A stretch of DNA of 64,000 bases from the NCBI RefSeq assembly GCF_021390395.1, contig NZ_JAJUWT010000001.1, forward strand, positions 1 to 64,000. Direction: 5' to 3'. The notes beneath the pieces are model-generated. The model had not been told where the DNA came from. It was given only the letters and a program-made list of their open reading frames with translations, and ran no database searches. The translations under genes were made by a program, and so were the position numbers. Positions 1-64,000 of this stretch are shown one piece after another; position 1 is the stretch's first letter; every line of letters begins with the position of its first letter. The stretch comes from Saccharothrix sp. S26. Lineage in GTDB: Bacteria > Actinomycetota > Actinomycetes > Mycobacteriales > Pseudonocardiaceae.

Positions 1-130
1 CCTGTTCCTAGATGAGGTATCCCACCCTTTGTGGGTTAAGGCCCCCAAGAGACTATTGGGTTGATAGGCCGGAGATGGAAGGTCGGTAACGGCTGGAGTT
101 GACCGGTACTAATAGGCCGAGGACTTGTCA
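1..130 (+). rRNA. 23S ribosomal RNA, 3' end (partial)
   Basis: The window opens inside the last helices of 23S rRNA. The conserved tail GACCGGTACTAATAGGCCGA is read at about 99-120, and the flanking bases match the closing helix of actinobacterial 23S rRNA. The mature 3' end is placed at about 130 by analogy. A spacer of roughly 110 bases with no tRNA follows before 5S, the usual 23S-5S arrangement. Confidence 0.9.
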
Positions 131-240
131 TGAAAATGCTACGCATCCACTGTGCGGTTCTGAAAGAACCGAACCGGACCACCTGGTCGGGCACGAGAGT
201 GTCTGGGGCGGGTGCCTACGGGTTGGTAATTTCATAGTGT

Positions 241-357
241 TTCGGTGGTCATAGCGGTTGGGGAACACCCGGTCCCATTCCGAACCCGGTAGTTAAGCCT
301 TCCAGCGCCGATGGTACTGCACTCGTGAGGGTGTGGGAGAGTAGGACGCCGCCGAAC
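241..357 (+). rRNA. rrf: 5S ribosomal RNA
   Basis: The stretch is 117 bases with the classic 5S features: TTCGGTGGTCATAGCGG at the 5' side, the CCCGGTCCCATTCCGAACCC loop region, the AGTTAAGCC box and the 3' strand GTAGGACGCCGCCGAA that closes helix I. It lies just downstream of the 23S tail and is followed by an intrinsic terminator, so it ends the rrn operon. Ends may be off by one or two bases. Confidence 0.95.
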
Positions 358-365
358 ATATTTTC

Positions 366-411
366 GCCTTCAGGGGCACTCGACATGTCGGGTGCCCCTG
401 AAGGCTTTTTT
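366..411 (+). terminator. rrn operon intrinsic terminator
   Basis: A long, nearly perfect inverted repeat has arms GCCTTCAGGGGCAC and GTGCCCCTGAAGGC, extended inward by CGACATGTCG, and is followed by a T run at 406-411. It sits right after 5S rRNA and before the next gene. Confidence 0.9.
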
Positions 412-427
412 GCGTTACGGTCCGCTC

Positions 428-1291
428 ATGGCCGAGGTGACGAGACACGACGACCTGGCGGAGTTCTGGGCGCTGACGGGCGACTTCTTCAACGCCGACC
501 CGGTGGTCCACACGGTCCCGATCGCGGCGATCGACCGCAGGCTCAACCACGCCGACCCGGACGACGAGCCGCCGCTGCTGGTCAGCGTCACGCACGACGG
601 CGTGCTGGTGGCCGCGGCCCTGCGCACGCCGCCGTGGCCGTTGACGTTGAGCGGTGTGGCACCGGAGTGGGCGGAGGTCGTCGCGGAAGCCCTGGCCGGT
701 GACGTGGAACTCCCCGGCGCGAACGGCCCCCGCGAGTCGGTGGAAGCGTTCGTCGTCGCCTGGGCCGCCCGCACCGGGTGCAGTGCCCGCGAGCACATGG
801 CACAGCGCCTGTACGAGCTGGGCGACCTCGTCACACCGGACGTGCCCGGCTCCGCACGCCTGGCGACCCCGGACGACCTCGACCTGCTCAGCCGGTGGCG
901 CACCGACTTCGCCGACGAGGCGGGCGTCCACGCGGACGAGGAGAACAGCGTGGAGCGGTCCCGGCACATGCTGGAGGTCGGCATGGCAGCCGGGCAGGGG
1001 CACGTGATCTGGTGCCAGGGCGACACGCCCGTGGCGTGGGCGGGGGTGGGCGCGCCCGTGTCCGGCATGTCCCGCATCGGCCCGGTCTACACCCCGCCCG
1101 AGCACCGCCGGCACGGCTACGGCGCGGCCGTCACGGCGGCCTGCGCCTCTTGGGCACGGGAGAAGGGCGCGGAGCACATCGTCCTCTACACCGACCTGGC
1201 GAACCCGACGTCGAACTCGATCTACCAGCGGATCGGGTTCCAACCGGTGGTCGACTCGGCGTCGTTCGTGTTCACCCCGGCCGGTGGCTGA
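428..1291 (+). CDS. GNAT family N-acetyltransferase
   Basis: This 287-aa protein should transfer an acetyl group from acetyl-CoA to an amine; the substrate cannot be told. The C-terminal half holds the GNAT core: a YTPPEHRRHGYG segment (motif A, acetyl-CoA pyrophosphate binding) near residues 217-228, then LYTDLANPTSNSIYQRIGF near the end, the usual helix-strand closing the fold. The N-terminal half is less conserved, as in two-lobed GNAT proteins. The ATG at 428 is chosen over an in-frame start at 392 because 392 lies within the rrn terminator hairpin. The 3' end overlaps the convergent HTH gene by 20 bases. Confidence 0.85.
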   Translation: MAEVTRHDDLAEFWALTGDFFNADPVVHTVPIAAIDRRLNHADPDDEPPLLVSVTHDGVLVAAALRTPPWPLTLSGVAPEWAEVVAEALAGDVELPGANGPRESVEAFVVAWAARTGCSAREHMAQRLYELGDLVTPDVPGSARLATPDDLDLLSRWRTDFADEAGVHADEENSVERSRHMLEVGMAAGQGHVIWCQGDTPVAWAGVGAPVSGMSRIGPVYTPPEHRRHGYGAAVTAACASWAREKGAEHIVLYTDLANPTSNSIYQRIGFQPVVDSASFVFTPAGG

Positions 1292-1478
1292 GCAGGTCGC
1301 CCGGCTGGCAGTCCAACACGTCGCACAGGGCGGTCAAGGTGCTGAACCGGATCGCCCTGGCCCGGCCGTTCTTGAGGATCGACAGGTTGACCACGGTCAC
1401 GCCGACGCGGTCCGCCAACTCCGTCAACGTCATCCCGCGCTCGGCCAGCAGCCGGTCGAGGTGCACCTGGATGCTCAC
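1272..1478 (-). CDS. Small Cro/CI-type (XRE) HTH regulator, YozG-like
   Basis: This 68-aa protein is essentially one helix-turn-helix: LDRLLAERGMTLTELADRVG, then NLSILKNGRARAIRFSTL and LCDVLDCQPGDLL, the typical XRE fold. The GTG at 1478 overlaps the stop of the upstream membrane gene (GTGA). Pairing of a tiny XRE regulator with a DUF2975 membrane protein is a recurrent bacterial arrangement, so the two probably work as one regulatory unit; the signal is unknown. Confidence 0.85.
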   Translation of the reverse strand: MSIQVHLDRLLAERGMTLTELADRVGVTVVNLSILKNGRARAIRFSTLTALCDVLDCQPGDLLSHRPG

Positions 1479-2020
1479 ACGGTCCCCTCCAGGTCCGCGC
1501 GCATCTCCGCGCTCGCCCGCATGATCTTCGCCAACGTCAGCAGCCCCGCGCCGGTGACGACCGCCCACCACGGGACGTCCCACTCGCCGAAGAACGCCAA
1601 CGTCCCGGCATCGTAGGTGACGGCGGCGTGCACCAAGGTGGTGCGCGCGATCGACGCCACGCAGGTCGCCCCGAGGACGACCCACAGCAGGTAGTGGCCG
1701 AGCCGCCGCACGCGGACCGCCGTGTCGAACGTGTGGACGCCTTCGTGGGCTGCCCTCTTGAGCACGAGCAAGAGCACCAGCAGCGTGGAGACGTAAGCGC
1801 ACGGGCCGGCCGCGTCCGCGACGAAGCCGAGCACCCGCTGCCAGAGTGCCGGTTCCTGGACGCACAGCCACACCTCGCGCACCCCGTCGAGCGTGGTGCC
1901 GGGTGCGAGACCCCGGCTCTCGCCGACGTACGGCCAGTTCCGCGCGGCGAAGCACACCGGTTCGGCGAACATCGCGTGCAGGCGGACCACCGTGCCCAGG
2001 GCGAGCGCGCCCGCGGTCAG
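1475..2020 (-). CDS. DUF2975-type membrane protein
   Basis: The protein is about 181 aa with four likely membrane segments: the N-terminal LTAGALALGTVVRLHAMF, then YVSTLLVLLLVL, LLWVVLGATCVASI and WWAVVTGAGLLTLAKIM. It matches the partner usually found with small XRE regulators. The start is uncertain: no ATG or GTG lies at the expected place. A CTG at 2020 overlapping the stop of the upstream Lrp gene would give translational coupling, and the next in-frame GTG is at 1990. Function is unknown, perhaps sensing membrane state for the HTH partner. Confidence 0.65.
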   Translation of the reverse strand: MTAGALALGTVVRLHAMFAEPVCFAARNWPYVGESRGLAPGTTLDGVREVWLCVQEPALWQRVLGFVADAAGPCAYVSTLLVLLLVLKRAAHEGVHTFDTAVRVRRLGHYLLWVVLGATCVASIARTTLVHAAVTYDAGTLAFFGEWDVPWWAVVTGAGLLTLAKIMRASAEMRADLEGTV

Positions 2021-2481
2021 TGTGAAGCGATACCCCCGAAGACGTCCCGCGTCACGGGTCGGTTGCGGGCGTGGGAGGAGAACACCAGGGACGTGGTCGT
2101 GTCGCCGTAACGCTGGGCCCGCTCGACGAACTCCTCCAGCTCGACCATCGACCGGCACACCACGCGCAGCAGCCAGCAGTCGTCACCGGTCACGTGGTCG
2201 GCGTCGCGCACCTGGGCCAGCGTCACCACCCGCTCCCGGAACCGGGGCGTGTCGAGGCTGCGCACCCGGACCCGCACGATGGCCTCGATCGGCAGCCCGA
2301 GCCGGTGCGGGTCGACCACCGCCACGTACCCGGTGACGATGCCCGCCTGCTCCAGCCGCCGCACGCGTTCGGTCGCCGCGGGCGCGGACAGCGACACCCT
2401 CTTGGCCAGCTCGGTGAACGTCATCCGGCCGTCGCGCTGGAGCAGCTCCAACAACTTCCAATCCAGGTCGTCCAGTTCCAC
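2017..2481 (-). CDS. Lrp/AsnC family transcriptional regulator
   Basis: This 154-aa protein has the full Lrp length. The N-terminal winged HTH starts LDDLDWKLLELLQRDGRMTF and is followed by ELAKRVSLSAPAATERVRRL. The C-terminal RAM (ligand-binding) domain includes VTGDDCWLLRVVCRSM. Such proteins bind amino acids and control neighbouring genes. It is divergent from the rhodanese gene across about 80 bases, so that gene is a likely target besides itself. The stop touches the downstream DUF2975 gene. Confidence 0.92.
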   Translation of the reverse strand: MELDDLDWKLLELLQRDGRMTFTELAKRVSLSAPAATERVRRLEQAGIVTGYVAVVDPHRLGLPIEAIVRVRVRSLDTPRFRERVVTLAQVRDADHVTGDDCWLLRVVCRSMVELEEFVERAQRYGDTTTSLVFSSHARNRPVTRDVFGGIASH

Positions 2482-2560
2482 CGTGGAATCCTAAGCCGGA
2501 CCCGCGCAACGCCTGGACTTCTGCATGGGGAAGAACACGCTGGTCAGCCACCATTTACCC

Positions 2561-3004
2561 ATGACCAACACGCTCCGCTTCCCCGCCGCCGACCCCGCTG
2601 CCGCCGCCGCGTTCTTCGCCGCGGAACTGGCCTTCGAGGCCGACCCGGACGACGTGGTCCGCGACCTGAGGGCAGGCACCACCGAGGGCTTCCAGCTCGT
2701 CGAGACGCGCAGCGCCGAGGCGTTCGCCCGGCTGCGCATCCCCGGCGCGATCAACCTGCCGCACTGGGACGTGGACGAGACGACCACCGCGGGCTGGGAC
2801 CGCGACCTCGTCTACGTCTGCTACTGCGAGAGCTTCGAGTGCAACGCCGCCACGAAGGGTTCGCTGAAGCTGTCCCGCCTCGGGTTCAAGGTGAAGCGGC
2901 TGGCCGGCGGCATCACCACCTGGCACGCGTCGGGCTACCCGGTCGAAGGCGACCAGGCCGCGACGCCGGACCGAAGCCCCCACGGGATCTCCTGCGACTG
3001 CTGA
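2561..3004 (+). CDS. Rhodanese-like domain protein
   Basis: The protein is 147 aa and contains one rhodanese domain: GFQLVETRSAEAFARLRIPG (the CH2A-like start, with the ETR and IPGA pattern), then a catalytic loop YVCYCESFECNAATKGSLKL whose Cys is the probable persulfide carrier, and LAGGITTWHASGYPV at the end. It should move sulfane sulfur. The ATG at 2561 is preferred to 2525 because residues before it have no family match. It is transcribed away from the Lrp gene. Confidence 0.85.
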   Translation: MTNTLRFPAADPAAAAAFFAAELAFEADPDDVVRDLRAGTTEGFQLVETRSAEAFARLRIPGAINLPHWDVDETTTAGWDRDLVYVCYCESFECNAATKGSLKLSRLGFKVKRLAGGITTWHASGYPVEGDQAATPDRSPHGISCDC

Positions 3005-3018
3005 CTACCCTCGGACGG

Positions 3019-3756
3019 GTGACGCGACTGCTTGTGCTGCAACCCGGCCACGACGACCCGATCGGCCGCCTCGGCGAGTGGTTGACCGCCGCCGGGGCGG
3101 TGCTGGAGGTGGTGAAGCCGTACGAAGAGCCGGTGCCGGAGTCACTCGACGGGTACCAGGGCCTGGTATGCCTGGGCGGCGCGATGGGCCCGCTGGACGA
3201 CGCGGAGCACCCGTGGCTGGCGGACGTCCGCAAGCTGCTGTCGCACGCCGTGTCGCGGAGGCTGCCGCTGCTCGCGATCTGCCTCGGCGCGCAGCTGCTG
3301 GCGGCGGCCACCGGCGGGCAGGTGCGGCGCAACCCGCAGGGGCCCGAGATCGGCATGGACCTGGTGGCCAAGCGGGACACGGCGGGGAACGACCCGTTGT
3401 TCGCCGACCTGCCGTGGACGCCGGACGTGCTGCAGTTCCACTACGACGAGGTGGCCATCCTGCCGCCGACCGCGGTGCTGCTCGCGTCGTCGCCCAAGTG
3501 CGCCAACCAGGCGTTCCGCATCGGTGACCGCGCCTACGGGCTCCAGTTCCACGTCGAAACCACGCCGGAGGTGGTTTTGGGGTGGGCGTCGGGGTACCCG
3601 GACGGTGTGCCCGGTGCGCGTGCTGGAGCTCTCGACCCGGACCGGCTCGCGCGGGGTCACGAGGACATCCGGGAGGTGTGGCAACCGTTTGCCGAACGAT
3701 TCGTGCGCCTGGCGGCCGGTGAGCTGACGATCCACCGGAGCCTGCCACTGGTGTGA
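3019..3756 (+). CDS. Type 1 (class I) glutamine amidotransferase
   Basis: This 245-aa protein has the GATase-1 fold: GLVCLGGAMGPLDD (oxyanion strand), the nucleophile elbow LLAICLGAQLLA with the catalytic Cys, and YGLQFHVETTPE supplying the His-x-Glu. It should hydrolyse glutamine to ammonia for a substrate that cannot be named; close relatives are often annotated as GMP-synthase-like. The GTG at 3019 is 14 bases beyond the rhodanese stop, so the two may be co-transcribed. Confidence 0.85.
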   Translation: MTRLLVLQPGHDDPIGRLGEWLTAAGAVLEVVKPYEEPVPESLDGYQGLVCLGGAMGPLDDAEHPWLADVRKLLSHAVSRRLPLLAICLGAQLLAAATGGQVRRNPQGPEIGMDLVAKRDTAGNDPLFADLPWTPDVLQFHYDEVAILPPTAVLLASSPKCANQAFRIGDRAYGLQFHVETTPEVVLGWASGYPDGVPGARAGALDPDRLARGHEDIREVWQPFAERFVRLAAGELTIHRSLPLV

Positions 3757-3777
3757 TGAACCTCCGCTGATGTGAGC

Positions 3778-3849
3778 GTTCATCGTCGAGACAGGTAGCG
3801 TTCACCCTGTCGTTGTGAGTGTTCATCGGCCAGACGGGTAGCGTTTACC
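3778..3849 (+). promoter_or_regulatory. PHO-box-like direct repeat upstream of the phosphate transporter
   Basis: Four GTTYAYC units lie at 3778 (GTTCATC), 3800 (GTTCACC), 3821 (GTTCATC) and 3843 (GTTTACC), spaced 22, 21 and 22 bases, that is two 11-base PHO units apart. Streptomyces PhoP boxes are 11-base direct repeats whose conserved core is GTTCACC. The array ends 33 bases before the pit start codon. PhoP control is inferred. Confidence 0.65.
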
Positions 3850-3882
3850 TTCGACTGTGTCGATTCAGTTGGAGGAATCAGC

Positions 3883-5016
3883 GTGGATGCCTCGCTCCTC
3901 GTGATCATCGTGGTCGTCACGGCCCTGGTCTTCGACTTCACCAACGGCTTCCACGACACCGCGAACTCGATGGCGACCTCCATCGCCACCGGCGCGCTGC
4001 GACCCCGCACCGCCGTCGCGTTCTCGGCGGTGCTGAACCTGGTGGGCGCGTTGCTGTCGGTCGAGGTGGCCAAGACCATCTCCGGCGGGATCGTCGACGA
4101 CGCCAGGATCACGCCCGCGATCGTGTTCGGCGGGTTGATCGGCGCGATCATGTGGAACCTGGTGACCTGGTACGTCGGGCTGCCGTCCAGCTCGTCGCAC
4201 GCGCTGTTCGGTGGCCTGATCGGGGCGACCTGGATCGCCTCGGGCGCGGACGCGGTGCACTTCGCGAAGGTCGTGGACAAGGTCGTGGCCCCCGCGATCG
4301 CCGCGCCGCTGGTGGCGGGCATCGTGGCGATGCTGGCCACCTACCTGACCTACCGGCTGACCAAGCGGGCCCGCAAGTCGGTGACGGACAAGGGCTTCAA
4401 GGCGGGCCAGATCGCGTCGGCCGCGCTCATGTCCCTCGCGCACGGCACGAACGACGCCCAGAAGACGATGGGCATCATCACGCTCACGCTGATCACGGCC
4501 GGGACGCTCGCGCCCGGCTCCGCGCCGCCGCTGTGGGTGATCCTGAGCGCGGCGATCGCGATCGCGCTGGGCACGTACCTGGGCGGCTGGCGCATCACCC
4601 ACACCCTGGGCAAGGGCCTGACCACGATCGAAGCGCCACAGGGCTTCGCCGCGCAGACCAGCGCGGCGACCGTGATCATGGCGTCCTCGCACCTGGGCTT
4701 CGCGCTGTCCACCACGCACGTCGCGTCCGGCGGCATCATGGGCTCCGGCCTGGGCCGCCGGCTCGACGGCGTGCGGTGGGGCGTGGCGGGCCGGATGGCC
4801 GCGGCCTGGGGCCTGACGCTGCCGGCGGCGGGCCTGGTCGGCGCGCTCGCGGGCAAGGTCGCCTCGCTGGGCACGCTGGGCGTGGTCGCCGTGGCGGCGG
4901 TCGGCGTGGGCGTGTCGCTGGTGATCTGGCTGCTGTCGCGCCGTGAGCCGGTGCGGCCCGAGCACGTGGTGGACGAGATCGCGGCGCAGGCCGAGACGCA
5001 CAAGGTGGCGGCGTGA
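3883..5016 (+). CDS. pit: Inorganic phosphate transporter, PiT family
   Basis: This 377-aa membrane protein has the two PiT signatures in inverted order: FDFTNGFHDTANSMATSIAT near residues 18-37 and MSLAHGTNDAQKTMGIITL near 187-205, each followed by hydrophobic helices. The family imports phosphate as a metal-phosphate complex driven by the proton gradient. GTG start at 3883 with upstream GGAGG. The stop overlaps a small membrane gene by 4 bases, and the PHO-like array upstream suggests induction under phosphate limitation. Confidence 0.93.
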   Translation: MDASLLVIIVVVTALVFDFTNGFHDTANSMATSIATGALRPRTAVAFSAVLNLVGALLSVEVAKTISGGIVDDARITPAIVFGGLIGAIMWNLVTWYVGLPSSSSHALFGGLIGATWIASGADAVHFAKVVDKVVAPAIAAPLVAGIVAMLATYLTYRLTKRARKSVTDKGFKAGQIASAALMSLAHGTNDAQKTMGIITLTLITAGTLAPGSAPPLWVILSAAIAIALGTYLGGWRITHTLGKGLTTIEAPQGFAAQTSAATVIMASSHLGFALSTTHVASGGIMGSGLGRRLDGVRWGVAGRMAAAWGLTLPAAGLVGALAGKVASLGTLGVVAVAAVGVGVSLVIWLLSRREPVRPEHVVDEIAAQAETHKVAA

Positions 5017-5237
5017 AGATCGACTGGGCGGCGTTGGCCGCCGTGTTCGGGGTGAGCCTCGCGGTGGTGGTGGGGCTGGTCGTGCTGTTCTCGGGTGGTC
5101 TGCGGGCCCTGTCGGCGCGTGAGGCGGCACGGGAGCGGCAGGCGTCGACGGCGCTGCCCACGGCCGCGGCGGGCCTGTGCCTGTTCGCGTGCGTGACCGT
5201 GGTGTTGTTCGGTATCTACTTGATCGTGGCCGGCTGA
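5013..5237 (+). CDS. Small membrane protein coupled to pit
   Basis: The protein is 74 aa with two hydrophobic helices, LAAVFGVSLAVVVGLVVLFSG and AGLCLFACVTVVLFGIYLIV, joined by a charged, Arg-rich cytoplasmic-like loop. The GTG start overlaps the pit stop (GTGA), so it is translated with the transporter. Small proteins of this kind often follow actinobacterial pit genes. Role unknown; perhaps an accessory subunit. Confidence 0.8.
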   Translation: MKIDWAALAAVFGVSLAVVVGLVVLFSGGLRALSAREAARERQASTALPTAAAGLCLFACVTVVLFGIYLIVAG

Positions 5238-5268
5238 GCCTGCCCTCGGCGGACTACGGTGTTCGTCG

Positions 5269-8211
5269 ATGACCGATCCAGCACGCCTCCCCACGTCCCC
5301 CGCCCGGTTCGGCCTGACCGAGGCGCGCAGCGGTGAGCACCTGCACGCGGCCGGGTGGTGGGAGGGGCGGCGGCCCAGCGAGGGCAACGAGCCGATCCTG
5401 GTGGCCCTGTCCCGCAGTCCGGACCCGGACCTGGCGCTGCGCGGGGTCGACCGGCTGCGCGTCGCGCTCGGTGACCGGTGGCCCGAGCTGGACCAGGCGT
5501 TGCGGGACAGCGAGGCGTTGCGCGGTCGGCTGCTGGCGGTGCTGGGCAGCTCCACGGCGCTGTCGGACTTCCTGGTCGCCAACCCCGACCGCTGGCACGG
5601 CCTGGTCGACGACGGGCCGGTGGACGCCGGGTCGTTCGCGCCCGCGCTGCTCGCCGCCGTCGAAGGGCTGACCGGTACCGACGCGGTGCGGGCGTTGCGG
5701 GTCGAGTACCGGGCGCTGCTGTGCCGGATCGCCGCCGCCGACCTCGCGCACGTGGTCGAGCCGGAGCAGCTGTACGTCAACTACGACGACGTGGCCAGCC
5801 TGCTGTCGGACCTGGCGGTGGCCGCGTTGCGGGCCTCGCTGGACGTGGCCGCGCGGCAGGTGCCGCGGTCGGACGAGTGCCGGCTCGCGGTGATCGCGAT
5901 GGGCAAGTGCGGCGCGCGTGAGCTGAACTACGTCAGCGACGTCGACGTCGTGTTCGTCGGCGAGGGCGACCTGGCGGTGGCGACCCGGCTGGCCGGCGCG
6001 GTGATGCAGGTCGCGGGCCAGGCGTGCTTCGAGGTGGACGCGGCGCTGCGGCCCGAGGGCAAGGCGGGTGCGCTGGTGCGCACGCTGGACGGCCACGCCA
6101 CCTACTACCAGCGGTGGGCGCGGACGTGGGAGTTCCAGGCGCTGCTCAAGGCGCGGCCGGTGGCCGGTGACGAGGAGCTGGGCCGGCGGTACATGGACGT
6201 GGTGCGCCCCCTGGTGTGGACGGCCGCGGAACGGGAGAACTTCGTGCCCGACGTGCAGGCCATGCGCCGCCGCGTCGAGGACCACGTGCCCGCCGGCCTG
6301 GCCGACCGGGAGCTGAAACTGGGCCGCGGTGGGCTGCGGGACGTGGAGTTCGCCGTGCAGTTGCTGCAACTCGTGCACGGTCGCGGTGACGAGGAGCTGC
6401 GCATCACCACGACCACGCAGGCGTTGGCCGCGTTGGGGCGGGGCGGGTACATCGGCCGCGCGGACGCCGCCGACTTCGGCCGCGCCTACCGGTTCCTGCG
6501 CACGTTGGAGCACCGGTTGCAGTTGCAGCGGATGCTGCGCACGCACCTGTTCCCGGCCGACGACGACGTGGCGGCGCTGCGGTGGCTGGCGCGTGCGGCG
6601 GGGTTGCAGGGCGAGGGCGGGCTGTCGGAGGGCCAGGTGCTGCTCGCCGAGTTCCGCAAGCGCGCCAACCAGGTGCGCAGGCTGCACGAGAAGCTGTTCT
6701 ACCGGCCGCTGCTGCAAGCCGTCGCGAACGTGCCGACCGAGGCGCTGCGGTTGACCACGACCCAGGCGGCGGCGCGGCTGGCCGCGCTCGGGTATGCCGC
6801 GCCGGACGGCGCGCTGAAGCACATCGAGGCACTGACCAGGGGCGTTTCCCGGCGGGCGCGGATACAGACGGCCCTGCTGCCGGTGCTGCTGGACCTGTTC
6901 GCCACCACGCCGGATCCCGACGGCGGGCTGTTGGCGTACCGGAAGGTGTCCGAGGCGTTGGCCGAGACGCCCTGGTACCTGCGGCTGCTGCGGGACGAGG
7001 GCACGGTGGTCGACCGGCTGGCCGCGCTGCTGGGCACGTCGAAGCTCGTGCCGGACCTGCTCGTGCGCGCGCCCGAGGTGCTGCCGCTGCTGGCCGACAC
7101 CGACGCGCTGGTCGGCCGCGACCCGATGACCATCGGCAACCCGCTGCGCAGCGCCGTGTCCCGGTACAGCGACTTGGACCGCGCGGTCACCGCCGCCCGG
7201 TCGTTGCGCCGCCAGGAGCTGCTGCGCGTGGCGGCGGCCGACCTGCTGGGCCTGGTGCCGTTGCGGACGGTGTGCGTGTCGCTGTCCGAGGTGTGGGTGG
7301 CGGTGTTGCAGGCGGCGCTGGACGCGGTGGTGCGGTCGGCCGGCGAGCGGTTGGCGTCGATCGCGGTCATCGGCATGGGCCGGCTCGGCGGGCGTGAGCT
7401 GGGGTACGGCTCGGACGCCGACGTGATGTTCGTGTGCGAGCCCGCGCCCGGCGTGACCGACGCCGACGCCGCCCGGTACGCGTCGTCGGTGGTGGAGCAG
7501 GTGCGGCGGCTGCTCAGCGCGCCCAGCCAGGACCCGCCGTTGCAGGTGGACACCGACCTGCGGCCGGAGGGCAGGCAGGGGCCCCTGGTGCGCACGCTGG
7601 ACTCCTACCGGGCCTATTACGCGCAGTGGGCGGAGCTGTGGGAGGCGCAGGCGTTGCTGCGGGCGCGGTTCATCGGCGGTGACGCGGACCTCGGCGCGCG
7701 GTTCATCGAGATGATCGACCCGGTGCGCTACCCGGCGAAGGGCCTGGACGCGGGGGCCGTGCGGGAGATCCGGCGCATCAAGGCGCGCGTGGAGGCCGAA
7801 CGGCTGCCGCGCGGCGCCGACCCGTCCACCCACACCAAGCTGGGTCGCGGCGGGCTCGCCGACGTCGAGTGGACCGTGCAGTTGCTGCAGTTGCAGCACG
7901 CGTTCGAGGTGCCCGGTCTGCGCACGCCGTCGACCGTGCGCGGGCTGCGTGCGGCGACCGAGGCGGGGCTGGTGTCCGAGGACGACTCGGCGGCGCTGAT
8001 GGACGCGTGGGTGATGGCGACCGAGGCGCGCAACGCCGTCATGCTGGTCCGGGGCAAGGCCGGTGACCAACTGCCCGCGGTCGGGCGCGACCTGGCCGCG
8101 GTGGCGTCGGCGATGGGGCACGCGGTCGACCCCGGCGAGTTCCTCGACTCCTACCGGCGCACGACCCGGCGCGCGCGGGCCGTGATCGAGCGCATCTTCT
8201 ACGGTTCCTGA
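5269..8211 (+). CDS. glnE: Bifunctional glutamine synthetase adenylyltransferase/adenylyl-removing enzyme
   Basis: This 980-aa protein adenylylates and deadenylylates glutamine synthetase. Two nucleotidyltransferase domains are plain: GKCGARELNYVSDVDVVFV near residues 214-232 (the N-terminal, deadenylylating half) and GMGRLGGRELGYGSDADVMF near 702-721 (adenylylating half), both with the G-x(n)-S-D-x-D metal site. Each is followed by a helical LGRGGLRDVEF or LGRGGLADVEW segment. It lies near glnA, whose Tyr402 motif is its substrate, as in Mycobacterium. It is followed after 12 bases by a quinone reductase gene, probably in one transcript. Confidence 0.96.
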   Translation: MTDPARLPTSPARFGLTEARSGEHLHAAGWWEGRRPSEGNEPILVALSRSPDPDLALRGVDRLRVALGDRWPELDQALRDSEALRGRLLAVLGSSTALSDFLVANPDRWHGLVDDGPVDAGSFAPALLAAVEGLTGTDAVRALRVEYRALLCRIAAADLAHVVEPEQLYVNYDDVASLLSDLAVAALRASLDVAARQVPRSDECRLAVIAMGKCGARELNYVSDVDVVFVGEGDLAVATRLAGAVMQVAGQACFEVDAALRPEGKAGALVRTLDGHATYYQRWARTWEFQALLKARPVAGDEELGRRYMDVVRPLVWTAAERENFVPDVQAMRRRVEDHVPAGLADRELKLGRGGLRDVEFAVQLLQLVHGRGDEELRITTTTQALAALGRGGYIGRADAADFGRAYRFLRTLEHRLQLQRMLRTHLFPADDDVAALRWLARAAGLQGEGGLSEGQVLLAEFRKRANQVRRLHEKLFYRPLLQAVANVPTEALRLTTTQAAARLAALGYAAPDGALKHIEALTRGVSRRARIQTALLPVLLDLFATTPDPDGGLLAYRKVSEALAETPWYLRLLRDEGTVVDRLAALLGTSKLVPDLLVRAPEVLPLLADTDALVGRDPMTIGNPLRSAVSRYSDLDRAVTAARSLRRQELLRVAAADLLGLVPLRTVCVSLSEVWVAVLQAALDAVVRSAGERLASIAVIGMGRLGGRELGYGSDADVMFVCEPAPGVTDADAARYASSVVEQVRRLLSAPSQDPPLQVDTDLRPEGRQGPLVRTLDSYRAYYAQWAELWEAQALLRARFIGGDADLGARFIEMIDPVRYPAKGLDAGAVREIRRIKARVEAERLPRGADPSTHTKLGRGGLADVEWTVQLLQLQHAFEVPGLRTPSTVRGLRAATEAGLVSEDDSAALMDAWVMATEARNAVMLVRGKAGDQLPAVGRDLAAVASAMGHAVDPGEFLDSYRRTTRRARAVIERIFYGS

Positions 8212-8223
8212 ACACTGGGGTCC

Positions 8224-9153
8224 GTGAAAGCGATCGCGCAGACCGAATTCGGAGATGCCGACGTCCTCGTGATGCGGGAGCTGCCCGACCCGCCCATCGC
8301 GCTGGACCAGGTGTTGGTCGAGGTGCGTGCCGCCGGGGTGAACCCGGTCGACCGGCTGGTGCGCATGGGGTACGTGGCGAGCACGACGCCGTGCCACTTC
8401 CCGTTGATCCCCGGCTGGGACGTGGCGGGGGTGGTGCGGGCCGTCGGGCCCGCGGTGGACGGCTTCGCCGTCGGCGACGAGGTGTTCGGCTACCAGCGCA
8501 AGGACCACGTGCAGCACGGCACGTACGCGCAGCTCGTGGCGGCCACCGAGCGCGGGCTGGCGCACAAGCCGGCGTCGTTGTCGTTCGAGGAGGCGGGTGG
8601 GCTGGCGCTGACCGGCCTCACCGCGTTGCAGGCGTTGCGCAAGGTCGGGGTGTCGTCCGGTGACACGGTGCTCGTGCACGCCGCCGCCGGTGGCGTCGGC
8701 CACCTGGCCGTGCAGGTGGCGCGTGTCCTCGGCGCGTCACGGGTGATCGGGACGGCGTCGCCGCGCAACCACGACTTCCTGCGGTCCCTCGGCGTGGAGC
8801 CGGTGTCCTACGGGGACGCGCTGGTGAACAACGTGGCCGAGCTGGTCGGCGGCGACGGGAAGGTCGACGTGGCGTTCGACTGCGTCGGCGGCGCGGCGCT
8901 CAACGACTCGCCCGCGCTGGTGCGCGACCCGGCCCGGATCGTGTCCATTGTGGATACCAACGTGCTGGAGCTCGGCGGCCGGTACGCCTACGCCAAGCCC
9001 GTGCGGGCGGACTTGGACTGGCTGGCCGAGCAGGCGGGGTCGGGCGCGGTGAAGGTGGAGGTGCAGCAGACGTTCCCGCTGGAGCAGGCCGCCGACGCGC
9101 ACCGGCTGCTGGAGGGCAGGCACGTGCGCGGCAAGGTCGTGCTCACGGTGTGA
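8224..9153 (+). CDS. Zn-less medium-chain dehydrogenase/quinone oxidoreductase
   Basis: This 309-aa protein belongs to the NADP-dependent quinone oxidoreductase branch of the MDR superfamily. The GroES-like half begins IAQTEFGDADVLVMRELPDP. The Rossmann half carries VLVHAAAGGVGHLAVQVARV, the AAGGVGxxAxQ nucleotide site. Zinc-binding Cys clusters are absent, as expected for this branch. GTG start 12 bases after glnE. The true substrate cannot be told. Confidence 0.88.
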   Translation: MKAIAQTEFGDADVLVMRELPDPPIALDQVLVEVRAAGVNPVDRLVRMGYVASTTPCHFPLIPGWDVAGVVRAVGPAVDGFAVGDEVFGYQRKDHVQHGTYAQLVAATERGLAHKPASLSFEEAGGLALTGLTALQALRKVGVSSGDTVLVHAAAGGVGHLAVQVARVLGASRVIGTASPRNHDFLRSLGVEPVSYGDALVNNVAELVGGDGKVDVAFDCVGGAALNDSPALVRDPARIVSIVDTNVLELGGRYAYAKPVRADLDWLAEQAGSGAVKVEVQQTFPLEQAADAHRLLEGRHVRGKVVLTV

Positions 9154-9163
9154 CGGCGGTGGT

Positions 9164-9193
9164 GAAGGGCCCCCGTCGAGGTGGGGGCCCTTC
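9164..9193 (+). terminator. Intrinsic terminator
   Basis: Perfect arms GAAGGGCCCCC and GGGGGCCCTTC flank an 8-base loop just after the oxidoreductase stop and before the convergent small gene, so it can serve both strands. Confidence 0.8.
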
Positions 9194-9199
9194 GCTGCC

Positions 9200-9415
9200 T
9201 CACTCCTCGTCGGCGGTCGGGACCGAGGTGAGCAGTTCGACGATCCACTCCTCGACGAGCGAGTCGTCGGACTCCTCGTCCTGGACGAGGCGGTTCGACA
9301 CCCGGACGCCGAGGCCGAGCACGTCGGCTGCGCCGATCGCCTCGATCGCCTCGGCGGCGGAGTCGAAGATGTTGGTGGACAGCACCTGGGCGGGGGTTGC
9401 GACGTCATCAGACAC
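9200..9415 (-). CDS. Small acidic hypothetical protein
   Basis: The protein is 71 aa, strongly acidic (QDEESDDSLVEE near the end) and has no Cys or membrane segment. The N-terminal half, including AAEAIEAIGAADVLGLGVRV, looks helical. It does not match a family I know. The GTG at 9415 is followed by a good coding composition, and the gene sits between its own upstream gap and a terminator. Function unknown. Confidence 0.6.
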   Translation of the reverse strand: MSDDVATPAQVLSTNIFDSAAEAIEAIGAADVLGLGVRVSNRLVQDEESDDSLVEEWIVELLTSVPTADEE

Positions 9416-9604
9416 GGCGCGACCCTAACCGCCCGCCCCGATCGGGGGACGGGCAGCCCTGGTGTCGACGGCGTGTTCACCGGGGACTACGGACCGTCGA
9501 TCCGGGGTCGTCACGCATTGACTATTGGTGTTCCTTATGTCGAGACTGTCGACACTCCTGGGGGAGACTCACGTTCGCACGCGTGCGCCCGGACGAAGGA
9601 CGTC

Positions 9605-10243
9605 ATGGACGACGGAACCCACCGCAAGAAGAGCAGCGCGGCTCTGAAGATCGGCTTGGTCGTGCTCGGGGTGCTGGTCCTGCTCGGGGTGATCCAGGCG
9701 GTCACCGCCGGCACGGTCGGCGTGGGCGCGTTGAGCTTCACCGTGCGCGAGACCACCTCGGCCACCCCCACGTCCACGACTTCGGACGACGCCGTCGGTG
9801 GCTTGGACGGCGCGGTGGGCACGGCACCGTCCACCTCTGCCGCGGAGGAAGAAGCGCCGGCCGGTGCGGACGCCAAGGTGCTCACCGGGTCGTGGAAGCA
9901 GGCACGCGGCCTGCTCACCGTCGAGGTCACCAAGGTGGAGAACTTGGGCGGCCGCCTGAGGGTCTTCGTCACCGCGATAAACGCCAGCACGGCCAAGATG
10001 GACCTGCCGGTGGCGTCGGTCTCGGCGGTGGACGACACGCGGCGCGACTACGGCGCGTCCCCGTCGACCAGCCTGTGGCCCGCGACGATCGCGAAGAACT
10101 CGAGCATCAACGGCTTCCTCGACCTCGACCGCAAGGCCGGTCCCGACAGCACCGCGTTCTCGCTCACGTTCTCCGGGATCATCGGTCAGCTCGCGCCCAC
10201 CGGCGGCGAGGTGATCGTGACCGGCATCCCGATCCCCAAGTAA
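9605..10243 (+). CDS. Membrane-anchored secreted protein
   Basis: The protein is 212 aa. After a short basic N-terminus comes one membrane helix, IGLVVLGVLVLLGVIQAVTA, then a Ser/Thr/Ala/Glu-rich linker, then a beta-rich domain (TGSWKQARGLLTVEVTKVEN through GGEVIVTGIPIP) of the kind that forms an extracellular immunoglobulin-like fold. The ATG at 9605 is chosen because the longer open frame back to 9473 has no family-like sequence. The next gene starts directly after the stop. Function unknown. Confidence 0.75.
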   Translation: MDDGTHRKKSSAALKIGLVVLGVLVLLGVIQAVTAGTVGVGALSFTVRETTSATPTSTTSDDAVGGLDGAVGTAPSTSAAEEEAPAGADAKVLTGSWKQARGLLTVEVTKVENLGGRLRVFVTAINASTAKMDLPVASVSAVDDTRRDYGASPSTSLWPATIAKNSSINGFLDLDRKAGPDSTAFSLTFSGIIGQLAPTGGEVIVTGIPIPK

Positions 10244-10642
10244 GTGGACGTCCTCATCGGCGTGCTCGTGGGCCTGCTGGGCCTGTGGCTGCTGCTGCTC
10301 CTGGGCCTGTTCCTGGTCCGGCCGCGCGGCAAGGCGCTGAGCCAGGCCGTGCGCCTGCTGCCGGACGTGCTGCGCCTGGTCACCCGCCTGGCCCGCGACC
10401 ACCGCGTCCCCCGCTCCGCGCGCGTGCGGCTGTGGCTGCTGCTGGCGTACCTCGCCCTGCCGTTCGACCTGGTCCCCGACTTCATCCCGGTGCTGGGTTA
10501 CGCGGACGACGCCATCGCGGTGAGCTGGGTCCTGCGCTCCGTCATCCGTTCCGCGGGCCCCGAGGTGGTGGCCGAGCACTGGCCGGGCACCCCCGAGGGC
10601 CTGGCCGTGGTACACCGCTTGACGCGCACCGACCGTCAGTAG
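10244..10642 (+). CDS. YkvA/DUF1232 family membrane protein
   Basis: The protein is 132 aa. An N-terminal membrane helix, LIGVLVGLLGLWLLLLLGLF, is followed by the DUF1232 core LALPFDLVPDFIPVLGYADD, whose D-L-(I/V)-P-D-x-IP pattern is diagnostic. The GTG start abuts the preceding stop, so it is translated with the anchored protein. Role unknown. Confidence 0.88.
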   Translation: MDVLIGVLVGLLGLWLLLLLGLFLVRPRGKALSQAVRLLPDVLRLVTRLARDHRVPRSARVRLWLLLAYLALPFDLVPDFIPVLGYADDAIAVSWVLRSVIRSAGPEVVAEHWPGTPEGLAVVHRLTRTDRQ

Positions 10643-10914
10643 TCAGCCGGAGGCAGCGGCTCACTACCGCGCAGCTCCTCCAACCACCCCGCCACCTGCT
10701 CGTCGTCGTGCAGCCAACCCCGGTCGGGCCAACCGGGAAGATCAATGCCGTGCAGACGCCCCAGCGCCGTCCACACGACCGGATCCACCACCTCCACGTC
10801 CGCGGCGATGTACCGGTGCGCCCACCGATCAACCTCGTCCTGCGCCACCTCACCACTGAGCAACCGCTGGAACTGCTGCTCTACCTCAGCCCGGGACGGC
10901 GGCGTCAAACTCAC
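10636..10914 (-). CDS. Small conserved hypothetical protein
   Basis: The protein is 92 aa, soluble and helical, with VEQQFQRLLSGEVAQDEVDR and a Trp-rich middle (WAHRYIAAD, WTALGRLHGIDL, WLHDDEQVAGWL). No family is recognised with certainty; it resembles small actinobacterial proteins found near toxin or immunity genes, which is only an impression. Its 3' end overlaps the DUF1232 gene by 7 bases tail to tail. Confidence 0.65.
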   Translation of the reverse strand: MSLTPPSRAEVEQQFQRLLSGEVAQDEVDRWAHRYIAADVEVVDPVVWTALGRLHGIDLPGWPDRGWLHDDEQVAGWLEELRGSEPLPPADY

Positions 10915-10963
10915 GCGACCGAGTGTGCCACCACCACACCCACCCCTTGGTGACCAGCCGAGA

Positions 10964-11008
10964 AGGCCGAAGGCCGGGTGACTGGAGCAGTCACCCGGCC
11001 TTCGGCCT
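10964..11008. terminator. Perfect 20-bp hairpin terminator downstream of glnA
   Basis: The arms AGGCCGAAGGCCGGGTGACT and AGTCACCCGGCCTTCGGCCT are exact complements around the 5-base loop GGAGC. It lies 57 bases beyond the glnA stop (minus strand), so it most likely ends the glnA transcript. No strong T run is visible, as is common in actinobacteria. Confidence 0.8.
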
Positions 11009-11065
11009 GTGGAGGATCAAGTGGCGCTCCGAACCGCCTAACGGCTGGTCAGAGCCCCGCGTCGA

Positions 11066-12490
11066 TCACACGTCGTAGTAGAGCGCGAACTCGTAGGGGT
11101 TCGGGCGCAGGCGCAGCGGGTCGATTTCCTGCTCCCGCTTGAACGAGATCCAGGTGTCGATGACGTCCGGCGTGAAGACGCCGCCCTCCAGGAGGAACTC
11201 GTGGTCCGCCTCGAGGTTGTCCAGCACCGCGTCCAGGGACGCCGGCACCTGCTTGACGTCGCGGGCCTCCTCGGGCGGCAGCTCGTAGAGGTCCTTGTCG
11301 ATCGGGGCCGGCGGCTCGATCTTGTTCTTCACGCCGTCCAGGCCGGCCATCACCATGGCCGAGAACGCCAGGTACGGGTTGCCCGACGAGTCGGGGCAGC
11401 GGAACTCGATGCGCTTGGCCTTCGGGTTGTTGCCCGTGATCGGGATGCGCACGCAGGCCGAGCGGTTGCGCTGGGAGTAGACCAGCGACACCGGGGCCTC
11501 GTAGCCCGGCACCAGGCGGTGGTAGGAGTTCACCGTCGGGTTGGTGAACGCCAGCAGCGACGGGGCGTGGTGCAGGATGCCGCCGATGTAGTGGCGCGCC
11601 GTGTCCGACAGGCCCGCGTAACCGGACTCGTCGTGGAACAGCGGCTGGCCGTCCTTCCACAGCGACTGGTGGGTGTGCATGCCCGAGCCGTTGTCGCCGA
11701 ACAGCGGCTTCGGCATGAACGTCACGGTCTTGCCGGCCTGCCAGGCGGTGTTCTTGATGATGTACTTGAACAGCATCAAGTCGTCCGCGGCGTGCAGCAG
11801 CGTGTTGAACTTGTAGTTGATCTCGGCCTGGCCGCCGGTGCCGACCTCGTGGTGCGCGCGCTCGACCGTGAAGCCCTGCGCCTGCATGTTGAGGACCATC
11901 TTGTCGCGCAGGTCCGCGTAGTGGTCGGTCGGCGTGACGGGGAAGTAGCCGCCCTTGTACTTGACCTTGTAACCGCGGTTGCCGCCCTCTTCGTCGCGGC
12001 CGGTGTTCCAGGCGCCGGAGATGGCGTCGATCTCGTGGAAGGATGCGTTCGCGGTCGTGTCGAAGCGGATCGAGTCGAAGATGTAGAACTCCGCCTCGGC
12101 GCCGAAGTACGCGGTGTCCGCGATGCCCGACTCGGTGATGTACTGCTCGGCCTTGCGCGCGATGTTGCGCGGGTCGCGGCTGTACGCCTCACGGGTGAAC
12201 GGGTCGTGCACGAAGAAGTTGACGATCAGCGTCTTCTCGATCCGGAACGGGTCGAGGCGCGCGGTGTACAGGTCGGGCAGCAGCAGCATGTCCGACTCGT
12301 GGATCGACTGGAAGCCGCGCACCGACGAGCCGTCGAACGCGAGGCCCTCGGCGATGGCGTCGGCGTCGAACGCGCTGGCGGGGAGCGTGAAGTGCTGCAT
12401 CACGCCGGGCAGGTCGCTGAAGCGGACGTCGACGAACTTCACGCCCTCGTCGGAGATGAACTTCAGGACCTCGTCGGGATTCTTGAACAC
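11066..12490 (-). CDS. glnA: Glutamine synthetase type I
   Basis: This 474-aa enzyme makes glutamine from glutamate, ammonia and ATP as a dodecamer. Landmarks include [16 protein letters not shown] (metal-binding Glu), [48 protein letters not shown] and the adenylylation motif [10 protein letters not shown] with Tyr402, the target of GlnE. Length is standard for the GSI-beta class. GTG start at 12490. The upstream GlnR-box-like array indicates nitrogen control, and a long hairpin terminator follows. Confidence 0.97.
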
Positions 12491-12578
12491 CCTCGTCGAC
12501 TCCTCTGCTGCGGTGGGGGCGTGGTTGTACGCCGCTGCGTGGTGCGGCCTGCCATCGTGGCGAAACTAAGACCGTGGT

Positions 12579-12616
12579 GTTGCCCAGCCATCACCCGCGT
12601 GTTTCGCCAGTGTTAA
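12579..12616 (-). promoter_or_regulatory. GlnR-box-like tandem site upstream of glnA
   Basis: On the minus strand four pentamers, TTAAC, GAAAC, GTGAT and GCAAC, are each separated by exactly 6 bases (starts at 11-base steps on the plus strand: 12579, 12590, 12601, 12612). This fits the actinobacterial GlnR consensus gTnAC-n6-GaAAC repeated twice, with GAAAC perfect and the other three one base off. It lies about 90 bases upstream of the glnA start. GlnR binding is inferred. Confidence 0.7.
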
Positions 12617-12684
12617 CGGGCGGCTCAGGTCGGGCAACCCGACCGCCGCTCCTCACCCGCTGAGCACGGCCTTACTCTGGTGGG

Positions 12685-13158
12685 GTGAGCAAGTGGACCG
12701 GTTCGTGGCTGTCAGGACACCGCTCGGCGTTGGAGCCCGGCGCCGACTCCGGTGACGGTACCGGGCAGCGCTGGCGGGGTGAACGGCTCGGCCTGCCGCA
12801 GTCGGGTCCGGGCTCGGTCGCGTCCACGGGCCGTCGCGCCATCGCCATCCTGGTCGACTTCGCCCTGTCGGGTGGGGTGGCGGGCCTGTTCACCATGCCG
12901 GACCTGCCGCGGAACTGGAGCCTGCTGGCCTGGTTCGCCATCACCGTCATCGCGGTCGGCTTCTTCGGCTTCACCCCTGGTCACGCGCTGTTCGGGCTGC
13001 GGGTCGCCCGGTTGGACGGCTCGGTGACGGTCGGTCTGCCCCGGGCCGCGCTGCGGACGGCGTTGATCTTCCCCATCATCCCGGCGGTGGTGTGGGACGC
13101 CGACGGCAGGGGCCTGCACGACAAGGCCGTGGGCACGGTGGTCATCCGGGTCCGCTGA
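12685..13158 (+). CDS. RDD family membrane protein
   Basis: The protein is 157 aa. A polar N-terminal third precedes the RDD domain: STGRRAIAILVDFALSGGVA (Arg-x-Ala...Asp signature), the helix LLAWFAITVIAVGFFGFTPG, and GHALFGLRVARLDGS, ending in GRGLHDKAVGTVVI. Genes for RDD proteins commonly sit between glnA and a DUF4191 gene in actinobacteria, as here. Function unknown. Confidence 0.88.
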   Translation: MSKWTGSWLSGHRSALEPGADSGDGTGQRWRGERLGLPQSGPGSVASTGRRAIAILVDFALSGGVAGLFTMPDLPRNWSLLAWFAITVIAVGFFGFTPGHALFGLRVARLDGSVTVGLPRAALRTALIFPIIPAVVWDADGRGLHDKAVGTVVIRVR

Positions 13159-13176
13159 CCGGCCCGCCAAACGCCG

Positions 13177-13210
13177 CAGGCCCGCTCCGACGCGTGTCGG
13201 AACGGGCCTG
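13177..13210. terminator. Bidirectional intrinsic terminator
   Basis: The arms CAGGCCCG and CGGGCCTG, with inner TCCGAC and GTCGGA around GCGT, make a 14-bp stem with one opposed C/A between the blocks. It lies between the convergent RDD and DUF4191 genes. Confidence 0.75.
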
Positions 13211-13227
13211 ACCTGCGAAAACCCTCG

Positions 13228-13968
13228 TCAGCGGCGACGCATGGCGCGCTGCACGTTGCGCATCTTCGCGCCCTGGGGCATCGGGCCCTTGGGCAGCGCC
13301 GCGCCGCGACTGGCCAGCGCGGACAGGCGGTTGTCGATCGTGTCGACCTGCGCGGTCGAGATGTTGCGCGGCAGCTTCATCAGGTGGCTCTGCAGCTTGC
13401 GCAGCGGCACCTGGCCGTCCTCGCCGCCCACGACGACGTCGTAGATCGGCGTCTCGCCGATCACCCGCGCCACCCGCTTCTTCTCCTGCGCGAGCAGGTT
13501 CTTCACCCGGTGCGGCGCGCCCTCGGCGACCAGCACCACGCCCGGCCGGCCGAGCACCCGGTGCACCATGTCACCGCTGGTCGTGCCCGCCACGGCCTGC
13601 GTCACGCGCCACTTGCCGCGCAGGTTGTCCAACGCCCACGCCGCCGCGCCCGGCTGGCCGTCGGCCTTCGCGTACACGGTCCGCTGCACCCGGCGACCGA
13701 ACACGATGACCGCGAGCAGCGCGCCCACCGCGATGCCCATGGGGAGCAGCACCCACTGCATGTCCCAGATGAGGCCGATCAGGAACGCCGCGGCCGTCGC
13801 GCCCAGCAGGCACGCCAGCATCAACGGCACGAGCGCCTTGTCCTCGCGGCGCTGCATCTTGAACGCCTCGAAGATCTGGCTGCGCTTCGCCTTCGATGCC
13901 GCGCGCCGCGCCTTCGCCGCTTCCTTGGCAGCCGCCTTGGCGGCCGCCTTGTCCTGCTTACCAGCCAT
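13228..13968 (-). CDS. DUF4191 domain membrane protein
   Basis: The protein is 246 aa. The N-terminus is a highly charged Lys/Ala-rich helix (DKAAAKAAAKEAAKARRAAS), followed by two membrane helices (LMLACLLGATAAAFLIGLIW and QWVLLPMGIAVGALLAVIVF) and a cytoplasmic domain rich in basic residues (GRPGVVLVAEGAPHRVKNLL). This is the DUF4191 layout found next to glnA1 in mycobacteria. The open frame extends far upstream, but the ATG at 13968 matches the family start. Function unknown. Confidence 0.88.
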   Translation of the reverse strand: MAGKQDKAAAKAAAKEAAKARRAASKAKRSQIFEAFKMQRREDKALVPLMLACLLGATAAAFLIGLIWDMQWVLLPMGIAVGALLAVIVFGRRVQRTVYAKADGQPGAAAWALDNLRGKWRVTQAVAGTTSGDMVHRVLGRPGVVLVAEGAPHRVKNLLAQEKKRVARVIGETPIYDVVVGGEDGQVPLRKLQSHLMKLPRNISTAQVDTIDNRLSALASRGAALPKGPMPQGAKMRNVQRAMRRR

Positions 13969-14040
13969 GCCCACCAGGATACGGCGCGGCGCGTCGCCCC
14001 ATGACGGGAGTACTCGCCGACCTCTGCGAGGATGCAGCGC

Positions 14041-16098
14041 ATGGACCGGCTGCTGGAGGGACTCGACCCGGAACAGCGCGCCGCCGTGGAAGCCCCGCGC
14101 GGCCCGGTCTGCGTGCTCGCGGGCGCCGGCACCGGCAAGACCCGCACCATCACGCACCGCATCGCGTACCTGGTCCAGCGCGGGCACGTCTCCGCCGGTC
14201 AAGTCCTCGCCGTCACGTTCACCGCACGTGCCGCGGGGGAGATGCGGACCCGGTTGCGCGCGCTGGGCGTGCACGGCGCGCAGGCCCGCACGTTCCACGC
14301 CGCCGCGCTGCGGCAACTGCGCTACTTCTGGCCGCGCGTCGTCGGCGGCGAGCAGTGGCAGTTGATCGACCGCAACAAGCTGCGCCTGGTCGCCCAGGCA
14401 GCCAACCGCGTGGGCCTGTCCACCGAGTCCGATTCGCTGCGCGACCTCGCGGGCGAGATCGAGTGGGCCAAGGCGTCGCTGGTCGCGCCCGACGACTACC
14501 CCCACGCCGCCGGCCGCACCAGCCGCGACACCCCCGCGCCCGCCGACCAGGTCGCCCAGGTCTACCGGACCTACGAGGAGCTGAAGAACCAGGCGCAGCT
14601 GCTCGACTTCGACGACCTCCTGCTGCACACCGCGGCGGCGTTGGAGGAGCACGGCGAGGTCGCCGAGGAGTTCCGCGACCGGTACCGGTGCTTCGTGGTG
14701 GACGAGTACCAGGACGTGACGCCCCTGCAGCAACGCGTGCTCGACGCGTGGCTTGGCGAGCGCGACGACCTGACCGTCGTCGGTGACGCGAACCAGACCA
14801 TCTACTCGTTCGCGGGCGCCTCGCCGCGTCCGCTGCTGGACTTCCCCCGCCGGTTCCCCGAGGCCGTCGTGGTGCGGCTGGAGCGCGACTACCGGTCGAC
14901 GCCGCAGGTCGTCGAGCTGGCCAACGAGGTGATCAAGTGGGCGCGCGGCCGGCCGGCAGGGTCGCGGCTGCGGCTGATCGGGCAGCGTCCGGACGGGCCG
15001 AAGCCGACGTTCACCGAGTTCGACGACGAGACGCTGGAGGCCGCGGCCGTCGCGCGGCGGGTGAAGGCGCTGCTGGACGAGGGCGTGCCGGCCAGCGAGA
15101 TCGCCGTCCTCTACCGCGTCAACGCCCAGTCGGAGGTGTTCGAGCAGGCGTTGGCCGAGGTCGGCGTGCCCTACCAGGTGCGTGGCGGTGAGCGGTTCTT
15201 CCAGCGGGCCGAGGTGCGGCAGGCCATGGTGGCGCTGCGGTCGGCGGCGTCGCACGAGCCGACCGGCGAGCTGCCCAAGGTGGTGCGCGAGGTGCTGGCC
15301 GGGATCGGCCTGACCGACGAGCCGCCCGCCGGCGGGACGGCCCGGGAGAAGTGGGAGTCGCTGCTCGCGCTGGTCGAACTGGCCGAGGAACTGGTCACCA
15401 CCGTCGACTCGGCGGACCTGCGCGCGTTCGTGGCCGAGCTGGAGATGCGTGCCGAGGCGCAGCACCCGCCGACGGTGGAGGGCGTGACGCTGGCGTCGCT
15501 GCACGCGGCGAAGGGCCTGGAGTGGGACGCGGTGTTCCTGGTCGGGCTGGTCGAGGGCACGTTGCCGATCCAGCACGCCGACGGCGACGACGCGGCGATC
15601 GAGGAAGAGCGCCGGTTGCTGTACGTGGGCGTGACGCGGGCGCGCGAGCACCTGTGGATGTCGTGGGCGTTGGCGCGGGCCGCGGGCGGTCGGCGTTATC
15701 GGCGGCGCAGCCGGTTCCTCTACGGGTTGGTGCCCGACGACCACCCGGCGTCGCGCACGGCCGCGAAGCGTGAGCCGCTGCAGAAGCGGCCCAAGCCGCA
15801 GTGCCGGGTGTGCGGGTCGGCGTTGGTGGACGCGCGGGCGATCAAGCTGAGCCGGTGCGCTTCGTGCCCGTCGGACGTGGACGAGGAGCTGCTGGCCAAG
15901 CTGCGGGCGTGGCGGGCGGACCGGGCGCGTGAGCTGAAGGTGCCCGCGTACGTGGTGTTCACCGACGCGACGCTGGTCGCGATCGCCGAGCAGCGGCCCG
16001 AGGACGTCGCCGGGCTGGTGTCGATCTCCGGCATCGGCGCGGCCAAGCTCGACCGGTTCGGTGACGACGTGCTGGCGCTGGTGCGCGGCGGTCGCTGA
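14041..16098 (+). CDS. uvrD2: ATP-dependent DNA helicase UvrD2 (SF1, with HRDC)
   Basis: This 685-aa protein should be a 3'-5' SF1A DNA helicase in repair or replication. Motifs in order are [11 protein letters not shown] (Walker A, about residues 27-37), [12 protein letters not shown] (Ia), [13 protein letters not shown] (II), [15 protein letters not shown] (III), LERDYRST (IV) and [18 protein letters not shown] (V), [12 protein letters not shown] (VI). A four-Cys zinc-like module (CRVCG ... CASC) precedes a C-terminal HRDC domain. This tail is typical of mycobacterial UvrD2. GAGG at 14028-14031 favours the ATG at 14041 over 14032. Confidence 0.94.
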
Positions 16099-16194
16099 CG
16101 GCTGCCCGCCGGCGGGCGGTCGCGTCCGTTCGCGTGGTCGCGTCCTGGCGCTCTGTACAGGGCAAACGCTGAATTTTCACTCGATCGACAGGTA

Positions 16195-16238
16195 TTTGGA
16201 AAAACCTGTTGCACGCGTCCGGCGCGGGGTCATAACCT
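16195..16238 (+). promoter_or_regulatory. Putative WhiB7-autoregulated promoter of the whiB7 leader
   Basis: An A/T-rich block (TTTGGAAAAA, about 16195-16204) lies just upstream of a -35-like TTGCAC (16209-16214), with a -10-like CATAAC (16231-16236) or TAACCT (16233-16238). Known WhiB7 promoters carry an A/T-rich motif abutting the -35 hexamer recognised through the AT-hook. The assignment is inferred from layout. Confidence 0.5.
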
Positions 16239-16318
16239 GCTCAGGCCGGGCGCGAAGCGCCCGCTGGGGATTCAAGAGCTAGCAGTCGAGTCGAGACCGC
16301 CCGAGGAGGTGACCTGTC

Positions 16319-16540
16319 GTGAACACTCCCATGTGCTTCGAGACGCCGGGTCGCCTGATGACCGGGGTGGCCTTGGCCGCAGGCGCTGCTCATGTCGCGG
16401 GGGAGAAGTCTGCCCGCGATCGCCACGCCCTCAAGTGGGGTGCTGAGCGAGTTCAGCTGATCCAGGTGCCGGCGCCGTACGCGCCGACCGTTGTCCCGAC
16501 TCAGAACGTTGCGCCGTCCGCGCACGAGCGAAGTACCTGA
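16319..16540 (+). CDS. Leader ORF of whiB7 (candidate uORF)
   Basis: The ORF is 73 aa, GTG start with a strong GAGGAGGTGA site 6 bases upstream. The product has no recognisable domain and no Cys pair; composition is mixed (TGVALAAGAAHVAG, then PAPYAPTVVPTQNVAP). It ends 26 bases before a strong hairpin that precedes whiB7. In mycobacteria and Streptomyces, whiB7/wblC is controlled by ribosome-dependent attenuation through a short leader ORF, so this ORF probably senses translation stress. A real function for the peptide itself is not implied. Confidence 0.6.
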   Translation: MNTPMCFETPGRLMTGVALAAGAAHVAGEKSARDRHALKWGAERVQLIQVPAPYAPTVVPTQNVAPSAHERST

Positions 16541-16566
16541 CCACCCTGTAGTCAGGCCACCAAGCT

Positions 16567-16626
16567 CACGAAGGCCGCGGACCCGTAACCGGATCCGCGG
16601 CCTTCGTGCTGTTCAGACCCGTTTTT
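16567..16626 (+). promoter_or_regulatory. whiB7 leader attenuator hairpin
   Basis: An exact 15-bp stem (CACGAAGGCCGCGGA at 16567-16581 with TCCGCGGCCTTCGTG at 16594-16608) is followed after 13 bases by GTTTTT (16621-16626). It lies between the leader ORF and whiB7, where a terminator would stop basal transcription until ribosome stalling on the leader changes folding. An anti-terminator fold was not resolved by eye. Confidence 0.65.
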
Positions 16627-16672
16627 CGAACGACAAAAACCCCATGCAACACCCTTGACAGGAGTCCACCTG

Positions 16673-17071
16673 ATGTTGACCGCGACCGTCCCCATAAACG
16701 GGACGTTGTCCACCGAGCCGGAGCTCGCCGGAGCGGGTGTCGCTTCCTTGATCGACACCGCGCCCGACGCCGGCTTGGAGCTTCCTTGCCGTACCAACAA
16801 CCCGGACCTGTGGTTCGCCGACGCGCCAGCGGAGCTGGAGGAGGCGAAGAGGTTCTGCGCCACCTGCCCCGTCATCGCCGAGTGCCTGGCCGGTGCGCTC
16901 GCTCGCCACGAGCCCTGGGGGGTCTGGGGCGGCGAGATCTTCGAGCGCGGAGCTGTGATCGCGCGCAAGCGTCCCCGTGGACGTCCGCGCAAGGACGCAG
17001 CACCCGTTGTTCCCGCGGCACCCGCCGCGACCGTTGTCCGGGGGGCTAACGACCAGGAGGCCGCCGCGTGA
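16673..17071 (+). CDS. whiB7: WhiB7-type iron-sulfur transcriptional regulator
   Basis: The protein is 132 aa. Four Cys at 39, 62, 65 and 71 (C-x22-C-x2-C-x5-C) bind a [4Fe-4S] cluster, the turn PWGVWGGE (81-88) is the SigA-contact signature, and RKRPRGRPRK (98-107) is the AT-hook that marks WhiB7. WhiB7 partners with the primary sigma factor to activate intrinsic antibiotic-resistance genes and itself. The ATG at 16673 with AGGAG upstream is chosen over a TTG at 16655. It is longer than the mycobacterial protein because of an Ala/Pro tail. The next gene overlaps its stop. Confidence 0.93.
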   Translation: MLTATVPINGTLSTEPELAGAGVASLIDTAPDAGLELPCRTNNPDLWFADAPAELEEAKRFCATCPVIAECLAGALARHEPWGVWGGEIFERGAVIARKRPRGRPRKDAAPVVPAAPAATVVRGANDQEAAA

Positions 17072-17295
17072 CCACGTACCGATCCACCGCAGACGAATCG
17101 ATGCTCGTCGAAGTCAACCCCAAGGGGAACCCCATGCTGCTCGAAGAAAACCTCGCCAGATCCCGAATGCATGACGCGGAGATATTCGCGCGACAGCATC
17201 GGCTGGCCCACCGCCTCGTCGTCGCCCGCAGGTGGCGTCGACTGGCCGGCTGGGCCCAGCGCAGGGCCGCCATGAAGGCCGCCCGCGCGATCTGA
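17068..17295 (+). CDS. Small basic hypothetical protein coupled to whiB7
   Basis: The protein is 75 aa. The acidic N-terminus (TADESMLVEVNPKG) is followed by a strongly basic helical C-terminus (HRLAHRLVVARRWRRLAGWA, then QRRAAMKAARAI). The GTG start overlaps the whiB7 stop (GTGA), and a terminator follows, so it is the last gene of the whiB7 transcript and should be induced with it. No family is recognised; it could bind nucleic acid or membranes. Confidence 0.7.
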   Translation: MTTYRSTADESMLVEVNPKGNPMLLEENLARSRMHDAEIFARQHRLAHRLVVARRWRRLAGWAQRRAAMKAARAI

Positions 17296-17302
17296 TGCAG
17301 GC

Positions 17303-17346
17303 AGCGGCCCGCTCTCACCGTCCCGCGGCGGCGAGAGCGGGCCGCT
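17303..17346 (+). terminator. Intrinsic terminator of the whiB7 operon
   Basis: Exact arms AGCGGCCCGCTCTC and GAGAGCGGGCCGCT flank a 16-base loop, immediately after the small gene coupled to whiB7. Confidence 0.8.
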
Positions 17347-17432
17347 CCACTTCCACCCGCTTGCCGAACCGCTCGCCGACGCGGCGGCATTCGGGTGGGA
17401 GGGTCGGACCTCGCGTGGGTACGGTGCGACGT

Positions 17433-18350
17433 GTGGCAGCTCACTCTCACAACCACGCCCATGCCCACACGCACGACGGGATCGACTGGTCGTCCCGCTT
17501 GACCTTCCTCCGGCAGGCCGACGAGCTGGACGCCGAGTCGCGACGGGTGGTCGCGCGCAGACTCGTCCGCACCCTGCCCGACCAGCCGACCGTGCTGGAC
17601 GTCGGGTCCGGCGCGGGCGGGATGAGCGTGGCGTTGGTCGAGGCCCTCTCCGCCCGGGGCGGCGGCACCGTGGTCCTGGTGGACGCGGTGCCCGAGCTGC
17701 TGGACGCCGCCACGACCGCCGCCCGCTCAGCCGCCGCTTACGAGACCGACACGACCACGGCGACCGTGCGCGTCCGGCCCGTGCTCGCCGACGTGGCCAC
17801 CGAGCGGTTGGTGGAGATCGCCGGGCCGGCTCAGTTGGTGTGGGCGTCGAACGTCGTGCATCACCTCCCTGACCAGCGTGCGGCTGTGTCGGCGTTGATC
17901 GAGGCGGTCGCGCCGGGTGGGTGGTTGGCGCTCGCCGAGGGTGGGTTGAGCGGCAAGTTCCTCCCCTTCGACCTGGGTGTCGGTGAGCCGGGCTTGCAGG
18001 ACCGGCTGATCGCCGCGCGTGCGGAGTGGTTCGTGCGGATGCGGGAGAACACGGCCGGGTCGGTGCGCATGCCCGGCGGCTGGAACCTCGCTCTCTCCGA
18101 GGGTGGTCTGGTGGACGTGACCGCCTTCAGCTACCTGGTCGACCACCCCGCACCGCCCAAGCAGGCGGTGCGCGACTGGGCGGTGAACCAGCTGAGGTGG
18201 TACTTCGAGGTCGCGGGTGACGTGCTGCACCCCGCCGACCGCCGCACGGTCAAGCAACTGCTCGACTCGCAGGACCCCGCGTTCCTCGGGCTGCGCGACG
18301 ACGTCTTCCTGCTGACCACCAACACCGTCTACCTGGGCCGCAAGCCGTGA
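17433..18350 (+). CDS. Class I SAM-dependent methyltransferase with His-rich N-terminus
   Basis: This 305-aa protein carries motif I VLDVGSGAGGMS, an acidic VLVDAVPELLDAA (motif II) and LVWASNVVHHLPDQRAAV (motif IV-like). The first dozen residues are AAHSHNHAHAHTHDG, a metal-binding-looking His repeat not part of the fold. The substrate is unknown. The GTG at 17433 keeps the His tract; a GTG at 17424 is equally possible. A 59-aa zinc-ribbon-like gene overlaps its stop. Confidence 0.85.
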   Translation: MAAHSHNHAHAHTHDGIDWSSRLTFLRQADELDAESRRVVARRLVRTLPDQPTVLDVGSGAGGMSVALVEALSARGGGTVVLVDAVPELLDAATTAARSAAAYETDTTTATVRVRPVLADVATERLVEIAGPAQLVWASNVVHHLPDQRAAVSALIEAVAPGGWLALAEGGLSGKFLPFDLGVGEPGLQDRLIAARAEWFVRMRENTAGSVRMPGGWNLALSEGGLVDVTAFSYLVDHPAPPKQAVRDWAVNQLRWYFEVAGDVLHPADRRTVKQLLDSQDPAFLGLRDDVFLLTTNTVYLGRKP

Positions 18351-18526
18351 CCGACGCGTGCGCCCGGTGCGGTCGGACGCGCTCGTCCGTCACCGACCCG
18401 GCCCAGTTGCTGGCCTGGGTGCGGGAACGGGAGCTCGGCGCCGACCGGTGGTTGTGCCACGTGTGCGCGCGGGAACACGTCCGCGACATCGAGGGCAAGT
18501 TGCCCTCGGACTACTGGGCCAACTGA
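18347..18526 (+). CDS. Small zinc-ribbon-like protein (59 aa) coupled to the methyltransferase
   Basis: Reading from the GTG at 18347 (overlapping the methyltransferase stop as GTGA) gives a 59-aa protein with two CxxC pairs, Cys5/Cys8 and Cys37/Cys40, in the contexts DACARCGRTRSS and WLCHVCAREHVRDIEG. Spacing fits a zinc ribbon. It is too short for usual ORF cut-offs but has high third-position G+C and tight coupling. It may bind the methyltransferase or its substrate; function unknown. Confidence 0.75.
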   Translation: MTDACARCGRTRSSVTDPAQLLAWVRERELGADRWLCHVCAREHVRDIEGKLPSDYWAN

Positions 18527-19295
18527 CCTCGATTGAGGGTGACGCGAGCCGGCTCAGTGCCTTGTGGGCTGGAGCCGGTTCGCAACCAGGTGTGGTGGTA
18601 CTGCCTTGGGTGGTTCTGCGATCGCCGGTGACCCTGTGGATGGGTTGGCGGGCGGTGAGGTGTTGGTGGTTGGGGTCGGGTGGGTTCAGCGGGATGGAGT
18701 CGCTCGGGTGGCGGGGCAGGGGAGGGTTCTGGGGCACCTCTGGCGGCCTCGTGGGTGGGTTGATGGCTGGGCGTTGATGCTGGTGGATCGGGTGTGGTGC
18801 CGCCAGGGCGGGTGGCAGCGGTGAGATCGGTTTGCGACCGAGTGCGGTGGTGAGGCCCGGGTGGTTGTGTGGTGCCGGTGACCTTGCGGGTGGGTTCCTG
18901 GCTGGTGTGGTGAGTGCTGGTGGTTGTGATCGCGATGTTGTGTCGCCGGGGGTGGGTGAGCCGGGGTGGTTGTGTCGTGTCCGGCGGAACTTGGAGGTTG
19001 GGTGGTGGTTGGGGTCGGCATGTGGTGTTGCCAGGGGTGGGTGTGGTGGGGGTGGAGTGGTTCGCTGCCGCTACCCGGGGTGTGACCCGGTTGGCGGTGA
19101 GGTCGGGGTGCGGTGTTTGGCGACCTTGGGTGGGTGGTGGCTGGTGCGGTGAGGTGTTGGTTGTGGGTGGGAGGAGGGGCGTGAGGCGGGGGAGGGGCGG
19201 TGGAGTGTGGCCGCGTTGGGGTTGCGGGGTGGTTGGTGAGGTGTTGGTGGTGGGGCCATGGCGGTTGAGGGTGTGGTGGTGAGGGGGGTGAGTGG
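18527..19295. repeat. G/T-rich low-complexity region with imperfect direct repeats, no gene seen
   Basis: The plus strand is very rich in G and T and poor in A for about 750 bases. Two imperfect copies of a roughly 72-base unit lie at 18573-18646 and 18826-18896 (sharing, for example, GCCGGTGACC and GGGTGGTT), and the string GGTGAGGTGTTGGT occurs three times (about 18654, 19149 and 19231). The long minus frame across it is Pro/Thr/His monotony without domains and is not called. Confidence 0.6.
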
Positions 19296-19850
19296 TTAGT
19301 GGAGGAGGGCGGCGAGGAGTTGCAGGGTGGTTCTGGGGGTGGCGGTGCCGCGTTTGCTGCCCGCGTTCAGTTCCCTGGTCAAGGTGGGGATGGTGCACAG
19401 GCCCGAGCGGACGGCGGTGGCCAGTAGGTGGTGTTGGCGCAGCGGGTCCGGTTCGTGGCGGGCGGCGTCCAGGGTGGCGCGGGTTGGTTCGGCCAGGCGC
19501 AGGCCCTGGTGGTGGACCACGGTTGGTGGGCGGGTGGTGCGTTCCAGCAGGACCTGGTCGGCGCACGAGCGGCGGGTGGTGGCCGGTTGGAGCAGGTGGA
19601 TCCGCGGTGGGGGCGGTAGGGCGTCAAGACCTTGGGCGTTCAGGGCGTCGATGCCGGTGACCACGGCGTCCGGGCCCGCGTAGGCCAGGGCGGCTCGCAG
19701 GCGTTCGGCGCGGGTCGGTGGGCCGGCGCCGAGCAGCACGACGCCCGGCAGGATGCGCTGCCACGGGCCGCCGGGGCGGCACTTCAGGTCGATGGCGTAG
19801 GCCGGGACGCCGGCCGCTCGCAGGTCCGCTGCCTTGATCACTTGGTTCAT
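19296..19850 (-). CDS. AbiEi-type antitoxin/HTH-like protein, apparently C-terminally truncated
   Basis: The protein is 184 aa. It matches the N-terminal and middle parts of actinobacterial AbiEi-like proteins: WQRILPGVVLLGAGPPTRAE, AALAYAGPDAVVTGIDAL and ATLDAARHEPDPLRQHHLLA. Full-length relatives are nearer 300 aa and continue into a nuclease-like DUF559-type domain, which is absent. The stop is followed directly by the G/T-rich repeat region, suggesting the rest was lost. No partner toxin gene lies beside it. Confidence 0.6.
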   Translation of the reverse strand: MNQVIKAADLRAAGVPAYAIDLKCRPGGPWQRILPGVVLLGAGPPTRAERLRAALAYAGPDAVVTGIDALNAQGLDALPPPPRIHLLQPATTRRSCADQVLLERTTRPPTVVHHQGLRLAEPTRATLDAARHEPDPLRQHHLLATAVRSGLCTIPTLTRELNAGSKRGTATPRTTLQLLAALLH

Positions 19851-19902
19851 GGGACCGATCCTCCGGGGGTTCCGGGGGAGGTGCCATGGGGTGTGGGTGA
19901 TC

Positions 19903-20038
19903 TGTGGACAAGTCGCGAACCTGTGGACAACTCAGTCGTCGAAGCCCGGTTGCCAGCGAGCGACGATGGCCCTGGCCTGCACGTTCGCGTCGAGCTGGCA
20001 GAGGATGCCCGTCGCGCCCAGCGTCACCCTGTGGATAA
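19903..20038 (-). other. Cluster of DnaA-box-like sequences
   Basis: Minus-strand TTGTCCACA lies at 19903-19911 and 19922-19930, and TTATCCACA at 20030-20038 inside the end of the ABC1 gene. The actinobacterial DnaA-box consensus is TT(G/A)TCCACA, so all three are exact. A fourth exact copy (22398-22406) and a one-mismatch copy (22379-22387), both plus strand, lie 2.4 kb away. Whether DnaA binds here is unknown. Confidence 0.4.
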
Positions 20039-21242
20039 GTAGGTACTGCGGGGGCAGGTTCAACGACCTTCCCGTTTGCGAATCGGGGCTGCGGAGGTCA
20101 CCGACGCGCTCCGCCTGCCGCTGGAGCCACCGGCGGGTGAAGTGGAACGTCTCGGTCCGCAACGGCTCGACGAACGGAGCCAGGTAGCTGAGCACGTCCT
20201 CGGCGTGCAGCTCGGTCCCGGGACGGATGAACCGCTCCGACCGCAGCAGCTCCACCAGGTCCCCCGACCGACCGTCCAACGCCAGCCTCGTCATCAGGCC
20301 GAGCGTCTTGGGCAACCCGTCGGGCAGCCGGGCGACCGCGCCGAAGTCGAGCACGCGCAACCGGCCGTCCGCGCCGAGCATGAAGTTGCCGGGGTGCGGG
20401 TCGGCGTGCAGCAGGCCCGACCGGCTCGGCGCGGAGAAGTGGAACTCCGACAGCAACTGACCCGCCAGGTCGCGCTCGTCCCGTTCACCCTCACGGATGA
20501 TCTTCGACAGCGGCGTGCCGTCGGTCCACTCGGTGACCATCACCTTCGGCGAGCTGGCCACCACCCGCGGCACGAGCACGCGGTCGTCGCCGTCGAACGC
20601 CTTCGCGAAGACCCGCTGGTTGTCCGCCTCGGTCCGGTAGTCCAACTCCTCCAGGTACCGGTCCCGCAGCTCCTCCAACAACGGCTTGACCTCCGCCCCG
20701 GGCATCACCGCCTGCAACACGCGGCTGAACCGCAGCAGGGTGTTGAGGTCGCTCTGCAACGCCTCGTCCGCGCCCGGGTACTGCACCTTCACCGCCACGT
20801 CACGGCCGTCGTGCCACACCGCCCGGTGCACCTGGCCGATGCTCGCCGACGCCGCCGGCGAGTCGTCGAACGACGCGAACCGCTTCGCCCACCCCGAGCC
20901 CAACTGCTCGGCCAGCACGCGGTGCACGGTGCGCGCGGGCATCGGCGGCGCGGCCGTCTGCAGCTTGGTCAGCGCCTCCCGGTACGGCTCGGCCAGCTCG
21001 TCGGGCACCGCCGCCTCGAACACGCTCAGGGCCTGGCCGAACTTCATGGCACCGCCCTTGAGCTGCCCGAGCACCGCGAACACCTGCTCCGCGGTCTTGG
21101 CCGACACCTCGGCGCTGACCTCCTCGGAACTGCGGCCTGCCAGGCGCTTGCCCCAGCCGCCCACCACCCGGCCCGCCACCCCGAGCGGGAGGCTGGCCAG
21201 CTTGGCGGTGCGCTGCACGGCCTTGCGCGGGATTTCGCTCAC
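19932..21242 (-). CDS. ABC1/UbiB family atypical kinase
   Basis: The 436-aa protein has the ABC1 signature: the KxGQ-type motif GGAMKFGQALSVFEAAVPDE, the Ala-rich loop ASASIGQVHRA, the catalytic Lys in DVAVKVQYPG, LLHADPHPGNFML (HRD-like, with the Asn) and LRVLDFGAVARLPDG (DFG). UbiB-family members act as ATPases or kinases in quinone and lipid metabolism. The gene lies near whiB7 and uvrD2 as in mycobacteria. The GTG at 21242 is chosen at the family start; the open frame upstream is not conserved. Confidence 0.92.
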   Translation of the reverse strand: MSEIPRKAVQRTAKLASLPLGVAGRVVGGWGKRLAGRSSEEVSAEVSAKTAEQVFAVLGQLKGGAMKFGQALSVFEAAVPDELAEPYREALTKLQTAAPPMPARTVHRVLAEQLGSGWAKRFASFDDSPAASASIGQVHRAVWHDGRDVAVKVQYPGADEALQSDLNTLLRFSRVLQAVMPGAEVKPLLEELRDRYLEELDYRTEADNQRVFAKAFDGDDRVLVPRVVASSPKVMVTEWTDGTPLSKIIREGERDERDLAGQLLSEFHFSAPSRSGLLHADPHPGNFMLGADGRLRVLDFGAVARLPDGLPKTLGLMTRLALDGRSGDLVELLRSERFIRPGTELHAEDVLSYLAPFVEPLRTETFHFTRRWLQRQAERVGDLRSPDSQTGRSLNLPPQYLLIHRVTLGATGILCQLDANVQARAIVARWQPGFDD

Positions 21243-21328
21243 CCGGTGATTCTCCTCCCGCCGGTCCACGCGGTCGCGGTGGTTCACGCCCCTGCCACAA
21301 AACCTACACAGCCCCACCTGAGGAGCGG

Positions 21329-22339
21329 TCAGGTCGCGGAACGGCACTCGCAGCGCGGGTGCACCGGCGCGATCCGGTGCTCGACCACCCCGGCGAACGC
21401 GTCCACCTCCAGCGTCGCGTCCCAGGTGGGCGGTCTGGTCCCGGACGGCTCGGACCGGTCCAGCGCCAGCAGCGCCTGCCCGACCGCCACCCCGGCGGTC
21501 GCCGTCACGGTGGCCAGGTCGGCGTGCTGCGGCCGGTCGACCAGCTGGGCCGCGATCATCGGCCACGCCGGGTCCTCATCGGCCTGGTGCCGGTCCGCGC
21601 ACCTCAGGCAACTGCTGCGACCGGGCACGACCAGCGGCCCGACCACCCCGAGACCCTCCCGGACCCGCACGGCCAGGTGCGGCGTGCCGTCCACGACCAG
21701 CCGGTGCAGCAGCTCCGGGGCGGGCACCAGGGCGTCGGCCAGCACCACCAGGTCGGCCGCACGCCCCACCGGCCGCACGGTCCCGCACGCCCGCCGCACG
21801 GCATCCTGCGCGGCCTCGGCGCGCGGTCGGCCGACATCCGCTTCGAGATACCCCGATCCGGTGTCCTCAGGCCCGACGCGGCCCCGCGCGATCACCCGAA
21901 CGTGTGCCACTCCGGAGGCCGCCAGGAGGGCGGCGACGGTCACCGCGAGCCGGCCCTCGCCGTGCACGACCACCGACCGGGCGGCACGGGCGGCGGGCAG
22001 GTCGACGGCGTGCCGACGGGTCCGCAGCGCCCACCCGGTCACCTCGGCGGTCAGCCGGGGGTGCGGCACGGGCACGGACTCCTCGACCAGCCCGGCCTGC
22101 GTCAGACCGTGCAGCACGCCGGCGAGCTCGGCCGCCTGCCGCCCGTGGTCGGCGAGACGTTCGCGCAGGTCGGAGAGGGTGTGCCGGCCGTTGAGGCCGA
22201 GCAGCAGGGACGCCATGGGTTCCGGCACGTCCTCGACCAGCATGGCGTGCCGCGGGTCCGTGCCGATCTGCACCACGTCCTCCCGGCGGCGCAGCAGCGG
22301 CAGGCCGGGCAGGACCCTGGGGCGGTTGGGTAGATCCAC
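21329..22339 (-). CDS. ThiF/TOMM-like protein, stand-alone
   Basis: This 336-aa protein begins LPNRPRVLPGLPLLRRREDV, contains SLLLGLNGRHTLSDLRERLA (winged-helix-like leader-binding region), VVVHGEGRLAVTVAALLAAS (Rossmann-like) and a four-Cys pattern, SSCLRCAD and HPRCECRS, that would bind zinc. This is the layout of ThiF-like proteins associated with azole-peptide cyclisation. No precursor peptide or YcaO gene is nearby, so the role here is unclear. GTG start at 22339; the longer frame upstream is not supported. Confidence 0.7.
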   Translation of the reverse strand: MDLPNRPRVLPGLPLLRRREDVVQIGTDPRHAMLVEDVPEPMASLLLGLNGRHTLSDLRERLADHGRQAAELAGVLHGLTQAGLVEESVPVPHPRLTAEVTGWALRTRRHAVDLPAARAARSVVVHGEGRLAVTVAALLAASGVAHVRVIARGRVGPEDTGSGYLEADVGRPRAEAAQDAVRRACGTVRPVGRAADLVVLADALVPAPELLHRLVVDGTPHLAVRVREGLGVVGPLVVPGRSSCLRCADRHQADEDPAWPMIAAQLVDRPQHADLATVTATAGVAVGQALLALDRSEPSGTRPPTWDATLEVDAFAGVVEHRIAPVHPRCECRSAT

Positions 22340-22469
22340 ACCGGCAGCCTGCCCGGGGCGGCCGGTTCGGCAAAACGGCTGTCCACAGGCTTGCCGGTTG
22401 TCCACAGAGGCCGCGAAGGGCCTTGACGGGCGGCCGGGCGACCGCGAGGGCCCGGCCGCCCGTCGGCGA

Positions 22470-22625
22470 TCAGACCTTCGCCTTGCCGAGGATTCGGGTC
22501 ACCGTGGTGCCGCAGACCGGGCACTTGCCCTTGGCCATCCTGCGGTTGTTGCTCTCGTGCACCTCGCCCGTGAAGTCGCGCTTCTCACGGCACTTGACGC
22601 AGTAGCCGTTGTAGGTCTCGGCCAC
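22470..22625 (-). CDS. DUF5679 small zinc-ribbon protein
   Basis: The protein is 51 aa. TYNGYCVKCREKRDFTGEVH and AKGKCPVCGTTVTRIL provide the two CxxC pairs of a zinc ribbon. It is a small actinobacterial family of unknown function. The GTG at 22625 with an upstream GAGGAAG is chosen over a longer start at 22667. Confidence 0.85.
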   Translation of the reverse strand: MAETYNGYCVKCREKRDFTGEVHESNNRRMAKGKCPVCGTTVTRILGKAKV

Positions 22626-22828
22626 GGCTTCCTCCTCGCTTCGAGAGTGCGGGGCGATCTGCGCCACACTCGGGGGTTGCGCTGAACGCTACCTCCGGGA
22701 ACGCCCCTCCGCTGCACGCCGCGTCGAGCGTGTCCAGCCGCCTTTCGGTGGAACCTGCTGGTCCGTTGCTCCACAGACCGCCGCTTGGCGGCCGCGGATT
22801 GTCGGTCCCTGGCCTTACCGTGAACGCC

Positions 22829-23356
22829 ATGCCCGAACCGCAGGTGGAGGTGCGGCGCAGCGCCCGGCGCCGTCGCATGGTGAGCGCGTACCGCGAGGGG
22901 GACACGGTCGTGGTCCTGCTGCCGGCTCGCATGAGCAAGAGCGAGGAGAAGCACTGGGTGGCGGAGATGCTCAGCCGCCTGCAGCGCAGCGAGACCCGCA
23001 GGCGCTCACCCACGCGGACGTCCGACGCCGCGCTGCTGGCGCGGTGCGAGGAGCTGGCGGAGAGGTACCTGGACGGGGTGCGGCCGAGCAGCGTGCGGTG
23101 GGTGCCGCCGATGCGCACGAGGTGGGCGTCGTGCACGCCGAGCGAGGGCACGATCCGGATCAGCGAACGGCTGCGCGACGTGCCCGCGTGGGTGCTCGAC
23201 TACGTGCTGGTGCACGAGCTGGCGCACCTGGAGGTGCCGGGGCACGGCAAGGACTTCTGGCAGCTCGTGCACCGGTACCCGAAGTCGGAGCGGGCCATCG
23301 GGTACCTGGAAGGGCTGTCGGCCGCGGCGGGCCTGGGGATCACCGAGGAGGACTGA
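22829..23356 (+). CDS. YgjP-type metal-dependent hydrolase (SprT/M48-like)
   Basis: The protein is 175 aa. The metal site VLVHELAHLEVPGHGKDFW (HExxH plus a downstream His) and the preceding TRWASCTPSEGTIRIS are diagnostic of the YgjP/DUF45 family. A soluble zinc metalloprotease role is inferred. The ATG at 22829 is used; a GTG three codons earlier is possible. Neighbouring genes are housekeeping, and no partner is obvious. Confidence 0.88.
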   Translation: MPEPQVEVRRSARRRRMVSAYREGDTVVVLLPARMSKSEEKHWVAEMLSRLQRSETRRRSPTRTSDAALLARCEELAERYLDGVRPSSVRWVPPMRTRWASCTPSEGTIRISERLRDVPAWVLDYVLVHELAHLEVPGHGKDFWQLVHRYPKSERAIGYLEGLSAAAGLGITEED

Positions 23357-23361
23357 GGGCT

Positions 23362-23395
23362 CCCGCGAGGTCGCGAACGGGCGCGACCTCGCGGG
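23362..23395. terminator. Bidirectional intrinsic terminator
   Basis: Exact arms CCCGCGAGGTCGCG and CGCGACCTCGCGGG flank the 6-base loop AACGGG, between the convergent YgjP and DUF2342 genes. Confidence 0.85.
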
Positions 23396-23406
23396 GTGGC
23401 AGGTCG

Positions 23407-24723
23407 CTAGGCGCCCTCGGGCTTGTCCTCGTCGTCGCCCTTGGCGTCCTGGTCACGCAGGGTGCGCTCCAGCTCGGCCATCGGGTCCTCCAGCGCCTTG
23501 CGCGTCTGGCCGAACCGCTCGGCGAACTCCATCGGGTCGTCCAGGTCCTCCGCCGAGGGCACCAGGTCGGGGTGCTCCCAGACGCTGTCGCGCTGCTCGA
23601 TGCCGTGCTGGTCGGTGAGCAGCTTCCACAGCGCCGCCGCCGAGCGGTGCCGGCGGGGCCGCAGCTCCAGGCCCACCAGCGTGGCGAACGTCTGCTCCGC
23701 CGGCCCGCCGGACGCACGCCGCCTGCGCAGCGTCTCCCGCAGCGCCTCGGCACCGGGCAGCCGCTCGCCGACCGCCTCGTTCACCACCACGTCCACCCAG
23801 CCCTCGACCAGGGCCAACAATGTCTCCAGGCGGGTCAGCGCGGCCTTCTGCTCGGGCGTGGTCTGGGGTTCGAGCATCCCCGACTTCATCGCCTCTTCGA
23901 TGCTCGCCGGGTTCGCCGGGTCGATCTGGCCGGCCAACTGCTCCAGCGCCGAGGTGTCCACGGTGATGCCGCGGGCGAACTCCTCCACCGTGTCCAGCAG
24001 CCGCTGCCGCAGCCACGGCACGTGGCTGAACAGCCGCTGGTGCGCCGCCTCGCGCGCGGCCAGGAAGACCAGCACCTCGCTGGTCGGCCGCTCCAGGCCC
24101 TCGGTGAACTTCTCGATGTTCTCGGGCAGCAACGCCGCGGTGCCTTCCGGCCCGAGCGGCAACCCGACGTCGGTCGACGTCAGCACCTCCGCGCCGAGCT
24201 GCGCCAACGCGCCGCCCAACTGGGAGCCGAACGCCATGCCGCCCATCTGCCCGAGCATGGACAGCAGCGGTCCGGCGGCTTCCTTCGCCTCGGCGGGCAT
24301 CGCGTCGACCCACGCGCCGGACACGCGCCGAGCCACCGGGTCGCACAGCCGCTGCCACGTCGGCAGCGTGCGCTCGACCCAGTCGCGCGCGGTCCAGCCC
24401 TGGGTCGTGCGGGCGCCGGCGGGCAGCGCCGTCACCGGGTCCAGCCACATCTCGGCCAGGTGCACGGCGTCGGCCACCGCGCTGCCCTGGTCCGGTCCGA
24501 AGCCCGTGCCACCCTTGCCGGCGAGCTGCTGGAGGGCGATCTGCTTCGCGAGGTCGTAGTTGACCGGCCCGGACGACGTGCCCGCGTTGCTGAACATCGC
24601 ACCGAGTTGGCTCAGCATCGCGCCGAGCTGGTTGAAGTCGAAGGGGTTCTCCCCTTGGTCCCCGGGTTTGCGGTTGCGGTCGTCGGGGTCCTGCGGGCTG
24701 AACCCGAAGGGCAGGTCACTCAT
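23407..24723 (-). CDS. Zinc-dependent metalloprotease-like protein, DUF2342
   Basis: The protein is 438 aa. A Gly/Asp-rich N-terminus is followed by the long helical DUF2342 domain: AVADAVHLAEMWLDPVTALP, SMLGQMGGMAFGSQLGGALA, the motif AAREAAHQRLFSHVPWLRQR (family-diagnostic) and LVEGWVDVVVNEAVGERLPG. It is annotated as a putative zinc metalloprotease by family; catalysis has not been shown. The ATG at 24723 is used and the open frame upstream is ignored. It is divergent from the ylbL-like gene as in mycobacteria. Confidence 0.88.
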   Translation of the reverse strand: MSDLPFGFSPQDPDDRNRKPGDQGENPFDFNQLGAMLSQLGAMFSNAGTSSGPVNYDLAKQIALQQLAGKGGTGFGPDQGSAVADAVHLAEMWLDPVTALPAGARTTQGWTARDWVERTLPTWQRLCDPVARRVSGAWVDAMPAEAKEAAGPLLSMLGQMGGMAFGSQLGGALAQLGAEVLTSTDVGLPLGPEGTAALLPENIEKFTEGLERPTSEVLVFLAAREAAHQRLFSHVPWLRQRLLDTVEEFARGITVDTSALEQLAGQIDPANPASIEEAMKSGMLEPQTTPEQKAALTRLETLLALVEGWVDVVVNEAVGERLPGAEALRETLRRRRASGGPAEQTFATLVGLELRPRRHRSAAALWKLLTDQHGIEQRDSVWEHPDLVPSAEDLDDPMEFAERFGQTRKALEDPMAELERTLRDQDAKGDDEDKPEGA

Positions 24724-24804
24724 GGGTCCACGGTACGCGGCACGGCAGGCCCGCGTGGGACCGGTTCGCCGGCAGCGTGACGCCTTGGTCGTACCCTGTC
24801 GGGC

Positions 24805-25890
24805 GTGACCGAAGGCACCGACACCGTCGTGGACCAGGCACCAACCCCACCGCACGCGCCGCGGCGCGGCCTGACCCGGCGGACGTGGACCCTCGTGGTC
24901 AGCCTCACGGTCGTGCTGGCCCTCGGCCTGCTCGGCGGGTTCGCGCGCGTGCCGTACGTCGCCCTGGGCCCCGGGCCGACCTACGACACGTTGGGCCAGG
25001 TCAACGGGGGTGACGTCGTGTCGGTGGAGGGTCAGGAGACCTTCCCGACCGGCGGTAAGCTCACCATGACCACGGTGTCGCTCACCGACGACGTGTCGCT
25101 GTTCGGCGCGCTCGGCCTGTGGGTCAGCGGCCGGTACGCGCTCGCGCCGCGGGAGGAGTTCTTCCGGCCCGGCGAGTCCGAGCAGCAGGTCCGCGACCAG
25201 AACGTGAAGGCGTTCCAGGACTCGCAGACCAGCGCCGAGGTGGCCGCGCTGCGCTACCTCGGCTACCCCATGAAGGTCGTCGCCGCCGAGATCACCAACG
25301 GCAGCGCGGCGGCCGAGGTGCTGGAGCCCGACGACCGGCTGCTCGAGGTCAACGGCAAGCAGGTGACCAGCGCCGACGACGTGCGCTCGGCGCTGGAGAC
25401 CACCAAGCCGGGCGACCGGGTCCCGCTGACCTTCGAACGCGGGTCCGAGCGCAAGACCGCCACCGTCGCGCTCGGCAGCGCCGAGGGCCGCGAGACGGGC
25501 TTCCTCGGCGTGCTGCCGCTGGACCGCGCGGACGTGCCGTTCGAGATCAAGATCAGCCTGACCGACGTCGGCGGCCCGTCCGCCGGCCTGCTGTTCGCGT
25601 TGTCGATCGTCGACAAGCTGACCCCCGGCGAGCTCAGCGGCGGCCAGTCCGTGGCGGGCACCGGCGAGATCAACGACCGGGGCGAGGTCGGCCGCATCGG
25701 CGGCATCGGGTTCAAGATGGTGGCCGCCCGCGAAGGCGGCGCCACCGTGTTCCTCGTGCCCGCCGGCAACTGCGACGAGGCCGAGCAGCACGCCCCGGAG
25801 GGCATGCGCCTGGTCAAGGTGCAGAAGCTGGACGACGCGGTGCAGTCGCTGGAGTCGCTGAGCAAGGGCGGCGACGCGCCCGGCTGCTAG
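24805..25890 (+). CDS. YlbL-like membrane-anchored PDZ/Lon-type serine protease
   Basis: This 361-aa protein has one N-terminal membrane helix (TLVVSLTVVLALGLLGGFA), a PDZ domain (LEPDDRLLEVNGKQVTSADD), and a C-terminal Lon-type proteolytic domain with catalytic Ser in TDVGGPSAGLLFALS and Lys in GRIGGIGFKMVAAREGG. It should cleave substrates outside the membrane. No ATPase domain is present. GTG start. Its stop overlaps the convergent PPA1309-family gene by 4 bases. Confidence 0.92.
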   Translation: MTEGTDTVVDQAPTPPHAPRRGLTRRTWTLVVSLTVVLALGLLGGFARVPYVALGPGPTYDTLGQVNGGDVVSVEGQETFPTGGKLTMTTVSLTDDVSLFGALGLWVSGRYALAPREEFFRPGESEQQVRDQNVKAFQDSQTSAEVAALRYLGYPMKVVAAEITNGSAAAEVLEPDDRLLEVNGKQVTSADDVRSALETTKPGDRVPLTFERGSERKTATVALGSAEGRETGFLGVLPLDRADVPFEIKISLTDVGGPSAGLLFALSIVDKLTPGELSGGQSVAGTGEINDRGEVGRIGGIGFKMVAAREGGATVFLVPAGNCDEAEQHAPEGMRLVKVQKLDDAVQSLESLSKGGDAPGC

Positions 25891-26429
25891 GGGCGCAGCG
25901 TCTCGAGCAGGGCACGCGTGAGGTTCGGGGCGAGCTCGGGGTGCGCCACGACCTCCTCGGGCACCTCCACGTTGCCCCGCAGCCGCAGCACGCACGCCGC
26001 CGAACCGTCCCGCAGCACCGCCGCCACCAGCCTCGCCTCCCGGCGCTGGGGGTGCTCGGCGGCGAACCTGCGCGCCTGCTCGTCGTCCAGCTCCTGCTCG
26101 GTGAGCTGGGCCTCGGCGTCCGGCGGCAGCACGACGATCTCCTGCGCCAACGCGCACCCGTGCACGACCTCGGGCCACACGATGCCCGCCAGCGCGCGGT
26201 CCAGCTCCTCGTCGGGCAGCGAGTCCTGCGCGATCGGCGTCAACGGCGAGGTGTCGGGGTCGAGCTGCCCGGCCAGCTCCGGCTGCTGCGCCAGCAGCTC
26301 GGCCGTCGGGACCAGCGCGAACAGCTGGGTCGGCTGGTTCCAGCCGCCGGTGGACACGAACTCCTCGACCTCGCGGGCGACCTCGGGCAGCACCACGGGT
26401 GGCGTTTCACTGGCTGACACGTGCGCCAT
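25887..26429 (-). CDS. PPA1309 family protein
   Basis: The protein is 180 aa, soluble and acidic, with TPIAQDSLPDEELDRALAGI, VVHGCALAQEIVVLPP and RREARLVAAVLRDGSAACVL, the last third characteristic of the family. Function unknown. The ATG at 26429 is chosen. It is convergent with the Lon-like protease and divergent from the UPF0182 gene, the usual actinobacterial arrangement. Confidence 0.85.
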   Translation of the reverse strand: MAHVSASETPPVVLPEVAREVEEFVSTGGWNQPTQLFALVPTAELLAQQPELAGQLDPDTSPLTPIAQDSLPDEELDRALAGIVWPEVVHGCALAQEIVVLPPDAEAQLTEQELDDEQARRFAAEHPQRREARLVAAVLRDGSAACVLRLRGNVEVPEEVVAHPELAPNLTRALLETLRP

Positions 26430-26558
26430 GGTCGCACCTGCCCCGGCCGAGTCGACAACCAGATGCGGAAGGCAAGACCGAACGGGGAACCCTGGGCGGC
26501 CTCCGTAGAGTTGGACAGAACGTACGAACGCCACTACCGCGATCCAGGAGCGTGCCCC

Positions 26559-29540
26559 GTGGCCACACGGCCCCCGGTCGGACTGCCCAGGCTGTCCCGT
26601 CGCAGCCGGATTCTGCTCATCGTCGGTGCGGTGGTCCTGGTCGGTCTGATCACCGGCTCAAGGCTGCTCGGCACCTACGTCAACTGGCTCTGGTTCGGCG
26701 AGGTCGGCTTCCGCAGCGTCTACGGCACGGTGCTCGCGACCCGGTTCGGGTTGTTCCTCGCCGTGGGTCTGCTGGTGGGCGGCCTCGTCGCGATCAACCT
26801 CATCCTCGCCTTCCGCACCCGGCCGGTGTTCGTGCCGGTGTCCGGGCCCGACGACCCGGTGGCCCGCTACCGGGCCGTGGTGACCAGGCGGATGAAGCTG
26901 TTCGGCATCGGCCTGCCGGTGCTGGTCGGCCTCATCGCGGGTACCTCGGCCCAGGGCGACTGGCAGGTCGTCCAACTGTTCTTCAACGCCACCTCGTTCG
27001 GCGTGAACGACCCCGAGTTCGGCCACGACATCGGCTTCTACGCCTTCCAGCTCCCGTTCTACACGTGGGTGCTGTCGTGGCTGTTCATCGCCACGGCGGT
27101 GGCGTTCGTCGGCGCGGTGGTGGCGCACTACCTGTTCGGCGGCATCCGGCTGGCGGGCCGCGGCGGCCAGCTGTCCGGGCCCGCGCGCACCCACCTGGCG
27201 ATCGTGGCCGGCGTGTTCATCCTGCTCAAGGCGGTCGCGTACTTCTTCGACCGGTACACGCTGCTGTTCTCCGAGCGCAGCGACAAGTTCAACGGCGCGA
27301 GCTACACCGACCTCAACGCGGTGCTGCCCGCCAAGCTGATCCTGCTGTTCATCGCGGTCTTCTGCGCGATCGCGTTCTTCGCCGGCGCGGTGCTGCGCAA
27401 CCTGCAGCTGCCCGCGATCGCGACCGTGCTGCTGGTGCTGTCCTCGATCCTGGTCGGCGCGGCGTGGCCCGCGGTGCTGGAGCAGTTCTCGGTGCGCCCG
27501 AACGCCATCGAGAAGGAAGCCGAACCCATCGCCCGCAACATCGAGGCGACCCGGCAGGCCTACGGGCTGACCGACGACAAGGTGGAGAGCAAGCCGTACG
27601 CGGGCAAGCAGAACGTCTCGCTGGACGAGCTGAAGAACGACCAGGCCACCGTCGGCAACGTCCGGCTGCTCGACCCGGCCGTCATCTCCAAGACGTTCAC
27701 CCAGTTCCAGCAGCTGCGGCCGTTCTACGCGTTCCCGGAGAAGCTCGACGTCGACCGGTACAAAGTGGACCAGCAGCTCCAGGACTACATCGTCGCGGTC
27801 CGCGAGCTGAACACCGCGGGCATCCCGCAGGGCCAACGCGACTGGATCAACCAGCACCTCATCTACACCCACGGCAACGGCATGGTGTTCGCCGAGGCCA
27901 GCAAGGTGAACTCGCCCGCGGACGAGGGCGGCAACGGCGGCTACCCGGTGTTCGAGGTGGCGCAGGTCGGCCAGGACGGCAAGATCCAGCCCGGCCCGTT
28001 CGGCGTGCAGCAGCCGCGCACCTACTTCGGTGAGCTGGGCGGCCCGGCCGACTACGCCATCGTCGGCGGCCGCGGCGAGGGCGCGCCCGGCGAGTACGAC
28101 ACCGACGGCTCGTCCTACACCTACACCGGCAAGGGCGGCGTCCGCATCGGCGGCCTGTTCAACAAGGTGGTCTTCGCCGCCGCCTACGGCGAGCGGAACA
28201 TCCTGTTCAACTCGGCCATCGGCGACGACTCGCGGATCATCTTCAACCGGCACCCGCGCGACCGCGTCGAGGCCGTGGCGCCGTGGCTGACCGTGGACGG
28301 CGACCCGTACCCGGCGGTGGTCGACGGCCGCATCACGTGGATCGTCGACGGCTACACCACGCTCGACAACTACCCGTACGCGCGCCGCACGGCGCTGGGT
28401 GACGCCACGAACGACTCGCTGCCGGGCGTCGCGCAGCAGCCGGATCGGGAGATCAGCTACATCCGCAACTCGGTCAAGGCCACTGTGGACGCCTACGACG
28501 GCACGGTGACGCTGTACGAGATGGACACCAAGGACCCGGTGCTGAAGGCGTGGATGGGCGTCTTCCCCGGCACGGTGAAGCCCAACAGCGAGATGTCGCA
28601 GTCGCTGAGGGAGCACCTGCGCTACCCCGAGGACCTGTTCAAGGTGCAGCGCGAGATGCTGTCGGAGTACCACGTGGACAACCCGCGTGACTTTTACTCC
28701 GGCGTGTCGTTCTGGTCCGTGCCGTCCGACCCGACCATCGACAACGCCACCACGGTCGAGGCCCAGCAGCAGGGCGTGCAGCAGCAGCGGGACCGGCAGC
28801 CGCCGTTCTACGTGCTGGCGGGCGACCCGACCGGTGACGCGAACAAGGTGAGCTTCCAGCTCACCAGCGCGTTGGTGCGGCTCAACCGCGAGTTCATGGC
28901 GTCGTACGTGACGGTGAGGTCCGACCCGGACAACTACGGCAAGATCAGCGTGCTGACGCTGAACAACGAGGCGAAGGGTCCGCAGCAGATCCAGACCACG
29001 TTCCTGACCAACGGCGAGGTCAGCGGTGAGCTGAACCTGCTCACCCAGCGGCAGACGAAGGTCGTCTACGGCAACCTGCTCACCCTCCCGGTGGGCGGCG
29101 GCCTGCTCTACGTCGAGCCCATCTACATCGAGCGGGCCAGCCAGAACACCCAGTTCCCGCAGCTGTTCAAGGTGCTGGTCAGCTTCGGCGACAAGGTGGG
29201 CTACGCGCCCACGTTGAGCGAGGCGATGGAGGAGGTGCTGTCCGGCTCGTCGGCGCAGGTGCCGCCGCAGGACAACAACGGCCAGCCGCCGTCCTCGACG
29301 CCGTCGACCACGCCGACCGCGCCGAACGACGGGCAGGGCGGCACGGAGCTCCAGCAGGCCGTGCGGGACATCCAGTCGGCCCTGGCGCGGGTGAAGTCGG
29401 CGCAGTCCAGCGGTGACTTCGCCGAGCTCGGCAACGCCTACAAGGCGCTGGACGAGGCGACGAAGAGGTTCGAGACGGCGAGCGCGGGGTCGACCCAGAC
29501 GCCGTCCACGAGCCAGCCGACGCCGACGCCGACCGGCTGA
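26559..29540 (+). CDS. UPF0182 family large membrane protein
   Basis: The 993-aa protein is almost the length of its mycobacterial relatives. The first third has about seven membrane helices, for example SRILLIVGAVVLVGLITGSR, FGLFLAVGLLVGGLVAINLI and LFIAVFCAIAFFAGAV. The remainder is a large extracytoplasmic domain with PGEYDTDGSSYTYTGKGG and RHPRDRVEAVAPWLTVDGDP. It ends in a Thr/Pro-rich tail. The GTG at 26559 has AGGAG 8 bases upstream. Function unknown. Confidence 0.93.
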   Translation: MATRPPVGLPRLSRRSRILLIVGAVVLVGLITGSRLLGTYVNWLWFGEVGFRSVYGTVLATRFGLFLAVGLLVGGLVAINLILAFRTRPVFVPVSGPDDPVARYRAVVTRRMKLFGIGLPVLVGLIAGTSAQGDWQVVQLFFNATSFGVNDPEFGHDIGFYAFQLPFYTWVLSWLFIATAVAFVGAVVAHYLFGGIRLAGRGGQLSGPARTHLAIVAGVFILLKAVAYFFDRYTLLFSERSDKFNGASYTDLNAVLPAKLILLFIAVFCAIAFFAGAVLRNLQLPAIATVLLVLSSILVGAAWPAVLEQFSVRPNAIEKEAEPIARNIEATRQAYGLTDDKVESKPYAGKQNVSLDELKNDQATVGNVRLLDPAVISKTFTQFQQLRPFYAFPEKLDVDRYKVDQQLQDYIVAVRELNTAGIPQGQRDWINQHLIYTHGNGMVFAEASKVNSPADEGGNGGYPVFEVAQVGQDGKIQPGPFGVQQPRTYFGELGGPADYAIVGGRGEGAPGEYDTDGSSYTYTGKGGVRIGGLFNKVVFAAAYGERNILFNSAIGDDSRIIFNRHPRDRVEAVAPWLTVDGDPYPAVVDGRITWIVDGYTTLDNYPYARRTALGDATNDSLPGVAQQPDREISYIRNSVKATVDAYDGTVTLYEMDTKDPVLKAWMGVFPGTVKPNSEMSQSLREHLRYPEDLFKVQREMLSEYHVDNPRDFYSGVSFWSVPSDPTIDNATTVEAQQQGVQQQRDRQPPFYVLAGDPTGDANKVSFQLTSALVRLNREFMASYVTVRSDPDNYGKISVLTLNNEAKGPQQIQTTFLTNGEVSGELNLLTQRQTKVVYGNLLTLPVGGGLLYVEPIYIERASQNTQFPQLFKVLVSFGDKVGYAPTLSEAMEEVLSGSSAQVPPQDNNGQPPSSTPSTTPTAPNDGQGGTELQQAVRDIQSALARVKSAQSSGDFAELGNAYKALDEATKRFETASAGSTQTPSTSQPTPTPTG

Positions 29541-29557
29541 CCTGCACTGACATCGCG

Positions 29558-29595
29558 ATCGGGTGGCCCTGGACACGTTCCGGGCCACCCGATTT
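29558..29595 (+). terminator. Intrinsic terminator after the UPF0182 gene
   Basis: Exact arms ATCGGGTGGCCC and GGGCCACCCGAT flank a 12-base loop and are followed by a short T run. It separates the UPF0182 gene from the tRNA promoter. Confidence 0.85.
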
Positions 29596-29634
29596 GCGTT
29601 CCGGTTAACCAGGGGCGTACAGTTCTAAATGCAG

Positions 29635-29711
29635 CGCGGGGTGGAGCAGCTCGGTAGCTCGCTGGGCTCATAACCCAGAGGTCGCAGGTTCAAATCCTGT
29701 CCCCGCTACCA
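29635..29711 (+). tRNA. tRNA-fMet (CAT), copy 1, with encoded CCA
   Basis: This 77-base cloverleaf has anticodon CAT in CTGGGCTCATAACCCAG. The three consecutive G-C pairs of the anticodon stem and the unpaired 1:72 position (C opposite T) mark the initiator tRNA. The discriminator A is followed by a genomic CCA. A promoter TTGCGT(18)TACAGT lies at 29594-29623, and a 16-bp hairpin follows. Confidence 0.93.
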
Positions 29712-29713
29712 CT

Positions 29714-29749
29714 GAATGGCCCCCGGAGTTTCGACTCCGGGGGCCATTC
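29714..29749 (+). terminator. Terminator after tRNA-fMet copy 1
   Basis: Exact arms GAATGGCCCCCGGAGT and ACTCCGGGGGCCATTC flank a TTCG tetraloop, 3 bases after the tRNA. Confidence 0.9.
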
Positions 29750-29857
29750 GCGTGTCGCGTGGTCAACGGTGTGCGCAGCCGGTCCGACGTGCTGCGATGC
29801 CCGTTGGGGGACCCCGGTGAAAAGTGGTTTTCGGAGCGTGTATAGTTGTTCTTGCAG

Positions 29858-29931
29858 CGCGGGGTGGAGCAGCTCGGTAGCTCGCTGGGCTCATAACCCA
29901 GAGGTCGCAGGTTCAAATCCTGTCCCCGCTA
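29858..29931 (+). tRNA. tRNA-fMet (CAT), copy 2, without encoded CCA
   Basis: The 74-base body is identical to copy 1, but the discriminator A is followed by CTA, so CCA must be added after transcription. It has its own -10-like TATAGT at 29841-29846 and its own hairpin terminator, so the two copies are separate transcription units about 220 bases apart. Confidence 0.93.
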
Positions 29932-29937
29932 CTACGC

Positions 29938-29971
29938 GAAAGGCCCCCGGGAAACATCCCGGGGGCCTTTC
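29938..29971 (+). terminator. Terminator after tRNA-fMet copy 2
   Basis: Exact arms GAAAGGCCCCCGGGA and TCCCGGGGGCCTTTC flank the 4-base loop AACA. The sequence differs from the copy 1 terminator although the layout is the same. Confidence 0.9.
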
Positions 29972-29983
29972 GCCTGTTCGTGC

Positions 29984-30181
29984 TCAGGTCATGTTCTCGG
30001 CCCAGTACTGGGCGCAGGTGAGGGAGCAGACCCGGCCCTCGCCGCTGACCGTGCGATGCCGGCGGATCTGCTTGCCGCACACCATGCACTCGTCCTTGCC
30101 CGCCTGCTCCGGGATGGTGCCGGACGCCCAGGCGCGGGCGTTGCGGACCACCTTCGTCCCCGTCGTCCATTTGATGCCCAC
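29984..30181 (-). CDS. Small zinc-finger-like protein
   Basis: The protein is 65 aa. The C-terminal half GKDECMVCGKQIRRHRTVSG then RVCSLTCAQYWAEN gives two Cys pairs (CxxC and CxxxC) of a treble-clef-like zinc site, and the N-terminus is basic. GTG at 30181 with GGGAGG 8 bases upstream fixes the start; a longer frame to 30259 lacks family-like sequence. Function unknown. Confidence 0.7.
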   Translation of the reverse strand: MGIKWTTGTKVVRNARAWASGTIPEQAGKDECMVCGKQIRRHRTVSGEGRVCSLTCAQYWAENMT

Positions 30182-30575
30182 AGCTGACCTCCCAGTCGAA
30201 CGAGCACAAGTCGAACGGACACCCGCCGTAATGGTCCCACCACCCGACGTATTTGCCACCTCGAGAGGACGACATCACCGGGTTGTGCTATCGGGCGAGG
30301 GGACCGGTGGGGCGGGTCGGACGCGGCGCGTGACCCCGCGCTGCCGTTCGAGTGAACGCAGAAATGCGGTTTCCCTTGCCCCTCAATGGATTTCCACTTC
30401 GCGTGGACAAGCCGGGTCAAGCGGCCGAACGCGTGGCGTTGATCAGCGGGCGGTTACGCACCGATGCTTTGCGTTGCTCCGCTTGGCCCAACTCCGCTAG
30501 CCCGTGATCAGCCACAGTGGACAGAACGGCTGACCATTGTGGACAGCGGCCGGTGAGCGTGGCACCGTTGGAGGT
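30182..30575. other. Intergenic region with a candidate operator
   Basis: No gene is supported here. Just upstream of the PadR gene the octamer GTGGACAG occurs at 30517-30524 and 30539-30546, a 22-base spacing that puts both on one DNA face. This may be an operator for PadR or another regulator. The rest shows nothing clear apart from presumed divergent promoters. Confidence 0.4.
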
Positions 30576-31076
30576 GTGTCGGACCTGAATGCGACGGCGG
30601 CCGCCCTGCTCGGGCTGCTGCACGACGGACCCAAGACCGGTGGCCAGCTCGTGGCTGAGGCCGGAGAGCGCTTCGGCGCGTTCTTCAGCGTCACCCGGAG
30701 CCAGGTCTACCGCGAGCTGCCCGCGCTGGCGGACGCCGGCCTGCTGCGCCTCGGCAAGCAGGGCCCGCGATCGAGCCAGCAGTACGTGCTGACCGCGGCG
30801 GGCAAGAAGGCGTTCAAGAACTGGCTGCTCTCCGAGCCGGGACCGGACCACCTGCGCAGCCCGCTGATCCTGCGGCTGGTGCACGCGGGCTCGCTGACCG
30901 CCAAACAGCGGCAGGCGCTCGTGGACTCCGCCCGCGCGAGCTACGGCGCCGAGCAGGAGGCCGCCAAGATGGCGGTGAAGACCGCCGAGGACGCCTACGC
31001 CAAGGCGGTCGCCGAGTTCGGCCTGGCCCACGCCAAGGCCGTGCTCAAGCTGCTCGACGCCATCCCCACGGCCTGA
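30576..31076 (+). CDS. PadR family transcriptional regulator
   Basis: This 166-aa protein has the PadR winged HTH: AALLGLLHDGPKTGGQLVAE, SVTRSQVYRELPALADAGLL and GPRSSQQYVLTAAGKKAFKN. The C-terminal helical dimerisation arm follows (LTAKQRQALVDSARASYGAE). GTG at 30576 behind GGAGG; the earlier in-frame start at 30537 lies in the probable operator. Target genes are not evident, and autoregulation is likely. Confidence 0.9.
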   Translation: MSDLNATAAALLGLLHDGPKTGGQLVAEAGERFGAFFSVTRSQVYRELPALADAGLLRLGKQGPRSSQQYVLTAAGKKAFKNWLLSEPGPDHLRSPLILRLVHAGSLTAKQRQALVDSARASYGAEQEAAKMAVKTAEDAYAKAVAEFGLAHAKAVLKLLDAIPTA

Positions 31077-31127
31077 AGCGCGCGCACCGGTCGCACTCCG
31101 CGACCGGTGCCGGCGTAATCTTGGGCC

Positions 31128-32228
31128 GTGAATCCCGACGTCGAAGCAGACATCAAGGACCTCTCCGCCACGCTCGCGAGCATCGAGGCGGTGATGGACC
31201 TCGACGCGCTGCGCGCCCAGGTCGCGGAGCTGGAGCAGGCGGCGGCCCGGCCGGACCTCTGGGACGACCAGGAGGAGGCGCAGAAGGTCACCAGCCAGCT
31301 CTCCCACAAGCAGGGTGAGCTTCGCCGGGTGACGAACCTGCGCGACCGGCTGGAAGACCTGTCGGTGCTCTACGAGCTGGCCGAGGACGAGGGTGACGCG
31401 GGCAGCCTCGCGGAGGCCGACACCGAGCGCGCGAAGCTGCGCGACGAGATCTCCTCGCTGGAGGTCCGCACGCTGCTGTCCGGCGAGTACGACGAGCGCA
31501 ACGCCCTGGTCACGATCCGTGCCGAGGCGGGCGGCGTCGACGCGGCCGACTTCGCCGAGATGCTCCTGCGGATGTACTCGCGGTGGGCCGAGCGGCACGG
31601 CTACGGCATCGACGTGTTCGACACCTCCTACGCCGAGGAGGCGGGCATCAAGTCCGCCACGTTCCGCGTCACGGCCCCCTACGCCTACGGCACGCTGAGC
31701 GTCGAGCAGGGCACGCACCGGCTCGTGCGCATCTCGCCGTTCGACAACCAGGGCCGCAGGCAGACGTCGTTCGCCGGCGTCGAGGTGGTGCCCGTGGTCG
31801 AGCAGACCGACCACGTCGACATCGACGAGAAGGACCTGCGGGTCGACGTCTACCGCTCCTCCGGCCCCGGCGGCCAGGGCGTGAACACGACCGACTCGGC
31901 GGTCCGCCTGACGCACATCCCGACCGGCATCGTCGTCTCCTGCCAGAACGAGCGCTCACAGCTGCAGAACAAGGCCACCGCGATGGCCGTGCTCCAGGCC
32001 AAGCTGCTGGAGCGCCAGCGGCAGGAGGAGCAGGCCAAGATGGACGCGCTCAAGGACACCGGGTCGAGCTGGGGCAACCAGATGCGCTCCTACGTGCTGC
32101 ACCCGTACCAGATGGTCAAGGACCTGCGGACCGAGCACGAGGTCGGCAACCCGTCCGCGGTGCTCGACGGTCAGATCGACGACTTCCTGGAGGCGGGCAT
32201 CCGCTGGCGCAAGCAGCACCAGTCCTGA
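31128..32228 (+). CDS. prfB: Peptide chain release factor 2
   Basis: This 366-aa factor ends translation at UGA and UAA. The codon-recognition SPF tripeptide is at 203-205 ([15 protein letters not shown]), and the catalytic GGQ in [16 protein letters not shown] is near 248-250. No in-frame TGA or programmed frameshift is present, as in other actinobacteria. GTG start at 31128. It heads the conserved order prfB-ftsE-ftsX-smpB. Confidence 0.97.
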
Positions 32229-32295
32229 TCGGTCAAGCCCCCATCCGGCGGGCGAGACGAGGGCTTTACCCGGCCCGCGAGTACACTCGCGCCTC

Positions 32296-32985
32296 GTGAT
32301 TCGCCTCGAACACGTGTCCAAGGTCTACAAGAGCTCCGCGCGTCCCGCGCTCGACAACGTCTCCGTCGAGATGGACAAGGGCGAGTTCGTGTTCCTCATC
32401 GGGCCTTCCGGTTCCGGGAAGTCCACGTTCCTGCGGCTGCTGCTGCGGGAGGAAGTGCCCAGCAAGGGCCGCGTGTACGTGTCGAACTTCGACGTGGCCA
32501 AGATGTCCCGGCGCCGGGTCCCCCGCCTGCGCCAGTCCATCGGCTGCGTGTTCCAGGACTTCCGGCTGCTGACCAACAAGACCGTGGCGGAGAACGTCGC
32601 GTTCGCGCTCGAGGTGATCGGCAAGCCGCGCAACACCATCGTCAAGGTGGTGCCCGAGGTGCTGCAGCTGGTCGGCCTCGACGGCAAGGCGGACCGGATG
32701 CCGCACGAGCTGTCCGGTGGTGAGCAGCAGCGGGTGGCGATCGCCCGCGCGTTCGTCAACCGGCCGCTGGTGCTGCTGGCCGACGAGCCGACGGGAAACC
32801 TGGACCCCGACACCAGCCAGGACATCATGTTGCTGCTGGAGCGGATCAACCGCACCGGCACGACGGTGCTGATGGCCACCCACGACCACTCCATCGTCGA
32901 CTCCATGCGCCGTCGCGTGGTCGAGCTGGACAACGGCCGCATCATCCGCGACGACGCGCGGGGTGTTTACGGCGTGGGCCGCTGA
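32296..32985 (+). CDS. ftsE: Cell division ATP-binding protein FtsE
   Basis: This 229-aa ABC ATPase works with FtsX at the division site to activate cell-wall hydrolases. Walker A is [11 protein letters not shown] (34-44), followed by the Q-loop [10 protein letters not shown], signature [15 protein letters not shown], Walker [13 protein letters not shown] and the switch His in [14 protein letters not shown] start. ftsX begins 53 bases downstream. Confidence 0.96.
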
Positions 32986-33038
32986 GCCCGAGACCGCCGG
33001 ACCCCCTCATCCCCCGACCCTGAGGAACGTTCCCCCCG

Positions 33039-33941
33039 ATGCGTACCAGCTTCGTGTTCAGCGAGGTCGTCACCGGCCTGCGCCGGAACGTCACGATGAC
33101 CATCGCGATGATCCTCACGACCGCGATCTCGCTCTTCCTGCTCGGTGTCGGCCTGCTGGTCGTCAACATGGTGGGCAAGATGCAGGACGACTACCTCGGC
33201 AAGCTCGAGGTGGCGGTCATGCTCACCAACGACATCAGCGTCAACGACAAGGACTGCACGCAGCAGCCGTGCTCGAGCCTGCGCAGCCAGCTGGAGACCA
33301 CGTCCGGGGTCGAGACGGTCGTCTACGAGAACCGCGACAAGGGCTACGAGCGGTTCAAGAAGGTCTTCGAGTCGCAGCCCGAGCTGGCGAAGCTGGCCCG
33401 TCCCGAGGCGATCCCGGCGATGTTCCGGGTCAAGCTGGAGGATGCGGAGCGGTCCGACGTGATCGTGCAGGCGTTCACCGGCAAGGCGGGCGTGAAGAAG
33501 GTCGACGACCAGCGCGAGGACCTCGACCGGCTGTTCGGGTTCCTCAACGGCGTGCGTGACGCGGCGCTGGCGCTCGCGCTGCTCCAGGCGTTCGCGGCGT
33601 TGATGTTGATCTCCAACACGATCCAGGTGTCGGCGTTCACCCGGCGCACCGAGGTCGGCATCATGCGGCTCGTCGGCGCGACCCGCTGGTACACCCAGCT
33701 GCCGTTCCTCATCGAGGCGGTGGTCGCGGGCGTCATCGGCGCGGTCGCCTCGATCGGGCTGCTCGTGGTGACGAAGGTCTTCCTGCTCAACCGGGTGCTC
33801 GGCGAGCTGTTCCAGGCGAACATCATCCCGGAGGTGAGCATGGTGGAGATCCTCTTCCTCTCACCCATCCTGGTCGGTGTGGCGATCGCGATCTCGGCGC
33901 TGACCGGCTACGTCACGCTGCGCCTCTACGTGCGCCTGTAG
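33039..33941 (+). CDS. ftsX: Cell division permease-like protein FtsX
   Basis: This 300-aa protein has four membrane helices: one near the N-terminus (ILTTAISLFLLGVGLLVVNM), an extracytoplasmic loop with a Cys pair (KDCTQQPCSSLRSQ), then three helices near the C-terminus, including VVAGVIGAVASIGLLVVTKV and ILFLSPILVGVAIAISALTG. The loop is the hydrolase-contact domain in mycobacteria. It is FtsE's partner in one operon. Confidence 0.95.
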   Translation: MRTSFVFSEVVTGLRRNVTMTIAMILTTAISLFLLGVGLLVVNMVGKMQDDYLGKLEVAVMLTNDISVNDKDCTQQPCSSLRSQLETTSGVETVVYENRDKGYERFKKVFESQPELAKLARPEAIPAMFRVKLEDAERSDVIVQAFTGKAGVKKVDDQREDLDRLFGFLNGVRDAALALALLQAFAALMLISNTIQVSAFTRRTEVGIMRLVGATRWYTQLPFLIEAVVAGVIGAVASIGLLVVTKVFLLNRVLGELFQANIIPEVSMVEILFLSPILVGVAIAISALTGYVTLRLYVRL

Positions 33942-33981
33942 GTTCCGATAACCGCTGGCGCGCTCACGTAAGGTTGCGGTC

Positions 33982-34458
33982 ATGGTCAAGGAACGCGGTC
34001 AGAAGGTGATCGCGTCGAACCGCAAGGCTCGGCACGACTACACCATCCTCGACACCTACGAAGCCGGTGTCGTCCTCGTCGGCACCGAGGTGAAGAGCCT
34101 GCGCATGGGCCGGGCGTCCCTGGTGGACGCCTTCGCCCAGGTGGACGACGGCGAGATCTGGCTGCACGCGCTGCACATCCCCGAGTACGTGGCCGGCACC
34201 TGGACCAACCACGAGGTGCGCCGCAAGCGCAAGCTGCTGCTGCACAAGAGCGAGATCGAGCGGCTGATCGGCAAGACCAAGGAGAGCGGTCTGTCGCTGA
34301 TCCCGCTGTCGATGTACTTCAAGGACGGGTACGTCAAGGTCGAGCTCGCCCTGGCGCGCGGCAAGAAGTCCTACGACAAGCGGCAGGACCTGGCCAAGCG
34401 GGACGCGCAGCGGGAGATCCAGAGGGCGCACGGCCGCGCGCTGAAGGGCCGCTACTGA
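33982..34458 (+). CDS. smpB: SsrA-binding protein SmpB
   Basis: This 158-aa protein binds tmRNA and rescues stalled ribosomes. Features are [40 protein letters not shown] and the basic tail [20 protein letters not shown] that enters the mRNA channel. ATG start. Its RNA partner ssrA lies 2 kb downstream with a two-component pair inserted between. Confidence 0.96.
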
Positions 34459-34473
34459 CCGGGCGGCCCGGGA

Positions 34474-35118
34474 TCAGCCCAGGTTGAGGTAGGCCAGCAC
34501 GGCGCGGACGCGGCGGTGCTCGCTGGTGCTGGGCTCCAGGCCGAGCTTGGCGAAGATGTTGCCCACGTGCTTCTCCACCGCGCCGTCGGACACCACCAGC
34601 GAGGCCGCGATGGCGGCGTTGGACAGGCCCTCCGCCATCAGGCCCAGCACCTCGCGCTCACGCTGGGTGAGCGAGTCGACCGGGTTGCGCTTGGCGCGGA
34701 CCATCAGCTGCGTGATGACCTCGTGGTCGATGCTCGTGCCGCCCTCGGCGACCCGGCGCACCGCGGCCACGAACTCCGACACGTCGGCCACGCGCTCCTT
34801 GAGCAGGTAGCCGACGCCGTTCGCGCCGCCGGCCAGCAGCTCGACCGCGTAGCGCTCCTCCACGTACTGCGAGAGCACGAGCACCGGCAGGTTCGGGATG
34901 CGCTTGCGGGCCTCGATCGCCGCCCGCAGGCCCTCGTCGGTGAACGTGGGCGGCATCCGCACGTCCACCAGGGCCAGGTCGGGGCGGTGCTCCTCGATCG
35001 CGGCGAGCAGCGCGTCGCCGTCCTCGACCGCCGCGACCGTCTCGATGCCCTCGTCGGCCAGCAGGCGTTGCACACCCATCCGCAGGAGGACCGAGTCCTC
35101 CGCGATCACCACGCGCAC
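34474..35118 (-). CDS. LuxR/NarL-type response regulator
   Basis: The 214-aa protein has a receiver domain (MRVVIAEDSVLLRMGVQRLL, phospho-Asp in LALVDVRMPPTFTDEG, Lys in GVGYLLKERVADV) and a C-terminal LuxR HTH (DSLTQREREVLGLMAEGLSN, AAIAASLVVSDGAVEKHVGN). It overlaps the upstream kinase gene by 13 bases, so the pair is co-translated. The regulon is unknown. Confidence 0.94.
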   Translation of the reverse strand: MRVVIAEDSVLLRMGVQRLLADEGIETVAAVEDGDALLAAIEEHRPDLALVDVRMPPTFTDEGLRAAIEARKRIPNLPVLVLSQYVEERYAVELLAGGANGVGYLLKERVADVSEFVAAVRRVAEGGTSIDHEVITQLMVRAKRNPVDSLTQREREVLGLMAEGLSNAAIAASLVVSDGAVEKHVGNIFAKLGLEPSTSEHRRVRAVLAYLNLG

Positions 35119-36353
35119 GGCAGCTCCGTTCGGATCACGGTCGGCCCGCCGATCGGGCTCACCACGACGACCACGCCGTCAATCGTCGCAGCACGGTCCG
35201 CCAGGCCCGCGAGGCCACCACCCGGGCGCACCTCCGCGCCGCCGCGACCGTTGTCGGTGACCTCCACCACCACCGAGTTCTCCGTGCGCGAGACCTGCAC
35301 GCGTGCCTGCGTGGCGCCGGAGTGCTTGGCGATGTTCGTCAACGACTCGGCGACGGTGAAGTACGCGGTACTCTCCACGGCTGTCGGCGGGCGCGGCTCG
35401 ACGTCGACCTCCACCTCGACCGGGATGGGTGACCGCGCGGCCAGCGACGACAGGGCCGCGTCCAGGCCACGGTCGCCCAGTACCGACGGGTAGATGCCGC
35501 GGGCCAGGTCGCGCAGCTCGGAGATGGCGAGCTTGGCGTCGGCGTGCGCCTCGGCGATGAGCTCGCGGGCCGCGTCCGGGTCGGACTCCATCTTGCCGCG
35601 CGCCCGGCCCAGGCCCATGGCCACGGCGACCAGGCGTTGCTGCGCGCCGTCGTGCAGGTCGCGTTCGATGCGCCTGCGCTCCGCCTCGGCCGCCTCCACG
35701 CCGCGGGCCCGGCTGGCGGACAGGTGCTCCGCCTTCGCCTCCAGCACGTCGTAGCGCGACGGGCCGAGCAGCGACTGGGCGAGCAGCGCGTGCCCCCTGC
35801 CGAGTGCCTTGAGCAGCCGGTACGCCAGCACGCCGAGCAGCAGGCCGAGCGCGCTCACCGGCAACGCCTTGGCGAACGAGTCGATCAGCCACAGCGTGCC
35901 GTCCGGCAGCGTCACCTCCCACGTGGCCGGCAGCCAGTGCAGGTAGAACGGCAGGAACACGGTGCCCAGCACGGCCGACCACAGCGCCACCGTGAGCGAG
36001 AACTCCAGCGCGCCCAGCGGCAGCATGATCAACCAGTACGCGAAGTCGCGCCACGTCGCCGGATCCTTCGCGAGGGCCTTCGCGCGGGCGGTCACGCCCT
36101 CGGGCAGCGGGCGGTACGGCCGGGGGATGTCGACCCCGAGCGCCGCCCGCAACCAGACCCGTTCAGCCGACGCCGCACCGCGGGCCAGCGCCATCGTCAG
36201 CACGCCCAGGGGGATGCCCACCCAGATGACGGCCGTGCCGACGCTCACCGCGCCCAACGTCACCAGCAGCACGAACCAGAAGATGCCGGTGACCAGGTTC
36301 AGCAGGAAGTACCCGCTGATCCGGCCGATGTTCGGGTTGACCCGCGTCGCCAT
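35106..36353 (-). CDS. Membrane sensor histidine kinase (DesK/NarX class)
   Basis: The protein is 415 aa. The N-terminal part holds four or more membrane helices in a Sensor-type domain, including YFLLNLVTGIFWFVLLVTLG and AVIWVGIPLGVLTMALA. HisKA_3 follows, with the phospho-His in RRIERDLHDGAQQRLVAVAM, then HATPase with ESLTNIAKHSGATQARVQV (N box) and GRGGAEVRPGGGLAGLADRA (G boxes). The ATG at 36353 is chosen over a GTG at 36368. Its partner is the overlapping response regulator. Confidence 0.92.
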   Translation of the reverse strand: MATRVNPNIGRISGYFLLNLVTGIFWFVLLVTLGAVSVGTAVIWVGIPLGVLTMALARGAASAERVWLRAALGVDIPRPYRPLPEGVTARAKALAKDPATWRDFAYWLIMLPLGALEFSLTVALWSAVLGTVFLPFYLHWLPATWEVTLPDGTLWLIDSFAKALPVSALGLLLGVLAYRLLKALGRGHALLAQSLLGPSRYDVLEAKAEHLSASRARGVEAAEAERRRIERDLHDGAQQRLVAVAMGLGRARGKMESDPDAARELIAEAHADAKLAISELRDLARGIYPSVLGDRGLDAALSSLAARSPIPVEVEVDVEPRPPTAVESTAYFTVAESLTNIAKHSGATQARVQVSRTENSVVVEVTDNGRGGAEVRPGGGLAGLADRAATIDGVVVVVSPIGGPTVIRTELPCAW

Positions 36354-36519
36354 GTTCCCCACCTTCACGCCCGATGTACCCGTCCAGCATCGCTCGAACG
36401 GGTGGCCGGAACCATCAGGTCCGCCGGTGGGCGAGGGGTGGGGACAGCCCTACCAACCTAATCGGAATGAACCACGGCGGTCGGGGGGTTATGCTGTGCT
36501 GGAGCAAGACCCACGACAC

Positions 36520-36889
36520 GGGGGTGAACGGTTTCGACTTTGTGCGTTGATTCAAGGGAAGCGTGCCGGTGCAGGCGAGAGACCACCGCAAGCGTCATCG
36601 CAAACCAATAAGCGCCGAGTCTAACGACCAGCGCGCGTTCGCCCTCGCCGCCTGAGGCTAGGAGCGACGCTGTCGGCCCGGAGGAGCCTCCGCTCCGGTC
36701 GCCGGCATCAGCTAGGAGGCTCACCACCGTTCCCGGCCACGGGGAACGGTCGGGACACCCACAGTGGCTGGGCTCATCACGGTGACTTGTCCGCGTGATC
36801 ACCGGAGCCGAGTAGAGATGTAGCGGACTGCGCACGGAGAAGCCTTGATGAAGCGGCAGAGGACCCGGGTTCGATTCCCGGCACCTCCA
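36520..36889 (+). ncRNA. ssrA: Transfer-messenger RNA
   Basis: The 5' end GGGGGTGAACGGTTTCGAC and the 3' TTCGATTCCCGGCACCTCCA form the tRNA-like part; GGGGGTG pairs with CACCTCC with one G-T wobble. The tag frame is read from GCC at 36614 to TGA at 36655, giving AESNDQRAFALAA, the expected hydrophobic LAA ending recognised by proteases. CCA is not encoded. It works with SmpB upstream. Confidence 0.95.
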
Positions 36890-36900
36890 CTCGCTCTGGG

Positions 36901-36950
36901 CGAGGTGTGTCCGCGGAGAGCGCGGACCACCTCGCTCGTCGTGTTTTCCG
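36901..36950 (+). terminator. Terminator of ssrA
   Basis: The outer arms CGAGGTG and CACCTCG and the inner GTCCGCG and CGCGGAC form a two-part stem around GAGAG, followed by a GTTTT run at 36943-36947. It starts 12 bases after the tmRNA end. Confidence 0.8.
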
Positions 36951-37045
36951 GGGGTGCGACCCCCGGGCCCCGCCCGGCGGGCGTTGCCCCCGGACCCCCA
37001 TCCGCGTGGTTGCGTTGGGTCCGCCGGTGGTGGGGTTGGGGCGTG

Positions 37046-37855
37046 TCAGGGTTGGTCGCAGTGCTCGGTCGCGGTGTGCAGTTCGGCGCGCAGGTGCTCG
37101 GCCTGGTGCTGCGCCTGGACCCGCAGCCGTGCCAGTTCGGCGTACTGCCGGGCGTACGGCTCCTGGTGGTCGCGCAACCAGGCGGCCAGGTGGTCGCGCC
37201 GGAGCTTCAGGGTGATCAAGTACGCCCGTTCCCGCGTCGACAGCAGGTCGCGGGCGAGTTCGCGAGCCCGGGCCAGGTGCGGGCCCCTTGTCGACAGCAG
37301 GCGCCTGGCCGCCATCAGCGCCGGCACGTGTCGCGCGGGCTGTCGCGAGTGCAGGCGCGACAGGCCGGTCGCGTGCAACAGGTCGACGGCCGTGGTGCGG
37401 TCGCCATCGGGTGCCAGCATCAGGCCGAGCACGTGGACGAGCTTGTGCTCCTCACCGCGGAAGCGGGCGGCCCTCACGTGCTGCCACCGGGCCCACCACG
37501 AGTAGGACCAGTTCCGAACGGCGGTCGTCGCCAGGTTCACGAGGTACTTCCGGCGGGCCTTCCCCGTCAGCTCGAGCAGCTGACCGCGCATCTCCTCCAA
37601 CCACACGCCGACGCGGTCGTGGGGGAACCCGACCGCGACGGCCGTCAGCACCCAGTGGCCGCTTCGCCGGTGCAGGGCTCGGACGCGGTGCCAGAGCACG
37701 AGCCCGACGGTGGCGAGCGACCACAGCAACCACGATCCGAGCCCGACGGCCAGGGGCACCCACAGCGAATCGCCGAGCGTCGCGCCGATCGCGAGCCCCA
37801 AGGGCAGCGCCGCCAGGGACGCGAGCCTGAGGCACCGCTGGACCTCTTGGTTCAC
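37046..37855 (-). CDS. Hypothetical two-helix membrane protein with long basic cytoplasmic part
   Basis: The protein is 269 aa. Two adjacent membrane helices (SLAALPLGLAIGATLG and WVPLAVGLGSWLLWSLATVG) are followed by some 200 residues rich in Arg, His and Leu, e.g. LHSRQPARHVPALMAARRLL and HLAAWLRDHQEPYARQYAEL, likely helical. No family is recognised. The GTG at 37855 overlaps the stop of the preceding small membrane gene. The open frame further upstream is not used. Confidence 0.6.
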   Translation of the reverse strand: MNQEVQRCLRLASLAALPLGLAIGATLGDSLWVPLAVGLGSWLLWSLATVGLVLWHRVRALHRRSGHWVLTAVAVGFPHDRVGVWLEEMRGQLLELTGKARRKYLVNLATTAVRNWSYSWWARWQHVRAARFRGEEHKLVHVLGLMLAPDGDRTTAVDLLHATGLSRLHSRQPARHVPALMAARRLLSTRGPHLARARELARDLLSTRERAYLITLKLRRDHLAAWLRDHQEPYARQYAELARLRVQAQHQAEHLRAELHTATEHCDQP

Positions 37856-38187
37856 CGGCTGTTCCGCGCCGGCTCGAGCGACCGCGGTTCTCCTCGCTCC
37901 GGTGTCCTCGGGGGTGGGATCCGAGGCTCGGGGCTGAGCAAGCGCACCAGCTCGACCAGGCGTTGCCACGGTTCGCTGCGTCGGGTGCAGATCGCGAACG
38001 CGACGACGCTGACGCCACCGACCGCGAGCACGAGCAACGCCGAGGTGAGCGACCACAGCAGGCCGGTCGACAGCGTCGCCGCGGCGAAACCGCCGAGTGC
38101 CAACGGTCCCGGCAGGCGAGCGCCCCGGCGTAAGCGGGCTCTCGCGGGTGGCGCAGGGTGTCGGCGCTGGCGCCGTGGGTTGGTCAT
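37852..38187 (-). CDS. Small two-helix membrane protein, coupled
   Basis: The protein is 111 aa. After a basic N-terminus ([20 protein letters not shown]) come two hydrophobic helices (ALGGFAAATLSTGLLWSL and ALLVLAVGGVSVVAFAI) and a Pro/Arg-rich tail. It overlaps the next gene by GTGA, so both are made together. Topology resembles its partner, suggesting a two-component membrane complex. Function unknown. Confidence 0.55.
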   Translation of the reverse strand: MTNPRRQRRHPAPPARARLRRGARLPGPLALGGFAAATLSTGLLWSLTSALLVLAVGGVSVVAFAICTRRSEPWQRLVELVRLLSPEPRIPPPRTPERGEPRSLEPARNSR

Positions 38188-38631
38188 CGCTGCGGTTACC
38201 TCGGGGGCGGGGGCAGCGCTTCGGCAACCGTGGATTGCTTCCGAGCTGCGGTGATGAGGGAAATGTCGGTGCCAGGTGCTAGACCATCCATCGGCGGGGT
38301 GCGTGGTGCCCATGAGGCAGCCCGGCTGCCGACGCTGTCTTGCATCTGCGAGGAAATTTTATGGTCTAGATCTTTCTCATCATAGGGTCGTCACCCGAAA
38401 GTGTGGCGGAAGGTAGCGATGGGGCGACCGTCCGGGATCCGTCGCGTGCGGGGGTTCCGGTTAGGGGTCTATCCCGAACGGGCGGTTAGTCCATCCGTGT
38501 GGCGTGATGCACCGTCTCTGTGGCACGCCAGGTCACAGTGCTAGGCCGTTCACCCAGATGAGCTGCACTGAAGGGTGGTTCGACGCACACCACTGTCCCC
38601 AGGCGCTGCTACGCCATATAGGGTTCACCCC
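38188..38631. other. Intergenic region with inverted repeats
   Basis: No gene is supported. CTAGACCAT (38279-38287) and its complement ATGGTCTAG (38361-38369) are 73 bases apart around a relatively A/T-rich stretch. TGGCGTG (38500-38506) pairs with CACGCCA (38524-38530) in a possible hairpin. Before the PadR-like gene a TATAGG (38617-38622) ends 9 bases before the GTG, which would suit a leaderless transcript. Confidence 0.4.
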
Positions 38632-38964
38632 GTGCCAGCACTGCGGATGACTGTTCAAACGCAGGCAGTCCTTCATGCCCTCCTCGCCGATCCGACGGCG
38701 GAGTTGTACGGGCTCGAGATCGCTGAGCGCACGAATCTGTTGCCTGGAAGCACCTATCCGATCCTGACCAGGCTGCTCGAAGCCGGCTGGATCAAGGATC
38801 GATGGGAAGAGGTCGATCCGCACGACGAACGAAGACCGCGCAGGCGCTACTACCGCCTGACCGAGGACGGCGCGGCATCCGCTCGCGAAGCACTTCGCAA
38901 AACGACGAAGAGCCTGGCTGAATCGCTTCCGATCTGGAACGCCACGGTCGAGGGCACTTCGTAG
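38632..38964 (+). CDS. PadR-like winged-HTH regulator
   Basis: The 110-aa protein is a compact PadR HTH: RMTVQTQAVLHALLADPTAE, LYGLEIAERTNLLPGSTYPI, LTRLLEAGWIKDRWE and RRRYYRLTEDGAASAREALR. It lacks the long dimerisation arm of class I PadR proteins, as in class II. GTG at 38632 is supported by the close upstream TATAGG; an ATG at 38647 is possible. It is convergent with the two-gene unit to its right. Confidence 0.85.
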   Translation: MPALRMTVQTQAVLHALLADPTAELYGLEIAERTNLLPGSTYPILTRLLEAGWIKDRWEEVDPHDERRPRRRYYRLTEDGAASAREALRKTTKSLAESLPIWNATVEGTS

Positions 38965-38989
38965 TCCGAGTCCCGAGGCCGATGGCACC

Positions 38990-39658
38990 CTAGCGATCCC
39001 CTCGGGCGAGCTCCCGATCAATCAGCTCGTTCACCATCAGCGCGATGTGCGCGATCTCCAGCAGCAAGGCTGCTTCCTGCGCGGTGCAGCGACGGTGAGG
39101 CGCGGCGGGCCTCAATTGCGTCTGCTCCACGAGGAAGTCCTCGCACCGGGTCGCCAGCCATTTGGCTCGACTCACGAGTTCCGGGTGGCGTGGTTCGCTG
39201 ACGAAGTGGTCGAGCAGTCGGGCGCTGAGGCGCAACGTCGAGCAGTGCGCCTTGAGCCGGTACCACTGTCGTTCGTCGGCAGGCCAGATCGGCGCCGGGG
39301 ACCGGAGCGCGGCGTTGATCGGTCCGAGTTGCCGCCTCACCGCCCTCAGGACCGCTCGCTCCGCGGCACCGCGCAGGAGGCCGGGCAATGAGCGGATCAC
39401 GTCCGTGGTGAGTTCTCTTCGGGCGGTGGGGTCGAGCACGGCGAACTGGCTTTCCAGCTCCGGTACCCAGAGGGTCGCTTCCCGGCTGGGCAGCAGGGGT
39501 GCTATCAGCAACAGCGGCAGTGGGTAATGCGCCGCCGGGTAGAGGCGCAGAACTCGCGCGAACCGCACCGCGTAGACGGCCGCGGTCAAAGCGGTGAACA
39601 ATCTGATGTTCGTCGTGCCACGGGTCAAGGTAAGGGCCGATCGTGCTCCGGCAACCAT
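38990..39658 (-). CDS. Hypothetical protein in an HTH-headed operon
   Basis: The protein is 222 aa. One hydrophobic stretch, HYPLPLLLIAPLLPSREATL, lies near residues 47-66, followed by a helical, basic body (RSLPGLLRGAAERAVLRAVR, KAHCSTLRLSARLLDHFVSE) and a C-terminal segment TAQEAALLLEIAHIALMVNE. I do not recognise a family. It overlaps the upstream HTH gene by 34 bases. The ATG at 39658 is chosen. Third positions carry more A/T than in core genes, suggesting transfer. Confidence 0.55.
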   Translation of the reverse strand: MVAGARSALTLTRGTTNIRLFTALTAAVYAVRFARVLRLYPAAHYPLPLLLIAPLLPSREATLWVPELESQFAVLDPTARRELTTDVIRSLPGLLRGAAERAVLRAVRRQLGPINAALRSPAPIWPADERQWYRLKAHCSTLRLSARLLDHFVSEPRHPELVSRAKWLATRCEDFLVEQTQLRPAAPHRRCTAQEAALLLEIAHIALMVNELIDRELARGDR

Positions 39659-39942
39659 TCGACGACCGGTCGCGAACCCTTGCCACGTCCCCCCGCAACC
39701 CACCGACCATATGCGCTGGCGCGGTACAACAGTGGGCTGCGCAGTCGCATGTCCTGCTCGTGGGGGTGGCTCCAGCGCGCTACGACACACCCTTGTTTCC
39801 GGAGCGCCACCACAATGACGTAGATTTGGGCCGGGCTCATTCCCGTCCGGCTGGAAAGGGTGGCGGCCGACATCTCTCGAGTCGGAGTCGCGGCGAGCAC
39901 GTCGAGAACGCGACGGGCAGCTTTCCGGCGTTGCCAGAACAT
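39625..39942 (-). CDS. Small winged-HTH protein
   Basis: The 105-aa protein starts MFWQRRKAARRVLDVLAATP and has an HTH core (MSAATLSSRTGMSPAQIYVI, then VALRKQGCVVARWSHP), similar to PadR/MarR-type wings. It probably regulates the operon with the downstream 222-aa gene. The ATG at 39942 is preferred to a TTG at 39948. Confidence 0.7.
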   Translation of the reverse strand: MFWQRRKAARRVLDVLAATPTREMSAATLSSRTGMSPAQIYVIVVALRKQGCVVARWSHPHEQDMRLRSPLLYRASAYGRWVAGGRGKGSRPVVEWLPEHDRPLP

Positions 39943-39948
39943 GAGCAA

Positions 39949-40301
39949 ACTCTACCTATTCGGTCACTGATGTTCTCAATATAGGCTAGTGGTTCACCCG
40001 ATGAGCCTATTCGGCTGGAACTGGTCGGGTCGAACGATTCGGGCGCTTTGGTCGGCGAGCGGACTCGCGGGTGCGCCGAGTGGATCCCAGTGTTCAGTCC
40101 GGCCGATGGGTGAAGCTCGGGTCATCTGAACACTCTGAGCATTACTACTGCCCAGTCCGCAAAGAATGACAACGCTGTCGCCTCACTCGAAAGGGTGAGG
40201 CGACAGCGTTGAGTGAACAGCGGATTGTTGTGATGTCCTGATTTTTGCGGGGAGCAGTGGGTGCGAGCGGTCGTGCGACCCGCCGGGTGCGCCGCTCGTC
40301 G
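39949..40301. other. Intergenic region with terminator hairpin
   Basis: No gene is supported. CCTATTCGG occurs twice (39955-39963 and 40006-40014) near an A/T-richer patch (CAATATAGG), a plausible promoter/operator zone for the HTH operon. The remainder up to 40169 shows nothing clear. A strong hairpin, annotated separately, begins at 40170. Confidence 0.4.
40170..40211. terminator. Perfect 17-bp hairpin terminator
   Basis: Exact arms CAACGCTGTCGCCTCAC and GTGAGGCGACAGCGTTG flank the 8-base loop TCGAAAGG, about 90 bases beyond the hydrolase stop on the minus strand. Confidence 0.8.
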
Positions 40302-40937
40302 TCAGGGGTGATCCGCTCGCCGAAGTCGGCTGTCGGCCAGGTAGTCGTTGATCAGGGTGGCGACGAGGGCCGGGGCTTCGCGGGCCATGGCGTGGGTGGT
40401 GTCCAGGCGGGTGATGGTGATGTTCGGTGGCAGGGTCTCGAGGTCTCGGGACAGACCTCGTTGGTAGGGCTCGAACAGGGCTTGTCCCGGCATCGGTCTG
40501 GTGGCCAGGGCCAGCAGCACGGGGCAGCGCAGGGCGCGGAAGACCTCGAAGCAGTCGAGGTCTTCCAGGGCCTGTTGGAGTTCCGGTTGGCCGTAGGCGC
40601 GGAATTGTTCGCGCAGGGTTGCGATTTCTTCTGCAACGGCGGCGGGGTCCAGGTAGCGCTGCGGTTGGGTTGGCACGCCGTGGCCGTCGAGGTCGATCAC
40701 GGCCGGGCACTCCGGGTGCCGCCGGCCCCAGAGGGCGGCGACCATGCCGCCCATGGACATGCCCAGCACGGCCGGGTTGTCGGTGGCGTGCGGTTCGATC
40801 CGGTCCAGGACCGACTCCCAGTCCCACGGGCCCGTCACCGACAGCGGGACCACGTCGTGGCTGCCGTCCAGGGCGGCGATGACCGGATCCCAGTCGGCCG
40901 GGGAACCGCCCGCGCCGTGCAGTGCCAGCACCCTCAT
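40302..40937 (-). CDS. Alpha/beta hydrolase
   Basis: The 211-aa protein shows the hydrolase fold: MRVLALHGAGGSPADWDPVI (oxyanion HG), nucleophile elbow AVLGMSMGGMVAAL (Ser), LRCPVLLALATRPMPG preceding the acid, and ITITRLDTTHAMAREAPA with the catalytic His. Substrate unknown. Its ATG overlaps the stop of the HTH gene upstream (ATGA), so the two form an operon under the 21-bp repeat. Confidence 0.88.
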   Translation of the reverse strand: MRVLALHGAGGSPADWDPVIAALDGSHDVVPLSVTGPWDWESVLDRIEPHATDNPAVLGMSMGGMVAALWGRRHPECPAVIDLDGHGVPTQPQRYLDPAAVAEEIATLREQFRAYGQPELQQALEDLDCFEVFRALRCPVLLALATRPMPGQALFEPYQRGLSRDLETLPPNITITRLDTTHAMAREAPALVATLINDYLADSRLRRADHP

Positions 40938-41359
40938 CTGCCCAACCTCGCTCTCACCGAGGCGACGGTCACGCCGCCGCCGTCCGAGTCGCGCTCCAAC
41001 TTCCCGCGTCGCACCAGGTCGTGGACGCCCTGCTTGGTGACGCCGAGCATCGCGCCGGCCACCGAGTACGAGACCGACCGCGCGGCCGGGTGGCCCATCC
41101 GCCGCGCCACGACCTGGCCCAACGGCGTGCGCCACCAGTCGGCCGGCGGGTCGAACGGCTCGTCACCGGGGTACAGCGCGCCGATCAGCCGGGCGATGGC
41201 GTGCACGGCCGCCGCCTCGTCGTCCCCCTCCATGGCCGCGGCCAGCCGCCCGGCCACCTCGTCGGCCCGGGACGGCAGGTCGCCGACGTCGTCGAAGAGG
41301 ATCTCCAACGGGTCCAGCAGCCGGGTGCGGATGATCGTGGCGATCTGCTCGGCGAGCAA
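40934..41359 (-). CDS. HTH regulator of the hydrolase operon
   Basis: The protein is 141 aa from a TTG at 41359, which has GGAGG 8 bases upstream; alternatives are GTG at 41368 and TTG at 41410, the last inside the repeat array. The body is helical (HAIARLIGALYPGDEPFDPP) and the C-terminus is an HTH of excisionase/MerR type: SYSVAGAMLGVTKQGVHDLV, RRGKLERDSDGGGVTVASVR. It probably represses its own promoter through the adjacent 21-bp repeats. Confidence 0.75.
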   Translation of the reverse strand: MLAEQIATIIRTRLLDPLEILFDDVGDLPSRADEVAGRLAAAMEGDDEAAAVHAIARLIGALYPGDEPFDPPADWWRTPLGQVVARRMGHPAARSVSYSVAGAMLGVTKQGVHDLVRRGKLERDSDGGGVTVASVRARLGR

Positions 41360-41372
41360 CGCGACCACCTCC

Positions 41373-41414
41373 TTGACGCCTATCGTCAAGTACTTGACGG
41401 TCAGCGTCAAGTAC
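41373..41414. promoter_or_regulatory. Tandem 21-bp operator-like repeat
   Basis: The unit TTGACG-N5-CGTCAAGTAC occurs twice in tandem (41373-41393 and 41394-41414). The junction forms a perfect 16-bp palindrome CGTCAAGTACTTGACG at 41384-41399. It lies directly upstream of the HTH-hydrolase operon and ends at the hrpB stop codon. Autoregulation by the HTH protein is inferred. Confidence 0.65.
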
Positions 41415-43738
41415 TAGCGGCGGGCGGGGTGGGCGGTCATCGGGTCCTCCGGCCAGCGGTGCTTGGGGTAACGGCCCCGCAGCTCCGCCCTGACCTGCGG
41501 ATAACCCGTCCGCCAGAACGAGGCCAGGTCGCCCGTCACGGCGGTCGGCCGGCCCGCCGGGGAGAGCAGGTGCAGCACGACCGGCACGCGGCCGTCGGCC
41601 AGGCGGGGCGTCTCCGTCCAGCCGAACACCTCCTGCACCTTCACCGGCAGCACCGGGTCGGGCCCGGAGTAGTCCACCCGGATGCGTGAACCCGAAGGCA
41701 CTTCCAGCCGGTCCGGGGCGAGCTCGTCGAACCGCGTGGCGGCGGGCCACGGCAGCAGCCGCCGCACGACCTGCTCGCCGCTGATCCGGGCGAGGTCGGC
41801 CTTGCGCCGCGCGTCACCCACGTCGACCACGGCCAGCAGCGCCTCGTCGTCCACCGACGGCCACGGTTCGCCGATCACGCGGTGCAGGAACGCCATCCGC
41901 TCACGGGTGCGCACACCGTCGGCGTCCCACCGCAGGAGGCCGACGCCTTCGACGCGCAACCCCTCCAGCAACGCGCGACGGACGGCCTCGCGATCGTGCA
42001 ACGGCTTGCTGGACAACGTGATCGCGCCCAGCTTGCGCAGCCGGTTCGCCACGACGTCGCCGTCCCAGCGCACGTCGTCCTCGGTCGTCAACAGGGACGA
42101 CGCGGCGGTCACGGCGAGCTCCTCGTCCGCCCTCGCGGCCAACCGGATGCGGCCGTGCGCGCGGCCCGCCTCCCGGTCGGCGACGGCCACGGCCAACCAC
42201 TCGGCGTCGGCCAGCCCGCTGCCCGGCGGCAGCTCCACCGCCGTGCCGCCCGCCATCAGGTACACCGGCGAACCGGGGGAACGCCTGCGCGCCAGCCGTT
42301 CCGGGTAGGCGAGGGCTACCACCAGGGCGGGGTCGCCGCGACCCGCGCCGTCCACCATCGCGGCCAGGCGGCGCACCTCGCGCGGGTCCGCGTCACGGGT
42401 CGACAGCTCGACCCCGGAGTTCGCCCGGTCGTCGTCCAGCAGCGCCACCACCTCGGCGGCCGTGCGCGCGCCCACGGCCGCCGCGCCGTCGAGCAACGCC
42501 CGCGCCAGCCGCGGGTGCAGGCCGAGGTCGGCCATCCGGCGCCCCCGGTCGGTCGCGCCGCCGTTGGCGTCCAACGCGCCCAGCGCGCGCAGCACCGAGC
42601 GCCCGGCGTCCAGCGCGCCCGGCGGTGGCGCGTCCCACCAGCCCAGTCCTTCGCCGTCCGGCACGCCCCAGCAGGCCAGTTCCAGCGCCAGCCGGGTCAG
42701 GTCGGCGGTGCGGATCTCCGGCTCCGGGTAGCGCGGCAACGTGCTGTGCTCGTGCGCGGGCCAGCACCGGTACACCCGGCCCGGCGCCTCGCGGCCCGCC
42801 CGGCCGGCGCGCTGGTCGGCCACCGCCGCGCTGACCCGGACCGTGGCCAGGCCCGACAGCCCGCGCCGGTGGTCGACCCGCGGCACGCGCGACAGCCCGG
42901 AGTCCACCACCGCCCGCACGCCCGGCACGGTCAGGCTCGACTCGGCGATCGCGGTGGCCAGCACGACCCGTCGGCGACGACCGGGGCGCAGCGCGTCGTC
43001 CTGCGCGGTGACGGCGAGGCGACCGTGCAGCGGCAGCACGTCCACGTCGTCACCGATCAGCGCGGCGCACCGCCGGATCTCCGCCACGCCGGGCAGGAAC
43101 ACCAGCACATCACCGTCCACTTCGGACAACGCCTGGCGGGTGGCACGGGCCACGGTGGCCTCGACGCGCTCGTTGCGGGCCGGCGGGGTGTGCACGACCT
43201 CCACCGGGAACGCCCGCGCCCGCACCCGGATCACCGGCGCGTCGCCGAGCAACCGGGCCAACCGGTCGGCCGCCACGGTCGCGGAGGTGGCCAGCAGCTT
43301 CAGGTCCGGCCTCAGCCCTTCCCGCGCGTCGAGCAGCAACGCCAGCAGCAGGTCCGCGTCCAGGTGCCGTTCGTGGCACTCGTCCAGCAGCACCGTGCCG
43401 ATGCCCGCCAGCTCCGGGTCGTGCTGCAACCGCCGCACCAGCAGACCGGACGTGACCACCTCGATCCGCGTGTGCTTCGACGTCTTCCGGTCGCCGCGCA
43501 CCGAGTAGCCGACCGTCTGCCCGACCGGTTCGCCCAGCAGGCTCGCCATCCGCGCGGCGGCGGCACGGGCGGCCAGCCGGCGCGGTTCGGCCACCACCAC
43601 GCGGCCCTCCAGCGCCAACGGCACCAACGTCGTCTTGCCCGTGCCCGGCGGCGCGACCAGCACCGCCGAGCCGTGCGCGGTCAGCGTGGCCGCGATCTGC
43701 CCGAGCAGCGGGCGGATCGGCAGGTTCGGCAGCTCCAC
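41414..43738 (-). CDS. hrpB: ATP-dependent helicase HrpB
   Basis: This 774-aa DExH helicase has Walker A VLVAPPGTGKTTLVPLAL, motif II TVLLDECHERHLDADL (DECH), SAT in LLATSATVAADRL, and motif VI VADQRAGRAGREAPGRVYR. The C-terminal HrpB region is present (DYSGPDPVLPVKVQEVFGWT, YPKHRWPEDPM). Length is normal for HrpB. GTG start. The biological role of HrpB in bacteria is unclear; RNA substrates are assumed. Confidence 0.94.
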   Translation of the reverse strand: MELPNLPIRPLLGQIAATLTAHGSAVLVAPPGTGKTTLVPLALEGRVVVAEPRRLAARAAAARMASLLGEPVGQTVGYSVRGDRKTSKHTRIEVVTSGLLVRRLQHDPELAGIGTVLLDECHERHLDADLLLALLLDAREGLRPDLKLLATSATVAADRLARLLGDAPVIRVRARAFPVEVVHTPPARNERVEATVARATRQALSEVDGDVLVFLPGVAEIRRCAALIGDDVDVLPLHGRLAVTAQDDALRPGRRRRVVLATAIAESSLTVPGVRAVVDSGLSRVPRVDHRRGLSGLATVRVSAAVADQRAGRAGREAPGRVYRCWPAHEHSTLPRYPEPEIRTADLTRLALELACWGVPDGEGLGWWDAPPPGALDAGRSVLRALGALDANGGATDRGRRMADLGLHPRLARALLDGAAAVGARTAAEVVALLDDDRANSGVELSTRDADPREVRRLAAMVDGAGRGDPALVVALAYPERLARRRSPGSPVYLMAGGTAVELPPGSGLADAEWLAVAVADREAGRAHGRIRLAARADEELAVTAASSLLTTEDDVRWDGDVVANRLRKLGAITLSSKPLHDREAVRRALLEGLRVEGVGLLRWDADGVRTRERMAFLHRVIGEPWPSVDDEALLAVVDVGDARRKADLARISGEQVVRRLLPWPAATRFDELAPDRLEVPSGSRIRVDYSGPDPVLPVKVQEVFGWTETPRLADGRVPVVLHLLSPAGRPTAVTGDLASFWRTGYPQVRAELRGRYPKHRWPEDPMTAHPARR

Positions 43739-43767
43739 GGCGCCCAGTCTTGTGCCACTGTGGACCC

Positions 43768-44868
43768 ATGGGGAAATGGGGTGTCCTCGGCGCGGCGGTG
43801 GCCCTGGCCCGCGCGGCCGTGGCGATCAAGGTCTGGCAGGAGGTCAAGCGGTTGCCCGCCACCCAGGTCGACGCCGGTCCCGTGACGGTGGTCGTGCCCG
43901 CGCGTGACGAGGAGCGGACCATCGACCGGTGCCTGGCCGCGCTGCGCGAGCAGGACTACGCGGACCTGCGGATCGTGGTCGTGGACGACGCCTCGACCGA
44001 CCGCACCGCCGAGATCGTGCGGCGGCACGCGGAGGAGGACCCGCGCGTGCGGCTGGTGAGCAGTTCGGGCCCGCCGTCGGGCTGGGCGGGCAAGGTGCAC
44101 GCGCTGCACGTCGGCACCGCCGACGCGGACACCGACTGGCTGCTGTTCGTCGACGCCGACACCGAGGCCGCGCCCGACCTGGTCGGCCGGCTGCTCGCGG
44201 GCGCGCGCCAGGACGAGCTGGACCTGGTGTCCACGTCCGGGCGGGGGACGAAACCGGGTGCGGGGTGGTGGCTGCTGCTGCCGCCGGTCAACCAGCTGCT
44301 GTTCGAGACGACGACCGTGGACGGGCGGCGCGGCATGGCGCTGGCGGTCGGGCACTGCATCCTGGTCCGCCGGGCCATGTACGAGCGGGCGGGCGGTTGG
44401 GCCGCGATCGCCGGGTCGCGTGCGGACGACGTCGGCTTCGCCACCCTGATCCGCGACACCGGCGGCCGCACGCGGTACGTGGACGGCGCGGACTCGCTGA
44501 CCACCTCGGGCCTGGACGCGTTCGGCGACACGTGGGCGTCGCTGCGCAAGAGCATGGTCGCGGGCACGTCGCTGTACGCGAAGGGGCCGGCGAGCGCGTT
44601 CCTGTCACTCGGGTCGACCGGGCTCGCGCACATCGCTTACGGCGTCGTGCCGGTCGTCACGGCGGCGCGTGGGTCGAAGCTCGGCCTGTTGGCGTGGCTC
44701 GCGCAGTCGGTGGCCGAGTGGGCGTTCCTGCGGCGGACCGGGCAGCCGCGGTCGGCGGCCGTGCTCGCGCCCCTGTCCTACGTCGCGTTCGGCGCGCTGT
44801 CGCTGGAGGCGGCGTGGCAGGCGCTGCACGGCACCACGAAGTGGAAGGGCCGCGACGTGCGAGGCTGA
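43768..44868 (+). CDS. Family 2 glycosyltransferase, HpnB/CrtQ-like
   Basis: The protein is 366 aa. A short N-terminal hydrophobic stretch precedes the GT-A core: VTVVVPARDEERTIDRCLAA, LRIVVVDDASTDRTAEIV, GWAGKVHALHVGTADADTDW and the metal site LLFVDADTEAAPDL. C-terminal hydrophobic helices follow. GWAGKxxAL is characteristic of the HpnB-like branch. Donor and acceptor are unknown; no hopanoid genes are nearby. ATG at 43768, divergent from hrpB. Confidence 0.88.
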   Translation: MGKWGVLGAAVALARAAVAIKVWQEVKRLPATQVDAGPVTVVVPARDEERTIDRCLAALREQDYADLRIVVVDDASTDRTAEIVRRHAEEDPRVRLVSSSGPPSGWAGKVHALHVGTADADTDWLLFVDADTEAAPDLVGRLLAGARQDELDLVSTSGRGTKPGAGWWLLLPPVNQLLFETTTVDGRRGMALAVGHCILVRRAMYERAGGWAAIAGSRADDVGFATLIRDTGGRTRYVDGADSLTTSGLDAFGDTWASLRKSMVAGTSLYAKGPASAFLSLGSTGLAHIAYGVVPVVTAARGSKLGLLAWLAQSVAEWAFLRRTGQPRSAAVLAPLSYVAFGALSLEAAWQALHGTTKWKGRDVRG

Positions 44869-44872
44869 GGTA

Positions 44873-45685
44873 GTGGTTGACCCGCTGCGCGACCCAGACG
44901 ACCCCGAACTGCTCGACCCGTACCGGGCCCGTGACCTGGCCGGGCTGGTGGAAGCCGCCCGGCTGGCCTCCGGCGCGGTCCGGTACGGCAAGGTCGGCCG
45001 CGTCGGCGTGGCGCAGGTCGTGGTGAACCGGGACAACCCGCTGCCCGGCGGCAACCACGCGTGCGGCGTGTACGGGTCGTCGGCCGAGGTCGCGGGCACG
45101 CTGATGCGGTTGGAGCAGACGTTCGCCGACGTGGGGCGGGCCGAGGCGGTGCTGTACGCGTCACCGACCACCGTGGCCGAGATCGAGGGCATCGCCGACG
45201 ACACCGGGTGGCACGCGGTGGAGGAGTCGCTGGCCGTCGTGCACCGCGGGGAGGCGTCGCGGTCGCCGCTCGTGCGGCCGGCGCGGGACGCCGACCTCGA
45301 AGGCGTCGCCGAGCTGCTGGCCGACGACCTGGGCGTGGACGGGCCGCGGCTGCTGCGGCACCTCGGGCAGCGGCTGGACGACCCGCGCTGCGTGTTCGTC
45401 GTGGTGGACGACGGCGACCGGATCGGCGGGTTCGCCTCCGGGTTCGGCGAGCGCCGGGTCGGGTTGGTCGAGCACGCGGTGGTGCGGCCCGCCCGTCGCC
45501 GCCGGGGGTTGGGCAAGGCGCTGGTGCTGGGCGTGGTGGCCGAGTTGCGGGACGCCGGTGCGCTGCTGGTGGCCTCGCACGTGGCGGAGGGCGGCGCGGG
45601 GGAGCGGTTCGTGGAGGCATGCGGCTTCGACGTCTGCTACCCCGTAACCGCCTATGCGCGCAGAGTTGACGAACTGCTCGATTGA
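44873..45685 (+). CDS. GNAT family N-acetyltransferase (two-lobed)
   Basis: The protein is 270 aa. The C-terminal lobe holds VGLVEHAVVRPARRRRGLGK (motif A with RRRRGLGKA, acetyl-CoA site) and AGERFVEACGFDVCYPVTAY. The N-terminal lobe (LVEAARLASGAVRYGKVGRV) is degenerate. GTG at 44873, 4 bases after the glycosyltransferase stop, so probably one transcript. Substrate unknown. Confidence 0.85.
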   Translation: MVDPLRDPDDPELLDPYRARDLAGLVEAARLASGAVRYGKVGRVGVAQVVVNRDNPLPGGNHACGVYGSSAEVAGTLMRLEQTFADVGRAEAVLYASPTTVAEIEGIADDTGWHAVEESLAVVHRGEASRSPLVRPARDADLEGVAELLADDLGVDGPRLLRHLGQRLDDPRCVFVVVDDGDRIGGFASGFGERRVGLVEHAVVRPARRRRGLGKALVLGVVAELRDAGALLVASHVAEGGAGERFVEACGFDVCYPVTAYARRVDELLD

Positions 45686-45711
45686 GTCATCGGTTGCCCC
45701 ACCGCATATCC

Positions 45712-45724
45712 TTAGCACAGCTAA
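45712..45724. promoter_or_regulatory. Small palindrome upstream of the MFS gene
   Basis: TTAGC and GCTAA flank ACA, 23 bases before the MFS start codon. This is the size of a MarR/TetR half-site arrangement, but it is short and no regulator gene is adjacent. Confidence 0.3.
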
Positions 45725-45746
45725 CGGAGATCGGAAGGGGCGCACA

Positions 45747-47063
45747 GTGCGGGGGACCGGGTCCGACGTGAAGGTCAAGCCCCGACTGCCCGGCGAGGTG
45801 TGGGTGCTCGTCGTGGCGAGCTTCATCATCGCCCTCGGGTTCGGCATCGTGGCACCCGTCCTGCCCGCGTACGCCAAGAGCTTCGACGTCGGCACGTTCG
45901 CCGTGTCGGCCGTGGTCAGCTCGTTCGCGCTGGTCAGGCTGCTGTTCGCGCCGATGAGCGGTCGGCTGGTCAACCGGTTCGGCGAGACGTGGGTCTACAT
46001 CGTCGGCATCCTCATCGTCGCCGTCGGCACCGGCGCGTGCGGCTTCGCCACCGCGTACTGGCAGCTGATCGTGTTCCGGTCGTTCGCCGGCGTCGGGTCG
46101 ACCATGTTCACCGTCGCCGCGGTCGGCCTGCTGATCCGGATCACGCCCGCACCCCTGCGCGGACGCGCGTCCGGGCTGTGGGCGACCGGGTTCCTGCTCG
46201 GCAACATCGGCGGCCCGATCGTCGGCGCGGCCCTCGTGGAGATCTCCATCCAGGTGCCGTTCGTCACGTACGCGGCGGCCCTGGTGGTCGCGGCGCTCGT
46301 CGTGTGGTGGTTCCTGCGCCGGTCCACGCTCGCCGCCGCGTTGGACAAGTCGGTCGAACAGGAGTCGCTGCCCGTGCGCGCGGCCGTGCGGCTGTCGGCG
46401 TACCGGGCGGCGCTGGCGTCGGGCTTCGCCAACGGCTGGGCCGTGTTCGGGGTGCGGATCTCCCTGGTGCCGCTGTTCGTGGTCGAGGCGCTGCACAGCA
46501 CGCCCGCCATCGCCGGCATCTCGCTGTCGGTGTTCGCCGCGGGCAACGCCGCCGTGCTGATGATCTCCGGGAAGCTCGCCGACACCATCGGCCGCAAGCC
46601 GGTCGCCATCGCCGGCCTCGCCGTGTCCGCCATCGGCACGGTGTGGCTCGGGTTCAGCGTCGGCGTGCCGATGTTCATGGCGGCGTCCCTGGTCGCGGGC
46701 ATCGGCGCCGGTCTGCTCAACCCGCCGCAGAACGCCGTCGTGGCCGACGTGATCGGGACCAAGGCCAAGGGCGGGCCGGTGCTGGCCGCGTTCCAGATGG
46801 TCGCCGACTGCGGCGCGATCGTCGGCCCGCTGGTCGCCGGCGTGCTGGTGGACCAGTTCTCGTACCAGGCGGCGTTCACCCTGACGGGTGCGATGGCCGC
46901 GGTGGCGCTGGTGTTCTGGCTGTTCGCGCCGGAGACCCTGCCGCGGGCCGAGGAGACGCACGTGGCGTCGGACGTCGCCGGTGAGTCCGGGTGTTTGGAC
47001 GAAGGTCCCGAGGTGCCCGTGGGCGAGCGCGTGTCGGGCCGTCCCCGTCAACCGGACGCGTGA
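45747..47063 (+). CDS. Major facilitator superfamily transporter
   Basis: This 438-aa protein has twelve membrane segments in two halves. Motif A-like MSGRLVNRFGETWVYIVG follows helix 2 and ISGKLADTIGRKPVAIAG is its C-terminal counterpart. RSFAGVGSTMFTVAAVGLL and PPQNAVVADVIGTKAKGG fit drug-exporter relatives. GTG at 45747 after GGAAGGGG; the earlier frame start at 45654 overlaps the GNAT gene. The substrate is not known; drug export is a reasonable guess. Confidence 0.9.
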   Translation: MRGTGSDVKVKPRLPGEVWVLVVASFIIALGFGIVAPVLPAYAKSFDVGTFAVSAVVSSFALVRLLFAPMSGRLVNRFGETWVYIVGILIVAVGTGACGFATAYWQLIVFRSFAGVGSTMFTVAAVGLLIRITPAPLRGRASGLWATGFLLGNIGGPIVGAALVEISIQVPFVTYAAALVVAALVVWWFLRRSTLAAALDKSVEQESLPVRAAVRLSAYRAALASGFANGWAVFGVRISLVPLFVVEALHSTPAIAGISLSVFAAGNAAVLMISGKLADTIGRKPVAIAGLAVSAIGTVWLGFSVGVPMFMAASLVAGIGAGLLNPPQNAVVADVIGTKAKGGPVLAAFQMVADCGAIVGPLVAGVLVDQFSYQAAFTLTGAMAAVALVFWLFAPETLPRAEETHVASDVAGESGCLDEGPEVPVGERVSGRPRQPDA

Positions 47064-47130
47064 GCACTCAGGTTCCGCTCAGCATCTCTCGATAGCCTGC
47101 GGGCCGGGTTGTGACCGGGAGGGCAGTGCG

Positions 47131-47889
47131 GTGGGTGGCGCGGAGCGCAACGCTCGGAAGAAGAAGCAGCAGCAGCGGGCGAGCCAGGCGGTGGTCGCGG
47201 CGCGTGGGGCGTCCAGCGACCGGAACAAGGTCATCATCGGCATCGTGGTGGTCGTGGTGCTCGCCGCCGTGGTGATCGGCGGGGTCATCTGGTCGTCCAA
47301 GTCGGGCTCGGACGACTCACTGGCCAACCCGCCCGCGGTCAGCGGCATCTCCGCGCCGATCGTGCGCGAAGGTGGCGCGGTGGTCGTCGGCGAGGCGTCC
47401 GCGAAGGTCACCATCGACCTGTACGAGGACTTCCTCTGCCCCGCGTGCGGCAACTTCAAGAAGGTCTACGGCGACCAGATCAAGCAGGAGATCGAGTCGG
47501 GCAACCTCCGCGTCCGCTACCACGCCCTGCCGTTCCTGATCCGGCTCTCCGACCCCGAGGGCTACTCGCGTGACGCGGCCAACGCCGCCCTGTGCGCCGC
47601 CGACCAGGGCAAGTTCTGGGAGTACCACGAGACGTTGTTCGCGCGGCAGCCCGAGGAAGGCGGTCCGGGGCACACCAAGGAGGAGCTGGTGAAGCTCGGC
47701 ACGGACCTCGGCATCACCGGTGACGCGTTCAAGCAGTGCGTCGACAGCGGCGCCCACGAGCAGGACGCCCAGGCCGAGCTCGACACCGTGAAGGCGACCG
47801 GCAAGTTCAAGGGCACGCCCACCGTGATGAAGGACGGCGAGATCGTCTCGTGGGACGACCGGGACTGGCTGACCAACCTGCTCAAGTAG
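47131..47889 (+). CDS. Membrane-anchored DsbA-family thiol oxidoreductase
   Basis: The protein is 252 aa. A Lys/Gln-rich cytoplasmic N-terminus (RNARKKKQQQRASQAVVAAR) is followed by one membrane helix (VIIGIVVVVVLAAVVIGGVI) and an extracytoplasmic DsbA-like domain with active site CPAC at 103-106 and the cis-Pro loop FKGTPTVMKDGEIV. It should form or isomerise disulfides in secreted proteins. GTG start at 47131. It lies 68 bases after the MFS gene. Confidence 0.9.
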   Translation: MGGAERNARKKKQQQRASQAVVAARGASSDRNKVIIGIVVVVVLAAVVIGGVIWSSKSGSDDSLANPPAVSGISAPIVREGGAVVVGEASAKVTIDLYEDFLCPACGNFKKVYGDQIKQEIESGNLRVRYHALPFLIRLSDPEGYSRDAANAALCAADQGKFWEYHETLFARQPEEGGPGHTKEELVKLGTDLGITGDAFKQCVDSGAHEQDAQAELDTVKATGKFKGTPTVMKDGEIVSWDDRDWLTNLLK

Positions 47890-48020
47890 GGCCGTGACAC
47901 CCCCGCCGAGCAGCCCGGATGCCGAAAGGCACCCCCCCGATTTCGTCCTGACGGGTGCCGTGTTGTACGGTATTGCCACACGAGAACGGCGGCCCCAACC
48001 GCCGGGAAACGTGCAGGCAA

Positions 48021-48093
48021 GGGGCTGTGGCGCAGCTGGTAGCGCATCACACTGGCAGTGTGAGGGTCAGGGGTTCGAGTCCCCTCAGCTCCA
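48021..48093 (+). tRNA. tRNA-Ala (GGC)
   Basis: The 73-base cloverleaf has anticodon GGC in CACACTGGCAGTGTG. The acceptor GGGGCTG pairs with CAGCTCC, giving the G3:U70 wobble that identifies alanine tRNAs. CCA is not encoded. It marks the border between core genes and the accessory stretch and could be an integration site, though no second copy of its 3' end is seen in the window. Confidence 0.93.
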
Positions 48094-48610
48094 CAATCAC
48101 ATATGGTATACGAATCGCCCGCTGACCTGCGTAAACAGGTTCGGTGGGCGATCTCCGTTTTCGGTCCACTGTGGACAGTGGTGTGCCGAGCCGGAGGAAA
48201 TCAGGAGAACTGGTCCTGATCGCCGTGAAACAGGGTCAAGGATTCTCTCCAGGATTGGTCGCCCGGCCGGGTGGTTGTTAGTCAGGACCTTTGGGATCGC
48301 CGCTGACGTGCGTGGACAGCCGTCTGGTCGTACGGGCGGGTGGTGCCGGGATGTCCGGTCAGCGGCGGCCTGGGCGGGCGTTTCTCGCCGACCACGACGT
48401 CGGCACCTGCGTGACGAAGCGCAGCCGCCGCAAACACGCAATCTCGATCCGTGGATGCGGATGGCGCCGAGCGGCAGACGGTCGCCCCTCCGTACTCAAC
48501 GGCCGGCGGCGAAACTGTTCTGCCAGCCTCGTGCGCGTCCGCGCGGAAGTGGTGTGGGAGTTGATCGGGCACTTCGGAACCGGTCGACCGAGTCGCCGTA
48601 CTCGCGGTCA
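48094..48610. other. Intergenic region at the island border
   Basis: No gene is supported. A two-part hairpin at 48114-48152 (ATCGCCC with GGGCGAT, inner ACCTG with CAGGT), followed by CCGTTTT, is the likely tRNA-Ala terminator. A perfect small palindrome CCACTGTGGACAGTGG lies at 48166-48181. The remaining 400 bases show nothing clear; base composition shifts toward more A/T here. Confidence 0.5.
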
Positions 48611-49972
48611 TCAGGTGCTTGCAGGCGGCTGGGGTGCCCAGGGCACGGGGTCGGCGTCCCCTGCCCAGCCGCCTGGGCCGAGGATCGTCTGGTACGACCC
48701 GCTGTAGCCGAGCCAGTGCAGGACCAGCAGGTTGAGGTAGTGGCGGCTGAGGAGCCAGGTGTCCCGGACGAGGCCGTTGAGGTGATAGACCTCGTCCTGG
48801 GGTGCGTTGGGGTGGACCAGCCGGTTGCGGACCTTGGTGATGGCGGCGGGCCCGTCCAGTGATGTGCCGGTGCTCGACTCCGTCGTGGCGAACTGCGTGA
48901 GAGCGGGCTGGCGTGCCGCGTCGATGCTCGTGTCGACGGAAGCCGCTTCCAGCAGCATCCGAATGCGTCCGCTGGTGCCGGGTTGTTTGTACTGGGTGTT
49001 GCTGAGTCCGTTGGTCAGTTTGAGGATGACCCAGCTCAGTAGTTCCAGGGCGGAGAAGATCGTCATGGTGCGCTGTTCGACCCGGCCGGCGTGGTTCGCC
49101 TCTGTGGCCATCGACAGCAGGAACCGGGTGGTGTGGCTGCGGTCCGGATCGGCGAATGCGGCATACACGCAGGACACGAGATCGTGGAGGTGGTGCGTGT
49201 TGGGGTAGTGCAGCCAGGCGAGGCTGCCGTTGCGACCCGGGTGGCAGAAGACGTTGGCCCACTGTCGCCACACGATAGAGCCGGTCGAGTCGATCCCGAC
49301 GGGAGCCGCGGGCGCCACCCAGCGCCCGAAGGCGAAAGACGTCCCGAAGTGCAGGGCTTGCTGAAGCGGTTTGAGATCCGTGGCGGTGAACTCCTCGCCG
49401 TCGGACCTGCTGATCTCCATGACGTGGGTCATGACGAAGTTGTGCTCGCTACCCGGGACGTCCCAGACGCGTTTGTGATCTTGACGTCGATCGAGCGTGA
49501 GTTTCCACGGACCTACTTGGCACCGCCACCTGCCTGTCCACCATGACCAGCTCTCACCTTCCCTGTGGTAGAGCTTGGTCGGGCTGTGGATCGAGGGGAG
49601 GTTGATCCAGTGGAGCATGACCCGGTGCAGTGGGGTCTCGTCACTGCCGATCGACTGCCCGTGGACGAGTCCGCCCGCGGAGTTCCGTAGTAGGCCCGCC
49701 ACCTCGTACACGCCGTATGGCTGGTGTACGCGGAGTCGGATGTCGGACTTGTCCATAGTTTCCAGCGCCCAGCGCACTGGTGGTGCCTCATCGAGGTGCC
49801 AGACGACGTCGAGCTGAGACCCGCACCTCAGCAGGACCCGGCCTCGAAGTTCTTGACCGTGTGCTTCGAGCAAGGGTCCCTCGTAAAGCTGGATGTCCTC
49901 GCCCGGCTCGTTGAACGGGTGGGCGGGAACCAGTGGCTCCTCGCCGAGACTTTCAGGTGCCGCAGTCGCCAT
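48611..49972 (-). CDS. Hypothetical protein with HEPN-like C-terminal motif
   Basis: The protein is 453 aa. The N-terminal two thirds are mixed beta/alpha with no family I recognise (WHLDEAPPVRWALETMDKSD, QALHFGTSFAFGRWVAPAAP). The C-terminal third is helical, IFSALELLSWVILKLTNG then ITKVRNRLVHPNAP, where R382-x4-H387 is the Rx4-6H signature of HEPN RNases in a typical KxRNRxxHP context. Many HEPN proteins are defence effectors. The ATG at 49972 is chosen over a TTG at 49984. It lies downstream of the SMC/kinase operon on the same strand. Confidence 0.6.
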   Translation of the reverse strand: MATAAPESLGEEPLVPAHPFNEPGEDIQLYEGPLLEAHGQELRGRVLLRCGSQLDVVWHLDEAPPVRWALETMDKSDIRLRVHQPYGVYEVAGLLRNSAGGLVHGQSIGSDETPLHRVMLHWINLPSIHSPTKLYHREGESWSWWTGRWRCQVGPWKLTLDRRQDHKRVWDVPGSEHNFVMTHVMEISRSDGEEFTATDLKPLQQALHFGTSFAFGRWVAPAAPVGIDSTGSIVWRQWANVFCHPGRNGSLAWLHYPNTHHLHDLVSCVYAAFADPDRSHTTRFLLSMATEANHAGRVEQRTMTIFSALELLSWVILKLTNGLSNTQYKQPGTSGRIRMLLEAASVDTSIDAARQPALTQFATTESSTGTSLDGPAAITKVRNRLVHPNAPQDEVYHLNGLVRDTWLLSRHYLNLLVLHWLGYSGSYQTILGPGGWAGDADPVPWAPQPPAST

Positions 49973-50253
49973 TGCCCCATCCAACCAGGACGATCAGCGG
50001 ACGCCGGAGAACGCGGGCAAAGAGTTCCACAGGCTCACCTCCACGCCGGACGTCGGTGAGGACGGCCAGTCACAGATCATCGATCTATTGGACAGCGTGG
50101 AGTGACGCGCAGTGCGGAACCGCTGCCGATGGAAGTCAGCTACTCGCGGATTCGCTTCTGACGCAGGATGCCAGTTTGCTGGTGGCCTCCGCCGCGGGCA
50201 TCAGGACCGTAGGGCTCCCGTTCCTTGGTTCTGCAGAGGCGAACGTGATGCGA

Positions 50254-51267
50254 TTACCGGAGCAGGCCCAGAGACCTCAATATGCGTCCGGTATCCGCTC
50301 CGTCGATGATCATGTAGGAGCGGCGGTGCCGCGCGTCGTGGGCGTAGGCGTCCATCATGCCAACCACGCTCGGCTTGATCTGATGACAGTGCTGCAGAAC
50401 GAGTAGCTCCGCAGGCTCGGTGAACAGCCGGTCGATCTGGTCGCCATTCTTGCCCAGGGCCTTGACGTCCATGGCGCGAGGGTAGCCTGGTCCCTTGAAC
50501 AGCCACGCGGCCGACACCTGGCGCCCGCGAGCGAATACTCGTGACGTGTAGAGGTCGGAGCGCTCGCCACCCCAATCCTTCGGAACGTACGACTCGCCGA
50601 TCAGCCCGGCAAAGGCGCGTTTCACCGTGTCCTCCGGCACTCGCAGGACCGCTTCACCCTCGGCCTCGGTGAGGGGAGATGCGAAGTCGATTCCGCTGAA
50701 CTGGCCGATATCGCTGGGGTAAACCCGCGCTCCCGACGCGGGGCCTCCGGTGCCAAGGTCGTCATCGACGAACGACCTGATTCCGATGAAGGCTGGCCTG
50801 AGCTCGATTCGCTCTGCGCTGAGATTGGTGACCGTCCCGATCAGGTAGGCCCGCCTGTTCCCGGTGAGGTTGCCGGGTGCGGAGGAACTGGCGATTCTTG
50901 CCGCGTTGAATGTTCCGGTGACGCGCACCGGCTCGCCCGCGTCGAGCACCGCCGTGAAGCTGGTCGGTTTGAAGCCGGGGGCGTCGCGGTCACGGTCTCG
51001 CTGGAACGTGAACTCCAACTCAGTGCCGACGACTTGCCCCGCACGTAGGGCCTGCTCCAGGACGCGCCTCGTCAGTTCGCCGACTCCCAACGAGGAGAGC
51101 GCCTCGGCAAGTTCTGCGGCGAGCACGTAGGGCATCGCTGCCTCGGGATCGCTCCTGCGGGCCGCCCGCGCCCGTGCGGACTCCGTCCGCTGCTCTCCGA
51201 GGAGGGACTGAACCTGGTCTTGGTGCAGGTAGTACGGCTCGAGCGCAATGCGTGTCATCGGCAACAT
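50254..51267 (-). CDS. Hypothetical protein with nuclease-like C-terminal region
   Basis: The protein is 337 aa. The N-terminal part is a helical head and a beta-rich middle (LTGNRRAYLIGTVTNLSAER). The last 110 residues contain RSDLYTSRVFARGRQVSAAW, LFKGPGYPRAMDVKALGKNG, DQIDRLFTEPAELLVLQHCH and YMIIDGADTGRILRSLG. The layout (acidic residues, then beta strand with Lys) suggests a restriction-endonuclease-like fold, but this is only an impression. The ATG at 51267 follows AAAGGA; an ATG at 51258 is possible. It starts 66 bases after the kinase gene, likely the same transcript. Confidence 0.6.
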   Translation of the reverse strand: MLPMTRIALEPYYLHQDQVQSLLGEQRTESARARAARRSDPEAAMPYVLAAELAEALSSLGVGELTRRVLEQALRAGQVVGTELEFTFQRDRDRDAPGFKPTSFTAVLDAGEPVRVTGTFNAARIASSSAPGNLTGNRRAYLIGTVTNLSAERIELRPAFIGIRSFVDDDLGTGGPASGARVYPSDIGQFSGIDFASPLTEAEGEAVLRVPEDTVKRAFAGLIGESYVPKDWGGERSDLYTSRVFARGRQVSAAWLFKGPGYPRAMDVKALGKNGDQIDRLFTEPAELLVLQHCHQIKPSVVGMMDAYAHDARHRRSYMIIDGADTGRILRSLGLLR

Positions 51268-51333
51268 GATCCTTTCAGCTGAGGTGAAGCACAATTTTCT
51301 GTGCCCGGCAGCGCTGGGACCGTGAAGGAACGG

Positions 51334-52704
51334 TCACGGGATGTCCTTGAGCAGGTGGAGGAGTTCGTCCACGCCCTGCGGCCGGTCGGTTGGCTTGTGG
51401 TGGGTTGCCTTCGTCACTACAGCTCGCCATGGTCCGCTGGCGGGCAGCAGCGGAAGATTCTGCTCCGGTCGTTCCCCGGTCAGGATTGCTGCGATGAGCC
51501 GCCCAATGCTGTAGATGTCGGCGGCGACCGTCACGTTGTGGGGGTTTCCGGACGACAGCTCCGGCGCGGCGAATCCTTCAGAGCCGAAGCCCGTACCGGT
51601 CCGAGTCCGGCGCGGAACGCTGGTTTCCCCTCGGGGCTGTCGGCCTAGCCCCCAGTCCGCTACGACCCACTTGCCGTTGAGGAGCAGGACGTTGGCTGGC
51701 TTGATGTCGCGGTGAATCCGGTCGTCGTTGTGTGGGCGGCGCAGTCCATTGCAGACTGCCGTGACGAGGTCCCGGAGGGCTCCTGTTTCCCGCCGAAGGC
51801 GTTCCACGTGGCTGGCGGCACTGCCATTCGCAAGCGGCATCACGAACCACCGCCCGTCTGGGTCCGAGTCCAGGACCGGCATGACGTTCGGGTGCTCTCC
51901 GTAGAGGTGCCCGATGGAGATCTCGCGGCGCATGCGGTGTACAGCGTCTTCATCACCGTAGCGGAGCTGCTTCAGCGCAACGGGGATGCGGGTGTATTTG
52001 TGCATGCCGCTGTAGACCGCGCCCTGACCACCTTCAGCGAGCGGTTCTTGGTCCCTGTCGTAGTCCGACTTCGTTCCGCGCTCGAGCCAGCGCACAGCAG
52101 CCCACGGCGCGGCCCCGCCTGTGTCGGTCATGGTGTCGTCGCTGAGAAAGGCGCGGGCGGCCTCGATGACGTGGTCACGGTAGGGTCCGTCCCGTTGTGT
52201 TCTGAGAATGGCTACCAGTGAGCCAGCGGCCGGATAGTGAGCAAGCTCGGCAGCGAGACAGCGTGCCTCGGCGTCCTGCGCGGCCCGGCGGGCGGCGCGC
52301 TGGCTGTTCTGCTCTTGTCGGGCCGCGTGCAGGTCAGGGTGAGGTGTCCAGCCGCGGGGTGGCAGGACTACGCGAGCGCTGCGGAAGTCGCATTCGAGGG
52401 CGATGCAACCGTTGCGCGCAAGCGCCACGGCTATGTCTTCGGCGCGGTCGCCGAACGTGGTCACCGCAGATTGCCACCGTCGGGGGCCGTTGGTGACGAA
52501 GGCCCACTGACTGTCGGTCAGGCCGCCTGGGCGGTGCGGTAGCGGGAAGCCTTCCGGTTCCAGAGTGACGCGCGTGATCTTCGGATTGCCGTTGCGGTCG
52601 GTGTTGTAGCTGCCGTCGGGTAAGGGGACGGCGTACGTGGTGAGGCCGGGGTAGACGTCGAGGTGGCGCATCGCGAAACCTCGCGGGAGGCGGCGGGCGG
52701 TCAT
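51334..52704 (-). CDS. Soluble Hanks-type Ser/Thr kinase with DWG motif
   Basis: The protein is 456 aa with no membrane segment. The unknown N-terminal part (1-215) contains a charged helix (SQRAARRAAQDAEARCLAAE). The kinase domain shows Gly-rich loop LAEGGQGAVYSG (222-233), VALK with Lys245, RIHRDIKPANVLL (catalytic Asp333, Asn338), VVADWGLGRQP with DWG at 350-352 where DFG is usual, and GFAAPELSSG (APE). All catalytic residues are present, so activity is likely. Its ATG overlaps the SMC stop (ATGA), tying it to the SMC complex; its substrates may be the SMC or accessory proteins. Confidence 0.88.
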   Translation of the reverse strand: MTARRLPRGFAMRHLDVYPGLTTYAVPLPDGSYNTDRNGNPKITRVTLEPEGFPLPHRPGGLTDSQWAFVTNGPRRWQSAVTTFGDRAEDIAVALARNGCIALECDFRSARVVLPPRGWTPHPDLHAARQEQNSQRAARRAAQDAEARCLAAELAHYPAAGSLVAILRTQRDGPYRDHVIEAARAFLSDDTMTDTGGAAPWAAVRWLERGTKSDYDRDQEPLAEGGQGAVYSGMHKYTRIPVALKQLRYGDEDAVHRMRREISIGHLYGEHPNVMPVLDSDPDGRWFVMPLANGSAASHVERLRRETGALRDLVTAVCNGLRRPHNDDRIHRDIKPANVLLLNGKWVVADWGLGRQPRGETSVPRRTRTGTGFGSEGFAAPELSSGNPHNVTVAADIYSIGRLIAAILTGERPEQNLPLLPASGPWRAVVTKATHHKPTDRPQGVDELLHLLKDIP

Positions 52705-55700
52705 GCTGGCTCGCGGTACTCGTTGCCGGCCAGCCAGGCTCGGAGCAGTTCAACACGCGGGGTGTGCTCGTCGTGGCCGACGACGACGGGCTGCTCGTTG
52801 TACGGGCTGGAGTCTGAGCTGCGGCGCAGCTTGACGTACTGGCCGCAGGCGTCGATAGCGTAGGTCTCCATGTCGTCTTGCAGTGCCCCGACGACTGTGA
52901 TGCCACTGTCCTTGCCGATCTGCCCGAGCAGAGCGACCGCCTCGCGACGGTGTTGCTTGCCGAGGTTGCGGCCTAGCTCGTCCAAGACGAGCACCAACGG
53001 GCGGCCGGTGCCGCTCGCAGCTGCGGCGGCACAGACGAGCTTGATCGCCCGGTCATCGATTTGTGCCGTGTTGGCCCGCCGGTCGTAGGGGATGTGGCGC
53101 CGCCCCTCGGCGCGTCGCCACATCGGCGTCACTTTCCAGCCCCACGCCTCGGTGGGGTGGGCTGGCGGCGGAGGCTCCTCGTATTGGAGCGAGGCCCCGT
53201 ACCCGCCGTGGGCTCTATCGAGCCGGTCAAACTCGGCCGCGACGTCGGCCAGCTTCTTCTTGATGGCGGAGGTGAGCGCCCCTCGGTAGGCGCGGCCAGC
53301 CTGGACCGCCTCCTCGTGGCCGATCCGCGCAGCGTCGAGGCTCTTATGCCGTTCCTCGCGCTGAGTGGCGATCTGCTGGCGTTCGTATCGGTCGGTATCT
53401 TCCTGTTGGCGCAGGTAGACGTGAAGCGCATGACGTAGCGGGGCAAAAGCGGCCTGTGCTCGTCGGCTGCTGCCGGGCCCACGTTGGCTGGACTCTTCCA
53501 TCAGGCCGTTGATTTCCGTCGGCATACTGCCCGATGCGGTGGGAGGGAAGCACTCGGATATCGCGGTGTTGATCAGGCCCCTGGCCCCCTCCCACCAGTC
53601 GTCGGCCGTCCAGGACTGCTGGTCGTCCGGCAGGGCGAGCAGATACTCGCCGGCAGAGTCGGGGGTGCCGTCCCAGTCGGCAATCAGTTCCGGAAGGCCG
53701 AGCTGCGATTGTTCTTCCTCGAGCTTCCCACGCTCCTTACGCCGGGTCTCGTTCGTGCCGTCGAGGGTGGTCTTCTGACGCCGTAGCGACTCGATCTGCT
53801 GCTGGCGGATGCCTGCCAGGCGGAGCACCTCGTCCCGATCGGCTTGCGCGGCAGTGAGCGCCGGGGCGAGTTCTCCGCGTGCTTCTCTGGCGGCCTCGTC
53901 CTTTTTTCGCAACCTGCCAGCCTGCACTTCCAGCTGGTCTGCCTCCGCTGCCGCCCGTGCGCCCTTTTGTCGACGCTCAGCGCCGGTTACCTTTTGCCTG
54001 GCGGTATTCTGTGCCTTGACAGCGTCCCGGTGCACCGTGGACTTCTGGCGGACCTGCTCGCGGGCAGCCGCGATGCGGGCGGCGCGGCCGGTTGTGGGCT
54101 GGCTGAACCCGCCGACTACCACGATCCCGGCGTCGTCGTGGACCCGGTCGGGGTCGCTGTGGGCCGTGGTCCGGGCGTGAAGGGCTGCGAGGAAACCACT
54201 CACGTCGTACTCGGGATCGACGCTGCCCGGGAGCCTGCCGTGGGGGGCTGGCGAGGCCAGGTTGGCAGCGATCAGGATCGAGCCGGGTATGCCCGCTAGG
54301 AGTTGGCTGGCTCGGTTGAGCTGGGCTGAGTCCACGACCGCCGCCTCGCGGTAGGGCCAGAGGGCAGCTTCCCAGCGGGCTCGGTCCGGCTCGTCAAGGA
54401 CGACAGCGTCCAGCAAGCCGATAGCGCCGATTTTCTCGGTCGCGAGGAGCTCGATCTGTTGCTGGGCCAGATCCCGGCCGCTTTCTGTGTCTCGCAGGCT
54501 TGATTCGGCGTCGGAGAGCGCCTTCTCTGCCACTCCGACCGCCTTGACCGCGTCTTCCAGGGCCGCGTCCGCTTCGGCGCGCTCCCGGTCAGCGGCCTGC
54601 TCGTCGCGTCCGTCAGCGTCGCGGGCTGCTTCCCTGGCCCCGCGCAGCTGGCGGTCAACGTCCTCGATCTGCTGTTCCAGCGTCGCGATCTGGTTGCCCA
54701 GCTCACGGTCGTCGCTGTCGAGCTTGATGAACGTGCTCATCGCGGCCTGCTGCCGTTGCGTGAACGCCTCGTCGTCGGCTAGCTCCGCCGCCTGCGTGCC
54801 TAGCTCTTGTGCCGTGCTGCTGTCCCGGTCGATCTCGGTCTCGATCCCGGCGATCTCGTGCTGGATATCGGCGTCGCGCTGGAGGGCATCGCATAGCAGC
54901 CGTGCCGTGCGCGACCGCCATAGGTCCGCCGCTTCCACGACGAGCCCGCGTGCTCGGTCCCGGGCGTCGATGCCACCCTCGATGATCTGGGAGTTTTCCT
55001 CCCAGTTGGCAAGGTCGGACTCGGCGTCGCCGGCCTCCTGCAGGCGGTCATACTCGTGGCGGCGTGCCTGACGTTCCTTCTCTAGCTCGATGTCTAGGCC
55101 GGTGAGCGCAGCGATCGCCTCGAAGATCCGCCGCTCTGAGATTTCGTTCAACGGTTGGGCGAGCAGGTTCGGGGCGGCGCTGGCCCGCACCGACGTCGAC
55201 AGGAACGACACGCACCGCACGTGCTCGCCGTAGAGGGTGCGCGGAAGGTCGCGGGCCGCCACGTCCTGCCGCCCGGCCCGCTGGGGCAGGGCTTGCCAGA
55301 CAAAGTCAGCGGCCTGCTCCCGCTCAGCCTCGCTGTCCCCAGCGGGTAGATGCAGCCCGTCCTGCCAGCGCAGCTTCAGCCGGGGACCTTTCTGGCTGCT
55401 GCGGTCAATCCGTATCCACACGGTCAGGGCGCAGGCCTGAAGCTGATCGAGGGTCCCGGCGGCAGGAGCGAACACGCCGATGAGGTACCCATGGTCGGCG
55501 TTGCCCCAGCGGTCTTCACCGCCAGCGTCCTCGGAGTTGAACAGTAGGTCGACCGCGGCGGGCGCGCCGGAGCCGAATCGCCACTGCTCATCGGCATGCA
55601 GCAAGCTGATCTGGGCTAGCAGCGACGACTTCCCCGCCCCATTGGAGTCCTTCGGCCCCTGCCCGGCCACGGCTATGAGAGTGCCGGCGGCAACCGGGAT

Positions 55701-55793
55701 GGGATGCGTGGACAGCCGGGAGATTCTCACGCTCTGCAGGCCGACCAGGACGCGGTCACCGACGATGTCCTCTCCTTGCGGCGTGCCGCTCAT
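52701..55793 (-). CDS. SMC-like coiled-coil ATPase (MksB/JetC-like)
   Basis: The protein is 1030 aa. Walker A is AVAGQGPKDSNGAGKSSLLA (about 41-60), and Walker B PLVLVLDELGRNLGKQHRR is about 932-950. Long coiled coils lie between (VDRQLRGAREAARDADGRDE, ERRQKGARAAAEADQLEVQA) around a globular, hinge-like middle (GSILIAANLASPAPHGRLPG, AGIVVVGGFSQPTTGRAARI). The canonical LSGGQ signature is not visible; TAQIDDRAIKLVCAA sits in its place. It should form the ATPase of a condensin-like complex with the three proteins upstream. The ATG at 55793 overlaps the preceding stop; the longer open frame is a shadow. Confidence 0.85.
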   Translation of the reverse strand: MSGTPQGEDIVGDRVLVGLQSVRISRLSTHPIPVAAGTLIAVAGQGPKDSNGAGKSSLLAQISLLHADEQWRFGSGAPAAVDLLFNSEDAGGEDRWGNADHGYLIGVFAPAAGTLDQLQACALTVWIRIDRSSQKGPRLKLRWQDGLHLPAGDSEAEREQAADFVWQALPQRAGRQDVAARDLPRTLYGEHVRCVSFLSTSVRASAAPNLLAQPLNEISERRIFEAIAALTGLDIELEKERQARRHEYDRLQEAGDAESDLANWEENSQIIEGGIDARDRARGLVVEAADLWRSRTARLLCDALQRDADIQHEIAGIETEIDRDSSTAQELGTQAAELADDEAFTQRQQAAMSTFIKLDSDDRELGNQIATLEQQIEDVDRQLRGAREAARDADGRDEQAADRERAEADAALEDAVKAVGVAEKALSDAESSLRDTESGRDLAQQQIELLATEKIGAIGLLDAVVLDEPDRARWEAALWPYREAAVVDSAQLNRASQLLAGIPGSILIAANLASPAPHGRLPGSVDPEYDVSGFLAALHARTTAHSDPDRVHDDAGIVVVGGFSQPTTGRAARIAAAREQVRQKSTVHRDAVKAQNTARQKVTGAERRQKGARAAAEADQLEVQAGRLRKKDEAAREARGELAPALTAAQADRDEVLRLAGIRQQQIESLRRQKTTLDGTNETRRKERGKLEEEQSQLGLPELIADWDGTPDSAGEYLLALPDDQQSWTADDWWEGARGLINTAISECFPPTASGSMPTEINGLMEESSQRGPGSSRRAQAAFAPLRHALHVYLRQQEDTDRYERQQIATQREERHKSLDAARIGHEEAVQAGRAYRGALTSAIKKKLADVAAEFDRLDRAHGGYGASLQYEEPPPPAHPTEAWGWKVTPMWRRAEGRRHIPYDRRANTAQIDDRAIKLVCAAAAASGTGRPLVLVLDELGRNLGKQHRREAVALLGQIGKDSGITVVGALQDDMETYAIDACGQYVKLRRSSDSSPYNEQPVVVGHDEHTPRVELLRAWLAGNEYREPA

Positions 55794-56467
55794 GAGCTGC
55801 TCCTTGGGGAGGTCGTCACTTCTGGGCGGCCCAAACTCCGGCGTACCGTGATCGCCGTAGCGAGCGCTGTATCCGGGCCTACGGCCAGGATCAGGTTCTC
55901 CTGCAGGCGCCGCCGCGCGGCTGGAGTGAGCCGGCGCAGCGCCGGCCCGGGGACGTACGAGGCGCCGGCCATCTCTGAATCGGCGCCGCGTACCGAGCGG
56001 ACCAGCCCGGCCGCACGCAGCCACTGCAGAGCATCGGACAGGCGTCGCTGCCCGCGAACTTGCGACAGCTTCCGCAGATGGGTCGGTGTGGTCGGATGGG
56101 TCGACTGCCAATCGTCGCCGGCCAGGTGACCCTCTGCCCGGGGGATCGCAACGGAGTGGATTAGCACCAATACCAGTGCGGCCCGCTCCAGCGGCGGCAG
56201 AATTCCCCAGCCGTTTGCCGCGAGTACCGCAGCGATGTCGTCCCGGTATCCCGATGTCCACAGGTAGGCGCCCGCGTCGACGAGCGTACGGCCGGTCATT
56301 CGCAGCATCTGGTCAAGCAGATGACGCAGCGCCGCATCGCGGAGTGCGGGCAGTGCGGCCTCGCTGGCGGGCTCGCTGCCGTACTCAAGCGCGGCCCACG
56401 CCGAGACCAGCGCGTCGCGCTGCTTATCACCGAGCGGCTGGAGCAGGTCATCGAACAAGCCGCTCAC
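55790..56467 (-). CDS. Small SMC-complex subunit, KITE/MksE-like (candidate)
   Basis: The protein is 225 aa and all helical with winged-helix-like segments: THLRKLSQVRGQRRLSDALQ, WLRAAGLVRSVRGADSEMAG and ALRRLTPAARRRLQENLILA. Position between the kleisin-like gene and the SMC gene, size and wHTH character fit MksE/JetB, but sequence match to a named family is not seen. GTG at 56467 overlaps the preceding stop, and its stop overlaps the SMC start. Confidence 0.6.
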   Translation of the reverse strand: MSGLFDDLLQPLGDKQRDALVSAWAALEYGSEPASEAALPALRDAALRHLLDQMLRMTGRTLVDAGAYLWTSGYRDDIAAVLAANGWGILPPLERAALVLVLIHSVAIPRAEGHLAGDDWQSTHPTTPTHLRKLSQVRGQRRLSDALQWLRAAGLVRSVRGADSEMAGASYVPGPALRRLTPAARRRLQENLILAVGPDTALATAITVRRSLGRPEVTTSPRSSS

Positions 56468-57006
56468 CGGTCCGGCTCCCGGTCAGGTCGCGGGAGTGGC
56501 AACTCCCGGCACAGCTCCCGCAGCACCGGGAGGTCCTGGTCCGGCCATGTGGCCACCCTGGGACCAAGGCAGACCCGCTGCGCGTCGTCATCGATATCCA
56601 GCCATCGGCTGGCGTTCAAGCGGCGGAGCGCCCCCACCCCGAAGCGGTGCAGCACCTCTTCCCCCCGTCCGGGCGTGAGCTGGTCCACCACGTCTAGCAC
56701 CTCGCGCATCGTCGCTGGCCGCCCCGGCCACGGGCTTCCCTGGATATCGGTCCAGCAGCAACGGAGCGCCGCGGCCAGGACCCGGCTGGTCTCGTTCGGA
56801 AATTCCACCGGGAGCACCTGCATCCGCAGCTCACGCAGCATGGCCGGTGTCACGTCGTCGGGCGGGCGGGGCAGCAGCCAACAGTGCTCACCGCCCCGTC
56901 CCACCAGCCGCAACATGCCTGCCGGGGTTCTGGCCGCTGACGGCACACGCAGCGGCCCCACGGCCCGGGATCTCGCCCACCACAGCGCTGCCTCCGGACT
57001 GCTCAC
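56464..57006 (-). CDS. Second small subunit of the SMC operon (unknown family)
   Basis: The protein is 180 aa and mixed alpha/beta: LRVPSAARTPAGMLRLVGRG, LRELRMQVLPVEFPNETSRV, VVDQLTPGRGEEVLHRFGVG, ALRRLNASRWLDIDDDAQRV. The last two resemble a winged helix. It has no counterpart in the three-subunit MksBEF set, so it may be a second KITE-like subunit or a new adaptor. GTG overlaps the kleisin-like stop (GTGA). Confidence 0.6.
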   Translation of the reverse strand: MSSPEAALWWARSRAVGPLRVPSAARTPAGMLRLVGRGGEHCWLLPRPPDDVTPAMLRELRMQVLPVEFPNETSRVLAAALRCCWTDIQGSPWPGRPATMREVLDVVDQLTPGRGEEVLHRFGVGALRRLNASRWLDIDDDAQRVCLGPRVATWPDQDLPVLRELCRELPLPRPDREPDR

Positions 57007-58214
57007 GCGGGCCTCCGTACTCGCTCGAACACACCAGGGGTAAGCCACGATGGCACGCTCCCTGGCCGTACCTGGACCGGGCCGGACCACGTCAGCCGGT
57101 AGCCGAGTCGGTCATTGTTGCTCGCGGCGACCAGGTCGGCCAATACGCGGCGTGCCGTCACCCAGTCCGTGTCCGACAGCAGTTGCTCGACCGCAACAGA
57201 GTCTCCGCCGCTAAGGACCTCTTCGGCGATTCCCGTCAGTCGCTCAGCCTCCGCGTCGGACCACTCTTGCGAGGGCCGCTCATCACCATCGGGAACCCGG
57301 GAACGCGGCGGTGTCGAGCGGCCGCTGGTCGGCTGCGACCTCCCCACAGCGGCCTCCGCCAGGTCGGCGACGTCGTGCCATGGGGAAGGTGCGTCAAAGA
57401 CCTGATCGGCCAGAACTGCCGCGAGCTCGCCCACAGTCGCTCGCCGCGCGAAGCGCTTCCACATCTCGGGCGGCAGCAGGTTCAGCGCCCGTGAAGTTCC
57501 CGCTGCGGCTATCAAGCGCGCCGACGCGTTCGTCGAGGCATCTCCGTAGGCGGCGATCGCCGAGCGCAGTTCCCCGCACAAGCGGCTGAGCTCCGGCCAG
57601 AACTTCAGCAGGATCTCATGGACCGCAGACGCCTGGTCGATCAGCGACTTCGCGTTCCACAGCAGTGGGGCGCGCTCCCGCAGCGCTTCCACGGTGCCGC
57701 CGATGGTCAGCGCCACGAGCTCGGCGACCAGGAGCCGCAGCGCCGTGGTTACCCCGACGACAACCTCAAGGGCTTCCTCGGCGGTACCCTGCCCGCCCTC
57801 CAGCCTGGTCTTCTCCATCGTTAGGAGTTGGTGTAACTCTGACTGACCCCCGCGGGCCAGCATCCGCTGGACGAACAGCATTGACACATAGCTAGTGAAC
57901 GAGGCCCGGTACTCACGCTGGTAGGGCCTATCAAACGCAGGCTGTATCGCGCCGAGCTTCCGCAGGACGCCCAGGCGGTTCTCGATTACGTCGTCCGGGA
58001 AGGCGGCGCATGCCGCCTTGATCTGTTCAACTGTCAGACCGTCCTCACCCGCGCGGGCAAAGGCGGCAAACAGCGTATCCGCCAGTTGGAATAGGGTCGC
58101 ATCATCGATCGCTGCATCTGCCTTGCGTGCCAGGACAGCGACAATCTGCTCAAATACAGAAACGACGGCCTGCTCGGCTGCTACTGCATCCAGTCCAAAC
58201 TGCTCGTCCACCAC
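57003..58214 (-). CDS. Kleisin/MksF-like protein, first gene of the SMC operon
   Basis: The protein is 403 aa. The N-terminal winged-helix (DGLTVEQIKAACAAFPDDVI, ENRLGVLRKLGAIQPAFDRP), then a long helical bundle (YVSMLFVQRMLARGGQSELH, EALEVVVGVTTALRLLVAEL, RERAPLLWNAKSLIDQASAV) and a C-terminal winged-helix-like end (GYRLTWSGPVQVRPGSVPSW) follow the MksF/MukF plan of a kleisin. GTG at 58214 is preceded by TATAGT at minus-strand distance 6, suggesting a leaderless mRNA for the operon. Confidence 0.7.
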   Translation of the reverse strand: MVDEQFGLDAVAAEQAVVSVFEQIVAVLARKADAAIDDATLFQLADTLFAAFARAGEDGLTVEQIKAACAAFPDDVIENRLGVLRKLGAIQPAFDRPYQREYRASFTSYVSMLFVQRMLARGGQSELHQLLTMEKTRLEGGQGTAEEALEVVVGVTTALRLLVAELVALTIGGTVEALRERAPLLWNAKSLIDQASAVHEILLKFWPELSRLCGELRSAIAAYGDASTNASARLIAAAGTSRALNLLPPEMWKRFARRATVGELAAVLADQVFDAPSPWHDVADLAEAAVGRSQPTSGRSTPPRSRVPDGDERPSQEWSDAEAERLTGIAEEVLSGGDSVAVEQLLSDTDWVTARRVLADLVAASNNDRLGYRLTWSGPVQVRPGSVPSWLTPGVFERVRRPA

Positions 58215-58230
58215 AGCCTCACTATACAGA
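58215..58230 (-). promoter_or_regulatory. Probable promoter -10 of the SMC operon (leaderless)
   Basis: On the minus strand TATAGT (plus 58221-58226) lies six bases before the first GTG of the kleisin-like gene, so the transcript would begin at or next to the start codon. No clear -35 is seen. Confidence 0.45.
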
Positions 58231-58342
58231 GTCTAATTCGTATTGATTGGTTGAACTGGCCTCGTGCAGGCGCTTGATCATTGCGGTATGCCGGGTGGAT
58301 GAGGTGCTCGCAAGGTGATTGGTTGACGCCCCGCGAACAGCC

Positions 58343-58504
58343 AACGCGGGAGCGGACCGGTTGCAGGCCGGTGCGCGCATCGCCGAAGGCGAGAAGACCG
58401 AGGTGATCGCCGCTGAGCTGCGGGTGGGTGTGCGTCAGGTGGAGAAGTGGCGCCGGACGTGCTTCGCGGCCTCGGCCGACAGTTGCGTGAGCAGGGGTGA
58501 GGCC
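58343..58504 (+). pseudogene. Transposase HTH fragment (IS630-type, decayed)
   Basis: The plus-strand frame reads RLQAGARIAEGEKTEVIAAE followed by LRVGVRQVEKWRRTCFAAS, the pattern of the N-terminal HTH of IS630-type transposases. The frame then loses similarity, and no DDE catalytic region follows. It is a remnant of an insertion in the spacer beside the SMC operon. Confidence 0.45.
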
Positions 58505-58695
58505 TTCGGAGTGGTTGACGAAACCCCTGGACGTCGGCGGGCGGTTGGCGCGACACCGGCGTGGAGTCAGTCCAGTGCGGTGGAAGTGCACGTCCCCGCT
58601 CACGTCACGGCCGAGCACCACGTCGTCTGCGGATCCGCTCAGCTCGTTGCGGGACTCATCGTCACCGCGTGCGGCGTGCTCGTTCACGACGTGGG

Positions 58696-58824
58696 TCAGC
58701 CGGTCGACGGCAGTCGCCGGGCCACCTCTCGGTGGAAGAACGCGCCGAGTTCCTCGTCCCGGTCGTACAGGTCGGCGACGAGCGCCTTCAAGCGCTCGAC
58801 CTCGTTGGGGACGACGCACTTCAC
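58696..58824 (-). CDS. Possible 42-aa ORF
   Basis: A minus-strand frame from GTG at 58824 reads VVPNEVERLKALVADLYDRD and ELGAFFHREVARRLPSTG with good third-position G+C. A short upstream frame from an ATG (near 58901) ends at the GTGA just before it, so it may be the tail of a frameshifted small gene. No family is known, and support is weak. Confidence 0.25.
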   Translation of the reverse strand: MKCVVPNEVERLKALVADLYDRDEELGAFFHREVARRLPSTG

Positions 58825-59122
58825 CGCTCCGTGCAGCAGGGATTTCCCAACCGTTTCTTGAACTGGGTCACTAGATCAGCTTCCCTGGTGCGACTCATGA
58901 AATTCCCTTGCAATTGGCGTAGTCTCGAAAAGGGTACGTGGTGCCGCTGGGGCCGGGCAACTCTGATCACCTCACCGTAGAGCGTAGCGATCGCTATTCG
59001 CGCTCAGTCCGCAAAAATGCGGCTACTCCAGCAATGGCCTGTATTCCGCTACCGTGGGTTCTCGACCGCAGAGTGCCGCGCATCACGGTAGATCGACTCG
59101 TCGCGCTGGAGGTACTGTCGTT

Positions 59123-60127
59123 TCAGCGTCGAAAGCCGCGATTCGGATCGCGTTCTTCCAGTGAGTAGAACCGTTCGAACAGGTACTCCAGCTCTCCGGG
59201 TGTAGCAGGCGCGTGCTTGGAGGACAGGTAGCCGATGTGGTCGGTGTCCTCGAACAGTAGGTCGTAGAGGACGTCGAAGTCGTAGTCGTACGGTGTGTCC
59301 GGCAGGCCGTGATCGAGTTCGTTCAGCATGTCGGTGTCGGTGTGCATGGCTTCGGCGTCGTGGATGATCAGGTCCAAGGCGATCTGCTCGGCCATGTCGT
59401 GGGGGCGTGGTTCGATTCCGTCGTGCAGGTCGTCGACCAGGTCGTCGAACGCTCGGGCCATGCGGCGGACGAACTCGGCCGGTTGCTCGCGCATGATCGC
59501 GGGCATGAGTTGGAGTTCGTCGGCGGACGCGTTGCGGTCGCTGATGTGTTCGGCATGGTCGAAGTACTCGTCTGCGAGTACCGAACCCGCGGTGGCCAGG
59601 AGGTGGGCGGTACGTGGAGTCAGGTCGGGCGGGATGCAGTCCTCACACCCTGTCTCTTCGCAGAATGCGCAGTTCTGGCAGTCGTTGGCGCAGTCCTGGC
59701 AACTGGCGCATTTGCCCGGTGTGCAGGCGGTGGTGGGGAACAGGAGGATGCCGTCGATGGGATCGCCGTAGACCCGGTGTGCCAGGGGCGGCCGGCCCCA
59801 TTGGGCGACCTCGACCGGGTCGATCGGTAGTTGCCGGATGGCGGCGACGACGCTGTCGGGCATGCCTTCCAACGCGGCGTCGAGTCGTTCGGTGTGGTTG
59901 CGTCGGCCGAGCAGGCGTGAGTTGAGTGCGTCGGCCAGGCGTCGTGCGGTGATGGCGTCGGAGACGGTGGCCAGAGCGTGGAGTTGGGTGTGGCCGGGGC
60001 TGCGGGTGATGGCCATGACGCGGTGCTTGCTGGCAGTGTGGTGTGGCAGGAACGCCTCGTAGTGCGGGTCGTCGAGCGGCACGGTGTTCTCCGGATTGCG
60101 CAGGTCGATCAGGCCTGTCGTCGGCAC
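59123..60127 (-). CDS. Orphan protein with nine-cysteine cluster
   Basis: The protein is 334 aa. Nine Cys lie within 30 residues (135, 140, 143, 146, 150, 153, 156, 161, 164) in CTPGKCASCQDCANDCQNC and FCEETGCEDC, mostly CxxC steps as in multi-zinc or ferredoxin-like sites. The N-terminal part (KHRVMAITRSPGHTQLHALA) and the acidic C-terminal half (ELDHGLPDTPYDYDFDVLYD) match no family I know. The GTG at 60127 lies in the centre of a 34-base palindrome, so the true start may be later (e.g. the Met at residue 38). It follows the integrase gene. Confidence 0.55.
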   Translation of the reverse strand: MPTTGLIDLRNPENTVPLDDPHYEAFLPHHTASKHRVMAITRSPGHTQLHALATVSDAITARRLADALNSRLLGRRNHTERLDAALEGMPDSVVAAIRQLPIDPVEVAQWGRPPLAHRVYGDPIDGILLFPTTACTPGKCASCQDCANDCQNCAFCEETGCEDCIPPDLTPRTAHLLATAGSVLADEYFDHAEHISDRNASADELQLMPAIMREQPAEFVRRMARAFDDLVDDLHDGIEPRPHDMAEQIALDLIIHDAEAMHTDTDMLNELDHGLPDTPYDYDFDVLYDLLFEDTDHIGYLSSKHAPATPGELEYLFERFYSLEERDPNRGFRR

Positions 60128-60144
60128 GTGCCGACGACAGGCCT
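60111..60144. repeat. Perfect 34-bp palindrome between integrase and Cys-cluster gene
   Basis: AGGCCTGTCGTCGGCAC is followed directly by its reverse complement GTGCCGACGACAGGCCT. It lies 117 bases after the integrase stop and covers the annotated start codon of the next gene. It could be the integrase terminator, an operator or a recombination/replication element. Confidence 0.75.
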
Positions 60145-60260
60145 GTCAACGAAGGTCAGGGTCCGCGCTGGTGGTCCGGGTGCTTCCGCAGACCCCGTGG
60201 CGCAAGGGCGACGCTAGCAGAGTCGTCCCTGCATCGCACCGGAGAAGGAGAACGCGGTGC

Positions 60261-61469
60261 TCAGGCGGCGGTGCGCCAGCTGCCGTCGGTCTCTTGGTCG
60301 CCGAGTTCGGCGATCGCGTCGGTCCATCGCTTTTGCAGCGCGGTCATCAGCCGTTGTTCGACTTCGACCGCGACGTGGGAGTAGGTCTCCTGGATCTTGT
60401 CGGGGAGCTTGTGGCCGAGTCGGCGGGATTGCGCGACTTCGGGCATGGCGTCGGCGATCATCCAGGTTTTGTGGCTGTGTCGTAGGCCGTGGAAGGTCAG
60501 CCCCGGCTTGATGGGGCGGGTGCGCACGCGGGGTTGCCGGACGGTGTGGTTCCCGTCGGCGGCGGGTCGCATGGCGCGGCGGGCGAAGTTGCTGCGGCGG
60601 TGCAGGTCGCCGCCGGGGGTGACGAACACATGAGGGTGGTCGTAGGTGTCCAGGTGTTGCCGCAGCAGCGGTAGCAGGAACTCCGGCAGTGTGACGGTGC
60701 GTGCCGACTCGGGGGTTTTCGGTGGGCCGAGCCACAGCTTGCCTGAGCTCGACTCGTGCAGTGTGCCGATGTCGGGGTCGACGACGAAGCAGCCGTCGTC
60801 GAGATGCAGGTTGCGGCGTTGCAGGCCGATCAGCTCGCCCCAGCGGGCGCCGCTCCATGCGGCGGTGAGGATCAGCAGGCCGCCTCCGGCGTCGTAGTTG
60901 GCGGCGACTTGGTCTGCGATCAGGATGACTTCCTTGGGCATCGCCCAGACCTTCTCCGGTTGGCGGCGGGTGCGGCGTCCACGACCACGCCGGTGCGGTC
61001 GGATGGGGTTCGCCGCGAGCAGCTTGCGCCCGGTCGAGTCGGTTTCGTCGGCCGCGTCGGCGAGCATGAGCGAGAGGACTTTGATCGTGTCGGAGACCGT
61101 GACGTCGGCGAGTCCGCCCTGCCGCAGGGTTTTCGCCCAGGCGTGGACCTTGAAGTTGGAGATTTCGGCCAAGGCGAAGCCGCCCCAGCGGGGCAGGATG
61201 TGGCGGCGTAGTTTGCTGCGGTAGTTCTCCTCTGTGCGGAGGTCGACGTCCAGGCTTTCCAGCCACGTCTCGGCCCAATCGGCCAGCGCGATGGGGGTGT
61301 CGGCCTCGGGTTCGGTGATGATTCCCTTGCGCTGTGCGGATTCCATGTCCTCGGCGTGGTTATCTGCCGAGGACTTCGTGGTGAAGCCGGTGACGGAGCC
61401 GATGCTGCCGTCATCTTTGAAGTAGCGGACTCGCCAAAACCGTTTTCCGCTTCTCTCTACCCAAGCCAT
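60261..61469 (-). CDS. int: Tyrosine recombinase/integrase
   Basis: This 402-aa enzyme catalyses site-specific integration. An N-terminal arm-binding-like part (RFWRVRYFKDDGSIGSVTGF) is followed by a core-binding domain (WAETWLESLDVDLRTEENYR) and a catalytic domain with Arg in AAWSGARWGELIGLQRR, HGLRHSHKTW (H-x-x-R-H) and LGHKLPDKIQETYSHVAVE containing the nucleophilic Tyr. The ATG at 61469 is chosen; the open frame upstream runs across the spacer. Xis and methyltransferase genes lie upstream on the same strand. Confidence 0.93.
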   Translation of the reverse strand: MAWVERSGKRFWRVRYFKDDGSIGSVTGFTTKSSADNHAEDMESAQRKGIITEPEADTPIALADWAETWLESLDVDLRTEENYRSKLRRHILPRWGGFALAEISNFKVHAWAKTLRQGGLADVTVSDTIKVLSLMLADAADETDSTGRKLLAANPIRPHRRGRGRRTRRQPEKVWAMPKEVILIADQVAANYDAGGGLLILTAAWSGARWGELIGLQRRNLHLDDGCFVVDPDIGTLHESSSGKLWLGPPKTPESARTVTLPEFLLPLLRQHLDTYDHPHVFVTPGGDLHRRSNFARRAMRPAADGNHTVRQPRVRTRPIKPGLTFHGLRHSHKTWMIADAMPEVAQSRRLGHKLPDKIQETYSHVAVEVEQRLMTALQKRWTDAIAELGDQETDGSWRTAA

Positions 61470-61617
61470 GATTGCCCTCCGATGGTGTGGGGTCACGAAT
61501 GCGACAGCAGCATGGACGCTCCATAGCGGGGAAAGGGCAAGGGTTCTCGGGTAGAAACTTATGTAGTGTTTGTAGGGCTCGATCCGTCGCTGTGGCCGCT
61601 GTCCAGGAGGGCCTTTC

Positions 61618-61932
61618 TCATCGCCTGTAGGTGCGCTTGCTTTGTGGTCGTGCGGGTCGCGTGCCTGCCTCGACGATCGCGCGAAGATCGGCATCGGAGA
61701 AGCGGAGATGCTTGCCGAGAAAAGTGCAGGGAACTCGTCGGAGGCCGGCTTGCCGGCGGAGCCAGGACTCCTTGACCGTCAGGATGACGGCAGCCTCGGC
61801 CGGGGTGTGCAGCTGCGGGGACCGTAGGGTCATGTCCCGACACAGCTCCGCTGATCCGTCTCGGGTGCCTGAACGAAGGACTTCTTCCTCGTCGTTCGAA
61901 TGATCGGGCGCTACCGGGTTTCTCGTGGTCAT
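61618..61932 (-). CDS. xis: Excisionase-like HTH protein
   Basis: The 104-aa protein has an acidic N-terminus followed by an excisionase/MerR-type HTH: LHTPAEAAVILTVKESWLRR, then VPCTFLGKHLRFSDADLRAI. It should direct the integrase toward excision. The ATG at 61932 overlaps the stop of the methyltransferase gene (ATGA), so Xis is made only when the methyltransferase gene is read. A 148-base gap separates it from int. Confidence 0.85.
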   Translation of the reverse strand: MTTRNPVAPDHSNDEEEVLRSGTRDGSAELCRDMTLRSPQLHTPAEAAVILTVKESWLRRQAGLRRVPCTFLGKHLRFSDADLRAIVEAGTRPARPQSKRTYRR

Positions 61933-63398
61933 GCCGCAGCCCTCTCCTGCCTGATCTCGGTGTGGTGGTCGGTGTGGAGAAGTGCGGCGAGGTCGGCCAG
62001 CAGCAGGGACACCGCGTGGGCGGCCTGCTGCGGAACCACGCCGTTGCCCAACGCCCGCAACTGCGCGGTGCGGGGCAGGGACAAGCCGGTCACCCACCCG
62101 CTCGGCAGACCCATGAGGTGCTCGACGAAGGCGGGCGCGAGTACCGGTCGGCCGTGGTTGCCTGGCTGGGTCGGGTGCGGCGCCGGGCGGTCGAGCACCG
62201 CCTCCCAGCGACGGATCGCGGCCTCGTAGACACTCCAGTTCACCGCCGCCGAAACCGACCTGGATGCCGGCCCGCCGTCCGGGTCGGGTACCGCTACGAG
62301 GTGCCGTCGGCTCCGGTCTCGTCGGTCTGGGTGGCGGCCGGCGAGACGAGCAGGCGGATGACCGCCGAGGGCAACATCAGATCGCCCTTGCTGCCCCGCT
62401 GCGCCGGGCAGCCCTTCGTCCCGTCCGTAGCGCGCGGCGTCGGCAACAACGCCTCCGGTTCCACCAGCGGGAGCACCTGCTGCGACAGCGGCGGCCGAAA
62501 CCCCGCTCCAGCCTTGCGCCCTGCCGTTCCGGTGTCCGAGGCTCGCGGGGTCGGCAGCAGCCGAACCTCGTCGGGCAGCGACGGATCCCCACTCTGTGTC
62601 CGGTGTGTGCAGTTCTTCGCGTCCGAGGCCGTCGGCGTCGGCAACAGCCGGAGCCGGGCCGACAGCGACGGGCCGCCCCGCCCGCCGGTACCACTGATGC
62701 CGTTGGACGAGCCGTCGTGCGCAGTCGGCATCACTGGTGTCTCCACCTCCCCGGCCGTCTCGGAGCAAGCGCGGCCAGGCGAGCAGGAACACCCGCTCGC
62801 GGCGGTGTGCGGCTCCGACGTCGGCGGCGCGGACGCTACTCCAGAGCGCGTCATACCCCGCTTCGGCCAGGTCGCCGAGTACACGGTGGAGCCCTCCGTT
62901 GCGCCAGCGAAGCGCGGCGACGTTCTCCACGACGAACAGCGCGGGTCGTAGTACGCGAACGGCCGCCATGATGTCGGTCCAGAGTCCACTGCGTTCGCCT
63001 TTGTCGATGCCCGCGCGCTTGCCGGCGGCGGAGATGTCCTGGCAGGGGAACCCGGCGGTGAGCACCTCGACCGGCTCAACCGTGGTCCAGTCGATGGTGC
63101 GGATGTCGCCGAGGTTGGGGCTGCCCGGCATCCGGGCGGCGAGGATCTGGGTGATGTGCGGGTCGGGGTCGGCGACCCAGGCGACGCGTCCTCCGCCGAG
63201 CGCGGCCAGCACGCCGAGGTCCAGGCCGCCGTAGCCGGTGCAGAGCGAGCCGACGACCGGTCCCGGACGCCTCATGCCACTGGACGACTGTCGGGTGGCC
63301 GCCCGCACCGCCCCCGCCGCCGTCGTGGTGACGGCGACGAGGGCGGGGACGGACTCGCGCCCCGACCGAACTCGGGTGCGGTGTGGCAGGGTGGTCAT
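61929..63398 (-). CDS. C5-cytosine DNA methyltransferase (target domain possibly frame-shifted)
   Basis: The open frame is 489 aa. Motif I SLCTGYGGLDLG (51-62), IV TAGFPCQDIS with catalytic Cys119, VI VVENVAALRW (156-165), VIII AAHRRERVFLLAW and X LRALGNGVVPQQA are all in one frame. Between about 62350 and 62750 this frame has lower third-position G+C, while the next frame reads RLLPTPTASD, RLLPTPRASD and LLPTPRATDGTKG, sequences usual in the variable region of related actinobacterial enzymes. Either two compensating shifts changed the target domain, or the assembly has errors. It modifies unknown sites, probably for the integrative element. Confidence 0.8.
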   Translation of the reverse strand: MTTLPHRTRVRSGRESVPALVAVTTTAAGAVRAATRQSSSGMRRPGPVVGSLCTGYGGLDLGVLAALGGGRVAWVADPDPHITQILAARMPGSPNLGDIRTIDWTTVEPVEVLTAGFPCQDISAAGKRAGIDKGERSGLWTDIMAAVRVLRPALFVVENVAALRWRNGGLHRVLGDLAEAGYDALWSSVRAADVGAAHRRERVFLLAWPRLLRDGRGGGDTSDADCARRLVQRHQWYRRAGRPVAVGPAPAVADADGLGREELHTPDTEWGSVAARRGSAAADPASLGHRNGRAQGWSGVSAAAVAAGAPAGGTGGVVADAARYGRDEGLPGAAGQQGRSDVALGGHPPARLAGRHPDRRDRSRRHLVAVPDPDGGPASRSVSAAVNWSVYEAAIRRWEAVLDRPAPHPTQPGNHGRPVLAPAFVEHLMGLPSGWVTGLSLPRTAQLRALGNGVVPQQAAHAVSLLLADLAALLHTDHHTEIRQERAAA

Positions 63399-64000
63399 GC
63401 CGCCCAGCTCTCCGGCACGCCCGAGTGCTCCTTCGGGTTCCCGGTGTGTCGCGCTCGGTCGGTGAGGAAGCGTCGCGAATCGCGGCGGTCCGTCGAGATT
63501 CCTGAACCCGCCGACCGGCGCAACGCCGTGCGGAAAACCAGTACGTCCTCATGTGCGATGAGGTGCAGCGGCAGTCTGGCTTCGCGCTGTTTGCGGATGA
63601 AGTCGCGTTGGAAGAAGCTGCCGCGCGCGATGAGGTCGGTCTCGGCCGCGCGCGCCAGCAGTGCGACGCAGCGCTCGACGGGGATCAGGCCGGCGTGCAG
63701 GCCGCAGGCCAGGATCTGGGAGGGCAGGTCGATGAGTTCGGCGTGCTCGCGCCAGGGTCGGATCGTGATGGCGATGTGCCCGCCTGGCCGCAGGTAGGTA
63801 TTGAGTCCGGCGAGGATGCGGGTGAACCCGGCGAGCAGCCGGTGGTGGCCGATGTTGGCGAGGTTCCCGCGGTCGAGGGTGTTGCCGTAGAGGTGGTGGT
63901 ACTTCTGCACCCCGACGCCCGGCACCGCGGACACCTGGCCGTGGGTCGACGGACCGTAGGGCGGAGAGGTGACGACCAGCGCCGCCTGGCCGACGTACTC
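63395..64000 (-). CDS. DNA methyltransferase, SPPY type (5' part beyond window)
   Basis: The visible 201 codons run off the right edge. Reading in from 64000 gives ALVVTSPPYGPSTHG, the motif IV of N4-cytosine/N6-adenine amino-methyltransferases, then GGHIAITIRPWREHAELIDL, LLARAAETDLIARGSFFQRD and LHLIAHEDVLVF. The stop overlaps the C5-methyltransferase start (ATGA). This double-methyltransferase, xis, int order is found in actinomycete integrative elements. Confidence 0.8.
   Translation of the reverse strand, partial: EYVGQAALVVTSPPYGPSTHGQVSAVPGVGVQKYHHLYGNTLDRGNLANIGHHRLLAGFTRILAGLNTYLRPGGHIAITIRPWREHAELIDLPSQILACGLHAGLIPVERCVALLARAAETDLIARGSFFQRDFIRKQREARLPLHLIAHEDVLVFRTALRRSAGSGISTDRRDSRRFLTDRARHTGNPKEHSGVPESWAA

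What the first reader, a model, noticed from the sequence alone, without database searches (positions are those of the whole stretch)
51334..58214. Five-gene kleisin/SMC operon with a built-in Ser/Thr kinase: candidate undescribed condensin-type system
Seen: five minus-strand genes, each overlapping the next by 4 nt, encode a MksF-like helical protein, two small proteins, a 1030-aa SMC-like ATPase and a soluble Hanks kinase. Known: Wadjet (JetABCD) and MksBEF use kleisin, KITE and SMC subunits, and Wadjet adds the nuclease JetD. Here JetD is missing, an extra small subunit is present, and a kinase occupies the last place. Inference: a condensin-like complex that senses foreign DNA and is switched or reports through phosphorylation.
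Basis: partly seen in the sequence, partly recalled or inferred. Interest (0 to 1): 0.88.

Follow-up and report, generated by a model that had tools for sequence, protein, structure and literature searches.

The report
Wadjet-like system with kinase effector
An actinomycete carries what looks like a divergent relative of the plasmid-fighting Wadjet machine in which the usual DNA-cutting domain has been exchanged for a protein kinase plus a partner protein, suggesting that such DNA-sensing machines can swap their weapons.

Summary
The five-gene operon is real, and a sixth gene, F, follows the kinase. Among 99 related loci, 87 show all of A-B-C-D. The fifth slot varies: 17 loci carry a JetD-like TOPRIM protein, 8 the kinase, 74 neither was found. 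F is present in 8 of 8 kinase loci, 0 of 17 TOPRIM loci and 0 of 74 others. Kinase and TOPRIM proteins share their N-terminal domain (hhalign E 3.5e-24); TOPRIM proteins match PADLOC JetD models (best 2.8e-8). The SMC protein matches type III JetC by profile (E 2.2e-7). B and C are one polypeptide in some relatives; a low-confidence model of it resembles KITE proteins. The window and L081 share kinase and F at 90% and 87.5% but cores at only 43-50%, and the L081 N-terminal domain is closer to a TOPRIM relative's (62%) than to the window's (48%): an effector swap at a JetD-type docking domain. My reading: a divergent Wadjet-like complex that signals through a kinase to F. Defence, the docking role, phosphorylation of F, F as a nuclease, and A as kleisin are inferred, not shown.

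The parts
57003..58214 (-). gene A, 403 aa, position of JetA/MksF; kleisin identity unproven
   Evidence: conserved first gene of the unit
56464..57006 (-). gene B, about 180 aa (start at 57006 chosen for the GTGA overlap; open frame reaches 57090), candidate KITE-type subunit
   Evidence: fused to C in 12 aligned relatives; winged-helix-like pattern in the model
55790..56467 (-). gene C, 225 aa, candidate KITE-type subunit (two winged-helix-like units in the model of a relative)
52701..55793 (-). gene D, 1030 aa SMC-like ATPase; ABC signature position reads NTAQ instead of SGGE
51334..52704 (-). gene E, 456 aa: JetD-type N-terminal domain plus Ser/Thr kinase
52351..52704 (-). E residues 1-118: N-terminal domain shared with TOPRIM (JetD-like) proteins; proposed docking domain
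   Evidence: hhalign prob 99.6, E 3.5e-24 over 177 columns; identities
51460..52047 (-). E residues 220-415: Pkinase domain as matched by Pfam
   Evidence: motifs
50254..51267 (-). gene F, about 337 aa (346 from the TTG at 51294), partner of the kinase
50254..50712 (-). F C-terminal domain, candidate PD-(D/E)XK-like nuclease domain (E221, D247, K267, Q301 conserved)
   Evidence: fold search not significant

Best explanation
A divergent Wadjet-like SMC system in which the catalytic part of JetD has been exchanged for a kinase module. Shown by sequence: A-B-C-D is a conserved unit; the fifth protein joins one N-terminal domain either to a JetD-type TOPRIM or to a Ser/Thr kinase; gene F travels only with the kinase in the loci examined; kinase and F have been moved between diverged cores by recombination near the end of the N-terminal domain. 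Inferred: A is the kleisin, B and C form a KITE pair, D is the motor, and together they scan DNA as JetABC does; the N-terminal domain docks the effector on the core; when the core recognises foreign (for instance small circular) DNA the docked kinase is activated and phosphorylates F, which then executes, most likely as a nuclease. In TOPRIM relatives the docked subunit would cut DNA itself. Identity as a Wadjet-like system with a kinase in the JetD slot: about 0.85. Kinase-to-F relay as the mechanism: about 0.5.
For: Gene order and co-occurrence: A, B, C, D all found in 87 of 99 loci; F with 8 of 8 kinases, 0 of 17 TOPRIM, 0 of 74 others. Fifth proteins of TOPRIM loci match DUF2399 above its cut-off (L024, L025) and PADLOC JetD models (L024 2.8e-8, L052 6.6e-8, L172 4.6e-4). 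Shared N-terminal domain E 3.5e-24; SMC to type III JetC prob 93.5, E 2.2e-7, against 2.8, 0.016 for an SbcC control; JetD-like to type III JetD 84.9, 6.5e-6; yardstick JetC III-II 67.7, 4.9e-5 and JetD III-II 41.8, 2.7e-4. KITE-like fold of the B-C fusion: ScpB chains lead the Foldseek list. Swap: cores 43-50% but kinase 225 of 251 and F 294 of 336 identical between window and L081; L081 N-terminal domain 65 of 105 to L033 (TOPRIM) and 49 of 103 to the window. The kinase label needs at least 3 changes on the SMC tree, forced by well-supported branches; two deep lineages each hold kinase and TOPRIM loci. Kinase motifs intact.
Against: No experiment. A has no recognisable relative. The SMC match to type III JetC lies in the N-terminal head only, and in single-sequence scans PADLOC mad8, mad3 and LmuB models score as well as or better than JetC3. 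Neither D nor the JetD-like profile matches the single JetC and JetD of the other Wadjet-like locus in this genome. The signature motif is NTA, not SGG, so ATP hydrolysis may be impaired or different. KITE matches do not reach E 0.001 and the model has pLDDT 59. F as a nuclease rests on residues and topology; no significant fold match, and the E of ExK is not conserved. Kinase and F are rare and one of the 8 loci (L166) has broken C and D genes. 74 of 99 loci show no effector.
Confidence: 0.55

Rival explanations
1. The kinase is itself the weapon: activated by the core it phosphorylates host proteins and stops growth (abortive infection), and F is a regulator, protector or independent factor.
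For: Kinases are known defence effectors: PADLOC models for PD-T4-6, Stk2 and mad6 match the kinase domain (1.5e-29, 1.5e-23, 2.1e-28; kinase-domain similarity only). The kinase takes the place of the JetD catalytic domain.
Against: F occurs in 8 of 8 kinase loci in two gene arrangements and is as tightly shared as the kinase (87.5% against 90% between window and L081). F relatives occur without this kinase near SIR2-like and HerA-like ORFs, and in plasmids, which fits an effector better than an antidote.
Confidence: 0.2
2. The kinase tunes the SMC core (phosphorylation of A-D switches loading or ATPase), while F is a separate nuclease acting in the same pathway.
For: The kinase carries the domain proposed to dock on the core.
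Against: Kinase and F jump together between cores that are only 43-50% identical, so a substrate in the core would have to be conserved across them; D recurs without the kinase in 91 of 99 loci.
Confidence: 0.15
3. The unit is a chromosome-organising condensin of the MksBEF kind and not a defence system; the fifth genes are regulators.
For: 74 of 99 loci show neither TOPRIM nor kinase. In Kribbella the operon sits between the same neighbours in most loci (10 and 9 loci share the two upstream gene families), as a resident gene set would.
Against: JetD-like TOPRIM proteins in 17 loci; in the window the operon lies in a stretch of lower GC (0.671 against 0.708) with an integrase and a tRNA-Ala.
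Confidence: 0.08
4. Kinase and F are chance neighbours of an A-B-C-D operon.
For: The kinase-F pair lies on the other strand, upstream of A, in L026 and L167.
Against: 8 of 8 co-occurrence, 4-nt overlap of E with D in the window, the shared N-terminal domain and recurrence in two deep SMC lineages.
Confidence: 0.02

Closest known systems
Wadjet (JetABCD), nearest to type III by SMC and JetD profiles
   Same: Order of a JetA-sized gene, small KITE-like gene(s), SMC gene, effector gene; SMC N-terminal head matches type III JetC (E 2.2e-7) and the TOPRIM relatives' fifth protein matches JetD models.
   Different: Two small subunits (fused in some relatives); A unrecognisable; signature motif NTA; in this variant the TOPRIM is replaced by a kinase and gene F is added. 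The labels 'type III' (L116-L122) and 'type II' (L125, L127) are mine, from DUF2399 hits, gene order and sizes plus recall; I did not scan those loci gene by gene.
MksBEF / MksBEFG
   Same: Kleisin-KITE-SMC plan with or without a JetD-like nuclease (recalled, and abstract of PMC10123090 in a listing); here too most loci lack a visible effector.
   Different: No Mks, Muk or Jet model names A, B or C; a kinase as effector is not part of the recalled description.
Lamassu
   Same: SMC-like sensor with exchangeable effector domains joined to a conserved docking part (PMC10586767, passages); LmuB models match 4 of 10 SMC proteins weakly (best 3e-5).
   Different: Lamassu is LmuA-LmuB-LmuC without kleisin and KITE; here there are four core genes and a JetD-type docking domain. 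The kinds of effector listed in the passage do not include a kinase.
MADS (methylation-associated defence system)
   Same: Weak matches of D to mad8 (8 of 10 members, best 1.9e-5) and mad3 (3 of 10, best 1.7e-5), and of the kinase domain to mad6.
   Different: NCBIfam MAD6 scores 65 bits against a cut-off of 460; A, B, C and F match no MADS model. My knowledge of MADS is recalled; paper searches listed none.
Streptomyces plasmid kinases joined to nuclease domains
   Same: Nearest relatives of the kinase domain on plasmids (45-49% in the 10 of 14 records listed); 2 of these 10 are annotated as dsDNA-nuclease-domain proteins.
   Different: Long proteins (about 730-930 aa in the five contexts read) without the JetD-type N-terminal domain over the matched part; no A-D genes annotated nearby in those five.

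Membership tests
Wadjet | SMC ATPase subunit (JetC) | tested here: met
   Walker A and B, coiled-coil plan; N-terminal head matches type III JetC prob 93.5, E 2.2e-7, SbcC control 2.8. Hinge and C-terminal head: no signal. PADLOC JetC3 matches 4 of 10 relatives weakly, the window protein not.
Wadjet | kleisin JetA | tested here: inconclusive
   No match for A; the JetA sets do not match one another either.
Wadjet | KITE subunit JetB | tested here: inconclusive
   Foldseek list of the B-C fusion model led by ScpB, with Wadjet JetABC and MukE-MukF chains further down, E 2.2e-3 to 0.18, pLDDT 59. No profile signal to JetB sets.
Wadjet | JetD with TOPRIM nuclease domain | tested here: not met
   Window: kinase in its place. 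Met in 17 of 99 relatives. No DUF2399 match in the window's genome; one JetD_C match, at another locus.
Wadjet | restriction of circular plasmids | not testable with these tools
   needs experiment
Lamassu | LmuB with LmuA effector and LmuC, no kleisin or KITE | tested here: not met
   No LmuA or LmuC match for any of the 9 window proteins; different gene set; LmuB only weakly in 4 of 10 SMC relatives.
MADS | MAD6 kinase at the curated cut-off, with the other mad genes | tested here: not met
   65 bits against 460; A, B, C and F without a mad match, D weakly mad8 (2.7e-4).
BREX type 2 / Pgl | PglW-type kinase at the curated cut-off | tested here: not met
   25.1 bits against 990.
PD-(D/E)XK nuclease (gene F) | alpha-beta core with D and (E)xK on neighbouring strands | tested here: inconclusive
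   Model from 3 sequences, pLDDT 65, pTM 0.65, fitting order of elements with D247 and K267 on a hairpin; E of ExK absent; no significant fold match.

The most novel reading that the evidence does not exclude
A modular class of SMC immune complexes in which one docking domain presents interchangeable effectors, a TOPRIM nuclease or a kinase with a separate effector F, so that DNA sensing by a loop-extruding machine is turned into a phosphorylation signal.
Probability: 0.5. Interest if true: 0.88.

Novelty: new variant of a known kind. Interest (0 to 1): 0.78.

Why it matters
How JetABC switches on JetD 'remains to be elucidated' according to the review read in passages (PMC10586767), and the same review contrasts Wadjet with Lamassu, whose effectors vary. 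A natural exchange of JetD's catalytic domain for a kinase, with the N-terminal domain kept, separates recognition from execution and points to the docking interface. Phosphorylation of F would give a simple read-out of activation. It would also be, to my knowledge, the first kinase signalling from an SMC immune complex; my paper searches cover open-access PMC only.

Tried and rejected
Phage origin: the SMC profile and the kinase protein gave no relative in viral contigs; F gave one viral-contig relative, L134/L137. Plasmid carriage: the only D match in 'plasmids' is an 11.85-Mb Nonomuraea record, chromosome-sized. Other effectors on the docking domain: profile A11 in 394 genomes of the class gave the own genome and two marginal partial hits. 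MADS and BREX assignment: below cut-offs, though weak mad8/mad3 similarity of D stands. F families: no Pfam match at E up to 5 that means anything, no PHROG, no PDB sequence match. Fold of F: weak hits led by clamp loaders and Ras; RNA polymerase II chain E (recalled as RPB5) and MUS81-EME1, recalled as restriction-endonuclease-like, are among them at ranks 4, 17, 42 and 49, none significant. An att repeat: no exact copy of 12 nt or more of the tRNA-Ala region elsewhere in the window. A conserved fifth gene in effector-less loci: a co-directional ~1100-aa repeat-like protein in 8 Actinomadura loci and a transporter-like one in 5 others, nothing effector-like (by eye). Papers; lists were capped (20 of 96, 40 of 63); I saw listings, and passages of PMC10586767 only; none listed joins Wadjet with a kinase effector in title or abstract start. 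Rows dropped before counts: L029 (weak D hit) and five duplicates (L041, L055, L150, L162, L164); kinase hits under 40% identity were not counted as this kinase. L065 and L083 are two contigs of one genome and probably halves of one locus, so 99 may be 98. L166 (broken C and D) is counted but left out of the tree; the tree predates it.
Full report
Observation. The ORFs are as described and overlap by GTGA, GTGA, ATGA and ATGA. The window is the start of contig 1 of a 9.08-Mb genome with one match to the SMC gene. Pfam, PADLOC and NCBIfam recognise the kinase domain; A, B and C have no Jet, Muk or Mks match, and D only a weak PADLOC mad8 match (2.7e-4). Gene F follows the kinase after 66 or 39 nt.

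Relatives. P0004 matches in 13 of 249 genomes of the order, the own genome included. A profile search of one family gave 38 of 354 genomes, 6 of them only marginal partial hits of E 3.6e-4 to 8.4e-4; I fetched 28 regions from it. Genes were mapped by tblastn and counted over 99 distinct loci: A, B, C and D all found in 87; kinase in 8 (window, L026, L027, L081, L151, L166, L167, L169), each with F; TOPRIM in 17, with neither kinase nor F; neither in 74, none with F. Of the 74, at least 4 (L067, L083, L087, L091) end inside D, so the slot cannot be seen. L151 is a close copy of the whole window operon (90.7% over 8011 nt). L166 has a broken C and an interrupted D.

The fifth protein. In TOPRIM loci it matches DUF2399 above the cut-off and JetD_C below it (L024) and PADLOC JetD models at 2.8e-8 (L024), 6.6e-8 (L052) and 4.6e-4 (the distant L172). 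Its first ~200 residues and those of the kinase protein are one family: prob 99.6, E 3.5e-24 over 177 columns. Its TOPRIM part matches type III JetD at 87.4, 3.7e-6; the yardstick JetD III-II scores 41.8, 2.7e-4. It does not match the single JetD of the other Wadjet-like locus of this genome, which JetD type II does.

Effector swap. Between window and L081 (Dactylosporangium MAG) A-D are 43.0, 48.0, 49.5 and 47.3% identical, F 87.5% and the kinase part 225 of 251. Nucleotide identity along E is 0.44-0.62 up to codon 120 and 0.67-1.0 after it. In residues 16-118 L081 is nearer to the TOPRIM protein of L033 (65 of 105) than to the window (49 of 103); in the C part it has 225 of 251 with the window and 46 of 199 with L033. 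L033 and L081 are sister SMCs (SH-aLRT 98 and 97). On the tree of 42 SMCs the kinase label needs 3 changes and well-supported branches force 3 (quick tree with several long branches; three changes may be one gain and two losses). In a second deep lineage four kinase loci are sister to two TOPRIM loci. There the kinase-F pair is divergent and upstream in L026 and L167, downstream and collinear in L027 and L169.

The core. D matches type III JetC (7 sequences) at 93.5, 2.2e-7 over 243 columns; JetC III-II scores 67.7, 4.9e-5; an SbcC control 2.8, 0.016. By parts only the N-terminal head matches; hinge and C-terminal head do not, and III against II is also weak there (0.1 and 5.2). In single-sequence scans of 10 relatives mad8 matches 8, LmuB 4, JetC3 4 and mad3 3, all weakly, so the assignment to Wadjet rests on the whole gene set and on JetD rather than on D alone. 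The ABC signature position reads N-T-A-x in 69 of 75 D sequences and SGG[EQ] in none; the other 6 are partial or frameshifted (75 includes two duplicates). B and C are one polypeptide in the 12 loci aligned. The model of one such fusion (L045, pLDDT 59, pTM 0.31) has repeated helix-helix-strand-strand units. Foldseek ranks 1, 2 and 4-6 are named ScpB or ScpAB chains, rank 3 is 1t6s (unnamed; recalled as ScpB), then come MarR proteins, a MAGE-NSE1 chain (9), Wadjet JetABC chains (10, 11, 22) and a MukE-MukF chain (30); no E-value is under 0.001. A remains unidentified.

Gene F. Relatives outside the operon: two plasmid records (Rhodococcus, Gordonia), one short contig labelled phage with SIR2-like and HerA-like ORFs after it (by eye), one viral contig, and 2 genomes besides the own one of 396 in the phylum, one with PLD-like, PIN-like, ATPase and methyltransferase-like ORFs nearby and one where it ends a 624-aa ORF (by eye). 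Over 8 sequences E221, K225, DWGGE, D247, KGP, GDQ and QH are invariant (window numbering); the 624-aa ORF, not aligned, reads QF instead of QH. The domain model (3 sequences, pLDDT 65, pTM 0.65) puts D247 and K267 on a beta hairpin. This suggests a PD-(D/E)XK-like nuclease; the fold search does not prove it.

Kinase relatives. In plasmids 14 records match at E below 1e-30, 13 Streptomyces and one [Kitasatospora]; the 10 listed are 45-49% identical over the kinase only; two of the 10 are annotated as dsDNA-nuclease-domain proteins. I read five contexts.

Mechanism. Best reading: SMC sensor, JetD-type dock, kinase relay, F executor. Joint movement of kinase and F between diverged cores favours F over the core as the kinase's target. 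A growth-arresting kinase remains possible. The effector-less loci, some in fixed chromosomal places (Kribbella), leave room for a housekeeping role of the core there.

Novelty. Known kind: Wadjet-like SMC systems. New, as far as the libraries and papers searched show: a divergent type with two small winged-helix-like subunits, an altered signature motif, and exchange of the nuclease for a kinase plus F. The review read in passages names three Wadjet types with JetD as effector and contrasts them with Lamassu's variable effectors.

Noticed in passing
window 48021-64000: Island-like stretch: tRNA-Ala at 48021-48094, tyrosine integrase at 60261-61694 (Phage_integrase 3.8e-7), GC 0.671 against 0.708 for 1-48000. 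No repeat of the tRNA end found in the window; the far end was not looked for outside it.
   Followed up: partly
window 48611-49984 and 59123-60127: Two uncharacterised ORFs flanking the operon, without Pfam or NCBIfam matches; the first has only a chance-level PADLOC RdrA match (0.023).
   Followed up: no
window 63395-64000: ORF running off the window with a TSPPY-like methyltransferase motif by eye.
   Followed up: no
L177 8121-15570 (G000:C6): A second, more ordinary Wadjet-like locus in the same genome: ORFs of 500, 298, 1242 and 346 aa, the last with a JetD_C match of 7.4e-33.
   Followed up: partly
L030-L093, L149-L176: Instead of SGGE the SMC proteins read NTA at the signature position, a motif shared by the whole family (69 of 75).
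   Followed up: partly
L031, L032, L038, L051, L058, L062, L082, L089: In 8 Actinomadura loci a co-directional ~700-1130-aa repeat-like protein follows D within 50 nt.
   Followed up: no
L141-L145: Streptomyces plasmid proteins carry this kinase subfamily at the C-terminal side of long proteins, beside nuclease- or ADP-ribosyltransferase-annotated genes; one lies near a pglW gene.
   Followed up: partly
L081 17403-19679: A UvrD-like ORF near the kinase-type operon, by eye.
   Followed up: no
L134 7632-9766: On a viral contig an F relative is followed by an ORF with a possible PD-(D/E)XK motif, by eye.
   Followed up: no
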